Shown piece after piece: positions 1 through 64,000 of a DNA stretch of 64,000 nt. Location of the stretch: the NCBI GenBank assembly GCA_950295325.1, contig OX485803.1, forward strand, positions 31,682,001-31,746,000. The letters run 5' to 3'. Numbering within the stretch: the stretch's first letter is position 1; each line of letters opens with the position of its first letter. The stretch is from Polytrichum commune (lineage: Eukaryota; Streptophyta; Polytrichopsida; Polytrichales; Polytrichaceae). Under the pieces are notes generated by a model, which saw only the letters and a list, made by a program, of their open reading frames with translations, was not told the DNA's origin and made no database searches. The position numbers were made by a program, and so were the translations under genes.

Positions 1-525
1 CTAGGACTGAAGTACTATACACCTTGTTTACAGTGGACAAGGTATTAGTAAAAAGTGTTACTGGGAAGTCAAGTATGAGTGGTGATTAATTTGCATTCTA
101 ATACACCAGATTGAGTCTTTTTTGCATTACTATTTGTTTATGATATACACGACACAAATTGGTTCCAGGCTTTTCAATCCTAGTGTTTGGGTTGCACATG
201 TCACTAGGGGCAGTTCAAATTTAGGGACATGTGTTACTTGACATTGACCAAATCTCTTGCATCTAAATATTCCTTGCAGCTTGGAGTCTTATATAATAAT
301 TCCCTACTGCTATGTTTTGTTTACTTTTAGTGGTGTTCACTTTGTTTTTGATACTTTAATGTATGCAAACACCATCTTTGAGGTAATGCAAACCACATTT
401 TCCTATTTTGTTTGATTCTGATTTTAACGGAGTCAAAAATTAGTCTAGTTGAAATGGGACTTTTCATTCTTATGGAGGCCATGTTCTACCTTATTCTAAG
501 GTTCACTCTCATCCGTATTCTGCAG

Positions 526-904
526 TGCTATCCTAAAAATTATGGATGCTAGAGAATCTCGTATTGATCACTTTGTGGTCTGTGTGTGGTGTGTAGCGGT
601 TGCGCTTCAACTTCAGCAGTTTGAGCTCGAAGTGTTTGGCAACGTCGGGATTAGCACTCCAATCATCAACACAGGAAGAGGTGTCACCTTTGGGTTTGGT
701 GGCTACCCATCTCTCCCTTTGGAAGCAGCTATCCCAACATTTGCACCACCTCCAGGTTCAAGTTCTCCTATTCCAGCACCAATTGCTTTTGGTCCTGGTG
801 GAGGCATTTCTTACAGCTCAAATACTAATTTTGTATTTGGTGCTGTCAGACAAGAGCAGCCGGTAGCAAGAGCAGCAATGGATCACAGCATGGACAGCTC
901 CTGA
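526..904 (+). CDS. C-terminal exon of an unrecognised gene
   Basis: An open frame runs to a TGA at 902-904. I do not recognise the family. The reliable part begins near 620 (residues QFELEVFGNVGISTP) and continues through a Gly/Pro-rich tail with FGFGG, APPPG, FGPGGG and FVFG segments, then a polar end MDHSMDSS. Two splice acceptors are possible: the AG at 524-525 after TATTCTGCAG, or the AG just before CAGTTTGAG near 620. The residues between them look less protein-like, so the second is slightly preferred. The ATG at 542 is probably not a true start; upstream exons would lie before the window. A 3' UTR with an AATGAAAT-like signal near 1133 may follow. The FG dipeptides could hint at a nucleoporin-like or other low-complexity tail, but this is not enough to name it. 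Confidence 0.5.
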
Positions 905-3029
905 CACTCTTCTTCTTTATATTTGTGAAAAAGAAAAACTTTGTTTAGATTGTACATTCCAAATTGCACTCACTTGGTTCTGTGTACCTCTAGCGCTGCT
1001 ATCTCTTTAAGAGGATTGGCTGTCGTGTAGTAAATGAAGGATAGAGTATTATATGATGCGCTAGTTCCTTCCTACAAGGTCCTAGCTCGACTGCTTTTGG
1101 GTCTTCAGAGACCTATGTAACTTCTCTGTCCCAATGAAATAGTTCTGTGTGTGCTCAGCATGTCAGTTATTGTCAATGTTGCTGTTCAGCCAGGTCATTG
1201 TGTCAAGCGCTTATGTCTGACGTTGCTGTTGCAGTCAGATCAGGATTCACATCAGATCAGTAGACAAACATACTTATTGGTACTATTCAAGCTACATTTG
1301 ACCTGTGTAACTGTACTCTTTTCACAGTTTCAATGTCCTTTCTCTTCCAGACCTGCAATTTTACATGGCTTTGTGTTTTTTCCTCAAAGATGTCTTTACA
1401 ATACATTCAAAATTGGTATGGAAGTTTGTTCATGACATTGCTGTGCCTGGAAGACTTTCAATACTGTAATTGGTGAGATGTCCTTTCACCTCTTTGAGAG
1501 CAAACAAGGTTATCCGCCTATGTGGTAGAATGTGACATGAAGGTACCAGGTTGGCCTAGCTCAGGCCAGTCTTGCTGCTCACTTGGGTCCCATTTTTATT
1601 TGGTTGGAACTAAACCAAATTCATAGCATATAGAAAACTTCTTGTAGGGTGGCTTACAATGTTGAAAAAAAGGACAACAATCTACAACCAAGCGCACCTC
1701 AACATATTTATGTAAGGGAGATTATGATCTATTGAAAATCAAAGGCTATAGGTCTTCAATGCTGCCCTGGGAGGAACAAAATTGTTACTGGGGATAAGCT
1801 GAGACATAATTTATGACCTCAATGTGGGAGTAGCCACCTCTCCATATCCTAGTGACACCTATTTCATTTGTTGGCAAGGGGGTTTCCATATTTCCACACA
1901 CCTGCTGCCTAGCATGCGAAACCCTAAATTTCCTGGAGAATATTGTGGTTTAATTAGATCATCTAAAAAATAAGCTTTTTGGAGCTCAAGGTAGTTGGGC
2001 TCCACTCCCTTCATATCATGAACCATGTGCCATGGCCTCCCAATCTGCTTAGTGCCATGTTATCCCATGGTCATATGAAATATGGAAAGAGAACAACCCC
2101 TCAAAGGTTGAAGAATGATATGGTTGTTGACTACATGACTCATTGATACAATTGGATCTTCAATGTCATTCTAAGGTTGCATCTCATAAACATCTAGACT
2201 CAATCCTCATTTTTCATGGCATTGGAGTGAGTTGGGCTTGGACATCTTAGGGTTGAATTCTATTCCAACAAGATTCTCAAACGAGATGTAATGGGAAAAA
2301 AACCAAACTCTATACAAGACTTAAACATATAGGAAGATTGTTGCTATAATTATAAATCGATTATCATTCAAAAAAATTGTTACACATTATATCTGTTCCT
2401 TTGTTCGAAGACATGGTATATGAAAAGGTTCTTGGTGTGGATTTTTGCATCTTATTGAAAACATTGAAATGAATGAGCCAATTACTAATATTTCAATATG
2501 AAAATCAAGTTCAACAATTCTTGAGCAGGATCCACTTCATAACATTATTATGGATCTAAATAATGTTATGTTGATCTAATGCTTCAAAGTTATATTATTC
2601 TACAATCATGAAGCCTCCAACCTACCTCAAATCCCTAGATTTCTTGCATTACCACTTCATGTGAGAATTCTCGACCTTGTTCTTTGGCATAGAACTATAC
2701 CAAATCTTGCAAGTGATTCTTGATCTACGCTTGACGGGACATTATACATGTCTCCTTCTTGACCTTTGCTCGTCTCTTATGTATCTTGGTTGTCTTTGTA
2801 TTCTTATTATGCTATGTGGAAGATGGGCACTCTCGTTGTTTCCCGGTTGCCACATCTCCTCGGACAAGGAAGATGGGTCTTAAATGGTTACTTCTTTTTC
2901 CCGACTAGCTCACGTCTCCTAGGATATGAAACGCATATTTAGTAAACTTGATGGTTAGCAAATCCAAATGAAGGCCGTAGCCACTTTCCTCGTATTTTTT
3001 GGAGCCATATAAATGTAGACAAACCTATT
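905..3029. other. 3' UTR followed by AT-rich intergenic DNA
   Basis: The first few hundred bases are the probable 3' UTR of the preceding exon. Beyond about 1500 I see no splice-consistent coding exon and no well-bounded element. Small open frames at 1151-1435 and 2677-2883 have no recognisable composition or motif. Confidence 0.5.
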
Positions 3030-3400
3030 TTCGTTAACTTAAGCAATTTTGTGTAAGTGTACTACAAGTGTGATATTGGGATGGGTTTTAATAGGTCAGG
3101 AAATTGTTATCACAACATTCAACAAAAGAAAATCCACAATATATTTCTAAGTTTTGAGATTATTGGAAAATTTCAAAGGCAAGATTCTCTCCCAAACCCT
3201 ATCTCCAATAACGGGGAGATGAAAACTTGAGTACAGCAAGTGTCCTTGTAACTTACTTTTTTTGGTACTTTCCATCATGCCAAATGTGACGGCTACATGT
3301 GTGATGCTTCATGACTTTTTCCACCGCATTAGAAAATGAAGGCTACATGTGTGAAACTTCACAACTTTAGGGGACTCTATGTATTAAGATTGGTGGGTGG
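3030..3400 (+). repeat. Solo arm of the foldback repeat family
   Basis: This stretch matches, with substitutions and small indels, the arms of the large inverted repeat at about 51215-52510. Shared landmarks in order are CACAACATTCAAC, GGCAAGATTCTCTCCC, GGGAGATGAAA, GGCTACATGTGTG and GGGGACTCTATGTATTAAGATTG. It carries one arm only and no coding frame. Confidence 0.6.
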
Positions 3401-3434
3401 GGTATTGGAAAATGGGTCTGTCTACTCTAGGTTC

Positions 3435-3720
3435 CTCCCTATTGTGTTGACTGTTGAACCTAGAATGGTTATCATCTTTTGAGCATGCAATCCAATCTCT
3501 TGTAAACACATGTTATCTTTTTGGTATATGTTTGGTAGGCTAGGGCGAACCAACCCGTACACTGGTTCCTTGGAGGCAAGGGTTTAGGCATCTAACAAGG
3601 AACGAGTGTATGGGTTGGTTCGCCCAAATATGTTTGGTATCTGTTCCTGGAACCACACCAATCCACATACCACTCAAATATAAGTGTCCGATTAAGATAC
3701 GTAACCGAATTAGGCATGTC
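3435..3720. repeat. Dispersed AT-rich repeat interrupted by a small MITE
   Basis: Segments of this abundant family recur through the window. Typical blocks are TGTGTTGACTGTTGAACC, TGAGCATGCAATCCAATC, TTGTAAACACATGT and CCACTCAAATATAAGTGTCC. Related pieces lie near 6360-6500, 7470-7560, 7855-8010, 17690-18060, 19290-19380, 25140-25215, 38150-38290, 43395-43510, 44690-44880 and 58310-58440, in both orientations. Class is unknown; it looks like an old non-autonomous DNA transposon. Confidence 0.5.
3538..3627. mobile_element. 90-bp palindromic MITE with a 12-bp duplicated flank
   Basis: Two 30-bp arms at 3543-3572 and 3596-3625 are inverted copies beginning GGGCGAACCAACCC and differing at only two positions. 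A 23-bp spacer separates them. The same 12 bases, ATATGTTTGGTA, flank the insertion at 3526-3537 and 3628-3639. Removing the element and one flank restores the host repeat (TTTTGGTATCTGTTC as in related copies). The duplication length is longer than the 8 bp of hAT and closest to Mutator-like elements (9-11 bp), but superfamily is uncertain. Confidence 0.75.
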
Positions 3721-3926
3721 TACCTTAACACCAACACTAAACCAATGACCACACACATGAAAGGGAGACTCCCATTTAGTATCCAAATCTTGCATGTGCG
3801 TAGATTTTTTGTTCTTATGAGAGCTCATAACAAAAGGGAGGAAGAAGAAGCAGAGAGTAAGGTCGGAGACGAAGTGTGAAGTGTGTGCGGGTGTGGTGCT
3901 CGGTTGTTGCAACGATTTGTGTGGCT

Positions 3927-4617
3927 ATGGCGGCCCAAGCTCAGCTGGTACTGGGCTCTTCGATTGCGCTGCCCCTCCTCCTCGACGAGCATCATCATTG
4001 CAGCTCCGCTGCTTCCCTGCGCTTGGGATGCACACAGGGACTTCACCGCTACTCGTTGAGCTGCCAAAGCTCAACGAAGGCGAAGAAGAGAAACGGGAAT
4101 GGATTGCAGCGGAGGGAGCGGAAGGGCACGGTGCGTATGGCTCTCGGGGACAATAATCCCTCACCCGCCCAGCCGCAGGTTTACCAGGGCATCTATGGGC
4201 CCTGGTCTGTGGATTCCCTCGACATTCGCGAGGTGGGTTCTGTCAAGAATTCGGTGTTTGGCCAAAGAGTTCATGATTCCTGTGCCTTTCTCACTATTCG
4301 ATTTAATTGTTGTGGATATGAAACGAGTTTGACTGGAGGGAATTTCAAATTTCAAGGCAGTTATTGTGCGAGAATGTATTTATCTGGGTTACATCTGGCC
4401 ATTACTTAACGTAAATTTTTTCCAACGGGAAGAGATTATGCACATCATTAGAGAAATTTGCCAACAAATTGTTGGACCATATGACATATTCTAAATGAGG
4501 TGGATGTGTTTGAATGTGCGGTTCGCCCTAAGAAACTGGGGGTGGAGGGCATAATCTTTCTGTTTTCGATGGAAATTACGTGGTGTGGTGTGAATGTGGA
4601 TGTTCGGCCGGTCTCGA

Positions 4618-4656
<39 letters not shown>

Positions 4657-7600
4657 AATGTCACTACTTGGGGGTTGCTAAGTAGTGTGGCTCTCCACTC
4701 GGCAATTCTTGTAGATATGATAGGAGTGTGAGAGGAGGGAAATTCAATCCAATTATTGTAGTGAGGATGTCTTTATTTGGGTTGCATTTTGTGGTGTGAA
4801 TGTCTAGAGGCTTTTGTATATGTTTAGTGTCTCTACTTTGGGGTTGTTTACCAGGGCAATTCATGTGGCTCTCCACTTGGTAATTGTTTTGGATATGAGA
4901 TGAGTATGAGAAGGGTGATTTTCAACTCATTTTTTGTGTGAGGATGTCTTTATCTGGGTTGCATTCACATTGGGCAAGAGGCATTTATACGTATCTATTG
5001 TCCGTACCTTGGGACTGTTTACGAGAGCATCTATGGATTTTGTTCCGTGGATTTTCTTGAGATTCATGAGGTGGGTTTTGGGAAGAATTCGGTGTTTGGT
5101 TTTAAATTTTTTCGTGGTTGGGCAATTCTTGTGTGGATATGATGCGAGGGTGAGAGGAGGAAGTCAATCTCTATATTTGTGCGAGTATGTCTTTGACTGG
5201 GTTGCACTCTCTGGTGCGGATGTGGATGTGGGGTATGTCTAAGGGTCTTTGTATATACCTTGTGTCCCTACTTTGGGGTTGTTTACCGAGGCATCTATGG
5301 GGCCTTGGTTTGTGGATTCCTTTGACATTCGTGCGGTGGGTTTTGTGAAGAATTCAGTGTTTGGGATTTGAAGTTTTCGTGGTTGGCGTAATTTTTGTGG
5401 ATATGATATGAGGATGAGGGAGGAGGAATTCATACTTTGCTTTTGTGTGAGGATGTCTTTTATCTGAATTGCATTTTGTGGCGCGGACATGGATGTTGGG
5501 CAAGTCTAGGGTTTTTGTATATATCTAGTGGTCCTACTTTGGGGGGGTTAACCAGGGCCTCTATGGGCTTTGGTTTGTGGATTTCCTCGACACTCGGGAA
5601 GTGGGCTTTGGGAAGAAGTCAGTGTTTGGGTTTTGAGAATTTTGTGATTGGGCAGTTCTTGTGGATATAATATGACGGTGAGAAGAGGGCGTTCAAACTT
5701 ATTTGCGTTTTGTGGCGTGGATGTGAATCTAGGGGTTTTTGTATATGTCTACTGTCCTGACTTTGAGGTTGTGTGAGGTTGTTTGTCGTGGATGTTTTGG
5801 AGCTGAACATGTGAGATTTCTTTTACTGTTCCGTTTTAGGAAGGCCATTTTCAGAATCAAAGTTTTACCTACTCAGCGGTGTAGTATTGTCCACCCTTGT
5901 ATGAAATATTGGTGCATTATTCATACACAAATTGAAATAACCAATTTGTGATCAGAGCGATCTTCTGATGAGACGCCTAATTTTTCAATGTAACCACTGA
6001 CAGAGGGGTTCTGACAAGACCCAAGCACTTCATTTTTGGAAGAGGTTCTGTGCTTCTGTGATCTTTCAGCGCTTGCCCTACATGTGGATCTGAAGATTAA
6101 ATGATTAGTCTGAGGCTTTGTCCTCATATGACTTGAACTCATGTATTCAGTGGGGATGTCGTTGAAAGAGGCTTCTTCCATGAAGTTGGTTGTGAATGGC
6201 TTGGGGTTTAATGGCTTGCCACCATTTTGCTATTGGTGCATATATGATTTGTTTCCTGTTTCATTCTAGTTTTGATTGCTTCGTATTGCCTATGTAAGGT
6301 AAGCAGGTCTTTCGTGGTCATTTTACTAATTGGACAGCTGCATTTGAGTGGTGTGGATGTAAGAACAGACACCAAATGGGCATCATGTGTTTTAAAGAGA
6401 TTGGACTACGTGCTCAAAATACGTTAAACCACTCTAGGTGCAATAGTCAACATAATTGGGGGTACCTAAGTGACCTTTCAATGTCCACAAGACTCTTCAC
6501 TTTGACAATGAATAATAAGATATTCACATGAGCTCTGAAAATATGAGTAAAATGGCTACGGTGGTGACTTGGAATTGGCAACCATCTCGCACTAATTGTG
6601 TGTTTCATATTCTACGAGAAGTGTCCGTTTGAGGCATGCTGACGTTAATCCTAGATGCTTGGAATAATTTATCCCTCTTGATTCTTATTTTTAGGGTTTA
6701 CTGGTTACCTTTATCTGTGAGTTTTGCTTGAACATCAACACTTACACGCATATGTTGTTGTGTTGGGAAATTCCAGGTGGTGCTTTACCGCACGGGTTTG
6801 GTAACAGCAGCTACGACATTCATCGCTGCAGGCCTGACCGCATTTCTACCCGATGACAATGCTCTGAAGAGCTTGTTACAAGGTTTATACGATCCATTGT
6901 ACGTTGTTGGGGCTGGAGGGCTTGGGACAGCATTGTTCCTCATCCATATCTATGTCACTCCTATCAAGAGGACATTGCAGGCTCTCTGGGCAGTAGGGGT
7001 TTTGGGTTCATTGGGCGTTGCAGTAAACTTTGCGGCCCCGGAAAATCAAGGGTTGGTGACGTATGTGGTGGAGCATCCAGCAGCCATCTGGGCTGTTGGG
7101 CCCCTCTTCGCATCACTGACCGGCCTCGTTTTTAAGGAGGGTAAGAAGTGCTTATCTCTTGTTGCAATTTCATCTGCATGTTGGTTCCAGTTTTGACGAT
7201 GGGTAGACTTGCTGGGCTTCCTCTAACGGAGACAGGTCTTAAATGGCTCTTTTTTTCCGATTGGCCCACTTCTCCTAGAATATGAAACATGCAACTAGTA
7301 TGATACGATTAGCAAACTATATCAAGGCTGGCGCCATTTTTCTCATAATTCTGGTCTTCATATGAACATCTTATTCATTTTCAAGGTATAGAGTCTCTTG
7401 GATGATCATATGCAGATGAACAAACTTTGAGGATAATGTCTGATCTCTTTTCAGCACATGCCTTTTGGGTCTCCGTTCTTAGGTCCACATTAACCACAAA
7501 CCACTCAAATATATGTGTCTGTTCAAGATAAGTAACTGAATTAGGCCACTTACCCCAAGCTAAACTGAGTATATCATTTTGATCCCAAAAGATGTGGCTA

Positions 7601-9763
7601 CACCATCTTGATGATCGGTAGACTGCTGCCAGTTTTCTCTTAAACTCAGAGCAACATATCTAATGATTTGAAGATGTGTAAGGTATGTAGCCCTATTGCG
7701 GGCACTTCTAACTCCACAGAGAAATTTGGTTGTTAGATTGGCTCGGGGATAGTCCCATCAAGTTAGTGATTGTGAATCAAACAGATTTTCTTTTCAAGTT
7801 TCATCATCAGATGCAAAATACATTCTCTTTTTCTTTTCAAGTGATGACATAGGCCCTCCCAATTGTGTTGAAAATTGGACCTTGCATTGTGTTTATATTC
7901 TAAGCATGTTGTCCAATCTCATTGTAACATGTGTCTTTTTAGTATCTGTTCTTTACTTGTACCCTTCCCATATACCACTCAATTATAGGTGTCTAATTAC
8001 AAAGAGTGACCACATAAGGTGCACACACCTCACACCTGAAATCACATGTGCCATGAAGTAGATTCTTCAGGTACCAGTGGGATAAGGAGTTGAACTGGAA
8101 GCTTTGAATATCAATTTTTCTTGTCAGGAAGTCATTCTACTTTGAATGTTATTATGCTGCAGATTTACTTTACCAGCCTTCTGCTTAACAATACCTCCTA
8201 AATGGATGCATATTACAGGACTTTGCTATGGCAAGCTGGAGGCTGCTGCTTTATTCTTTGTCATACCATCAGTGTTGCTTGGGCGCCTGGTAAATTTCTT
8301 GAACTTCTTTGATGTGTGTTGGGAAGAGTGCTTAGGATTTTTGAAGTCAAGAATTACTTTATATTGTTGATGCACACACCCACGTTGGCCTGTTGGAAAT
8401 TGAGATTGAGGTATTTTGTAATAAGGAAGGTTATAAGCATACTTTTCTTCCTGGAAGCCTGGTTGAGACGCAAAAAATTCAACCTTTCTTTTCATCTTGA
8501 AGGTGAATTGTGGGTAATGTGCCTCCAAATGTAACTTTGAACTTTGAAACGTTGAACAAGTTTAGTCTTGATCAAGTCTTTGGAACTTTGAACTCTTATG
8601 AAGTTATAGTATCTGTGAAACCTTCAAGGATGATTGTACTTCTAATTGTGAAAGAACAATATCTTTCTCTAGTTAATCATCATGTAGGGATGCCGTAGGG
8701 AAGCTTGCAACCCAAACTGCTTGGTCTTGAAGTTTCCGAAGTAAGGTTGGAACTGCACCAATTTATGTTAGTTCTATTGTAGTTGAATAAATTACTTGCA
8801 AGTCAAATTTGCATGCATTCAATTACCCCAATAGGTACTATTTCTCACAAGTGGCATACAAATCTGGCAGTCAGGATTGATGGATGAGAAGGTCCAACTT
8901 GGGCTCCTAGTTGCGTGGATGGCTTTATTTGCACTTTTCGCATCTCGAAAGTTTACACAACCTATCAAGGTGTGTATTCTCTTTCTTCTGTTTTGTTGAG
9001 ACCCTCTACACTACATTGGCTTTGGATTTGTATCTATGTGAGATCAACTAGTTCATTAGATAAGATACTTGATATTCTAGGGTTCTTCAAACCTTTTTGC
9101 ATCATTTTGTACTTTAAGCATGTCAAACCTACTTTGCTACTTGGTCTAGAAAGTCCCACATGGAGCTCATGTTATATACTCGGGCTAAAGTTGTCATGGC
9201 ACATCAACTCCTATAACTAAGATGCTACAAAAGAATCATATAATGTAGTTAACCTTAAAGTCACCAAAAGTGGGGACCAACTCAAGGAATCTCCCATATT
9301 TGCCACTTCCAACACTTGTGATAGTGACCCCCAAAAAAATATAGGGAGGGAATTTCTTTGCTCTATTCCGAGGCAACAATATTTTGAGAAAATTTTGAGT
9401 TTGATTCTATTTGGGAGTACTCAAGTGGTGAGAGAAGCAAAGAGATGCATGTGCACACATGTGCTCATAAGAAAAGATTCCTAGTTAGATAAAGATAAAA
9501 CATGTCTGCGCCAAACCCAAAGAAGCCCTCCAAGACTGTCACCCTCCAACCTCAACAAAGGACCATTAGGTGATTTTGACCCCAGTTCATCCCCAAATTT
9601 TACAGTTTAATGAGTGAAATTTTTATTTCTTGTGTTGCAGGATGATATTGGTGACAAGTCTGTGTTCATATTCAATGCGTTGCCTGAGGACTCGAAACAA
9701 GCATTGTTGTCACGATTACAACAGCAAGAACAACCAGAACAAAGGGACCAGACACTTGGTTGA
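3927..9763 (+). CDS. DUF2301 chloroplast integral membrane protein, five exons
   Basis: Exons are 3927-4232, 6777-7140, 8219-8289, 8871-8969 and 9641-9763. All have GT/AG borders and matching phases, giving 321 codons with stop. The start is the first in-frame ATG (MAAQAQ). Residues 1 to about 80 are rich in Ser, Ala and Arg/Lys with few acids, as in a chloroplast transit peptide. The mature part opens with VYQGIYGPWSVDSLDIRE, continues VVLYRTGLVTAA, and has several hydrophobic segments in exons 2-4 ending FASRKFTQPIKDD; the C-terminus is Gln-rich. This order matches the DUF2301 family shared by cyanobacteria and plant plastids, whose biochemical role is not known to me. Introns 1-4 are 2544, 1078, 581 and 671 bp. 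Intron 1 holds a tandem array derived from the exon 1 edge. The gene faces the Dof gene tail-to-tail with about 200 bp between stops. Confidence 0.93.
4178..5790 (+). repeat. Tandem array in intron 1 derived from the exon 1/donor boundary
   Basis: The exon 1 edge (about 4178-4232) and following intron sequence recur downstream. Three copies retain the block TTTACCAGGGCATCTATGGG plus a GTGGGY donor-like site: donor GT positions are 4233 (real), 5071, 5336 and 5601. The last three are spaced exactly 265 bp apart. Two further partial units (about 4660-4830 and 4830-5000) keep the intronic portion (GTGAGGATGTCTTTAT, CTGGGTTGCA, GGATATGA) but have lost the exon part. None keeps the full reading frame. 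The unit boundaries suggest unequal exchange starting from a segment spanning the splice site. Confidence 0.85.
4622..4655. repeat. (TA)n microsatellite
   Basis: About 16 TA dinucleotides lie inside intron 1 of the DUF2301 gene, next to the start of the tandem array. Confidence 0.95.
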
Positions 9764-9964
9764 GTTTCTTTGTTTTGTTTTTTTTTAAACCTTGATTTGA
9801 GTCGACTTCACTTTGAGCATGTAGAGTTTTTCCACAGCAATGTGCGTTGTATATAACAAGTCGAAATTTTGTAAAAGCTAAGATTTCCAAAATCCCCAGT
9901 ACAAGTGTTATGATTTCTGTTCCTCACACTTCATGAATTCCTAATTTGTCTAACTTCGAAGGAA

Positions 9965-11206
9965 TCATGGATCTGCATCCCATGGTGGCGACAAGGAACT
10001 GATCAAACTACCAATCCCATCTTGGTCGTTCCAAAAGGCTTTGTCGTCCCAAAAGGCTGTGTCATCAATATTCTCTTTTGGTAGTTCCTCTTCTTTGGTC
10101 GATGATTCGATAAGAAACTCTAGTGAACTCGATAGCAACTCTAGAGATTCAAATTCCATGGGATTTGTCTCTTCTGCTTGATTCTCGCTCTTCAACATTT
10201 GGACATCGGGCTCCTCCTCTTTTGATATTGAGTTATTCAAGTCACTTAAACCATCCTCGCTCTTTGCAGTCTCCTCTCTCTCAGGCCCATTTTCCACATG
10301 ATTTATGTTGTCAGAACCTCCTGAGCTGATCTGTGAGTACCACATGAGTTTCTTATACTTCTTACCATCATATGTGAAATCCTTCTTACAATTGCTGCAA
10401 CGGTATCGTGGTTGATTTGGGTTTTTGTTTGAGAAGTACTTGAAACTCGTATCCACCGACTGACAATGTTGGCACGGCTTCTCTTTGCCAACCAAGTGAG
10501 CTGGTTCTTGTGGTCGTGTCGAGGTCCCGAGTTTACTCCCAACCTCATATTTCAAAGCTTCTGCCATTCTTTGTTGTGCAAGTGTTGGTTCTATTTCATT
10601 TTGTGCTCGTTTGTTGATGATGCCTTGCAAATTATTGTTATATTTATACGTGCTGTTATTCCCCAAGCTTGGCAAGTACGGTTGTCTCGAAAAGAGCTGC
10701 AGATTGGGTGTTGCATTTAGAATCTTCGGCATGTGTTGTGGATCGAAAACATTTGGAAGTTTTTCGAGTTGTTGACCACGATGTTCATAATCGTAGTTGG
10801 AACCAGATCCATTGTGATGAAAAGGATTCACAACTGGATGGGTGCGCAACAAACCTGGGATAGAACATTGATGATCGAGGCGGAGATTTTTTTGCCAAGG
10901 TTCGTGGGAGTGATTCACATTTGGATATGTGTTGAATGCATGATCATTTCCACTTTGGTGAGGTTGGTGGTAATACTCTTTGATGTTCTGAACTGGAATT
11001 TTTGCCCCTTGTTCCACCAAAACTCCTCCCAGATTGGAATTCTGATGATCATAATGAATGCCTTGAAATCGATCTCCTACATTCTGATGATGATGAGAAG
11101 AAGGAAAACTGGTGGTGTCACCATTGCCATTGTCCGCATGGGATGGGTTCTCCCAACCGGGAGAGTGAACCAGGCCGCCCCTGGACATAGATAGATTGTA
11201 CTCCAT
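9965..11206 (-). CDS. Atypical Dof-type zinc-finger protein, single exon
   Basis: One open frame of 413 codons plus stop; the ATG at 11206 is the first in frame, with an upstream TGA at 11242-11240. The N-terminal 240 residues are rich in His, Asn, Gln and Gly. The finger lies at about residues 245-273 and fits C-x2-C-x21-C-x2-C exactly (CQHC ... RYRCSNC), with the Dof-like QPRY just before the second pair. After it comes KKDFTYDGKKYKK instead of the usual RRYWTxGGxxRNVPVGGG of Dof proteins, so the basic DNA-contact tail is missing or remodelled. The C-terminal third is acidic and ends with two copies of AFW[DN]D (AFWDDKAFWND), a possible activation or docking motif. Expected role: nuclear DNA binding at AAAG-type sites, but the altered tail makes target choice uncertain. 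A purine-rich tract of A with interspersed G lies at 11452-11494 upstream. Confidence 0.8.
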   Translation of the reverse strand: MEYNLSMSRGGLVHSPGWENPSHADNGNGDTTSFPSSHHHQNVGDRFQGIHYDHQNSNLGGVLVEQGAKIPVQNIKEYYHQPHQSGNDHAFNTYPNVNHSHEPWQKNLRLDHQCSIPGLLRTHPVVNPFHHNGSGSNYDYEHRGQQLEKLPNVFDPQHMPKILNATPNLQLFSRQPYLPSLGNNSTYKYNNNLQGIINKRAQNEIEPTLAQQRMAEALKYEVGSKLGTSTRPQEPAHLVGKEKPCQHCQSVDTSFKYFSNKNPNQPRYRCSNCKKDFTYDGKKYKKLMWYSQISSGGSDNINHVENGPEREETAKSEDGLSDLNNSISKEEEPDVQMLKSENQAEETNPMEFESLELLSSSLEFLIESSTKEEELPKENIDDTAFWDDKAFWNDQDGIGSLISSLSPPWDADP

Positions 11207-11242
11207 ATCATGCAAAAAAAATGAGCATCTGGCTAGCTTTCA

Positions 11243-13091
11243 AGAAATATAAAATGATCTTTTTGAATTGTCCCCACTAAATTTAACAGGGACTTTATAG
11301 ATAGGAAACTTTTACTTGCGTCATAAAAAGGGACTTGAGCAGAGTTGAGGTTCGAAATCTACTGTGAAATCTCCTCTCTACTTGACAGAAAACTTGCCAG
11401 GTGGTCAACTGCCTCTTGTGCTTTGGCGTTGGCCTGTTGGCCTTTTGTCTCAAAAAAAAAGAAAAAAAAGAAAAAGAAAAAAGAAAAAAGAAAGGTTCGA
11501 AATCTACTCCTCTCAAGTCTCCTCAAGCACAGGTAGGTTTTTGTTAGCTTTTCCTCAAATTAACCTCTTTTTTTGGTCTCCTAGGGGTGCATTTCATTGA
11601 GGAAGGAACTTTAGAGCAACATTGATTTTGAGGGCATCTTGTTGGATTTACTATGATAGTGTGTTTGATTGCCCACTTGCAATATTGCGAATAACTTCAA
11701 CACACATCTATGAGTAAACGAACTTCACAATTTTGAGAAAAGGCAATGGTCTCAAAGTAAAAGTTTCATGTGGGGGCAACTAGAGTGGTGAAAGTGAAGT
11801 TATTGTTAATTTAAGACAACAAGATGGAATATGCTTTTCTTCCAAAAAAAACCATACAAGAAATTTAAAAACACATACATGAGAATCTAACTTTCTAAAA
11901 TTGGAGCTCATATCCCTATTATACAAGGGTCAAAATTCATTGATTGGGTGGTTCTCATATTGGGCTTGAGTGCCAAGTCTGGATTGGGGTGTTGCTCTCC
12001 ACCATCAAGCTTTGGTGATGATCTATGAGGACCAACCACACGAAGGAGGATAGTTCTCTTCAAATTCAATCTCAAATCACATGAAACTCTTTCATGAATC
12101 TATTGTTGAAACTCAAAGGAATATATATTTGAGAAGGGCACCACCTTGAGTACATGATGAGGCCATGAGCTGGATAGTCAAAGAAGGAAAAGGGCTACAA
12201 CACTATCACTTGCATTGAGATGATGCCAACTACTAGTGATGGCATGAATAATGGACGCTTCACCTTGATCATAACACTACCGGAATCCAGTGGATTCAAT
12301 GTCATATTTGTTTGTACACTTTGTGAAATTCTTAGTTTCCATTGAGAGAAAGTGTCATATTTGTGACATTCTTGTCCTCAATGTGTTGATATTAACACAA
12401 AAAAATGCATTAGTATAATGGAGAGCTCGTATGTGAACTTGACATGGGTTTATTGAGCAGGGTTATAGGAAAAGTGCTTCTCCCTCGGAGGTGGTGTCCA
12501 TGGTTAATCAAAGACAAGAGGGGAGGAGGGGGGGGGGGCACCGTTTATTGGCAGGTTTTTGTACATGAGTTTTTGTGTATCATTGTGAGTATCTCAAGAG
12601 TGGGTGTTATGAAAGAGGGTGTTTGTACTTCTTATAACATGTGTTGGGTTTGAATCCCGAGGCTGACCTCGGGGGGTTGTCTATCCTCTTTTTTGACCTA
12701 ATTAAGTAGGCATCATGTTGTACAATTCATTCTTAAGGCTTTGGTGCCCATGTGGGGATTTGGTAGTTGCTTAGGTGGGGATTATTGGTTCTTGGTGGTT
12801 TTCTAGCGTTCGTTTGTTGAGCATGAGTAAGGTGATATCTGATGATTATTAAGTGAGTTTATTGCATGCATGCAATATGTAGCATAAGGGGGATGTAGCA
12901 TTGTTTGCATAGGTTGGCGTGTGGAGGCCTCCTCGGAAACCTTTTGTGAGGATAGTGAGTGTGGCATACCATATGATGCCTTCTAGAGTGTCCACTAGTG
13001 TTTAATATTTGAGTTTTTCCCTTTGGGTTGCAATGATGAGGTTGTGATATTGACATAAGGTAAATTCAATGACTTGAAGGCTTGAGTTTTG
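11243..13091. other. Upstream region of the Dof gene and intergenic DNA
   Basis: A GGTTCGAAATCTACT block occurs twice (about 11349 and 11494), flanking an A/G-rich tract at 11452-11494. A poly-G run lies at 12528-12538. The remainder is AT-rich and has no exon I can support. Confidence 0.45.
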
Positions 13092-13099
13092 GGTGGTAT

Positions 13100-13595
13100 C
13101 CCGGGTATGCAACTCCCATATTATACGCAGGGGGCATCGTACTTAAAACGGCTTAGAGGATGGTTTTTGTAAAAATTATATCAAATTAAAATGATAAAAA
13201 AGTTGGGTGAAGACCAAATTAAATAAATGAGATGAAAAAAAAGTTGGGTTGCATATTTATTAAGCCTCCCATTAAAATTATAAGCCACGAATAGTTGCCT
13301 CCCATTAAAATTATAATTCATTCACAATGTTAAAATTTTATTAAAAAGTCCAAAAAGTTGGGTAGTTTGACCTATGGTATATGTATTAAAAAAAATCATA
13401 TAATTAGGTTTTTAATGCAATTATATGCTTCAAAATATATTCATTTCCTACATATAATTACATTTTTGGATTCCTTGTTAGAAGGGCTACAAGGGTTTCC
13501 TACATTAAAACAAATTGTATCACTCAATATTGGACTAAAACGCATTATAAGTGATTATAATCAGGACCATATAATACGGGAGTTGTGTACCCGGG
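13100..13595. mobile_element. hAT-like non-autonomous element, 496 bp
   Basis: The ends are inverted copies: the left reads CCCGGGTATGCAACTCCCAT and the reverse complement of the right reads CCCGGGTACACAACTCCCGT, continuing ATTATA in both. The element is flanked by an exact 8-bp duplication, GGTGGTAT (13092-13099 and 13596-13603), as expected for hAT transposition. The interior is AT-rich with no transposase frame. Length is identical to the element at 14522-15017. Confidence 0.85.
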
Positions 13596-14521
13596 GGTGG
13601 TATATTGTGTGGTTTTCTCAAGGGAGGTCGTGGTAATGATTAGGATGTCAAGAGTGAGTTTGGTGAGGCATTTGCACGGCCTTTGGTATAGCCATGTAGG
13701 GATAATATTCTCTAGGTGGAAGGGCCGGGGGGGGGGGGCTCCAAGATGGGTGCATGCATTCATTAGTGTAGAATTATACCAATTGTGATTGTGACATACC
13801 AATCTTTACCAAAATGTAGACCCTAGAGAGTATTAATGCTAATAAGTCCTTGCATAAGTGTGCTTGCAAGAGCATAAGCACATGGGTGCAAGCATGGTCA
13901 AGCGGACCAAAACCTCAGGTAGGTTACTCTATATAGTTTTCTTTTAGCGCCATGTGCAGTTGATGGCTATTTGTGAGAGGACTATTTACCACCACGGCAT
14001 GCTATACAAGCTCCCTAAAATTTCTTATTTTCTAAAATAAACTATTTTATTCCACACTACCATTAGTTATTATATTGCCAATGTTATCGCATTTTTTGGT
14101 GTATGATCAAAACATTATATAAAAATTTTACACATTGGGAAAATGGTGCAAAAAATTAAAATGGTAGTTAGCCTACATAGCAATGGCAGGGCAATTTCGA
14201 ATGAAAAGGTTAAACCCTAGACATGATAATGACAAGGATTGATATATTCTCCTTGGGGTCAGAAACTCAAAACCACACAAGGAATTTGCCAAAGCGTAAG
14301 GGAAATGTTTGTTTGAGATCTTTGCTTCTTTGACTCCACTCTCCTTTATCTGCTTCATTTTTATTATTATTATAAACCCTAAACAAACAACCCAAAAACC
14401 AAAAACCATAAGTCTCGACAAAGTGGAACTGAAACCCTAGGTGTTGGCAAAAGGAAGTCTAGAATGAGCAAGATCAACAATAACAAATGATGGGAATTTC
14501 CTTCCTTTTTGGGCATATAAT

Positions 14522-15017
14522 CCCAGGGAGTGCACTGTTCAAGTACTGTATTTATACATGTGGGTGCACAAAAGGGGTATTATTTAAAACAAGCATGTAC
14601 AAAATGTACGTACAAGAGACATATTGCTATTAAGCAAGAAGTAGATATACATGAGGCTATAGAAAAATATATGTAAAGTACGCATTGACGCGTTTACGCG
14701 TTCAAGTTAGACCTGGACCAAGAATCATGTGTTTTTTCATCCACTAAGTAACGACTTTATAACTAAAAATCCATGATTTGATATTATACATATAATAGGG
14801 CCATATTTTTGCATTTCCAAACATTTGTACACATGTTATATACAATTTTTGTATTTGTTTTTGGACCCTTGTGTATGTATGGAAATGTATTTTGAAGCAA
14901 TGAGATTTGTAAGTATATTGCTTGATTTTAGCAAAAATAAAATGTATACATGGGTATTTTAATAAGGGGCATGCACGCACGTGATGCTTGGTTTTAATGA
15001 ATAGTGCACACCCTGGG
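14522..15017. mobile_element. hAT-like non-autonomous element, 496 bp
   Basis: Inverted ends begin CCCAGGGAGTGCACTGTTCA (left) and CCCAGGGTGTGCACTATTCA (right, reverse complement). An exact 8-bp duplication CATATAAT flanks it at 14514-14521 and 15018-15025. Subterminal segments include TGGGTGCAC and GCACGTGATG. These subterminal segments and the TGCACT end resemble the nested element at 22866-23590, so the two are probably one family. No coding capacity is visible. Confidence 0.9.
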
Positions 15018-15025
15018 CATATAAT

Positions 15026-18000
15026 GTTGCAATTTACATTCAATACACCCAAACCATAATTGTTTTGGTCAAACACCTAAAAGTATTAGCAAGGTGTTGT
15101 TTAAATTTGGTTTTGTGTATGGTGCCTTCTATTGTTGTGTTAAGTACTCAAATATAAAATATCATATGACTAAATATGGTTTTAGCCATAAATTTCATGA
15201 CCTTAGATTTTGTAAATTTGGGATTTCCTTGGATTTGTTTTAAAGTTGAAGGCATCATCAAAAAAATTGTACACAATCATTAGTACTACTTGTTCATTAT
15301 CACCTAATTGCACACCACTTGCACCATATTCTAAAATATGTATAATTTTTTTTATATAATTTATGTTGACATAAATTGATTGACTTCATAAATAAGCGTG
15401 TTTCTTAAATGTTTATGTTCTCCCCCACAAATTCATACTTAGTATGTAGTTTTGAACCACTATAACTTGAACCTTTATAGAAACCCACAATTGTCCACTT
15501 TATTGTGATTGCACCCACATCAAATATGAGTAGGTTTGATGTTCGTGTGAATGATGTATCATTTGTGCATATGCAATATGCATTTCAATTATATTTTTGA
15601 ATGTTTCTTTCCTTTTACATACTTGTGTTATGTTTAAGGGCCATTTGTGAACATGACTTTATGCTTCTGTGTACCACCAACTGGCCTCAAACAATATTGC
15701 ATCAAGTATTATATGACATTCTTATATCTTGGCTTAGTAATCTTTCATTAAAAATATAAGGTAAAAAACTCAAAACCATTTTAACCTACATAGTAACCAT
15801 CCATTCCACCTCATCACACACTTTATAAAAATGGAATGGTGCTCAAAATTCATGAACGAACCCCCCCCAAACAACAACATGTCATTTATCACACACAAAT
15901 ACCAACAAATACACTAGGTGCGGCCCCGAGAAGTGGAAAGAGCTTTTCAAAACCTTTCAAATTACGTGAGATCACAATCTTGCTCACAACGTTTACACCC
16001 GATTTGGCCTCTCAAAGATACATTGTTTGACATTGGGGTTTATGATGAGTTCGGACTCTTTGAAAATTTTCTTTTGAAAGCTCCGAAAAGCTTAGGCGTG
16101 CATGGAAACCGCAAGACTTGACATTGACCTGGGGTGGCAACTAGCGCAAAATAATTTGTAACAAATAATCCATCCATATCATTCTTGTACATTCGTAGTA
16201 AAGAAAAATTTCACAAAATTTAGAATGGAGTGATGTATTGCACATTGAGATTGTGTGTAATACATAATAATATCTTGATTTGAACATGTCTATGTATTAT
16301 AATACATGAACAATTTGAAAATAATTTGGAATTAAAAATAATAACACTTATATAAATAAAGGATGCAAATACATGAGATATGAATGCCATCATACATCTA
16401 AGCATATTGGAAGATCAAATCTAAAGTAGTTCGATGAGATTCTTGTGCACGCCAAGATCTTGTTTCCTTTCGAAGTGTTCGAAAGCTCTAGATGCAAGGT
16501 GTAACATCAATAGGTCTTTGTTCCAAATTTTGTTTCAAGGTCATCAATGCACATTCAACATCCTTGAATCCTACTCTATCTACCACATCACCAATTGCAC
16601 ATTGTCAAATTCTTCAATGGGTTCATTGTCAATTACATCATCTCTTTCATCAAGCATACTTATAATTTCCACCTCAATATGTATGTAGGACTTGTTTAGA
16701 TCAAATTATGGTTCATAAATGATGAACTCATGTCCATTCAGAGTGAGTCCAACTTCACTCTCTACAGATAGCAATGCTAGTTGTTCCAACAAGGTAGTAG
16801 GGTCTAGGATCTAGGGTTTCTATCAATTTCATCCAAGTTGATAAAATTTCTTAGCCTCACTTTCATCCAAATTAACACTTATCGAGGTGAATTCATTGAA
16901 GAGGGGAGCATAGTTTTTTTATAAATTCTCTTAACAATGAACATTTAACACTTACTAATGTATATTTTAGATTTAACACTTACAAAGGTAACACATATCG
17001 AGGGTGGATTGTAGCCTCATCTAATCACACTACAAGGCTAGTTTTGTGATATTTCTCACCTAACAATCCAACAATAACAACCCCCCCCCCCCCGCCGAAA
17101 AAAGTAGATGACAAAAGGCTCATTTTCTAAAACAACTTTGTGAATTTATGTAGGTCACATAAGTATTTTGTATTTATGATTGACTCAACTTTTAATATTG
17201 ATTGTAGACTCGTATAGGTTTGCTTTCAAATTAGAAAGTCAATGCCAACCGGACACTATTGAAAACACGGGTGAAATTGAGGAGATCGAGTAGATGCTCA
17301 CTTGTTGTATAATATGGGGATGTTTTTGAGTTTTGTTTAAGTTGCATAGAGAAGTTCGGAGAGATGAAAAGGCCCTTCATTTTGGTAAGGTATTCACAAT
17401 GTCGAATACTTTGTGGAACTCGAGCTAATTTATCAAAGTGCACACACTTTGAGTTGGTTCTCGGAGAAATTTGATGTGTTTATAACTATGTTGTGTGGCC
17501 TTATTGTGGGCACTTCCAACTCCACAGATAATTTTGGCCATAGGATTGATTGGAAAATTGTCTAGTCTAATTAGTAATAGTGAACCTTAAAGATTGTCAT
17601 TTCAAATTTTAGAATCAAAGTTGTTCATATGCAAAAGATATAACATGTCAAAGTGGAGATTTTCTTTTGTTTTAAATGACCACATACACCCTCTCAAAAT
17701 GTGTCAATTATTGAGTCTGAAATGATTATCATATTTTGAGCACATATTCCAATCTAATTTTTTTTTGGGTGTCCGTTCTTAACTTTTAAGACTCGTTGTT
17801 GAGATGTGGCCCCAAAATGGACACTTGAAGCTCTGCACTTATGTTTCCTAACAAATTAAGCACACAATGAACATGAGATGCTTAGCAACTCCAAATTGGG
17901 GTTGCAAATTTTATTTCATTCTTTTTGGAGCTCGTACAATTGTTAAAGTGATCATATAAAGTCCTCCCCCCGCCCCCTCCCATTTATATTAACTATTGAA

Positions 18001-18079
18001 TCTACAACAACCAACAAAATTTGAGCATGTAATCCAATCACATGTAAACACATGTATATTCGGACTCCAATTCTACCTT
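15026..18079. other. AT-rich intergenic DNA, no supported gene
   Basis: Contains poly-C runs at 15861-15868 and 17081-17093 and scattered pieces of the dispersed repeat (17690-17780, 17985-18060). Short frames here carry no motif. Confidence 0.5.
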
Positions 18080-19290
18080 AGGGGTGGACTCTTCATTTGA
18101 AACCTAAATGACCTGCATGGTGACTATGAATTAAAACCCCCTATATACGGGAAATTCATAAAGAAAAATAAATATATACATACCCTAGGGCTAATTTTTA
18201 GTATGACTTACGGGAACCACGTGTGGCAAGGGTATAACTGTTTGTTGGGCATTGTCTTGGCAACAAGCAATTAAATAACCCATTCAATTAGGTGGTTTCT
18301 AGTTGTCCATTTTCTTTATAATACCTTTCAATTACTTTGAAAGACTGGGGTGGGTTGTTTTCATGAACCATATGTTTATTATAAATCAACATGCGGGTCG
18401 TTACAAGAGTGCTATGCCATATGATTATCCTCCACACATGCCCAATTCTAGTTGGTTGTTTGACAGAAGCCAAACTTTGGTTTATTTCAAAAATTATCTC
18501 AAAATGCAGAGCCAATAATTCATTGCAATGTGGTTTAGCCTCAAAGAAATCTTAGAAATCCACAATACAAAAAAAAAAACACATGCAAAATTGATATGCA
18601 ATCAAGAACAACATGAATTGCTTTTTCTAACAAATCAACAGACATGTGATATATAATTTATACCATGGTATCTTAGAAATATTATACAATTAAAAATCAT
18701 GAAATTCATAACGGCCTACATTATTTTGAACTCAAAATCACATATTGTGTGGGGCCTATTTTATTTTGAAACAACTTCACCTTTTTTGATGCCACCAATA
18801 AAAGAAAGACCCCATCTTTGGTTGCACATAGTTTCTAATTTTTAGGGAGTGTTGGCCCTAGGATATGTACTAACAGTAGGCTAGAAAATAAGCTCATGTA
18901 TATATATTAACTTCTCAATGTAATGTGAAAAACGCCTTCACTACATACACGAAACGTAAGTCATGAAATATGCATACCCTTATGACATATACAAAACCCT
19001 ATCAGAATGGACAGGGTAGTCATTGAGGGCCATCACCATATGACACAATGGATGAAATCGTACAGATTGAGTGAAACTAGCACATTAAAATGTCAATTTT
19101 TTTCTTCAAACCTCAAGGCCCCCTTTTCTACATTTACTTTTTCTTCAAAACTCTTTATAGCCTTTCTATATGTATACATGAGAGGAAAACAATACCTCTC
19201 CTTGACATATAATATGCATGCTAGTGCCGCAAATAATACCTCTTTCTACTATCATGCTAGTTTGTACATGGTGTGAAGAGTCCACCCTCT
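18080..19290. mobile_element. 1.2-kb repeat with GGGTGGACTCTTCA inverted ends, copy 1
   Basis: The left end reads AGGGGTGGACTCTTCATT and the right end, reverse-complemented, reads AGAGGGTGGACTCTTCACAC. It appears to split a copy of the dispersed AT-rich repeat (pieces at 17985-18060 and 19290-19380). A clean target duplication is not visible; TTCTA occurs on both sides. A related copy follows at about 20090-20789. There is no convincing reading frame; the 89-codon frame at 19007 lies inside shared repeat sequence. Confidence 0.55.
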
Positions 19291-20089
19291 GCATTTCTAG
19301 ATCCACACTTAACCATACGCCACTCAAATACATGTGTCCAATTAAGATACGTGATCAATTTAGACCTGCTTGTTTCATAACGTAGTTGAGTTTGGTTGAG
19401 GACCAACGTTCTTGGGACATCATGGATGAATTACTATCATTGAAACAATAAAGTCATTGTAAAAATCCACTCAAAAGTATGTTGAGATACTATTCTTTGC
19501 CGGAAAATTGATGTCACACATTTAGTACTTTACATAGGTCACAAAAGAAAAGAAAAATCAGTTGGATATATGAACCAAGAACACATGATACGGAGAGAGG
19601 GAAGTGTACCTCTCATCCATCCAACATAAAAACATGACCCCCTATAAGTTTGTTGCCTATTTATCTCAAATGACCCCAAGTAAACTAATTTGTATAGGAG
19701 TCCAGACTATTGTTGTGTTCCATTTGATAGAGACTCTCATTAGGCAAACAACATAAGGTCTAGTAAGCAACAATTTGGCCTTTCTTAGCATTATTCAAAA
19801 AAATAATTCAATAAGCTTTTGATTATTCTCCTGGAATATTTGTTCATGTCTATTACATTTTCTTTTAAATCACCTAATCACTAGCAAGCTAAGTTTTGTT
19901 AACCTAGGCATTAGCTATAAAGGCCATCATTTGTTAATTGTAACATTGTTAGTTTTTACTACTGAAAAATAAATGCCACAATATGTTATATTCCACCCCC
20001 TTTTGGAAATTATTGGAAGTGTGTCCCCCCAAGAAGCTATATCAAAGAATCATGGCTCCCTGTCTTCTTACAAAAAATTCAGGGATGCC

Positions 20090-20789
20090 AAACTTCATTG
20101 GAAACATGAATGATGTGTGTGGGTCATTCTGACATTAAACCCTCTATATACGTAAAGTATATATAGAGAAAATAATGTATAAGTACTAACTACAAGCTAT
20201 AAAATGGACTCATGTATTTATACTAGGTTTTTCAGTTTAGTGTGATAAATGCCTCCACTACATATATAAGATGTAAACCATGATCTAAATACCCCTTTAT
20301 TACATATAAAGTCCACTTCATTTTCCAATGAGAAAATCATTGACCAATTTTTCATCTATAACATGTAACTCAATGATTATAAACTTTTTTTTTTAATTTA
20401 ATGAGAATTTGGCCACAATATGAAGAGCAAAACTCAAGGGAGCTTATGAGCACTCCAAGAGCCTCCAATCCGTAAACACCTAGAAACCAAAATGCAATCC
20501 CTAACAAGAATGGACAAGGTAGTCATTGAGGATTATTACTATATGACAACAATGTCTGACAACTTAAATTGGATGAAACTAACACGTCTATTGTCAAGTT
20601 TTTCCTTAAATCTTAGGGCCCCTTTTTGTACATCTACTTTTACTTCAGATTTGTTTATAGCCTTTTAGAATGTACACACTAGAGAATAATAATACCTCTC
20701 CCTTATGTATATTATGCACGCTATTGCTTTGAAAAATACCCCTTTTTATACTCACATTAGTTTGTACGTAGTATGAAGAGTCCACCCTC
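20090..20789. mobile_element. Shorter copy of the GGGTGGACTCTTCA-ended repeat, copy 2
   Basis: Matches copy 1 over blocks such as GAATGGACA-GGTAGTCATTGAGG, TATAGCCTTT, TAGTTTGTAC and TGAAGAGTCCACCCTC at the right end. The left end is worn (TTCATTGGAAAC is recognisable near 20094). The two copies lie in the same orientation about 1.5 kb apart at their right ends. Confidence 0.55.
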
Positions 20790-21100
20790 CACGGCCACAT
20801 TAAATACAATAAAAGCATTACAGATTATATACAAATAATGCAACCAGATATTTCATCAAAGTCTTCAAAAATAGATCATAAATAAGAGCTTTCATAAACC
20901 GAAAGCCTTAATTCCCAAAATGTACAAAACATTCGAGTTCATCAACTTCAAGCTAACCAATGTACAAAAACATTGTTGCTAAGGGTGGGTGGTATCACTT
21001 AAGTGTTGGTCTACTTGTAATTCTAAAACTCTAACCCAACCTATCTACACCTATGAGCTTATGTCCTAATCTTGATACAATGTGGTATATACTTGTACGA

Positions 21101-21955
21101 CTACAAAGTTTGGAACGTCGGCACAACAACCTTTCTTACTTCTTCTAGCACGTGTTGAGTGTTCACATCGCCATGACGATGAACTTCAAATGCAAGTTTT
21201 TGGAGGACATTTGGGTGCCAAAGTCGCAAAGTTTCACGAGCTTTGGTATCATTACAAAGGCCGACATAGCAACGGAGAATGTAGTTGAGGAGTTGTGGAT
21301 CAAATGGTTTGGTTGAGTGCTCAACGAGCATCAAATGCAAGATGTTGGCAATCACTTCTGGATTTGCATCATGAAATTCTTCATTTGATTTTGCACAAAT
21401 GTATGCTAAACCCACGTTGCTTAGAATGATCTTCATCAGCACATAAGTGGCCAATCGCTTCGAAAGCATACCGCCAATCGTCATAATTCTTAGACAAGGA
21501 GGGATGATATCCATGCGATTGGCATGCATGCCCACAAGAAACTTGACTCCTTCCACATTATTTCCATGGACCAGGGCTTTTAAAACTCCAAGGCTCGAAA
21601 GTCGAAGGTACTCGAATGGTGGTGTCTTGTTTCTTGTGTTGAGAAATGGGAACAAATAGCAAGGCATTTGAGCACGTAAGAAAAAAACTCGAGTGTATGG
21701 ACATGAAACCACGCATTGGAACAAATTCAAGATGTTGCAAACTTGAGTCGAGGTAGACTGGGTGAGTGTGGGTGGAGATAACATGCCATAAATCAATTGA
21801 ATTTTGGTGATGAGAGTTGTTACAGTGGTTGGTGAACGCCATAGATGAAGAGCTATTTTTTGATAGTCATTTTTTCTTTTGAAAAGCTCTCGAGCAGCAT
21901 TATCGCATTTCTCTGGTAGGATGAGCTCTGACACCAAGTGTTCAATAGTCGACAT
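21101..21955 (-). CDS. CNOT9: CNOT9/RCD1-like CCR4-NOT subunit, intronless
   Basis: An uninterrupted frame of 284 residues starts at the first in-frame ATG (21955). The frame is open further upstream to a stop at the TATA region but contains no other ATG. It aligns along the armadillo-like CNOT9 fold: HLWRSPTTV, SPPTLT (about 60-65), VCNILNLFQCV, PFEYLRLSSLGVLKALV (about 113-129), IIPPCLRIM (about 150-158), GLAYIC (about 182-187) and LRCYVGLCNDTKARETL. CNOT9 proteins bind the NOT1 scaffold of the CCR4-NOT deadenylase and help recruit partners that repress mRNA. Length is close to the family's usual 280-310. The sequence is fairly divergent, with a small insertion (GMHANRMD) before IIPPCLRIM. 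CNOT9 genes usually have introns, so this may be an old retrocopy or a fast-evolving paralogue; no poly(A) or target duplication remains. Intact frame suggests function. Confidence 0.85.
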   Translation of the reverse strand: MSTIEHLVSELILPEKCDNAARELFKRKNDYQKIALHLWRSPTTVTTLITKIQLIYGMLSPPTLTQSTSTQVCNILNLFQCVVSCPYTRVFFLRAQMPCYLFPFLNTRNKTPPFEYLRLSSLGVLKALVHGNNVEGVKFLVGMHANRMDIIPPCLRIMTIGGMLSKRLATYVLMKIILSNVGLAYICAKSNEEFHDANPEVIANILHLMLVEHSTKPFDPQLLNYILRCYVGLCNDTKARETLRLWHPNVLQKLAFEVHRHGDVNTQHVLEEVRKVVVPTFQTL

Positions 21956-22089
21956 TGTTTTCCTACTTGCTGCTTCAATACCCCAAATCAACCCTTTGTT
22001 GTTGTAAACCTCATGTAAATTTCGCAACAAAATCTCAATTGTAACCCACTTTTTACCCTTGATGAAGGTTATGAAGTTAAGACTTATAT

Positions 22090-22105
22090 GTATTTATATA
22101 CCCTT
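22090..22105 (-). promoter_or_regulatory. Putative TATA box of the CNOT9-like gene
   Basis: On the minus strand the sequence reads GGGTATATAAATACATA, a good plant TATA match, about 140 bp upstream of the ATG at 21955. The spacing allows a 5' UTR of about 100 bp. No other core element was assigned. Confidence 0.5.
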
Positions 22106-22865
22106 TAAAATTCCTCTCCAACTTTTATATTTTGATTTAAATCCTTATATAAAAAATACTTTTATAATAATTTTTCTTTTTCTTTTTTCTTTTTATGGTG
22201 TATTTATTTTCATTCACTTGATTTCCAATTTTTCTTAACTATCAAAAATTAAAAGTTGAACTGAAGTAGTAAAAATGGTAAATCAATACTTTGACAGTTT
22301 GAACTTCTAACAAATGTCATGGATTATTCAATGAATTTCAAATATTCAATTTTTTACAACTGTAATCTTCTTTTGACAAGGGGGCTAGTCCATAATTTGG
22401 TTTCCATCATACCTAATTATAATTTATATAATCAACAAAAAAATTTGACGATAATATAGATTATTTTGGCTTGTAAGCCCTAACCCTAACTCTCTTTTCG
22501 ACTTCACTCGGTGGCTTCTCTCCCACTTCTCTTCTGAAGTTCTTCAACCCCCTTTCAATACTTGAAACTTATAGATTATTTGAAACATAATCTAGATTAT
22601 ATGTACAGTTATGTGTACATAATCTATGCCTTTGTGAAATTTTTGGACGAGCCCCCTATAATTATTTGTTTGAGTTACCACACTTGGGACATTGAAATAC
22701 TTGTATGAAGATTCCGATTGATGTTTTGAAGTTACGACATTCCCTTCTATACCTTTGAGGCGTGGACCTCCAAGGTTCTCTTCATAGAATGCGTTTCATT
22801 TTGAATTCCATAAATTAAAGTGGATAAATTGAATTCAGAGTAAGGGCCACTTCACATACAAGACT

Positions 22866-23590
22866 CTCGGGGGGTGCGCTGTACTAAACATGTACGAGTA
22901 TACGTGAGTGCACAGGAGGGGTATTGATTTGGACCTTGTCGTATTACATATACATATGATATACATGTTATAATTTATAGTTACGTACATATATGGAAGG
23001 CCTTTAAAAAGTATACAATAATTGTACTTGTATGGTACTGTTACTATACTACATATCATAAGTTTTCATATTGGATGAAATCGTTTGGAAATCGTTTGGT
23101 AATCGTTGGGTGGAGTATAGGGATCCAATTGACTTGATGGACCGTCCATCAAACGTGGAGATTGGTTTATGTTGGTATCAAAAAGGGGCTAACAACAAGT
23201 GGACATATGATCTTACTGATCATTTGATGGTAGACTTAGAGACAATAATTGCATTGGCTACAATGACATATATTGGTGAATCAAATGTTTATGAGTTACA
23301 TCCGGGAGATGAAAAAGTTTTCAACGACTTTGTTGATGAAAGCTAGGATATTTTGTTATACATATTATAGGGGTTGATTATTGTTCAAAAGTATATTTTT
23401 ATACTTATGTGAATGACTATATATGAATGGATGTTTTTTTTGTGTATACATATTGTTACTTGTATATTTATTGTTGCAATTGTATGTGTATTACTTCATT
23501 TCACAAAAAATAACTTGTACATAGGGGGTTTTTAGAGTATGCAGTGAACGCACGTGATTCTAGGTTTTAATGAAAGGTGCACCCTCCGAG
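22866..23590. mobile_element. hAT-like element, 725 bp, nested in the Harbinger-like MITE
   Basis: The inverted ends are CTCGGGGGGTGC (left) and CTCGGAGGGTGC (right, reverse complement). An exact 8-bp duplication ACAAGACT lies at 22858-22865 and 23591-23598, and one copy of it completes the host MITE sequence. Subterminal blocks (GTGAGTGCAC, GCACGTGATTCTAGG) resemble those of the element at 14522-15017. Unlike that one, it carries a short open frame of about 91 codons (23071-23346). Confidence 0.9.
23071..23346 (+). CDS. Unrecognised 91-codon frame inside the nested hAT-like element
   Basis: The frame starts at a non-ATG codon after a TAA, and the first ATG falls about 23 codons in (MDRPSNVE). 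It reads ...SFGNRWVEYRDPIDLMDR...CWYQKGANNKWTYDLTD...ELHPGDEKVFNDFVDES and ends with TAG. The composition is balanced and protein-like, with Trp and acidic residues spread along it, unlike most chance frames in this AT-rich DNA. It does not show the hAT C-terminal dimerisation motif. It could be a transposase remnant, a captured host exon or chance. Expression is unknown. Confidence 0.35.
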   Translation: MDEIVWKSFGNRWVEYRDPIDLMDRPSNVEIGLCWYQKGANNKWTYDLTDHLMVDLETIIALATMTYIGESNVYELHPGDEKVFNDFVDES

Positions 23591-24078
23591 ACAAGACTGA
23601 GAGCCCGTGACCATTACACTTCAAGCACTCTCATTGGTGGAAAAGGCGGAGCCGGTCCAAGTTTGCTTCACACTACGCTTGAGGGACCAACGGAGTATGT
23701 GAATGCAAGATGGATGTAAAGTCTACATGGATTCCTACATGGTGTCGAATGAATCATGTTTCATGGTCACTTGGATTATTTTCAAAAATCACCTCCTGGA
23801 GATAGGCCTAACACAAAACCGAGAGACTATGGCACTGTGAATGCTCACAACCGTTGGTTTATTTTACTTTATCATATGTGAGGACTTGCATGAATATAAA
23901 TTCATTGAAATAGCATTTGGTTGAGGGTCCAGTCACATATGGCTTCACACTACACTCGAAGATCCGTAATCAGACTACATGATTTTGGAGGTGTCATGAG
24001 ATAGCCTTTGGACACTTTCTTTTGGGCTCTCACAATTTCATTGTCACGGCTATTGGCTCCTGTATGAAGTGGCCCTAA

Positions 24079-27000
24079 GAGATAAAACCTTTAATTTATC
24101 TAGGACTTCATTACACCAGGCCCAACGACACTGTTTATGGTATTTGGTGTCATGTGCATTATTTGCGAAGGGCCTAAACTAGATGCTTAGAGGTTTCAAA
24201 GTGTCATGTACGCTAATTGCCAACGTGATACTATGTGCCGACAAAAGTAACTCTTTAAAGTGAAGTTATTTGCAATGTGACTTTTAGCCGAGCACATTGG
24301 GATACTTGAGATGATAGCTTTTGTGATTCAATATTCAAGGGGAAGATAGTACTAAGCATGTCAATGGGGAAGTGTCATGTATTTACAATTTAGTATGCAA
24401 GTGGAAGATATTATTGAGCATACTAATGCCAAGTGTCATTTGTGTACATTTTAGTCAATTTTGTAAATTATTGTGTAATACAGGCATACACCTCATAACA
24501 TTATTGAACATACTCATGCCAAGATGTCAGTAAGCACACTTGAACGCCAAAAGTCATGAAGAGACACTACTCATGAAGTTGTTGATCATTAGTGTAACCT
24601 AGCATACGCCTCGAAATAGGGTACGTGACACTAAATAGCATAAATGGTGTGATGACAACACACCTTTCAACTAGAGAAAGATTGGATGTGCATATTGTTT
24701 ATGGTCAACCACATGGAAATAAGCTCATGAACTAAAGGGCTAAATAGAAAGGGAATATTCTCTTTATACTCCTATACATTTTGCATCTCTATTCTGATTA
24801 TGAAACTTGAAGTGATGAATTTTATGATTCGCAATTGCTAATCGGATGAGATAATACTCGAGCTGATGCAACGGTCGAAAATGTTTGTGAAGTTGGAATT
24901 GTCCACCAAGTGGGTTATGGGGTCCAATTGTGGACACCCTATTCCAACTTCCTATACAATTTGACTGTTGGATTGGGTTACAATTTGTTCTATTAGACCA
25001 ACAACAATAAATCACATAATCCTCATTTCGAGTTTCTTAATCGAAACAGAGATGCAAAGCTTACAAAAAATGAAGAATTTTTTCTCTCTAGAAGTGGTCA
25101 CATACTAGACCCTCCCAAAGGAGCGTGTTAACCATTCAACCTAAGTTAAATAACACAGAGTCCAATCTCATTGTAACATGTGTCTTACGTTTTGGTATTT
25201 GGATTTTGTCCTTACACACATAACTAAAGGTTCGTGACCATTGCATTCTAAGATCTCTCATTGGTCAGAAAGGTCAAGACCTTCCAAGCTCACTTTACAC
25301 TAGAAGGTGAAGGCCTAAGGGCCCAAAGAAATTATCGTGGCTAAAAGTCTACATGAATCCTATATGGCAAACTATAACTATGATGTTTTATGGTTTTGCC
25401 GGAATTTGCGTTAGGGATCTGCAAATTCCAACATACAATGTCAATCAAACAATTGGTATTGGTTGTGGATGAGAGTGGAGGGCCCTCACAATCACATGGT
25501 CCGGCCCTTGGCTTGTGTGCAAAGTAGCCCTTAGTAATAATACTTGCCATAAGCTTATACCATACCACAGAACTATAGGTATACAATTACAAAGAGTGAC
25601 CACAAAAAACATAACATTAGTCAACACAAGAGCTCACTTCCAAGCCTTGGCTAAAATCATACTAACATTGTTCATGTTTATAAGGTAAGTAATGTTATAT
25701 TCTTGGCATCTTAGATGGAGGGTTCTTGGCCCACCCAATCACCAAGGTTATAACCCCCTACATACATGGCGCATACTTTATAATCATGATTATTAATACC
25801 TTAGATATAAATACTAACATAACATTAATCATATGGTGATGATGTCTTTGTGGGGCCAAAAATATGGGCCGTTTATTTGCGTATCGTAAGACTTGGATTC
25901 CACCAATGTCTTAAGTTTAGCTTGGCATGTTGGCTAGCTACCACCCCCAACCATTAGCCTCACAAGGTGGGCAACATGTGTTGTCACCTAATCCATCTCC
26001 TACTGTTGGTATCTACCCACCTTTCCTGGGTTTAGGACTTGCATGTTTCCATTATCTACCTACATGTTGCAACCACGCGGGCTGCACCCTAAACCCCCCT
26101 CTTACCTTCCCAACGGCTCATGGCCCCCCCCTGGGCTCCCTTCTTTCTTGAAGTGAGGAGTAACATGCACAACCCTAAGAACATCTATTGTCTCTATAAG
26201 CATGTATGCTTGTCCAATTTGTGACCATCTAAGCTCTGGGCGCTCAAGCAATTGATGAAATCTAATTTCTTGATACATTCTTGCAAAGGCTAACTCCTTT
26301 GTGATTTTAAGGTTCCCTATCAACACATACATGTTGCACTTGAAAGAAGACAAATTTGTCCAAAACAAGTTTTATCCAAATCCCCTATTGGCAACACTAC
26401 TAAACTACTCATCACCATTGAAATTGCTAGAAGCTTGAGCATACATTGGTTGGTCGCCGAATCTTGAACCCGTACTAGTAGATATGGCCAAAGAGGAAAA
26501 TATTTGCAATACCTACCAAACAAATGGATGCAAGTTGGTTTAGAATTCGGCTAAAACATTCAAACATGTTTGCACAACCTGTTCACGAAGGTTTCAAAAT
26601 GCTTTAACTTTCATCAAGAATTGAATTGAAAGTTAATACTAATGCATTCAAATTTATGCCATTTGTACAAGTTTATGATAACATGTCAACATTTTAAATT
26701 TAAATATATACTAGATATGAGGCTATTGTTTTCACAACCGGTTGTGGGAAACCTTCTCTCTATTGAGCATGTTTCCTTAGTGCCTAAAGTGTATTGGTTG
26801 TGCTTCACAATGTAACTAGAGTAGTTTCTTCAGCCATTGCTTCTTGTAGTTAAGGTTTTTGCTAGGGCTCAAACTGACCCAAAGAAGACAACCCAGGGAA
26901 CTAGGTCTCAAGAAAGACTGAGCTCCGCCTATGCCACTGGACCTTGCATTGGAGCATTCGGTCATATTCTAAACCCTCTCAATTAAGGTGGAAATACCAT

Positions 27001-27700
27001 ACCCCGTTAACCACCCTCTAGCCGTGCACCAGACCGCCGTCATAACGGTGAAGTGCCATTTCTAAAACGGATCATGGCTCGGCGGCAACTTCAATGCATG
27101 CACACTTAGTGCAACCAATGGGAGTCAAGTGTTAATGTACTCATGAGGTAACCGATTTAGGCGATGTTCTGTACAAAAATGCTGATTACCGTGTTCGGTG
27201 TAGGGAGAATCTAGTGAACGAGTAGGGGGTTGGACAACTTTCCACTTTGAAAAATTGTAGCATTTTTTGTATAAGGCAGGAGAATATGAAACAACTTGCA
27301 TTCTTCATGAATCCTTTTCGTCTATCTTGGAAAATTATCTCATGATTGTTAGACCAGATCTTCAATGCGAATCGCCTTATTTTCACGGGTTATGGTATTT
27401 CTATGTTACCGGATGGTAGAGGCTTGGGACCCAGTTACGAATGTCATGCATTCTTGGGATTTTTTAAATCAGAAGTGCATATATGGAAATAGGTGCAAGC
27501 TAACAAAGCTGATCAATGTTGTGAAGTTATGAGGATGAATTAAATTCGGAAGTGAATGTTATCCTATGTGGCAAGCTTGTGTTTCTTTCTGTCTACGCTT
27601 CTTCCAGCTGGAGCTTGCTAAGCTTCTCTTTCGCTCCTGTCATTCTGTCTACTTTTGTTTTAGGCTTTCCACTCTCCTGCCTGTTGATCGCAACAGAATG
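24079..27700. other. Intergenic DNA with decayed repeats
   Basis: About 25190-25530 is a diverged relative of the Harbinger-like family (GGGCCCTCACAATCACATGG ... CTTGTGTGCAAAGTAGCCC). A piece of the dispersed AT-rich repeat lies near 25140-25215. Short frames at 25927-26151 and 26102-26368 overlap in opposite directions and show no motif. The promoter and 5' UTR of the GTE gene should lie at about 27500-27913. Confidence 0.45.
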
Positions 27701-27913
27701 ATGTAGAAGCTGCTCTCCATAGCCATGGAGTTGAGAGACGCCGCAAAGGCGGTGCTAGAAAGTGTACACAAGCCAGGTAAAGTCACACTATGTATGCAAA
27801 CGGCGCTGTAAGCTTCTTTGAAGTCAGTGCATGCCACGATGACGTCGATTGAGGATAGGCCGGTGAGGCAGGAATTAGAGAACGGGGTGTTGGAGGGCGG
27901 AAGAATTTGAAGG

Positions 27914-30900
27914 ATGGGAGGAGTGAAATCCCCCGAGGTGAAGCGGGCGTTGTTGCATCCAGATGCACCGGGTGACACTCGGTGCACGAAGAATGACAGA
28001 AGGAGGTGGAGGTGTAGTGGAACCAAGGTAGAAGGCTCCAGGTTCTGTTCCCGTCATGGGAAGCAGCGGGCTGGGAATGAGAAAGTCCATTCTATGAAGA
28101 AGTCGCTTGGAGGAACAGATGGAGATGCAAATGGAAACGGAAATGGTGCACCTCCTGACAAGGAGGGAAGTGGTAGTGGTAATGGTGATTCTCTGAAGAA
28201 GAAGAAGTTGGATGGAGACCCAGATGCAAAAGCAAATGTCGCAATTCTTGATGCGGGGGTAGGGGGTAGTGGTAGTGGTGATTCTCTGAAGAAGTTGCTT
28301 GGAGGAGGAGGAGGAGGAGGAGCAGATGCAAATGCAAATGGTGCAGTTCCTGATGCGGGGGGAAGTGGTATTGGTCGTGGAGGTGGTGGTGGAACAGGGG
28401 AAATGCGTGTTGCATGTCCGGATGGGGTTGCAGGCCCTGGGGATGACAAAACCGCCGTAGGACCAGCTACTTTGCCTTCGAGTACTGGTCATGCAGCTCC
28501 AGAGTTGGATCTCCGGGAATTGAAACGGATGTTGCAATTGAAGTTGGCCGAGTCCACGGCCCGAGTGGATGAGGTGAACATTTCCTACATTATATGTTTC
28601 TCTGTTTGTTTGTTTGTTTGTTTGGCCTGCATCACCAAGTTAGTATGAAGAGGTGACTGAATTTTCTAAACTAGTACGTGGATGTGGATGTCGATCACAT
28701 TCTTTCCTTGCCGGTGACTTGCAGGTTTTACAAAGTTTAGTGAGTGTGGACCAGCTATAGACATCTCTAAAATGGTCTGGCTGCTGGCTTAACAATGCAT
28801 CAGTTTATGCTGTGATTTTCTGTCTTTTTGGCGTGCTTCACCAAGTTAGTATGAATAGGTGACTAGTTTTTGTCCTGCTAATTATCTGCATACCGAATCT
28901 GACGAATGAGAGACTTATATCTAGTTATTATCTGCAACATCTGTGGATTTGCTGGGTTGAAGTCCAGTGCACGTATTGGAAAATTTGAGAATGAGCATTG
29001 ATGTGGGAGCAGATGGAGAAGCAGATGGAGCAGCAGAGGGCTCAACTGGAAGCTGCACTCGAGAGGGACAATTGTACTAGCCAAAGCAAGGACATTGTTC
29101 CAAAGGCCCACAAGCAAGGGGCAGTAATTAAATTGGACATGGCTCAAGTACAAAAGCGCAACCAGACCTTAATGCGGCAATTCGGTGTCATCTTCAACAA
29201 GGTTTATAATATCAAATCTTATGATGTTTGCCACACTTGCTTTTTGCAGACTCTCATGTGTTCCTGCTTCACACTGCATGCTGATACATTTCTCATCATC
29301 ATTTCTTATTAAATGACTGATTATTGCTAGGTGTTTTACAGATCTGCAAACATGAATGGGCCTGGCCATTTATGGCACCAGTTGATACAGTGGGATTAGG
29401 ACTATATGATTACTTTGATGTGAGTTTTTTTTCTACTTTGTGAGCCTTTTCAATATTCACTTTTGGACGTCATTTTATGATCAGACACAGCTCCAACAGA
29501 TCTTTACACAAAATGTTGGAATACCATAACATGCAGGTCATAAAGCATCCAATGGACCTGGGAACGATCAAGAAGCGCATCGATGAAGGATTCTACTGCA
29601 ATGTGAAGGAAATGTGCAAGGATATGAGGCTAGTTTTTGCAAACGCCATAAAGTATAATGAAGCAGGCACAGACATCTATCTAATGGCTATCAAGTTGTT
29701 GTCTAAGTTTGAAGATTGGTGGTTCCCTCTTGCCTCTAAAGTTCAAGAGCCTGAACAGGTATGCTCTGCTTGAGTCTCTAATTGCAGGAGTCTTGGTGAA
29801 GGTTTTTTGTAATTACAAGAGATCTCCTTTGTCATAAATGGGCTCAATTAAAGTAGTGGATGTGCATGATAAATGTGCATTGCGAATTTGCATGAGGAGG
29901 TGAATGAGACAAGTAATTGTTGTGTCACCTATTTGGCAAGTAGGTCATCCAACAATTGGAGGGTGTGCAGTCAGCAAAGGGTGCAATGGCAATTGCAGAG
30001 AAACTTTCAAACTCTGTACTTTCTCAGGTCAATCTTTCTCTGAATCTTGAATCTCCATAGCTATTGGGAGTTGGATTCTCTTGTATACATGACTGCAAAA
30101 GGTGGACTTGTTTGCCTTGAAAGGTTGGATTTCAACATCTCTGCGTGCATGACATGCATCTGAAACCTTTAATTTTGGTGTTGCAGATTGAGGACCTGGA
30201 GAAAGAGTTGGTTCATCTACAACAACAAGCGCTCTCTAGGAAAAGGTCAAACCAGATTTACCTCTTCTTTCTATAGTTTTGGAGATGCGCTGAACCAAGT
30301 TGTGTCAGTTGGGTGCCAGGAGAATGCATTCTGGTTGTTTTTGTGCCCATTGGTTGTTGAGAATGTTGTGGGAGCTTGAGTCTTCCAATTTTTTCAATTT
30401 GAGGTCAGATTAGCATTTGTACCATCCTCATTTGATCAAGAGTAAGTGAGGTACTTAGGTGCCTTGAAATCCCTCATTTGTGTTTCATCTTTTACAAGCT
30501 TCCTTTATTGTAATGATTAGTACAGGCCCATGGACTTATCAGAGAAGCAGCAGCTGGGGCAGAGACTGCAGCACCTACCCCCCCAAATATATGAACGAGC
30601 TTTGAGAATTATTGAAAAGCAAGTTCCTGCTGCAGTCAAAACCCGGGGTGATGAAGTAGACGTTGATTTCACGGCATTGGTGAGTGTGCTGGTTTTGGTT
30701 TTTTTTTCTACTCTTGTGATATCAAGCTAGTGCGTAAATGACTATTCTGGGTAGAGATTCGAGTTGTGACATAGAAAATTAAAGAGTTTCACTCCTTTTT
30801 TGCCTAGGCGGGTAAATCCACATATTGAGGTGTATCACAGAAACTAGGTTCTTACTGGCTCTGTTTGACTTATATTGCCTTCTACTCTTATGTTGTCTGT

Positions 30901-31168
30901 CTGGAAGAGTTTTTTCCAACTCCAACAAACTGTTTTAGCTGGTTTGCAAGCTGTCAAGTAATATGCAGGATTTAGTACATTCCAGATCTTTTTGCATCAT
31001 GTCCATAGGCTATACATATCTTGCCAAAGTCATTGTTACGGGTCTCTTAAAGAAGTTGTGTGGTTGCAGGACTTAACAACTTTGTGGAGGCTACATTATT
31101 TTGTTCGTGTGAACTCTACTCCTGATCCCCACAATTCTGGGGATGCAGCTCAAAACCAATGCAACTGA
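27914..31168 (+). CDS. GTE: GTE-type bromodomain/NET protein with N-terminal WRC motif
   Basis: Exons: 27914-28573, 28725-28739 (15-bp microexon, tentative), 29013-29201, 29342-29419, 29537-29758, 29944-30027, 30187-30245, 30526-30679 and 31070-31168. Phases agree and give 519 residues. Residues 24-48 form a WRC-type Cys3His motif (RCTKNDRRRWRC ... FCSRH). Residues 60-170 hold about three Gly/Asn/Asp-rich repeats starting [DM]SLKK or SMKK. A Leu/Glu coiled coil follows (LKRMLQLKLAESTARVDE, EKQMEQQRAQLEAALE). The bromodomain spans about 270-385, with WAWPFMAPVD, the YDYFDVIKHPMDLGT helix and the acetyl-lysine Asn in AIKYNEAG. The NET domain is at about 437-507 (MDLSEKQQLGQRLQHLPP ... VDVDFTAL). 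It resembles the short GTE1/GTE6 group of acetyl-histone readers. An alternative first exon (ATG at 27726, MELRDAAKAVLESVHKP) could splice to 27928 in frame, but its acceptor is poor. WRC is not a part I know in GTE proteins. Confidence 0.85.
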
Positions 31169-31241
31169 TTTTTATCCTGTGGATTCTCACACTTTTGCCG
31201 ACGAAAGCTTAATTCAGATATTAGATTCTGATGGAAATCAG
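31142..31241 (+). other. Overlapping frame with donor at the 3' end of the GTE gene
   Basis: A second frame crosses the GTE stop. It opens at ATG 31143, reads MQLKTNATDFYPVDSHTFADE and continues SLIQILDSDGNQ to a consensus donor (CAG|GTCAGT) near 31241. It could be an alternative 3' end, a frameshifted extension of the protein, or chance. No following exon was identified. Confidence 0.2.
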
Positions 31242-31249
31242 GTCAGTCT

Positions 31250-32949
31250 TGTTGAGATTGAATTTAAAATCGAAGATTTAGGAATGCACCTCAAATTTTG
31301 ACACCAAACCTAGCATTTGACTTGACAATGGAATATGTCAAGTTCTAGATATATCTGGAATCTTGTGGAAAAGCTATCTGTGTAAATATGTGTAACTATA
31401 TACCCTAGATCTCAATGGTTCCAATGCCAATGTGAGGGTGGGGTTGGAAATTAATGGTTGCCTGGGGGGATTCACCTGGAAAACTCAAGATTGTCATGAG
31501 TACAAACAAATCTAGATCCCTACACTCAAATCTAGAGCTTTATCGTCGGTTATGGGTGTCAAGTATGTATTTTTATTCTGCTTTTATATGTATTCTCTCT
31601 AGTGATCTTTCCCTCTGCAGGCTATAATGACAGCATGTTTATAACAAATTTTCTTCAAACCTACTACACTTTATTTATTTATTTTAAACTTGTTGAAATT
31701 TGTTCACATCTCTTGCACAAGGACTTCAAGTTAAAAGGTTCTATGTAGATGGTAGTACTTCTTTGACTTCCTACCTTTCCTTAATTGGACACAATCCCAA
31801 ATAAGTTCATTGTCTATGTGGAGTTGAGGTCTGATAGATTGTTGAGGATAGAGCAACATAGTCTTGCAATTTCATGTCAACCCATTTGTTTTTGTGGTGA
31901 GTTAGGATGAACTTGAGTACAAGGTGAACCTCAACTCTACCTAACATTCTACAATGAATTACCAACAAACATCTACAAAGTCTAGTGTACAGTGAGAAGT
32001 TTGCCACATTTCAACAATTATGCAAGGTACATAAATAAATTTGACAAATTATGTTTATATGTCCCAAAATATATTGGCGTTATTTTCAAAATAGGTTATG
32101 GCAGACCAACTATTAACAAGGTTTCTTCAAAAAGTCCTTTACCTAACAAAGTACCTTTTTTTTTTTTGTTATAACATTTATGAGCAATGTGTATTACTAT
32201 GTGAATAACGCTTGACCCTTTAGAGGTTAAACTTCATGAGTTTATCATTCCAAATCTTTGTAACGTTTATATATTAAGTACATGTTGCACAACCATGTGC
32301 AAACACCAAGACAAACCCAACAAAATTAAAAATCTAGTTTCCTTTCTCATGTTGATCCACAATGGTCCCTCAACATGGTACATTCTCACATTACACTAAG
32401 CTTGCGGGCCCATCAATTGCTAATTGGGATTCCTACTTCCCTGGGTACAGCCTTCAAATGAGTTTTCAAGGGCCCTTAGAATTTCTTGGTCCGTGTGCAA
32501 AAGCGGCCCTCATGACAAGAGCTAAATGAAGCCCGGGAGCTAAGCTATGGGCCAAAGCTAATCTTGTGCCGAGAAACCCTGTCAAAACCCTTTAGTTTCA
32601 CACCAACAGAGCCATGATTCCACTATTTGTTCTTTGTTAAAAGAGACGATTTTCTCACGCTGTTCTGTATATATAAATTCCATATTCGCCAATCCAACCC
32701 ACAGCGAAATCGTGTTCTTGTCACACAGAACATGCTGGGGATGAAAATCTTGGACTACGAGAGAGTTAACAGAGCTTCGTTTCCTAAGTGTTGATGTTGA
32801 TGTTGTTGTTGTAGTAGAATTACACTCCAATTTTACAGATTGCAACGTGCCTGCTCACACACTCTACGACCTAACCTTATCATGGATGTTCTTCACACAA
32901 CTCTGCTAGCTTGAGAGTGTCTCCATTTGTGCTATTATGTTCACAAAAC
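31250..32949. other. GTE 3' flank and intergenic DNA
   Basis: Mostly AT-rich. A weak relative of the Harbinger-like MITE end lies at about 32460-32520 (GGGCCCTTAGAATTTCTTGG, GTGTGCAAAAGCGGCCC). An 87-codon minus-strand frame (32845-32582) starts with ATG but shows no family motif, so I do not call it a gene. Confidence 0.4.
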
Positions 32950-33098
32950 CTCGATCCTTTTCAATTCTTTTCCCAACGTCTCGACCCTCGATCCTCTTCA
33001 ACTCTTTTCCCAACTTCTCGACCCTCGATCCTTTTCAATTCTTTTCCCAACTTCTTGACCCTCGATCCTCTTCAATTCTTTTCCCAACTTCTCGACCC
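32950..33098. repeat. 37-bp minisatellite, four copies
   Basis: The unit starts CTCGATCC at 32950, 32987, 33024 and 33061. It reads on as TTCAATTCTTTTCCCAACTT, then CTCGACC, with only a few substitutions. Because 37 is not a multiple of three, the repeated peptides seen in different frames here are artefacts. Confidence 0.95.
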
Positions 33099-34427
33099 AT
33101 TTCTACTTCGTCAGCTGCCGGCTGCACTCTTGGGCTCATCAGCGCTTACTCCCAATTTCCATGTGATATCCTTCAACTGCTCGCAGAAGTTTTGATAAAA
33201 CTGCACACGCACACACCATCACAATAGTAAGGATTTGTAGGTCCTCTATCATTGGATTCTTCAGCAACCCAAGTGCTCACCCTATTCCATTGTCAGCTTA
33301 GCGTGGCTCACAGTATGGTTTTGCTAGACAAGAAGCCATGTAGTCTCCAAATTCAGGTTGAACATCTGTGATGTGGGAATCCTGGTGGTTTTATGCTAAG
33401 ATCGATCTTTGGTAGTTTGATTCTCAAGTCTAGGTTGATGTTACTGAAGAATGTTACGATCAGAAACTTTGTTCATTAGCACTAGACTTATCTTGTTCCT
33501 ATGCCAACCATAATAAAAAGAAGAAGAAATAAAAACAAACCAAGAGATCCACCTCATGATGAATGTGAAGATTTGGCCGGCCACATGGTTGAAGTGCAAG
33601 CTTGTTATTGCATTCGTGCAAAGGAGAGGAAAAACCCTTATAAAGAAGCATGGTCTTTGATATGTGTCCATTCTCAAGCATCTAAGTCATGCGGTGGCTA
33701 CCCTATTTGGGTGTCATTCCTTCTACTTGCACTGCAAGCAACTATCTATATGTTGGTCCGAGCCACCACCTATGAGTGGCTCTTCCTTCCCGTTGTACAC
33801 ATGGTCAGATGAATCGATCAAATTCTCTGCTCTGCTTCTAGTGCCCACATCTTATAAACCCCAATCTCACTTTGGAAGCCCCCCTATGATCTTGTAGTTT
33901 TTCCTTACACACACTTCCAAATTTATACATTGGCCCTAGTTGTCTATTGCAACAAATGTGTGTTCAACACATGAGGGGCCATGCACCAAATTGATAATAA
34001 TGATCTCTAACAAATAAAACAGTGTTTCCATGTTTAGAATGCACAAATTATGTCTCTATGTGTGAGGAATTAGTAGGATCGTTATGAAAGGGTTACATAT
34101 AACTTTAAGGTTGTACATGCTCAAAGGAACGATTATTAAGGTAGAAGCAACTACACTATACAATTGATGTAGTGTGGCTCCCCACCCACCATTCATTGTC
34201 AACCCACAAAAATGATCTTACAATCATTGGTGGTAGCCAAAAAAGATGGCATGGGACACTTGTTGCTACATGATAAGTCATGTAAACCACTATAATCAAC
34301 ACAACACATCAAACTTACATTATAATAAGTTCATCATGTAATGAAGGCAAAGGTAACTTGGGCTGAAGGCAAAACACCAAAGTGAATGCAATGATTTGGC
34401 ATAAAGCATGGCCCAACAAATACCTTC

Positions 34428-37400
34428 CTATTGCAAAGGTGCAAAACATCGTACCTTATGGTATACTGAAGCATCACCCACAGCCTTTCGCACCTCCACC
34501 ATATACAAGGAAGGTGCAACCTCAAACACCTGAAATTCAATATATCATTATCAAGAACCTCACCAACCATGTTATGGCACAATAACTATCATCAAGGAAA
34601 GGGGTTTGCCAAGGCTTCAAACCTTGCCATATAAGTAACTCCAACAACATCAGCAAACCTTTTCAATGATAAATATTAAGAGCAACAGTTTCCACAAATA
34701 TGAATAGTTGATATGCCCAACTTCCAGAGATTTCAACTATTCTCATGCTGTGGGAGTGCATAATAGGAGGTTTTTTTTAAACACCTCAATGGCCACAGCC
34801 AACTGCTGGCCTTTCCTCCATGCAGGGATTCCTTCAAGCCTCATCTGCCCAAATCAAGTCCATAGGTGCACTTATCAGTATTTCTCAAGACTAGATAGAG
34901 AGGTATCTACATATAGAAGGACACATATAAACGTCGGCTCCTTATGGAGCAAGCATGAATGAAGAGCCTCCTCGTCCGCACATTGCTACCCCTTTCGTGG
35001 GTGGTTCTATTCTAGGCGCTAACAAACAAATATGAACCTTCTTAAACCTAATAAAAGCATAGCGCATTTAGAACCGGGATGTTTACACGAGAGCTCGACC
35101 TTGCAATCTTTCAAAAGCTTGATACGTGGATTTGGCAAGCTTTAAACCAAAGCTGAAACTAATGAGAGGTTGACCAATCCTCTACCTCCTCTCAATAGTT
35201 TGAGTAGGTGTAAAGTGGTTGGCAGTTCAAAGTGAGATATCAAGGGAGAATGGCACTACACAAAGGAGAATTTGTGACAAGCCAATCGGTTTGGGGCCCA
35301 CTAAACTAGAACCCCGACTCTCAACAAAGTTTAAGTGACCTTCATGAGGTAGTTCAAGACTTTGAGTGAGAGCTTGTTGTAGTAGTCGCTCCATATGGTT
35401 CCATACGGTTCCATACGGAACAAGTACTACTACGACAAGCTTTTGCGCAAAGTCCACCATCCAAGTGTTGTACGCTCACCAAAAACGTGGGGTTCAAGTG
35501 TGAAGGGGACTTGAGTGAACGAACGTGAGTAAGAGGCTCCTTGTTCCAAAGAGAAGGCTCTTGTCTCCAAGCTCTCAACCTCCCTCTGGTGTAAAAAGGG
35601 GGTCTAAGTTACGCGACTTTCCTCAATCATGTTTTGACACGAATGCTATGACTTGAAGAAGTCGTTGTATAGTTTGATAATTTAGGACAAGTACCTGGTA
35701 ATTGCGCGTTTCAACACTAAATTCCATTGACTTGGCAGTGGCTTCCATTCGGGACACAATTTCTCTAGCTGGCCTTTTTGAGGTGAAGCGTGTTTGACTC
35801 TTGCCGTTGTCCTGCACAAATTGTGTGTTTGAGATACCAAAGGGTCAAGAACACTAATAACATTACGCAAACCTATCAACCTCGTTCTCTTTCTAAACCT
35901 AGTAAAAACCCATTCCTTCACTTCCATCCATGTGAGATTCATGTGAAATTGAATCAAGATTTCGCAACTTACACTTCTATGGCCAGGGCTAACGTCCACC
36001 TCTTTGAGTTGAGCCCCTACCGCTATTACCCAAAGTGGAAATGCAAACAACTCTATTATAACATGTATATTTCTATATTTTGACACGTAAACCCTAAAAT
36101 TAGCATCAAAAGACCTATTCAATATAGAAGAACTAACTTGAAATACATAAACCACAAACCTACATGGGCTTGTTTTTTTACTAGACCTCTCCCCCCCCCA
36201 ATTACCTTGGTAGTCGTGGTGGGGACCCAACTCAAAGAGGTGGGTGTCTAACCTGGCCCACTTCCATGATGAAACCCAAAGTGCAACCAACTAAGATTAT
36301 TCATTTTCAGGAAAGAAAACATGCTCTCTCCACTTGATAATGTTAATAGTAGGATGATATAACACACCTGCCGTCTATCAAAGAGAGGAGAGAGGTTGAG
36401 TCCTTGAGAAAGGGTGATAAGTTCGAACGCATTCATCATGGATGGGCATTTGTCTTGGACCTGTTCTCGCTCTTTCAGAAGTTGTTCCTGCATGCATTTC
36501 CTCGTAAAAGTAAGCAGGAAAGAAAGAGTTTAGAGTGTCACATAACTTACTCAGCTGCATCTACTGATGTGTTTCTCACTCTCAAGCATTGGACGAGGAA
36601 ATAAGAGTGATCAATGGTTGGTTGGCAGCAATCATCCTCTCGGAAATTCTCAAGAGCGTGATCGCGCGTTTGGCAGCAAAAGGTATTGAATTTTGTGCTG
36701 CCAAATGCATGATCTCCATCCTTCTCTACAGAACCGGTGTGTGGAGGAATCTGAATGATGTGGCATCTTTCTCGTGGCTATGAAGAGGACGTTTATAACC
36801 CTTAGCCATTCCCCACCGCAACTGGTAAACTAGAAACTAATAATCGATAAGAAATTTTGGGTTCTCGTTTGGCTTGATTCCTCCTCACATTAGTTATATA
36901 TGTTAATCGATATGTGTCACCCGACTATGGATTATATACACTAGTAGAAAACTATGCAAAAAAGAACAGAGTCGTTCTTCTATTGCGGTTCTTTTGACCA
37001 CCCTGCTATGCAGTCATTAAACGACTGTATATATATTTTTTGGTTTACCAGCTGAATATTTGAAAATTTAGGGGCTTTTGATATACCGTTGGAAAGGTCT
37101 TGAAAATATCTTTCCAACGGTATATTACTCGCCCCCAAATTAATAAAATTACCGTCGAAAAAAGAGAAAGAAAAATAGCAGAGCAGGGTGGTCAAAAGAA
37201 CCCCAATGGAAAAATGACTCCGGTTGTTTTTCGCATAGTTTTCTACTAGTGATAGTTGTGCCCACTCAGCGCTCTCGCGGCTCGTGAAGGTGATTGGCTA
37301 GAACTTATAATCAGTCCCTCATCCAAGTGAAAGACACTTCCAACAATTCCCCTACACTTTTCCACCCACATATAACTCATTTTCCTTCATAATCTCCAGA

Positions 37401-38793
37401 TTTTGTCCACGAGCAGACTAATTTTGTCCCATAAACAACTTGAGTAGGCGGGTGTCTCATTGCTCCCACAACTCGTCCTCCGCTCTTCTCTTGCCGGTTT
37501 TGTAGTCCATAATCCGCTTGGGATTGTATCTCGCTTACATATTGCTCTCAGTGGCTCCAAGGAGGCCATAAATCTGACGATAATCACTACTAGAAGTAGT
37601 TTGACTCCTCGTGTCGGTTATCCTACAGTTGTAGTTTCCTGTTTTTGAATCAAAGATGGTAAAGTGAGCAACATATGAATCACTGACCTCTGATTCGAAG
37701 AGAGCCTCAATATTGTCGATCTTAATGTCGTTGTCCAAGTACATTTGTGTGGGTTTATAGTGCTTCCGGAACCATTCGTGTTGCAGAATTCCCTCCACCC
37801 TGATGCGCTGCAGTGCAATTTATTATCTCCTGATTTTCTCCACTGGAAGACTTTGATTCGGTCTTCATGACATGACTCAAATCAACCAAAATTGTCCTCG
37901 AGTGATATTGCTCTATTTGAAATTCATGGCTCTTAATGTACTGGATATTAATTGTATGTGAAGAGATCTGCTACAACTTGTAGCAGGTGACATTGTGTAC
38001 GATGTTAAGCATGGCGTTCACCATGTCGCCAGGGTCGTTTGTTACGGTCCATATTCATTGTGTTTGTGTCCAATGTAGACATGACATGTCAGTGAGATTT
38101 GAGAGAGTGAACGCTACATGATCACTTTTTGATTGGACGCTTGGTATATGACAAGGCTTATGGTTAAGAACAGACACTAGAATGACACAGGTTACGGTGA
38201 GACTAGACTATATGTTTCAAATATATGCATCATTCTAGGTTCAATAGTTAACACAATTGGGAGAACCTAATGTGACCAGTTCAAGAAAGAGAAGCTCTTC
38301 GTTTTGACCTCCAATAAAATATGCATCTCAACTATGAATCCCAAGCTTGAAATATCTTTGTAATTTGCAATTGCTAACTTAATAGACAATTCCCAATCCA
38401 TGCTCCGACCACCAACATTCTTTGTGGACCATAGGGACACAAACCTTACATCCCTTACAGTTTCTTAACAACACAAATAAGAGGTCCCACATCGAGATAA
38501 ACTTACAGTGCTAGGATCTGGATCCAGAATGCTCGAAATGAGTGACCGAGCACCCGACGAAAACCAAGGTGGGTATGTAAACTTTGCCTCCCGAATCTGG
38601 TGACCACCATGAAGTAGGAAAAGTTAGTTACAGTCTTAATATCTTACCAATTGGGCACAAAAAAATAGTTTCTTGAGTGTGCCACATTTCATGCAATGGT
38701 TAGTGGAACGGTGAAAAAGATGACATAGCTTGAACATACATTCAATTTTGACAAGCAAAGTGCCTAGATTGATAAGGTACTACAGGTAGTCAG

Positions 38794-38830
<37 letters not shown>

Positions 38831-41800
38831 CAAGAAATACTTTCTTTAGCTTATCTGTCTACTTCTCTTACATCTTTCAGTAGGTGCATATTATAGAAAA
38901 AAACCACTTCTTCATGCATTTTTTCCATACATAACCATTTGGTGACTGAGGTGGCATTCCATGATATCCATAGAGGGTGATTTCCATAGAGCATATCCCT
39001 CGTCCTTCCCACATTCAATCTAAGCCATAGATCTCCATGATTAAAGGGTCTACAAGAGATGGGTCCCAAATGGTTATGTCCAGTACACCCCTCAAGGGTT
39101 ACCTTGTCCATCCAAGTCACAAAAATTGCATCAATACTTTGAGGACGAAGAGGCTCTTCATTCATACTTGCTCCTCCTTGAACCTACATATCTATCTATC
39201 TATCTATGACACAAAGATGATGAAGATCATCAGGTTGCAAGTAATCAACAACACACCTTGTTATAGAGACTGTTGAGATCTGATTCATTGAACGGAAGAT
39301 ATCCAGCCATTAAAATGAAGAGGATGACTCCACATGACCAGACATCGGCCACTTGACCATCATAACCCTTGTCATCGAGAACCTGTCCACAGCCATTGCA
39401 CAACCCTTCAAGTTTCATAAAGTATACTATTAGAAGCACTGAAATGACTTGAGTGGACTGTGGCCTTAATCTTGTAGGTGACCAACATTATACACAAGCC
39501 AGTTTCTTTTGGTCAAGTGTACTGACGAGACTTAAAAGCAAAGCCAAACCATTGGCGATGCTGTTTATATTGGACATAATTACACTCTGAATTACCTCGG
39601 GTGCGACGTAGTTGGGGGTGCCGCAAGTTGTGTATAGAAGGCCGTCCGCCTGTATTTCAAAGCTACAATAATTAATCCCAAAAGAAAATTTATGAGATGC
39701 TTTACAGACAGCCATGTGAGGAAAGGATTGTTTCATACTAGTAATGGAAAACAAAATAAATTGCAAGCAAGCAAACAGCAAGAGGCTGGAGTTGCCGTAC
39801 CCTCACTTGCTGAGGAAGTGCACTTAGCCCAAAATCTGAGATTTTTAAATTTCCCCTCGAGTCCAAGAGCAGATTCTCTGGCTGTGAATGGAAGGGCACA
39901 GAAGAAAATTCAGTAAAAGTTTCTCCAAGGACAGAAATATCATACCTTCCTGGATTGGCAAACATGCAAGGTTCAGCTTCTTTAGGGTGGGTTTCAACGT
40001 ATGTTGTTCACCCACCATACCCTGGTGGGAATAAGGACAAATGTAGATGAAAATATGGTGGGCTATATGGTTCATATGTGTCAATCTATCATTGTTATTT
40101 TATGTGTTTAGTTGGCGCATGAAAGTCTAGTGACTCATGGTTACGGCCCTCCACATTCTAAAAGGCAACCAAAATGTGGTTGTTTGGTTGCTTCTGATAT
40201 CTTCACGAAAACACACCCAACCCATTATTATCTAGAATCTAGTGGGTCAATGACGGACATGCAAACCCACCCGTACAACATGATTTGCAGTTGATAAACT
40301 CATTTTTGAGAAGCATTACTTCACAATTTCTTTCGTTAAGAAAAGTGCTTTTAATTGGTTATTATAAGGTAGACATTTGAAAATGTAAACCTTTTATAAT
40401 CCATACATATGTGGTATCAATGTATTCCTTTGGATTCCAACTTAACAATCTTTGGCATGTGTACAAATGTTCTCTTCCTATTCTAGCTTCAAACATACAT
40501 CTCCAAGAACTGAGGTCCTTGAGTACATGCATTCACTGCATGGTGAGCATAGGCAAGTGGCAAGCTCTCATTAGTCAAGACCTCATTGTTGCCTATCTTC
40601 TGACACAAAGCCTCCCCTCATCTACCCAGACTCAACTTAAAGACCTTGACAAAATGAACCTCATCAAGTATATATTTTCCAAGATGCTCTCCAAGAAAGC
40701 AACTCACTATAACATCATCATTTAAAAAAAGTCATTTGAAGGATGTTGCTCTTCTTTGTGACTAAAAAACCAACAATTCACTACAAGGACATTTCAGAAC
40801 TAGACTAGGTAGTCCTATTAGTGTGGGCCAGAGAATTTCTTTAGAGCCCACGCTAAATCTCATCATGAGAAAATGTGGGTGATGCTTTTGTTTTTGTGCT
40901 ACTTTTGATGTAAGGCAACTATTTTATTTTACATTTGGTGTTGGCCGGAAGTCTTCATGACGACTTAGGGAAAGACCCTAAGTTTTGAACACATGTTAAC
41001 TTTCATCTTGACTAGAAAAGTAGTGTGACCACATTGATTATTTCCACACTAATTTTCCACTCACACTAATAGGACTATTTAATGTATTGATCAATATTCT
41101 AAACTTAAGGAAAGTTCAAATCGCACCTTCAAGTCTCGATGAGTGACACCTTTGCTGTGGCAATAAGCAACTCCATCTATGAGCTGATGGAAGTACAAGC
41201 GAGCTTGGCTCTCCGAAAGCCTTCCTTGATGGACCTGCCAAACTTTCGATTACAGGAATCACAAACCATAATTCTACCTCTTGAAAATCTATCCACACAG
41301 CTCCAAATGTCGAATTCAAGTAGTATCAGGTGATCTTCAAAACCTGGGGTTAACTTACAATTTTATCGAACAACTCGCCACCCGTCACGAATTCCATGAC
41401 CATGTAGATCTTCACACCACTGGCCAGGACCTGCAGAGAAGAGATTTGAGCGGGATCATGATGATTAAAATTGAATCGATGTGTCCGATTGCAACAAAAT
41501 TCTGCTAAGTTACAAAAGAATTTAATGGTAGAAAGAGATGATACTGCATCTGCATACATACATACATACATATATACCTCGTGCAAGCGGACCACATTCG
41601 GATGTCTGACGAGCTTCATGATGGAAATCTCGCGCTTAATCTGCCATTACCAAAAGCATCATTGTGTAAGCCAAGATATCCTGTCAATTTGCATCCCCCT
41701 CCTCCACCGCTCTAATCCCAGACGGCCGATGTACTGCGACACCGAGAGTCCATGGCTTAAGAATGGTCTAAGAGTTCACTGCAATTCGGTTAACAATCGA

Positions 41801-42886
41801 GTTCTACCCTCAATCTTCCACTAGAGGCTAGAACTCGACAGAAAATGAGACAACCCAGGAAACTCAAAGATTGAAGATCGCAGACATAAGGCTCATCATG
41901 TTCATCATCGGTCCTAAATGACTGAATCTCTGACCTACTGCAACGACCTGTGAAGCAGATTTGTGTTCCTGGAGTTTGAAGGCATGGAAATGTGTCTTAA
42001 TAAGCAACATCTGCTCCACCATCTTGTGTTTGAGAATGGTCTCTCTTACCCAACACCCAGAGTCCGTGGCTTAAGAGTGGGCCCAAAACGGATTAAGAAT
42101 TCTCTGCAATTCAGGTGACAATCGAGTTCCAGCCTCAATCTTCCACTAGAGGCTAGAAATCGGCAGAAAATGAACAACCCAGGAAACTCAAAGATTGAAA
42201 ATCGCAAACTTAAGGCTCTTCATGTTGATGATCGGTTCTGAAGAACTGAATCTCTGAACTATTGCAATGAACTATCAGGAAAATTTGTGCTCCTGGAGTT
42301 CTAAGCCACTGATGATCCATGAAAATGTTATTGAGCACCTCCACCATCTTGTGTTTGAGAATGGACTCTCTCACAACACGTTCACCGCCTCCGAGACCAA
42401 GAGTCCGAGGCTTAAGAATGGCTTAAGAATCCTCCACAATCGAGTTAACAATCGAGTTCTAGCCGGTTGGTCGGAGTTCTAGCCGGTTGGTCGGAGTTCT
42501 ACCCTCAATCTTCCAGTGGAGGTTAGAACTCGAAAGAAAATGGAACAACCCAGGAAACTCAAAGATTGGACATGGCAAACTCAAGGCTCATCATGTTGGT
42601 GATTGGTCCTGAATGTCTGAATTTCTGAACTACTGCAGCAATGGACTGTGAAGCAGATTTGTGTTCCTGGAGCTTGAAGGCAGACTTCATGATCCATGAA
42701 AATGTGCTATTGAGCCATCACCTGCTCCACCATCTTGTGTTTGATGATTGTTTCTCTATCCAACACCTTCACCGCCACGCTCTCCCCTGTCTCCGAATTT
42801 TGTGCATACTTCACCTTAGCGAAGGAGCCTTCGCCTATGGTTCGCCCCAATTCATACTTCCCCACTTTCCTAGTCGGTATCACCAT
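34428..42886 (-). CDS. CIPK: CBL-interacting protein kinase (CIPK/SnRK3), terminal exon not found
   Basis: Thirteen exons, in gene order: 42886-42722, 41640-41578, 41430-41359, 41234-41127, 39881-39801, 39649-39596, 39382-39257, 38596-38507, 37807-37688, 36487-36368, 35811-35695, 34844-34785 and 34529-34455. All junctions are GT/AG at phase 0, giving 417 codons. Residues 1-250 are a Ser/Thr kinase: GEGSFAKV loop, catalytic Lys40, HRDLK with Asp134, DFG from Asp152, the CIPK-typical activation loop [12 protein letters not shown], and [10 protein letters not shown]. Residues 312-330 are the NAF motif ([14 protein letters not shown]) that binds CBL calcium sensors; about 335-365 are the PP2C-interaction region ([17 protein letters not shown]). 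The end reads [15 protein letters not shown]...VYHK. Read-through after YHK meets a stop at 34430-34428; the expected FY...LKD-V-W exon was not located. The many introns place it in the intron-rich CIPK group. Role: calcium-dependent control of ion transport, with CBLs at membranes. Confidence 0.93.
36939..37251. mobile_element. CACTA-type non-autonomous element in CIPK intron 9
   Basis: Both ends are CACTAGTAGAAAACTATGC in inverted orientation, and similarity continues to about 70 bp (GGTTCTTTTGACCACCCTGC). It is flanked by a 3-bp duplication ATA (36936-36938 and 37252-37254), as expected for CACTA/EnSpm elements. The centre holds a second palindrome around TACCGTTGGAAAGGTCTTGA at about 37080-37128. 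There is no transposase. Confidence 0.92.
38794..38829. repeat. (TCAA)9 microsatellite
   Basis: Nine uninterrupted TCAA units lie in CIPK intron 7. Confidence 0.95.
40790..41090. mobile_element. Decayed inverted-repeat element in CIPK intron 4
   Basis: The left part reads TAGTCCTATTAGTGTGGGCC and the right part, reverse-complemented, reads AGTCCTATTAGTGTGAGTGG. The interior (GAGCCCACGCTAAATCTCAT, GTCTTCATGACGACTTAGGG) matches the better preserved copy at 52656-53026. Confidence 0.65.
41700..42721 (-). repeat. Tandem array in CIPK intron 1 carrying exon 1 edge copies
   Basis: Three units of roughly 325-385 bp share long blocks: CAATCTTCCACTAGAGG, ACAACCCAGGAAACTCAAAG and GTGTTCCTGGAG. Each unit also contains the 3' end of exon 1, seen on the + strand as CCACCATCTTGTGTTTGA, at 42727 (real exon), 42341 and 42016. 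The copy at 42341 keeps a GT donor (GAG|GTGCTC in gene sense), while the one at 42016 has lost it. A 20-bp direct duplication (TTCTAGCCGGTTGGTCGGAG) sits at about 42458-42497. Confidence 0.85.
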
Positions 42887-43400
42887 AGCGTCAGCTCCTC
42901 GAATTCCACTCTCTCATCTGCTACACTAACTAAACCCCCAGAATTGGTACAAATAGAGATCCAACAGCCGCTAGTGATATAACTACAAGTTTCTCCGAGT
43001 GGTTGTTGAACCTCAAATCTAACTCACTCCCTCAACTAAGTTAACTCGCCCCTTGACCTCTACAAAATGTTTCAACAAGAAAAAGAACAAAAACAGTTGA
43101 AGACAAGCTCAATGAACTTCTGGGGCTTTTTGGAGCTGCACTGCGTCTTGTTGCAAATCTTCAGTGTAAGATTTGCTATAAGTAGAGCTGCAATGCGAAG
43201 TTCGGAGACGGTGAAGGAGGGAGCAACAGGAATAGTAAGAATGGAGGGAGGCTTTTGGCCAGGCCGGGCGGGTGAGCGGGCCCGGCCCGGTGCGGTCCCT
43301 TGTTGCTGGGGCTTTGGGAGTAGTGTAGGTGTTATGTGGATAGCTAAGGTAAGGTAGGTAAGGTAAGGTAGATGCGTTCTTAAGTCCCTCAAATTCTTAA
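42887..43400 (-). promoter_or_regulatory. Probable 5' UTR/promoter region of the CIPK gene
   Basis: This stretch lies directly upstream of the CIPK ATG. It includes a locally GC-rich patch at about 43250-43320 (GGGCGGGTGAGCGGGCCCGG) and a short GGTAA tandem at 43348-43372. No clear TATA box could be fixed. Confidence 0.35.
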
Positions 43401-45700
43401 TCGGACCCGTAACTTTAGATTTGATTGGTATGTGGTTTAGTGAGGATCAAAGAGTACACATCATATAGACACATGTTTAAAAGAGATTGGACTGCATCTT
43501 CAAATATAGTCCTAGTACCCCTTTAATATGACACATTTGGGAAACAAGAAAACCGTTGTATTAGTGAGGTGTCAGATACTCAGCAATGACAAATTGGACC
43601 TCTTTGTCTTAATAATGAGGTACTTCATGAAAACACATATTGGATATTTTCCCACTTCTACAAAATATGTTTTTCTTTTTCTTTTTTTCTTTTCAAATGT
43701 TTTTACAAATATGCAAATTTCTCTCGTGAGATCTTTGTGGACTTGAAGAAAGAACCAATAGTTTGTTGATGTTGTCACTTTAAATTAGCAACATACATCT
43801 TATTGAGCTTCTTTGATATGGCATGCGGTTTCATTATGTCTCCAAGAGTAAAGCCTAATGGGTTGGCCATCAAGAATGTAGCTAACAATTGAACATGATG
43901 TTGAGCATCTACTAGTTTCACAACATGTGGAGATCTCTCATCAACATAACAACTTGGAATTGGACAAATTCGCCATAAAAAAAGAAGTGATATTTTAAGA
44001 GCATTTCAACAATATGCAAATCAAAGCATTATGATAAATACTCGAAAACAAATTGTGCACCTTGGTGAAGGTGAAAAACTGCTTCGAAAGAGACGAAAGC
44101 TAACGAGTCTCTTTATTAGGTTTTGAGATGGAGAACCTACTTCCCTTAATTCCCATGTTTAAGCATCATTTTACATTAAAATTTCTCTTATCCACATTTC
44201 AAATGTGAACATTACATAAATTTAATATTAACTATATACTTATGCATGAGTGGGACCCATCATATATACATTTATTACCTCTATGATATCAATTTTGGGG
44301 GTCCAAGAGTGTCGTATTAACAATGTCACAATCATATCATAGAGGTATATTTTAACTAGAAAGTTTGGTTTACAAAATTTATGTCACTATATTGAGGTTG
44401 TCATATTATCAAGTGTCGTATTAAAGAGGTTGGACTGCATTATAAGTACTCTACACTCAATAGTGAACACAATTGGGAGGACCTATGTATCAAGTTAAGA
44501 AATCAACAAACATGCACTTCCAATAATCAAACTAAATAAGGGGGGTCCAACTTTCAATGCAACTTTTGCATATATTTCATTATATATTTGCTAATACAAC
44601 ACAAGGTTTTTTGTGTAAATCTAATCAATAGAAGTTGAAGAGCATGAAAAACAAACCAAATAACACCCACATACCTTATGCGGGGGTTGTATGGTTCCTT
44701 TTCTTAATCGGATGTGTATATTTGATCAGTGTGTGGTTAGGTGAGGATCCAAGAACAAACTCCATAAGGGTACTCGTTTGAAAGAGATTGGACTACACTT
44801 TCATATTTTATTAATTACTTCTACATCAATAATGAACGTAATTGAGAGGATCTGCATATTCAGTTAAGGAACCAACAAACATGCACTTCTCATAAGCATG
44901 AATAAATGAGAAAAGATCCAATTTTCAATCTGGTTTTTGTTGATGTTTCATCATAAAAGTTACTAATGCAACACAAATTTGAAGACTCAAATGCGACCGA
45001 TAGAAGACCAAGTACAAGAAGTTGGAGACACTTAGGTACACACCTTAATGTTTGGCAGTTCTCCCTCATCTGCTAAACTATATCACTTATGGTATTTAGT
45101 GTCAAGTCTTACTATTTGGAATCACGCAATACTTTAAGTTCTTGCTATAGATTTCAAGTTTTACTAACAAAGGTCAAGAAGATGGTCTGGTTGTGGTATC
45201 ATGTGTGAACAATTTAAACAACTTCACTCAGGAGAAACTTACAATCTAGGTGAACATTTATAGCTCAATATGTAACCTTGTATAGTAAGTGACATTAAAT
45301 ACCATACATAGTGTAACTAATGTATGTGGGTGCTATTAGGTGAGTTTCTAAAATTATTCATCTTCTTCTACTCAAATGGAAGGTAAGCAAGGCCTAATTC
45401 CATTACTAACGTTAAGTGGATACCCATATTTGAATGCCCTAGGCCAGATCACATCTTCATTCAGCTAGGGCCCGCCCCTTCCAAGCCTTTTTCACTACTC
45501 GGTCTTCCTAGATAGATAGATAGATAGAAACTCCGGTCCCAATTTAAGGGGCCGGCGTGAATGAAGTGTCCGTTCGTATTGTCAAATGACCTGATGCCCG
45601 CCAGACAAGGGGAAATTTGGTATTCCTACCTACACTTGTGTGAGAAGTTGGGAACTCTTCCGCATTGGGAATCAATGTGCCAATGTCTTCTCCATGTAGA
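43400..45700. other. Intergenic DNA with dispersed repeat copies
   Basis: Three pieces of the dispersed AT-rich repeat occur (43395-43510, 44450-44480, 44690-44880). An inverted pair ACCTCTATGATATCA / TGATATGATTGTG-type lies around 44278-44350. A (GATA)5 microsatellite is at about 45509-45530. No gene. Confidence 0.5.
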
Positions 45701-47690
45701 ATAAACTTTTGCATCTAAACTTGACGAGGAGAAAACATGGAGGTTGTTGGTCCTTGTTTGGAAGGAACAATTTTGGCCATGTACAGCTTAGTTTCTATCC
45801 TTGCTTGTCTTTGCATTTTGTTTTAGTGTATCTTCAAAGTTGTGGGCAATGCTCTTGCATCCCTCTCTTTGTATTTGAGGAGAACACCTCACATGTATAG
45901 GTTGTAGCCATTCCCGAGCACTTTTGTCATGGGCATCTATCCTCTTTGCGGTGTGCAACGCTCTCACCCCATTCCTTTGTTTTAATGAGGTATTTGTTAG
46001 GAAGTTTGTCTTGCTAGTTGATGCATCTTTAGGTGCATGTCTTGCTAGTTGCAACCTTAGGTGCTTTGAATTGTGGATAGTGTTCATTTTGTGTGTTTGT
46101 CTTTGTAGTTTGAAGTGTTTAGGTTGTTGTTGTTGTGTGTGTGTGTGTGTGTGTTTAAGTTTAGGAAAATTTTCTCTAGGCCCAATGGTGCTAGTTCTAA
46201 TGCCATGCCCTCGTCTAATGTGGTCATTCATATATTTGCTAATGGTAATATACAACCAACAACTCCGTCGGTAGAGTCTAGTGTCAAGAAAAAATCCTAT
46301 GAAAAATCCCATCAATTTCAACTCTTGTGGTTGCAAATTTTCCTTTGAGTTGAATCCATCTACAAAAATGGTGAGGTTACAAAGGTTATTTCCAAAGTTT
46401 GCTCCAAAATCTAAGGAAAGTCTATAGTTTTATGTATGAAGAGTGAACACATGTGAAAACACCAAGGGAGAAAAACTGCTAAGAGACTTGGTCATGGGGG
46501 TCTTGTGGGGGGGAAGTATATGGATTACAACTCCACTCATCTCAAAAATGAGAGACTCTTTGCAACTATCCCCACATACACGATTGTTGCCCAAGTGGAA
46601 GAGAATACTATCAAAAATAGAAAGAAAAATGGGTACAATTTGCTACCATGTTACACTTACTCCAGAGAGGTAGACCCATCATGGATTACGAACAAATGTA
46701 TGTCTAGTTTGAAATCCTTAAAGTAAAGTACAGTCCACATCACCATTGGAGTGATAATAGTGGGTGGGCAATGGCAGAGGCTATAGAACTTGATGAGTTA
46801 AAGAGAACTAAAGAGGTTATGCAATCCGTTATTTTTTTCAATTTTTCTTCTGATGAAGATACATTGGTAGACTTTCAATCTTGGATTAGTGTCCACAATT
46901 ATGTTGTGGTAATTTGGAAGTGTATACCTATACTCCTCACCTTGGAGAGAATTATAGAGGGAGGGATAACATATTACCTCACGTCGTGGTTGTGAGTGCG
47001 ACTAATTCTTATGGGGGTTTGTAAGAGCAAAAGGTGAGGGAAACCCTAATCGCATATGGGGCAGATGGAATGTCCTACATGTTTCCTCGCAAATACACAG
47101 ATATGCGAGGGTGACTCTATGTAGATCCCACCTTTGCTTTCCACGAAGAGAATTTAGCACCTTTTGTTTGTTGGCTGATGATACCTTCATGGTCATTGAA
47201 CAAGATTATTTATTATGTTACAATTGTGAGAAGGACCATCTGGTTTTCAAGGTTGTAGGTGTGTCCCATATGGCAACAATGAGATCAACATCCTTACCAA
47301 AGCAATGAGAAGAGGCAGACAAAACTGACTTGTGAGGTGATTCTTGGTGAGGTACAACGATAGTGCAACAAAACAACTTATAGAAGACTTAGAGAACTTG
47401 TTTCCTCATCAAGAAGTGATGTGCGCCTTGGGCATATGTTACCCCCAATATTGGTTGATTGATACATTTGAGGCCACGTATCTAGGGCATATTGCAACAC
47501 TAAAATCATTCTATGGGACACCGAAAAAATTGTGGGTACCTATGGATGTTGAGACTGAGGATGTTGAGGAGTGGGTGTCTCCATACTTAAATTTCCTAAG
47601 ACATCTAGTCACATATGCCATATTTCAATGGATCCCACATGGCCAACTAGGGGCTCTTGAAGCCCACTCAAAATGCCTAAAACGCTAGCC
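45700..47690 (+). pseudogene. Possible decayed transposable-element coding region
   Basis: Several short same-strand frames follow each other (46443-46673, 46771-46995, 47111-47308, 47344-47688) with stops and shifts between them. The third includes YARVTLCRS and, later, CYNCEKDHLVFK. This resembles the segment before the zinc knuckle in ORF1 of plant LINE elements, with the final Cys missing. The fourth reads LIEDLENLFPHQEVMCALGICYPQYWL and is more protein-like, but I do not recognise it. A (GT)n tract lies at 46134-46154. I see no LTR, reverse transcriptase or clear boundary. LINE or hAT-associated remnants are both possible. Confidence 0.3.
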
Positions 47691-48030
47691 AATGGATGGG
47701 CCAAGAGCCAATGAAGAGAGCCATTTCCTTTCGAATTAAAAAGAAGCACTAGTTTGGTGGGGCCGGCACCTAGAGGAGAAGATTCTTAGTACTTTGCTCA
47801 AAAAATGCGCGTCTCTTTTATATAAAACCATGCTAATTTAACCTGGGCTAGGTTCTATGGTTGACTGGGTAAAAAGGTAAGCATGCTTTGGCAAAGTACA
47901 AGATGAGGGTCACCTTCCCAAGGTAGGGTACATACGTGGAATGTCAAGCTGGCGTCACCTCATGCCCCGATCACACCTTCCGTCCACTTCCAGCCGTGAA
48001 ATTGTTGGGGATTATGTTGAGAGATAGATG

Positions 48031-48652
48031 TTGGCCCACCACTTTTTCACACTATTACAGCCGGAGATGCCTACGGATGGTGTCAAAAGTGGTTGGCGTA
48101 ATTAGCCTCTCAGTGGTCACAAGTTAGTCACCAAGAATCTAGCATCCTATATGTAATCTGGGTGAAGAGGAGGCCACACACACGTTCGAAAACGCCGGTT
48201 TCAAAACAGAGTTTGGTAAGCCAAGGTGAAAATGGTATTGGCCCACCACTTTTTCACATTATTACAACCGGAGATGCCTACGGATGGTGTCAAAAGTGGC
48301 CGGCGTAATTAGCCTCTTAGTGGTCACAAGTTAGTCACCAAGAATCTAGCATCCTATATGTATTTTGGGTGAAGAGGAGGCCACACACGCGCTCGAAAAC
48401 GCTGGTTTCAAAACGAAGTTTGGTAAGCCAAGGTGAAAACGGTTTTGGCCCACCACTTTTTCACACTATTACAGCCGGAGATGTCTACGGATGGTGTCAA
48501 AAGTGGCTAGTGTAATTAGCCTCTCAGTGGTCACAAGTTAGTTACCAAGAATCTAGCATCCTATATGTATTCTGGGTGAAGAGGAGGCCACACACACGCT
48601 CGAAAACGCCGGTGTACAAAACAGAGTTTGGTAAGCCAAGGTGAAAACGGTT
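48031..48652. repeat. Three tandem ~208-bp units
   Basis: The units start TTGGCCCACCACTTTTTCAC at 48031, 48239 and 48445, and are 208, 206 and 208 bp long with few differences. Each contains CCGGAGATG-CTACGGATGG, TAGCATCCTATATGTA and GGTAAGCCAAGGTGAAAA. The third unit ends where the inverted structure at 48653-48960 begins. Confidence 0.95.
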
Positions 48653-48960
48653 TTGGCCTTGACATGTGCCTAACTTCAAGCAGCTAGGTTAAAACCGTCC
48701 GTTTCCAACTCCGATCGGAACCGCAAGTTTTAAACCTTGCAATGGAGTTGCAAACATACCATTTTCAACCCAGAAAAAAAAGGATTGGCCTTGAAACCCA
48801 GCTCCTTGAAATTAGGCACATGTCAAGACCGAAATTGTTTTTACCTTGGCTTACCAAGCTCCGTTTCGAATCCGACGTTTTTGAAAGTGTGGCCTCCCCT
48901 TGAGACAGAGTGGCCGGGGGGCTGCCACTTTTGGTCAACTAACGGCAGGCCTCTCCTATA
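48625..48960. repeat. Inverted repeat closing the 208-bp tandem array
   Basis: The arm GGCCTTGACATGTGCCTAAC at about 48655 is inverted at 48805-48830 (CTTGAAATTAGGCACATGTC). The opposite strand then continues into decayed sequence of the 208-bp unit up to about 48950 (TTTTACCTTGGCTTACCAAG, GTGTGGCCTCC). The tandem units therefore look like the expanded left arm of an inverted-repeat element. Confidence 0.75.
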
Positions 48961-49068
48961 AATTGTTAAGAATTCTTCCTTTTCGAAAGCTCAAACCACA
49001 CCAATCAATAGTGTAATTCTCAAACTTATGTGCAAAGTGCAGAGCCGGTGAAGAAGAAACAATCCTAG

Positions 49069-49304
49069 GAGTGATGGGGGAGATTTTTTGGCATACTAAT
49101 CGGTTGAGATCCTAGTGTTTGCAAGTCCAACCGGTTACATGTTGTTTACATCCTCCGGTTCTCCTTTATTAAATTAGGGTATATTTTATAGATTCCTCTA
49201 AAATGATCGGTAAATTTCCTGCAGTCTTGAACTTCAACCGGTTATTATTTCTCAAACTCAACTGGTTCATCTGTAACTAACTGCCGGTTCTCCCCGATCA
49301 TTGA
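49069..49304. mobile_element. 236-bp hAT-like MITE, copy 1
   Basis: The ends are GAGTGATGGGGGAG (left) and CAATGATCGGGGAG (right, reverse complement). The flanks are AATCCTAG (49061-49068) and AATCCTCG (49305-49312), an 8-bp duplication with one mismatch. The interior holds repeated AACCGGTT/CCGGTT motifs, as expected for subterminal transposase-binding sites. Confidence 0.85.
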
Positions 49305-49346
49305 ATCCTCGTGAAGAAAGCCAAAGAAACGATGACGACTTGGAGT

Positions 49347-49582
49347 CAGTGATCGGGGAGATTGTTTGGGCATACTAATCGGTTGAGACCCTAGTGCTTG
49401 CAAATCCAACCGGTTACATGTTGATGACATCCTTGGGTTTTCTTTTACGAAATTGGGGTATATTCTTCTATAGATTCCTCTAAAACGATCGGTAATTTTC
49501 CTGCAATCTTGAACTTCAACCGGTTATTTCTCAAACTCAACCGGTTCATTTGTAACTAACTGCCGGTTCTCCCCGATCATAG
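49347..49582. mobile_element. 236-bp hAT-like MITE, copy 2
   Basis: The ends are CAGTGATCGGGGAG (left) and CTATGATCGGGGAG (right, reverse complement). The flanks are exact 8-bp CTTGGAGT repeats at 49339-49346 and 49583-49590. It has the same orientation and length as copy 1, from which it is separated by 42 bp. CCGGTT motifs occur at matching places. Confidence 0.92.
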
Positions 49583-49599
49583 CTTGGAGTAGTCTTGCC

Positions 49600-51214
49600 A
49601 ACACCAAAGTTTCCTAGCTAGCATCAAGGTGCTGTCTACCCCTAAAAAACAAATTAAAACATTTTTTATTTTTTAAGTTCTTTATTAAAAAAACAGGCTT
49701 TGCCCAGGGCTAGTGGGGGGGGAGGCCCAGCCTCTTTGTTTAGGAATTGTGTGGCATGCAACCAAGGGGTGCCAGCTGGGCTCCACCTGGCGCACACGGG
49801 AAGTTTTTAATCCTATGTGGCGACACTGTTAGCCTTTGCCGGACCATCCGACAAAGGTGGCTTATTAAACGAGCCACTAAAACAATTGCTACGAAATGTG
49901 GGCACGCTTGCCAATGCCAACCCACCTCACCTTGCTTAGCGTCGGAAATTGGGCCCCCCGAGTCAAACGCACATAGCTCCCAATTTAATGTGGCCAATCG
50001 TGTTGTCCTAGGTGGTGTGCCCGGTTGTTTACATGTGACTCAAAACCTCAATCATGGAGTGCCAATGAAGACTACACATGTCAAAACCTCGGGTTGAGGC
50101 ATCGAAAACCCGATCAAAATAAGAGAGCTTGCATCGGTTTAGGAGGAGTGTGGTGATAGTGGGGGGTTGTTTTTCTTGCAAAGAGAAACGAATTCTAAGG
50201 AGAATGCGAAATAATAATAGAATCCCAAACATGGAAATTGCTCTAAATTTTGAAGCAATAATGTTTATTGGAACACACAGTGAATCTATAGGTTAACTCA
50301 TAACTGCTCATCTAAATTTTGATTCTTGGCTACACCATTCGTCAAAACTCTTAAGAGGGGTAATCAATCACAAGCCACCACTGCATAAACTTTGACTTTG
50401 TGTACCTAAAAAATATAGGTCTCGTCCATGTCGGCATTCTAGGTAACCTAGTAAGTAAGCAGTGAAATGGACATGGTCCAACTATGAATGCCGTAACCTT
50501 ATAGGCTATTGAAAACAATAACTTGAGCTTGCTCGTGCCTTGTCTTAATTTTTTTAAGGTAAGTTAGACAGTGCTCAAACCCACACTTCAAGAGACTTAG
50601 CCTATTTATGGAGTCCATTTGGATTGGTAGTATGCATGATTGGGTTGGCAAATTGGTTTAGACATAGTAGAAACAAAAAAATAAAGTAAATTGCACATCA
50701 TATGAATACACTACAAATTTTGAAGTCGCTCACCCCTAGCTCCTAATTCCCTCTCTAGACCCACACATTTTATTAATGCAAATGGTTTCCAAAACCACCC
50801 TTGCATTGAAATCAACACTCCACCCAATTAAAATAAATAAACAAAGCCCTTATCACTTTTACATGTGGGATCTTAATAAATATATATAAGCAACCCACCC
50901 CTACCTATGCTCCGGTGCTTGCCCAAATTCAATGTCATTTTTGTCCAACACCAACCCCGCATTCTCATGGAACCGCCCCTCTTGTCACTTGAATCCATCG
51001 TTGCTTTGCATTGGAGACATTCAGATGGTTTAAGGTGTGTTCCAAGTACAAGGTTAGAAGGCTTGTATAGGTGTTTGGGTGGATTGGTGCATATAGCACC
51101 CTCTGTGTCACTATGTCACTATGCAAGAATGCGTTGCATGCAGTGGACTCCATATCAACATTTTTACTTTATTATAAATCCACTAGGTAGACAGACCCAT
51201 TCTTGTTACCTATA
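49600..51214. other. Intergenic DNA, no supported gene
   Basis: Short overlapping frames occur on both strands around 49740-50100 but show no motif. I see no bounded repeat. Confidence 0.4.
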
Positions 51215-52510
51215 AACAATTTCACATAAGTGTAGTATAGGTGTGATACTAGGGTGGTTTTTCACATGTTTAGAACTTGATATCACAACATTTAACAAAA
51301 AACCGCACTTTATTTTCAACTTCTGAAAAAACTGTAAATCTCCAAAGGCAAGATTCTCTCCCGCCCTATTTGCAACATAGGTCAACTTTTTTGCAATGAT
51401 TGGGAGATGAAACTTTAGTACAATCAGTGCCCTTTTCAAGGAACCCAAATCCACGCCCTGTTAATTTACTTTTCCCATCACGCCAATAGTGAAAGCTACA
51501 TGTGTGATTCTTCATGATTTTGCCCATCATGCTAGAAAACGACAGCTACATGTGTGGACCTCCATGGCTTTAGGGGACTCTATTTATTAAGATTGAGAGG
51601 GGGGGTTATCATAATTGAATTTGTCTACCATAATTCTATACGTCTGTAAGCATGTCATTGGGTTTCATAATATTTCTTGGTAGCTAGAGTAACAAACCCA
51701 TTTCCGATCCCGTCCCCCCCCCCCCCACACACACACACCAATCTTATTATATAGAGTCATTTAAAGTCGTGAAGTTCTAGACATGTAGCCATCATTTTCA
51801 ATCGTGATGGGAAAGGTCATGAAGAATCACATATATAGCCTTTGCATTCAATGTGATGGGAAAAAGTAAGTTAGAGTAGAGGCGCCTATAACCAATCACT
51901 TAAGAGATTTTGTGCCAAATATGGAGAAGTATAAGGTGGTGCAAAATTTTCCCATGTAGGAAGGCAACAACACGGAGGATTGCAATTGCTTTTGGTAATT
52001 TGATTCCTTGAATTGAAATCACTGTGAATCTTGCAAGTCAAAAGTTGGCCCAAACATATTACCAATGTCTAGGGTCTACCTTAACCGCTCATTCCTCCTC
52101 ACTTTATCACTGAAAACCATGACATGTGTCATGGGACTATTGGTTCCAGCCATATCAAAATTCAATCAATGCTTGATCAAATTTCATGTACCCTATAGAT
52201 TGCCGACGTGGTCATAATTGGGAATAGGTGCCTCTACTATAAAAGGCTGCAGATTTGGGTTCCTTGAAAAGGGCACTAATTGTACTCAAGTTTTTGTCTC
52301 CCAATTATTGGAAATAGGTCAACCTATGTTGTGAACATGGGTTGGGAGAGAATCCTACCTTTGAGAATTTTCAATAATTTTAAATTTTGGAAATAAATTG
52401 TGATTTTGTGGTTAAATATTGTGATATCAATTTCCAAACCTATGAAAAATCACCCCAACATCACACATGTACTACACTCATGCAAATTTGCTTAAGTTAT
52501 TGGAAATAGG
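51215..52510. mobile_element. Large foldback (inverted-repeat) element
   Basis: The left arm (about 51215-51610) and right arm (about 51740-52510) are inverted matches. Shared blocks, read left to right, include CACATAAGTGTAGTA-GTGTGAT, TTGATATCACAA, AAAGGCAAGATTCTCTCCC, GGGAGATGAAAC, AAGGAACCCAAATC, GCTACATGTGTG and GGGGACTCTATTTATTAAGA. The right arm contains extra sequence at about 51860-52240. The loop has a poly-C/(CA)n tract at 51714-51740. A single related arm is at 3030-3400. No reading frame. Confidence 0.8.
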
Positions 52511-52655
52511 TATGTCTACTCTAGACAGCGGGCCTTATCTCTTTGAAAGGGAATGGTCCTTGAATCCTTTACACAACATTTCAGCTTGAGTTCGAAATTA
52601 TCGCCAACCATGAATCATGCACATGTTGCTAATCAATGAATGGGGGAGGACTAAC

Positions 52656-53026
52656 AACTACACTAAATAGTCCCATCAATGTGGGCCACAATCGTTTTCT
52701 AGAGCTCACGCTATTTCTCATAATGGGAAACAACATAGGCCACATTAATTTTCAGCCCACACTAGATTTCCAGTCGAAAATTAGCATGGGCCATGTTCAA
52801 TGTTTTCCTAAAAAAATAAATGCATGCGAATAACTCATTTCGTGCTACTCTTGTTCTAAAACCAATAATCAATACGTTGATCAGAAGTCATCATAAAGAC
52901 TCAAGGAAAATCCCGGAGTCTTGGACCCACAAAAAATTCCACCTTGACTAGAAAATTAGTGTGACCCACACTAATTATTACCACGCTAATCTCCCACCCA
53001 CACTACTACGACTATTTAGTGTAGTT
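52656..53026. mobile_element. 371-bp inverted-repeat element with AACTACACTAAATAGTC ends
   Basis: The left end reads AACTACACTAAATAGTC and the reverse complement of the right end is identical over those 17 bases. The interior repeats GTGTGGG and the complement in opposite halves. The related decayed copy is in CIPK intron 4. No clear target duplication is seen. The internal CACTA string is suggestive, but the 3-bp flanks (CTA versus TAG) do not match a CACTA insertion. Confidence 0.75.
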
Positions 53027-53483
53027 CTAGATGAACCGGTTAAGGTTGAGACCTAACCGGTTGAAGCTCAAGACTTCACGAAAACTACCCTTCGTCTTAA
53101 AGAAATCTAATTCATTAGCAAAGATTAGCAGAGACAAACCGAAAGATGTCAACATGTATCCAAGTTAAGATCTCGACCGATTATGCCCAAAAACCTCCTC
53201 GGACACTGTTTTTGATCCACAATACGGATGCATATATTATAACACTTTTCGGCAGCTACCTTAGATGGTGGGCATGCATGCATTTATTATCTCGTGGAAA
53301 GGGAACGATCTCAGAAACTCTCCCAAACATAAGTTATTCCTGACACGGAGATTTTTTTGCCGCTTGAATCTGAAATTATGAATGTCATCGAACCGCTCAG
53401 TGCGTGCATAGGCTAGATTCTAACTTACCGAATGGGAATCTACTACAAACACAAACACACACACACACACACACTATATATAT

Positions 53484-54152
53484 ATGCATGCGTCTCCAGG
53501 TAGCATCTGAAACGCGACTCTAATTTAGGGCCACTTTACACACGAGCCAAGAGCCGTGACCATGAAATTGTGAGAGCCCCAAAGAAACTGTCCAAAGGCC
53601 GTCCCAACACACCTCCAACATCATGTAGTGTGGTCACGGACCCTCAAGTGTAGTGTGAAGTCATATGTGACCGGGCCCTCAACCAAATGCTATTTCAATG
53701 AATTTTTTTTCATGTGGGTTCTCACACATGATAGAATAGAATAAACCAACGGCTGTGAGCGTTCGGAGTGCCATGGTCTCCTGGTTTTGTGTCAGGCCTA
53801 CCTACACACACACACACACACACACACACCATGCATGCGTCTCCAGGTAGCATCTGAAATGCGACTCTAACTTAGGGCCGCTTTACACACGAGCCAAGAG
53901 ATGTGACCATGAAATTGTGAGAGCCCAAAAGAAAGTGTCCAAGGCTGTCCCAACACACCTCCAACATCATGTAGTAGTGTGGTCACGGATCCTCAAGTGT
54001 AGTGTGAAGTTATATGTGACCGAGTCCTCAACCAAATGCTACTTCAATGAATTTGTTTTCACGTGGGTCCTCACACATGATAGAATAGAATAAACCAATG
54101 GTTGTGAGCGTTCGGAGTGCCATAGTCTCCCGGTTTTGTGTCAGGCCTACCT
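53484..54152. repeat. Tandem duplication of a MITE 5' part bounded by (CA)n tracts
   Basis: The segment from ATGCATGCGTCTCCAGGTAG to TTTTGTGTCAGGCCTACC occurs at 53484-53803 and again at 53831-54152 with a few changes. (CA)n tracts lie directly before each copy (53454-53474 and 53804-53829). The duplicated part contains the first ~275 bp of the Harbinger-like MITE; the first copy is therefore truncated (53528-53803). Confidence 0.9.
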
Positions 54153-54378
54153 CCAAGAGGTGGTTTTTGAAAATAGTCCCAGTGACCATGAAACATGATC
54201 CATTCGATGCCGTGTAGGAATCCATGTGGACTTTACGTCCATCTTGCATTCACATACTCCGTTGGTCCCTCAAGCGTAGTGTGAAGCAGCAAACTTGGAC
54301 CGGCTCCGCCTTTTCCACCAATGAGAGTGCTTGGAGTGTGATGGTCACGGGCTCTCGGTCTCGTGTGTGAAGTGGCCC
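53875..54378. mobile_element. PIF/Harbinger-like (Tourist) MITE, 504 bp
   Basis: The ends are GGGCCGCTTTACACACGAG (left) and GGGCCACTTCACACACGAG (right, reverse complement). The flanks are TTA (53872-53874 and 54379-54381), the 3-bp duplication typical of this superfamily. It is in the opposite orientation to the copy at 22844-24075. No transposase. Confidence 0.92.
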
Positions 54379-54381
54379 TTA

Positions 54382-57300
54382 GAGAGTGTTGCACAATAAG
54401 TTAATTCTTGTTGTCGTGTCAACTTCACTTTACAGTGATCTAATCTACTTTGCCGGCCGGCCACGCTTGCTTCTCGAAAACTTGAAAGACGACAATGAGA
54501 TTGTGGATGTTTTTTGGTAGCAAAAGAAACCCTCATCTCGTGGTCGTAATTGAAACCGTTTGTGGATTACTACACTAAAAATGATATGTAGTGTTGGATT
54601 GTATTTAATGTTGTTACCATCCTACCCTGTTCAACACTAATTTTCAATTCTTTGATAATTAGTGTTAGAAGATATGCTAGAAAATATGTTGGTATTCTCC
54701 TTTTATCATTGTTGTTTTCTTTTTTCCATAATCTTTCTAACACTAAATTGAACACATGTAACTTCCACATATTATTATAGTTGGTATTTAGTGTTTGAGT
54801 TTACATTTAATGTTACTTACTTTCATAGGGTTATTGACATTTAGTGTATGCGTTCGTATTTAGTGTACTGTTCTCTTGCCTTTGTTATAGGTGGATAAGA
54901 ATAGTCTTGTTTGTTACTACGTCTTCACTCCAAAGTGATCTACTTCGCCAACCTCACGGTTGCTTCTTGGAACCTTGAAACTTCAAGAAAAAGAACAAGA
55001 AAGTCACCATGTTGTGGATTGTGTTTTGGCATTACAATTTTTTAAAAAAAAAAAAAAACCCTATCTTGTGGTTATAATTGAACGCTTTCGGTCATGATTG
55101 AGCCATTTGCGGATCAACCTTTCCCTTGTCTTCGTAAAGGGAAAGACATGTGCACCTATTTTGGTTTGTGACCTATATATTATGGATACCTAATATTTAG
55201 GGCATAGTGGACACGAAGCATATGTTAAATGGTTCAAAATATTTAAGAAAACCAAGCAGAGGTTTTGCCAATTTTACACTTTAATTAGCTATATATGAGG
55301 CAATGGAAGCAAGCGTGGCATGTAACTTGTGGTCCCACATTCTCACAATCATGAGGTGTCAGGCCACGTCATAACATGAACTTACTCAAAAGCATATTCT
55401 CCCATGCAAAAGGTGGGGCATGATCAAAATGGGTAGCACATATGAATATCTTGTGATACCACAATGGATCATGGAGTCTTTTCGCCTTTGAAGCTCCAAA
55501 AGAAGTTGAATTTGCTTGAACTATTTTGAGTTGCATAGCTCCTATATCCACTTTGAATTGCTATTCCCAAGTGTTAATCGGCATGTAAATCGGATCATTG
55601 GAAGCATCCAAATCCTCAGCCTACCCTAACAAAAAAAACTTGTGTGTGTGTGTGTGTGTGGAGGGGGGGGGGGTGACTTAGAAAATTTAAGCTAGAATGG
55701 TGCAACCAAAGATATGATGTATTTTGTTATTTGTATCTAAAATTTTGAGAATTTTAAGAGGTAATATATATATTGGTTTATAACTAATATAAAGTCCTAT
55801 ATGACATATTCAACTTAGTTATTTCTTATATAATATACCGTGTGAGATAAAGGGTTCGGTTGAAGATTAAAATAAAGTTTGTACAATGCCAGTCAAATCA
55901 TGGAGGAAAGTTGGCCTTTTACGTGGGTTGTGCTAGCGGATGGATTAAATACTAGTTAAGAGGAGGAAATGAGAAAAAAATGAAGAATAATTCTAGGTGG
56001 ATATGGATTAAATGTAAATTACCTTACTACCCCATCATCATTTCTACCACGAGTTCCATGTGCATGAGAACATTTTAGGTTTATTTTGCAAACAAACATT
56101 GTAGCTCTACTTGCTTCTGGAGTTTGAATAAGTTTGGCACTCAAACTGTTAGAAACATCTATGTCTTCAATCTTTGGATTTCATTGTTCTAATTTATTCT
56201 AATAAATCAAGGGGTTGAGAAAATAGCCCCTCCACAATTTGCAAGTAAGTATGTGGACCCTTAAGACACCATGAATTAGATAATTAGGTAACTAAATGGT
56301 TCGTTTAGTGACTCCGTGCCATTACAATAATACCCCTCGGTCGCATGTGATATACAAGTGTCCCCAAAGAGTTACACCCCCCCCCCCAAAAAGAACAATA
56401 AAAAAATGTCCACAATAGATACGACGGACTTGTACATTTGTATGGATGTACTTGGCATCTTTTTCACTCCAAAGTAGTCAACTTCACCAGTGTCATGAAT
56501 GCTCTTTAGAGGAGAGAAATTTTTAACATAGAAATGTACTTCTCATTCATCCAACATAAGAAACTTGGAATAATATGCATCCCATATATTATTATTCTTA
56601 GCTGATGTGACACCGATATTAGCTTTAAAAACCCCAACTTGATCCTGTCCAAATCATTTGAAATGAATCAGCCACAAACCTATAGGGTCAAGTTTTCATG
56701 TTGAATGAATGAGATGTACGGTCGTTTGCAATAATTCCGTCTCTCCCTCTTTAAAAAAACGCATCTTGTGGCCGTAATTGACCGTATTATTGGGGCCACT
56801 CGTAAACCGGGGGCCATGGGGTTAATGTACCAATTGCTTCTTGGGTTGCTCAAAAGCGTTGGAGACCCATGAAACCCAAAGCCCGTTAATTGGACACACT
56901 AATTCCACACATGAAAGCCGACAAAGTCTTTTGGGCCAAGCCTGCTTTTCTCAAGCACTTGGAGGGTCCAACTCTCTACTATACTCCCAACTAAGTGTGG
57001 GTGTTAAGATTCCAAATGTTGGGCAAAGCGAGAGGTAAGAACATGGGACAACTAACTCATATTGCCTAAATTGTGGTACTACTTTTGTCGGGATGGGATT
57101 AGGAAACTAGGTATAAACTAGCACTATATTTATGCATGAATTTTGGACCTAATGAAATTTTGTACATTTGATTCTCTTAGCATATTTTATGAGGGAGATA
57201 GAACACAACTTTTGATGTGGATCGCATCTCTTGTTATATGTGAATTTTAGTTGCATGTGCACTGTGTCTTCAATGATACACACACATTTAAAGTGGTATT

Positions 57301-58999
57301 TTGAACATGTTGCTCCTCCAAGCATGTATGTAGAATTAGGGGTTACATCACTTTTTTGAAAAGTTTTTCTCTTAAAAAAGATTGTTCTGCAAGGTGCACA
57401 TGTTAACGATCCCCTCAAAAGTTTTCTTTTTGGGAAAGTTGTTTTGATCATAATTACCTAAACTACAGTTGTAATGTGAATGCTAGATAACATGGAATGT
57501 TTAAAAAAAAACTAGAATAAATGCATTTAGAATCCATGGAAAATGAAACCCTTGATAAGTGTCCACTTTTCTCCAAGACCTTTTTGTCATGACACATCTT
57601 AGATTGTACTTTTGATCATGTGTGAGAGTGAATTATTGCATATGAATGTACCTCTCATATTCATCCAACATAAAAACTAGGCCCCCTCAAGTTTGTGGCC
57701 AATTCATTTCAAATGACTTGGACCAAACAGATTTTGGGGTCTTGAAAGTTGATTCAAGTTTCAAATCAACCAAAGAAAGCCACCTCTGGGTTGGTTACTA
57801 TTACATGGTTGTTGTGTTGGATGAATAAGAGATATGCTTGCATGCGACAAGGTAAGTCAATGTTTATTAGACACTTTAAGTCCTACTCCCACTTCTCGTA
57901 GGTTGGGAAACACGCATTTAGTGTGAGACGATTGCTGATTCTAAAGGATGTTTGTAGTCATTTGCCTCATAAAATCTGGGATCAACTTATATGATTATCT
58001 TATTCGGTTTCAAAGTGGAGAGTCTTGGTGTGATTAAACGGTCATATAGGACCTCCCCAACTATCTTGACCACACTAAGTATTTTATTTAGTGTCACTTA
58101 CTATTTGGAATTACGTGATGCTATATCTATTTACTCTATATCTCATAGTTTTCCAACAAACATCAAATTGGTCGTTTGGATAATACATATTATTAACAAT
58201 TCTACTTGATAGAAAATTATATCAATAGTAGAATAAATAAAAAATAGGACTTTGTCACTCCAAATATTAAGTGACACTAAATCTCATATTGAGTGGATTA
58301 AGACAAATTTTTTTAACACATGGTCCAATCTCTTTTAAACACATGTCTTTAAGGTGTGCGTTCTTTTACATCCACACCAAGGGCCCAACACCATTCAAAA
58401 TTAGTTGTCCCGACTAAGAAAAGTAACCATGAAAAGCACGCTTCCCTTACTTCCCTCTTACCTTGATCCCATAGTCCCACTGCGGTGCGCCGGTGGCTAA
58501 TTCTTATAGTAAGAACTTAGAGTGGTCCAATAGTCCCCGCTAGTTATACATTTTAAGAGTACAAGACCTATTTATCTAGTCCTTTGTACTTACTTCCCGA
58601 ACCCAATCGCTTGGAGGGAGTTGAACGTTTGGGTTTTTGGCCACATGTCAAATAGCATTGTTGGGAGAAAAGTCATTCCTCCATGCAATATTAGGAAAAA
58701 TCATGTCCAAATGAACCCTGCATTGTGCTGGTGGTTACTTCTCAGTTCATAGCCACTCTGATTGTCACTTTCAATTCCATTGCTACCTTGACTACATATT
58801 GAGTGCCATTGGGTTAACACTTTTGTATATTTAAACCTTATGTGTTATGGTACACACTGGCACCCAGCATGGGCAACCATCACCACTTTAGTGACAAGTC
58901 AGTAGGCACTGGGTGCATGTGTTTCATGTTGTGCAAGAGTACATTGGTTCAAAATAATTGGTCACATTGCCAAATATTACACAACCTATAGGTTCCAGT
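54382..58999. other. Intergenic DNA, no supported gene
   Basis: Contains a (GT)n tract at 55640-55660 followed by poly-G (55663-55673), a poly-C run at 56377-56387, and a piece of the dispersed repeat at 58310-58440. Sequences with TACACTAAA and TTTAGTGT near 54573-54870 look like decayed ends of the family at 52656. Small frames carry no motif. Confidence 0.45.
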
Positions 59000-59039
59000 C
59001 TCTTTTTAACTGTAGAAGCTTCATGTAAGCTTAATTAGT

Positions 59040-59298
59040 TGGCATTCAATCATGGTTGGAGACCCTCAATCCAGTTTGTCACGTGAGGTGACATTGGGGG
59101 CTAAGTCACGTCAATTTAGGAGTAAATGGACTCCACTAGGAGTCCATGTGTGTTGGGATGAGTAACGGACTCCATTGGGAATCCTAGTTAGTTGTTCATC
59201 CACTCCATGGATGAACTCCACATAGGATTGGGGTTGTATGGAGAGGAAGGCCTCTTGACTTGCCATTGTTGTCAAGTCAAGTCTTGTGAGTGTGTTTT

Positions 59299-59329
<31 letters not shown>

Positions 59330-59780
59330 TTGTTGCTTTCTCATGGCTATGGTGTAGTAGATTATGAGTAAAGCCTTTGCATTCTTTCTCCACCACTTGC
59401 ACTCTTGGATTCTCCCTTCGTGGAGTGAGAGATAGCTTGACTCTTGTGTGTGAATTTTAGAGTTTCTTAAGCTTTGTAAGGAGACATTTTAGTTTCTTAA
59501 GTTTGGAGAGAGAAACCCTCATACTTGAAGAGGTGGTTGTTTAGCATTTTAGTTTGCTATTTTATTTTGCTAATTGATGTTGACGCCGACACTCGATCTG
59601 TTGTGTTTAACGATCTTAGTTTACACGACAAGTTGTCTTGGGTTTTGTAGTCAGTTGCCGCACTGGTGTCGGGTCCCATGTGGCACTCATATAATTGGTT
59701 TACTTATGTAACCGTGGTACCGTCTCAGTATGGGAAGCTTGGAGTAGAATTAGTTGTTGATTTGCCTTCACATAGTGAAC
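59040..59780 (+). mobile_element. Possible solo LTR or LTR fragment
   Basis: The composition and order resemble a plant LTR: a leader, then TTGTATGGAGAGGAAGG, a (GA)n tract at 59299-59325, repeated TTTTAGTTTCTTAAG motifs, and a G/T-rich tail. I could not fix TG...CA ends or a 5-bp duplication, and no internal retrotransposon sequence follows. The 77-codon minus-strand frame across the (GA)n tract is probably chance. Confidence 0.25.
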
Positions 59781-60814
59781 AATACTTGTGTTGTAAATTG
59801 TTCAATTTATGAGGATGCACCAACGTAAATGTGGCATGCGGCTTCCAAAATTTCCAGCACTTGGATGCAACACCTTAATGTTGAGTAGCGTGATGTTGGT
59901 GTGGAAGTATTCATAACACTTTATCAATTCTTTGGTGTTTCAACATACTCAAAGTAATTGAAGTAGGATAACTCAATTAGGGCTTGCCAACCCAAAAATT
60001 GATCGTTGTTTCTTTGCACAAAGTTACTACATAAATGTAGAGGTGGACACTTTGTAATGGCCGTAACCAGACAAGGGGAATTGGATTGTCCTATTTTCAA
60101 GGTCATTGGTGTCCATAGTTTTCAAATAGAATGAAATAGAAGGAAATTGATTTCAAAGCTTGTGAAGCTAAAAGGCTAATGGGACTGAAAGTACAACAAG
60201 ATGGTTTCAAACCGGCTACTTTCCTCGAGGGATGGAGTGCGGTAACCTTTGTGAGATAGAGGCTGATATCAACTTGTTGGTCCGATCAAAAGAAAGACTT
60301 TGAAGCTCTTTTATACTACATTCTCAAAATATGGGGCAAAATATGCTCCACACAAATAATATATTCCCACACTTGTAACACATGGTGCACATAAGAAGTA
60401 TTTTGAGTGACTTTCAAGTTACATATTGTACATATGCCAAGGTTCACTTTTATTATTAGTAGTAATGAAGGTATATTTTGCCATATTAAACATCATAGAA
60501 ACCCGTACATAAATTTACAACAAAGACATACATATGTTGGAGATTTCATAAAGTTGGGATAATGTTAAATAATGTTAAATATTTTTATCCACAAACGTAC
60601 GTCAAGTGATGTTCTTGCATGCATAATCCTCCACCCAAAAACTAATATACATGGGTATTAATTTGAAGATGGCTCACTCATGCATGTGACGTATGTTTTC
60701 AATCAACGAAGGTTGCACTCCCTAGGTCACATGTATGTTGTAGGATAGACTTTGAGCATAAGTTAATAAACATTGGAAACATCAAAGATCCTCGATTATC
60801 AACATCCTAACTAC

Positions 60815-60954
60815 GGGACTTGCGGTTCCTCGCCACCGGTCCCCTTCCACTAGACGGGTTTAAAATCTACGAATATGAAGTAGAAATCTACTACGCTAGT
60901 AGATCGTGGAACCCTCAAGTGGAAGAGGACAAGTGGTGAGGAACCACGATTCCC
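60815..60954. mobile_element. 140-bp MITE
   Basis: The ends are inverted: GGGACTTGCGGTTCCTCGCC (left) and GGGAATCGTGGTTCCTCACC (right, reverse complement), both continuing to CTTCCACT. A short inverted core (TAGAAATCTACTACGCTAGT) sits in the middle. No convincing target duplication. Confidence 0.65.
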
Positions 60955-62160
60955 CTAGTGAGAGTACGATAAATTTGTCGAGTTCGGAGATGAACCATTT
61001 ACAAGGACCCAAGTAGGACCTTGAATTGAAGTATAGTGAACACAAACACTACTTAAAGAATAGTATGAACTCTTTAGAATCACTAACTGATTTAGACTTC
61101 ACACTTCGTGTGAGCTTATTGTGTAGTCAAAATTTTTGAACACGGTTTTACAATTTTTGTGTTTTCACATGTTCACTACTCCAATCTTGTTAATGCATGT
61201 CAAATAGTGGGGAAGAGTGCTCTTTTGGCTCACAAACAAACCCCAAATAAATCATTCACATAATGGATATAATATTAGGGTGTTGCACCCCTGGTGCCGG
61301 AATTGTTGGTAGCACCATGTCCCACTTATGTCGGGTCACCCTTGCAAAATAAACGATACTCAACCTGAACATTTTTCACTTTGCAAAAGCAAATCGGTGG
61401 CTGGCATATATTTGGGTTTGAGTGCCAAATTAAAATATAATTATTGTATTTTTTTATGTGACAACAGTGTGTGGCTACAGAGTGGGGCCCACATGGGATT
61501 GTGGACATGTTGCTTACTTGCTGAAAACATGTGAGATATACTAGCCCATAAATTCATCCCTAGATCCACACTTTTTATTAAGTACCCTCGTGTGTGAGGT
61601 ATAATGCCTACCCCTCCCACTTTTGAAAGGGTGCAGAAGGTGTAGGTTGGATAATGTTATGGATTATCGTATTCCACATTATTGTTAAGATAGATGAAAA
61701 TTCATGCTTTTCAATGTAGACATGAAAAAGATTTTAAATGAACAAAGTACAAGTTGTGTTTCCAAGATTCATTCTTTAACTCTTATTCTTGAAAATGAGA
61801 CCCGTCAAAAGGGTCCCCTCCCCTTGAAGCTTCACAACTTGCTTATGTCGTGATGCAATGTCAAATAAAGCTTAATTTATATGTCATACACTACTAACGT
61901 ACATATTTATCATAAAAATGCACATAGGTCTTTTTAATTGTCAAGTGCGAGTCTAAGAGACGGGAATCTATTAGAAGACGTACACCCACTAAAAGAGAGG
62001 ACGATTGTACCAAAGTAGTAAGCATGTAGTTCCACTTTCTACATGTTGGGATCACCACAAATAGTGTAGGTGCCACATCATGAAAGTGCACCTCAAACTC
62101 ATCATTGTTTCTTCTTAGATGTGATCTTTAGTTACCAACCTTCGACTATGGACATGGACA
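60955..62160. other. Intergenic DNA, no supported gene
   Basis: AT-rich sequence with small frames on both strands at about 61326-61534 that mirror each other and carry no motif. No repeat boundary seen. Confidence 0.4.
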
Positions 62161-62164
62161 CGGA

Positions 62165-62424
62165 GATCTCGAGAAGAAAAGTTGCACAATTGGATGGGTA
62201 TCTTTATACACTTCAAGTTATATGTATATGGTAAGCTAGCAAATAGAGTGCAAGCCTAAAATTGCACTTTATACCAAGCATTGAACATAGGATTGATCTC
62301 GAGAAGAAAAGTTGCGCAATCGGATGGGTGTCTTTATACACTTTCACTTTAAATGTTTATGGTAAGCTAGCAACAAAGTACAAGTGTGAAATTGCACTTT
62401 ATACCAAGGATTGAACTTAGGATA
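62165..62424. repeat. Two tandem 130-bp units
   Basis: Both units start GATCTCGAGAAGAAAAGTTG (62165 and 62295) and end TTGCACTTTATACCAAG-ATTGAAC. They differ at scattered positions, so this is an old duplication. Confidence 0.9.
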
Positions 62425-63590
62425 TGTGAGAAAATTTGGCAACTAGGAACACTAGAACATAGGAATGGATGCTCGAGGAAGAAACCTATGGTGTGCACAA
62501 GGGAAGCTATCAAAACAATCCATTATTTATGCAAACTTGAATTCTTATCATATGACTTCTCGGGAACCTTTCACCAACTAGAATAGTGTAGATTATATAA
62601 CAATCTTGCAACAATGCCTACAACTTTTAAGAATTCTTACACATTTTTCTACAACATATTTATGAAATGTCTTTCATAGATACAAATGTCCAACATTCTT
62701 GAATGCAGTAGTATTATCTTATGGTATTGTAATATTAACAATCAAGTTGACATGTATCCAACATCCTATCATAACATCGTTATTTAGTTGATTTGCCAAA
62801 ATGCATGATAATATGGTACCAACCTCAAATTCTAACTCCAACCACGTTGCCTTTGATATCATATGTGTATGCCTTGTCATTCATCTACATACATGGCTAC
62901 ATGAGCTCCAATCTACATATGAAATTTGTTACATTCATGGACAAGGGATGAAGTGTCTCTCCATTCACGCTAAGGTATAGTTGACAGTTAACAACTGACA
63001 ATGAATATCATATACACCATATGAATCATGGATCATTGCCACTAGTTCCCAGCTATTATAAGGCATAACTAGGTATTCAAATCTATTAATAATGTAATAG
63101 ATATGAATACCCAAAATGTTTATCTTATAGTGACCAAAAACCAGTGACAATTTAGACCCGTGATTCCTATAACAATAGTTGTATATGGTTGCATGCAAAT
63201 TCAACGTCTTAACACACCATTTACCATAAGCAATACAATTGTTATTGCAAAAGGACACCATTTCACTCGAGAAGTCTTTCTTTGTCTTTCCAAATCGACA
63301 ACATTGCCGTTACAACTATTGCCCTTTTAGAAGTTGAGGGTTTGCAAGTCTTCCTTGGTGGTGTAGGTGTTTGTCAAAGAAAAAGTCTACTCCCGACCGT
63401 AAGGAAACATCCGATTGGACCTAGTCCCTCTCGCCACAAGCTTCAATGTTAATAAACTAGCTCTTCCTCGGGTCTCTTCTCGAATGAAAGATTCATTGAA
63501 ATCCATGGGCCGGGTCTCCTCAATTGTATTTGTGAGTGACGACATTGTCAACCAATTACACATATCACATCACTTCCAAACCAACTTATG
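62425..63590. other. Intergenic DNA, no supported gene
   Basis: Small frames occur (for example 62965-63261 minus and 63415-63696 plus) but none shows a recognisable motif or splice context. Confidence 0.4.
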
Positions 63591-63935
63591 TTACGATTCG
63601 CATGGAAATTTTCATATGAACCCTATGGCGGGACACCGGTGTCCCAAACAAATCAGAGCTTTCTTAATGATTGGTTTTATGGTTGTAAGTGATTGAAAAC
63701 AAAAACCAACTTTGAACATCAGACCGTGTACAAGATGTCGAGATAGTCTCAACGCCGCTTCAATCGCCTACAACTGACCATTTTTTACGTCGACACGGGC
63801 TTTAAGGTTTAACCGGCATATTATGGGACATTGGTGTCCCGCCATAAGGCTCTCTCTCTCTCTCTCTCAACTTGATGTTACGATTTGCATGGAAACCTTC
63901 ATATGAACCTTATGGCGGGACACTACCGTAGGTTC
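63590..63935. repeat. Repeated ATATGAACC-TATGGCGGGACAC motif in direct and inverted form
   Basis: A block GCATGGAAAYYTTCATATGA plus ACCYTATGGCGGGACAC occurs at about 63599-63638 and 63886-63924. An inverted GGTGTCCCGCCATA lies at 63834-63847, next to a (CT)n tract at 63851-63868. This looks like part of a larger inverted-repeat element that continues beyond or near the window end. Confidence 0.6.
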
Positions 63936-64000
63936 ATAGCTGGGTCGACAGAAAATAATTCTAAAAATAGACGTCGAAAATTTTGGAATATTATTGGCAT

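Follow-up and report, generated by a model that had tools for sequence, protein, structure and literature searches.

Tandem copies of the exon 1 edge within intron 1 of a CIPK gene from Polytrichum commune

Intron 1 of a CIPK gene in Polytrichum commune contains two additional copies of the exon 1 edge, each heading a tandem unit that continues into intron sequence, and exon-edge copies are also present in several further genes of this moss genome, often in the first intron. The CIPK copies go back to old duplications, are in decay, and seem harmless. We consider them a probable outcome of tandem duplication and unequal exchange, mostly neutral and tolerated by way of the upstream donor, with a probable bias toward first introns. 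The work follows up an initial annotation, made from sequence alone, of a 64,000-nucleotide stretch of assembly GCA_950295325.1 (contig OX485803.1, positions 31,682,001 to 31,746,000), referred to here as the window.

Architecture of the CIPK array

The gene product carries both PF00069 and PF03822, which identifies it as a CIPK/SnRK3 kinase; the nearest solved chains are CIPK24 and CIPK23, which we take to be AtCIPK24 and AtCIPK23, and the reading frame continues in phase across the junction of exons 1 and 2. Two tools agreed on direct repeats at 41739-42776, spanning the end of exon 1 and intron 1 (self-BLAST E values of 1e-119 and 9e-65), bearing out the report of two extra exon 1 edges in tandem units, with an overall span as in Table 1 rather than 41700 to 42745. 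The units are adjacent and in direct orientation and comprise both exon and intron sequence, each extra one beginning in the final ~40 to 55 nt of exon 1. Aligned with the closing 55 nt of exon 1, tail copies are identical to it at 44 of 54 sites (unit 1) and at 40 of 54 (unit 2). One copy does keep its donor GT, as had been noted, at the minus-strand position given in Table 1 and not at 42335-42336.

Table 1. Features of the CIPK and DUF2301 genes, in positions of the window
Feature	Position	Strand	Remarks
CIPK gene as modelled	34455..42886	-	13 exons, with the final one(s) not found; kinase and NAF domains
CIPK exon 1	42722..42886	-	MVIPTRK...KHKMVEQ; phase 0 end at CAG|GT
CIPK intron 1	41641..42721	-	1081 bp
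CIPK array, whole	~41734-42776	-	unit spacing about 315-385 bp
Unit 0	42390..42776	-	last 55 nt of exon 1 and initial part of intron 1; approximate limits
20-bp tandem repeat within unit 0	42454..42501	-	
Unit 1 (first extra copy)	42060..42389	-	approximate limits
Exon 1 tail copy, unit 1	42339..42389	-	GT retained at 42338-42337
Unit 2 (second extra copy)	41734..42059	-	approximate limits
Exon 1 tail copy, unit 2	42011..42050	-	recognisable part; GT gone (CAG|ATG)
DUF2301 exon 1	3927..4232	+	PF10063 match in exon 2
DUF2301 intron 1 array	4178..5800	+	
DUF2301 exon 1 edge copies	starts near 5017, 5281, 5546	+	GT at 5071, 5336, 5601

The CIPK units differ from one another at 17 to 26% of aligned sites and additionally by indels. 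A false join would yield near-identical copies, so this divergence excludes an assembly error, which the initial annotation had named as a potential refutation and to which we give practically no weight. Between units 1 and 2, the exon-derived part is 76% identical and the intronic part 83%; a coding or exonic function of the edge copies was rejected, as their exon-derived parts are conserved no better than the rest. The copies read ILKHK, as do two of three CIPK paralogs (the third has VLKHK), while the window exon reads IIKHK; hence, going by these residues, the duplication is probably older than the change in the window exon.

It is very improbable that the copies act as functional alternative exons or alternative donors. 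The unit 1 donor does score close to the true CIPK donor (6.5 versus 7.7 bits with a matrix of 23 window donors, the latter falling to 6.1 bits once excluded from that matrix), and a run of 12 residues can yet be read in the tail copy of unit 2. Against this, extension of exon 1 to the unit 1 donor introduces four in-frame stops, the copies are fragments of an exon, and unit 2 is donorless. Cassette or mutually exclusive exons were likewise rejected, given that the last 40 to 55 nt alone are copied, unit 2 is without a GT, and read-through from exon 1 meets a stop 12 nt beyond the exon.

A search of the 408-Mb genome with the CIPK unit recovered the self-match alone, with a tool that passes over very common words; with no homologous copy found elsewhere in that search, we rejected a transposable element. 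Minisatellites have units of about 10 to 100 bp in variable number, and the CIPK units, at about 315 to 385 bp, are too long to qualify. The unit breakpoints, judged by eye, are too decayed for microhomology to be read.

Recurrence in the window and in other genes

An arrangement like that of the CIPK gene, in unrelated sequence, occurs in the DUF2301 gene at 3.9 to 9.8 kb (Table 1). Two unrelated window genes with intron 1 arrays over the first donor had been reported, and this holds; the arrays lie ~37 kb apart, not 30 kb. The DUF2301 copies are 69 to 76% identical in their exon-derived parts versus 76 to 81% in their intronic parts, with the initial 30 intronic nt more conserved (87 to 90%) than the remainder, and their donors score up to the level of the true donor, save one weak one of 0.7 bits. 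In a scan of 46 modelled exon edges from three window genes, only the CIPK and DUF2301 first donors clearly exceeded 100 shuffles. A marginal low-complexity match at the WRC-BET intron 1 acceptor scored 33 where shuffles reached at most 27, and two matches confined to introns both scored 31 (versus 29 and 28, respectively); all three were left uncounted.

Tandem arrays as such are frequent, with 21 in the 264 kb that surround and include the window; a Pfam scan of the stretches beside the window's four intergenic-looking arrays gave no match. Random placement of the seven window units would straddle 0.065 first donors, and the probability of straddling at least two is 0.0016; thus, the window fits poorly with placement by pure chance. 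Given a unit that overlaps the intron, and with unit lengths assumed, the chance of the donor falling inside it is 0.45 for CIPK, 0.13 for DUF2301, and 0.23 and 0.47 for the proteasome alpha1 and alpha7 genes described below.

Recurrence was evaluated in 35 further stretches of the same genome. For CIPK paralogs, 150 of 963 candidates were scored and three intron-bearing ones taken; the other gene samples drew, among the matches listed, on 43 of 50 (9 stretches), 41 of 53 (17 stretches), and 8 of 18 (6 stretches). Copies at first coding donors were absent from the Ras, Cpn60/TCP1, and CIPK-paralog genes, which instead yielded one acceptor and one second-donor case: the CIPK paralog L022 has an exon-edge copy at the intron 1 acceptor, where the upstream decoy edge leads into a stop (translated by eye), and a Rab2-like gene has one at the donor of its second recognised intron. 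These results looked contrary to a special role of the first donor and were partly reversed by the proteasome genes, sampled last in a sample whose final size was not planned in advance. The alpha1 and alpha7 genes both have exon-edge copies at the first coding donor, in multi-copy arrays beginning in the final ~17 to 20 nt of exon 1. Among 13 independent first coding donors, from genes picked regardless of their repeats, the arrangement recurs at these two.

A further donor-edge array, noticed during array inspection and unplaced as to first or later intron, lies near -61.6 kb; it enters the donor-versus-acceptor and GT-retention counts but no intron count. Acceptor, second-donor, and unplaced-donor cases leave a confinement of exon-edge copying to the first 5' splice site unsupported, since such copying occurs elsewhere too. 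All four placeable donor-edge arrays of at least three units (CIPK, DUF2301, alpha1, and alpha7) are nevertheless at first coding donors, and donor-side cases number six to one acceptor-side case, the window's two included (two-sided sign test, 0.125). No self-repeats were seen in two of the CIPK paralogs (L023 and L024) or in a paralog of alpha7 (L056). Comparison of units from six genes gave only matches of 11 to 15 nt, and homology between the arrays of different genes was rejected.

First coding introns and other introns

Introns counted as first coding introns were those with a close upstream in-frame ATG or a recognised N-terminus. Tandem arrays are present in 5 of these 13 introns versus 2 of 64 others, a few of which may themselves be first, six loci (L033, L037, L039, L044, L046, and L052) having an upstream in-frame ATG and yet being classed as other (Fisher P = 0.001). 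Adding two loosely spaced cases, one of them L052, raises the latter to 4 of 64 (P = 0.0055); a repeat upstream of the first match in L033 was left uncounted. Per base pair, the tests are weaker (0.017 and 0.062, respectively) because first introns are longer. Three loci without self-repeats (L053, L054, and L056) stand outside this comparison; their inclusion gives 5 of 16 first introns (P = 0.003 strict and 0.0135 loose). For donor-edge copies alone, with the window excluded, the counts are 2 of 13 versus 1 of 64 (P = 0.07). We regard a bias of arrays toward first introns as probable and unproven. An additional intron 1 array in a HIP gene, noticed during array inspection, is outside every intron count.

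GC skew does not differ between first and other introns (P = 0.29), which lends no support to the R-loop link that had been proposed. The intron-enhancement motif TTNGATYTG is absent from 11.0 kb of first introns and occurs three times in other introns; raw rates of CGATT are 0.54 per kb in first introns versus 0.33 in others. The donor GT is retained in 12 of 13 edge copies, with the donor of L055 set one base over, versus 8.1 expected from dinucleotide retention in the same alignments; the associated P of 0.019 is optimistic, as copies within an array share history and the alignments are anchored on the donor. This retention argues against full neutrality.

Origin of the arrays and comparison with known systems

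In the reading we favor, a segment of ~330 bp that took in the closing ~55 nt of exon 1 and continued into the intron would have been duplicated in tandem, and one more unit would have followed, through either another round of duplication or unequal exchange among units. As the original exon 1, donor included, remains upstream of the copies, normal splicing should excise the array and leave the protein the same, and the copies would then decay in a mainly neutral manner. Inclusion of the exon edge may follow from unit length relative to intron length, and a first-intron bias could come from more breakage near promoters or from better survival there. The repair mechanism, the use of the first donor, and the neutrality are all points that we infer.

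These two sources of bias are, in our estimate, both plausible at somewhat short of even chances. The start of the first intron may be a mutational hot spot, where promoter-proximal breaks or nicks are repaired into duplications starting in exon 1 and later expand; the first-intron excess of arrays, the alpha1 and alpha7 arrays, and the position of all four longer donor-edge arrays are in keeping with this, whereas the sample is small, the length of first introns weakens the per-base tests, edge copies occur at other sites too, and GC skew is no different. Survival bias predicts the identical picture: duplications would arise everywhere and persist mainly at first donors, on the premise that an upstream, cap-proximal donor is recognised ahead of the copies and so keeps them silent. 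Copies in front of an acceptor or close to an internal exon should, by contrast, upset splicing. The decoy edge leading into a stop in L022 and the six-to-one ratio of donor- to acceptor-side cases agree with such a bias, but the ratio is not significant. Unlikely, though not negligible, is a selected regulatory function, with repeated intron heads raising expression or spare donors acting as U1 decoys against premature polyadenylation. A regulatory outcome had been suggested initially, and the GT retention, the scores of the DUF2301 copy donors, and the conserved heads of their intronic parts point that way; the lack of extra conservation in exon-derived parts, the loss of one CIPK donor, the absence of TTNGATYTG from first introns, and the repeat-free CIPK (L023 and L024) and alpha7 paralogs speak against it.

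Known cases resemble the CIPK array in part. In a potato RdRp gene, a tandem duplication crossed an intron-exon boundary, and the same report mentions an 83-bp tandem duplication inside a first intron (PeerJ 2016, PMC4974935). Both are plant genes with tandem copies of exon and intron sequence; the acceptor side was copied in potato and a new intron arose, whereas in CIPK the donor side was copied, in several units and with no sign of a new intron. Known intragenic duplication, according to citing papers, sometimes takes in introns, as here; unlike it, the CIPK gene apparently gains no coding sequence, the partial exon staying within the intron. In rice, tandem duplications are described as the commonest source of insertions and ascribed to repair of nearby nicks (PMC7971508; mechanism background in PMC8355091), a plausible origin of two-copy direct duplications in plants; in that study their share has dropped to 5% by 200 bp, while units in the present genome are about 220 to 345 bp and multi-copy. 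Tandem repeat density in land plants peaks across the 5'UTR and the 200 nt that precede it, and plant introns have denser repeats near intron-exon junctions (PMC3887541); the motifs listed there are mostly short, and exon-edge capture is not described in the accessible portion of the text. In the accessible parts of the open-licence literature, we found nothing like arrays anchored at first donors.

A broader reading, which we hold tentatively and rate a little below either source of bias, is that arrays in this plant lineage repeatedly originate at the first 5' splice site, with units of about 220 to 345 bp that begin in the last ~17 to 55 nt of exon 1 arising independently in many genes, first introns growing stepwise, and some of the spare donors being retained. 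First introns would then have a growth route of their own, linked to transcription or to the early recognition of splice sites. Should the bias hold across the genome, it would connect intron growth with a particular process of mutation or survival close to promoters; otherwise, the finding would be an ordinary outcome of abundant tandem duplication. The length of first introns is an old question, and here the extra length can be counted in repeat units. Intron 1 of the three CIPK paralogs measures 390, 307, and 278 bp versus 1081 bp in the window gene, which without its two extra units would have ~411 bp, near the 390 bp of the closest paralog; the alpha7 gene has 1036 bp versus 396 bp in its repeat-free paralog.

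Exon 1 edge copies in two genes of the window

The window (C1:31682001-31746000), part of a 408-Mb genome in 64 contigs, carries genes for a CIPK kinase, a Dof protein, a WRC-like plus bromodomain-BET protein, an Rcd1-like protein, and DUF2301, families whose distribution points to a land plant. The CIPK gene product has kinase and NAF domains (Pfam), and its nearest solved chains are CIPK24 and CIPK23. Alignment in gene orientation showed that unit 0 of the CIPK array joins the final 55 nt of exon 1 to the beginning of intron 1 and that units 1 and 2 recur at a spacing of ~315 to 385 bp with the same content; unit 0 additionally contains a 20-bp tandem repeat. The repeats and the alignment bear out the initial annotation's two extra copies of the exon 1 edge, one with a GT. 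The spare donor exists, in unit 1, but lies at 42338-42337 rather than at the 42335-42336 first proposed; unit 2 reads CAG/ATG at this position. At aligned sites, the units are only 74 to 81% (exon part) and 80 to 83% (intron part) identical, a divergence that excludes the assembly error raised initially as an artifact. In the DUF2301 intron 1 array, unrelated in sequence, the exon 1 edge recurs near 5017, 5281, and 5546, each time with a GT, so that the same arrangement is indeed found in two unrelated genes, both in intron 1 and both at the first donor.

The exon-derived parts of the copies have decayed as fast as or faster than the intronic parts, and on read-through past exon 1 the first stop would come 12 nt on in CIPK and 174 nt on in DUF2301. 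Because the CIPK copies encode ILKHK, as do two of three paralogs (the third has VLKHK), the duplication probably predates, judging from these sequences, the change to IIKHK in the window's own exon. We conclude that the CIPK array is a real, old tandem expansion that is probably mostly neutral. Against full neutrality speaks the GT found in 12 of 13 edge copies versus 8.1 expected (P = 0.019), a count that includes non-independent copies of the same array in donor-anchored alignments.

Coordinates of the features (window positions unless stated)
Feature	Location	Strand	Description
CIPK gene	42886 to at least 34455	minus	13 modelled exons, GT-AG introns
CIPK intron 1	42721-41641	minus	
CIPK array	41739-42776		direct repeats
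DUF2301 exon 1	3927-4232	plus	
L051, proteasome alpha1	408-1704 in L051		original edge and four copies at the first coding donor, spacing 220-275 bp
L055, proteasome alpha7 (PAD-like)	oriented 311-1290		original edge and two copies at the first coding donor, spacing ~250 bp
L038	560-612 and 630-682 in L038		one copy of the donor edge of the second recognised intron, 70 bp downstream (period 70)
L022, closest of three sampled CIPK paralogs	C2:46692000-46695300; oriented 908-1001 and 1048-1151	minus	single copy of the intron 1 acceptor edge, period ~140
L022, later intron	2333-2500 in L022		86-bp tandem repeat
L018, outside the 35 stretches	-61649 to -61116 (near -61.6 kb)	minus	donor-edge array
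L009, HIP gene (PF18253)	6300-6410 and following intron in L009; 140300-141080		Hsp70-interacting protein
Further window arrays	48031-48658, 49070-49580, 53443-54155, 62165-62423		units 130-355 bp, 87-93% identical
Two Ras-family genes	C1:4132030-4133499 and C1:4152197-4153666	opposite	~20 kb apart, identical match scores

Recurrence in sampled gene families

We sampled 35 stretches of the genome by gene family, with repeats not looked at beforehand (3 CIPK paralogs, 9 Cpn60/TCP1, 17 Ras-family, and 6 proteasome-family stretches), and found exon-edge copies in four (L051, L055, L038, and L022). Recurrence at first donors holds for alpha1 and alpha7; exclusivity does not, given the copies in L022 and in L038, which we take to be a Rab2-like gene. 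The alpha1 and alpha7 multi-copy arrays start in the last ~17 to 20 nt of exon 1. Intron 1 of alpha7 measures 1,036 bp and that of its paralog L056 396 bp, without self-repeats; their exons are 79 to 82% identical, and their introns do not align beyond 20 nt. By eye, some sites of the L038 copy look like those of the paralog L039. The L022 duplication, which spans the acceptor, places a second exon 2 start (IKREIFIMKLVRHHFV, then a stop) ahead of the genuine one. The exon of the L018 array has no Pfam match, and its donor copies read CAG/GTGAGG and CAG/GTGTGA. First-intron arrays away from the edge occur in L027, L034, and the HIP gene, which lies within the 200 kb surrounding the window and whose array begins ~160 nt beyond the donor.

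First-intron bias and the origin of the arrays

Of the 13 first coding introns (11.0 kb in total), 5 hold tandem arrays, versus 2 of the 64 others (30.5 kb), a class that may include some first introns (Fisher P = 0.0011; per base, P = 0.017). If L028 and L052, whose duplications are loosely spaced, are counted as well, the others rise to 4 of 64 (0.0055; per base, 0.062), and with three repeat-free first introns added, the first introns become 5 of 16 (0.003, or 0.0135 with the loosely spaced cases). Sampled first introns are longer than others; since arrays lengthen their own introns, this makes the per-base test a conservative one. For donor-edge copies, the contrast is 2 of 13 versus 1 of 64 when the window is left out (P = 0.07) and 4 of 16 versus 1 of 84 when it is included (P = 0.002). 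Arrays are likely biased toward first introns, for mutational or survival reasons as the case could be; preferential recurrence there is an interesting, under-powered sign. Within the window, clear edge copies lie at 2 of 46 modelled exon edges of three genes; both are first donors, of which there are 3, and the remaining 43 edges have none. Random placement of its seven tandem units gives 0.72 expected across any edge (P for two or more, 0.16) and 0.065 across a first donor (P = 0.0016), figures that serve only to frame the question because the hypothesis arose from this same window.

This region is rich in tandem arrays, with 21 in 264 kb, and a unit of ~250 to 330 bp in an intron of ~300 to 400 bp would often include the exon edge. 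The geometric chance that a unit holds the donor is 0.45 for CIPK, 0.47 for alpha7, 0.23 for alpha1, and 0.13 for DUF2301; special targeting of the edge is not needed for the first two. The R-loop link suggested initially is unsupported, as first introns do not differ from the others in GC skew (P = 0.29). The CIPK expansion is a donor-side variant of a known event type, tandem duplication across an intron-exon boundary, as documented in PMC4974935; two further sources describe tandem duplication as a common class of insertion in rice (PMC7971508) and tandem repeats as non-randomly placed in land-plant genes (PMC3887541). The literature searched, mostly open-licence, yielded no account of arrays that are anchored at first donors.

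Other repeats

The four further window arrays lie in stretches without Pfam matches. Segments 53525-53806 and 53871-54364 are 85 to 87% similar, inverted, to parts of 23591-24079. In the gene with bromodomain and BET domains, the WRC-like motif scores below Pfam's cut-off, and the first modelled coding exon contains a degenerate in-frame repeat around GDSLKK (28089-28380).
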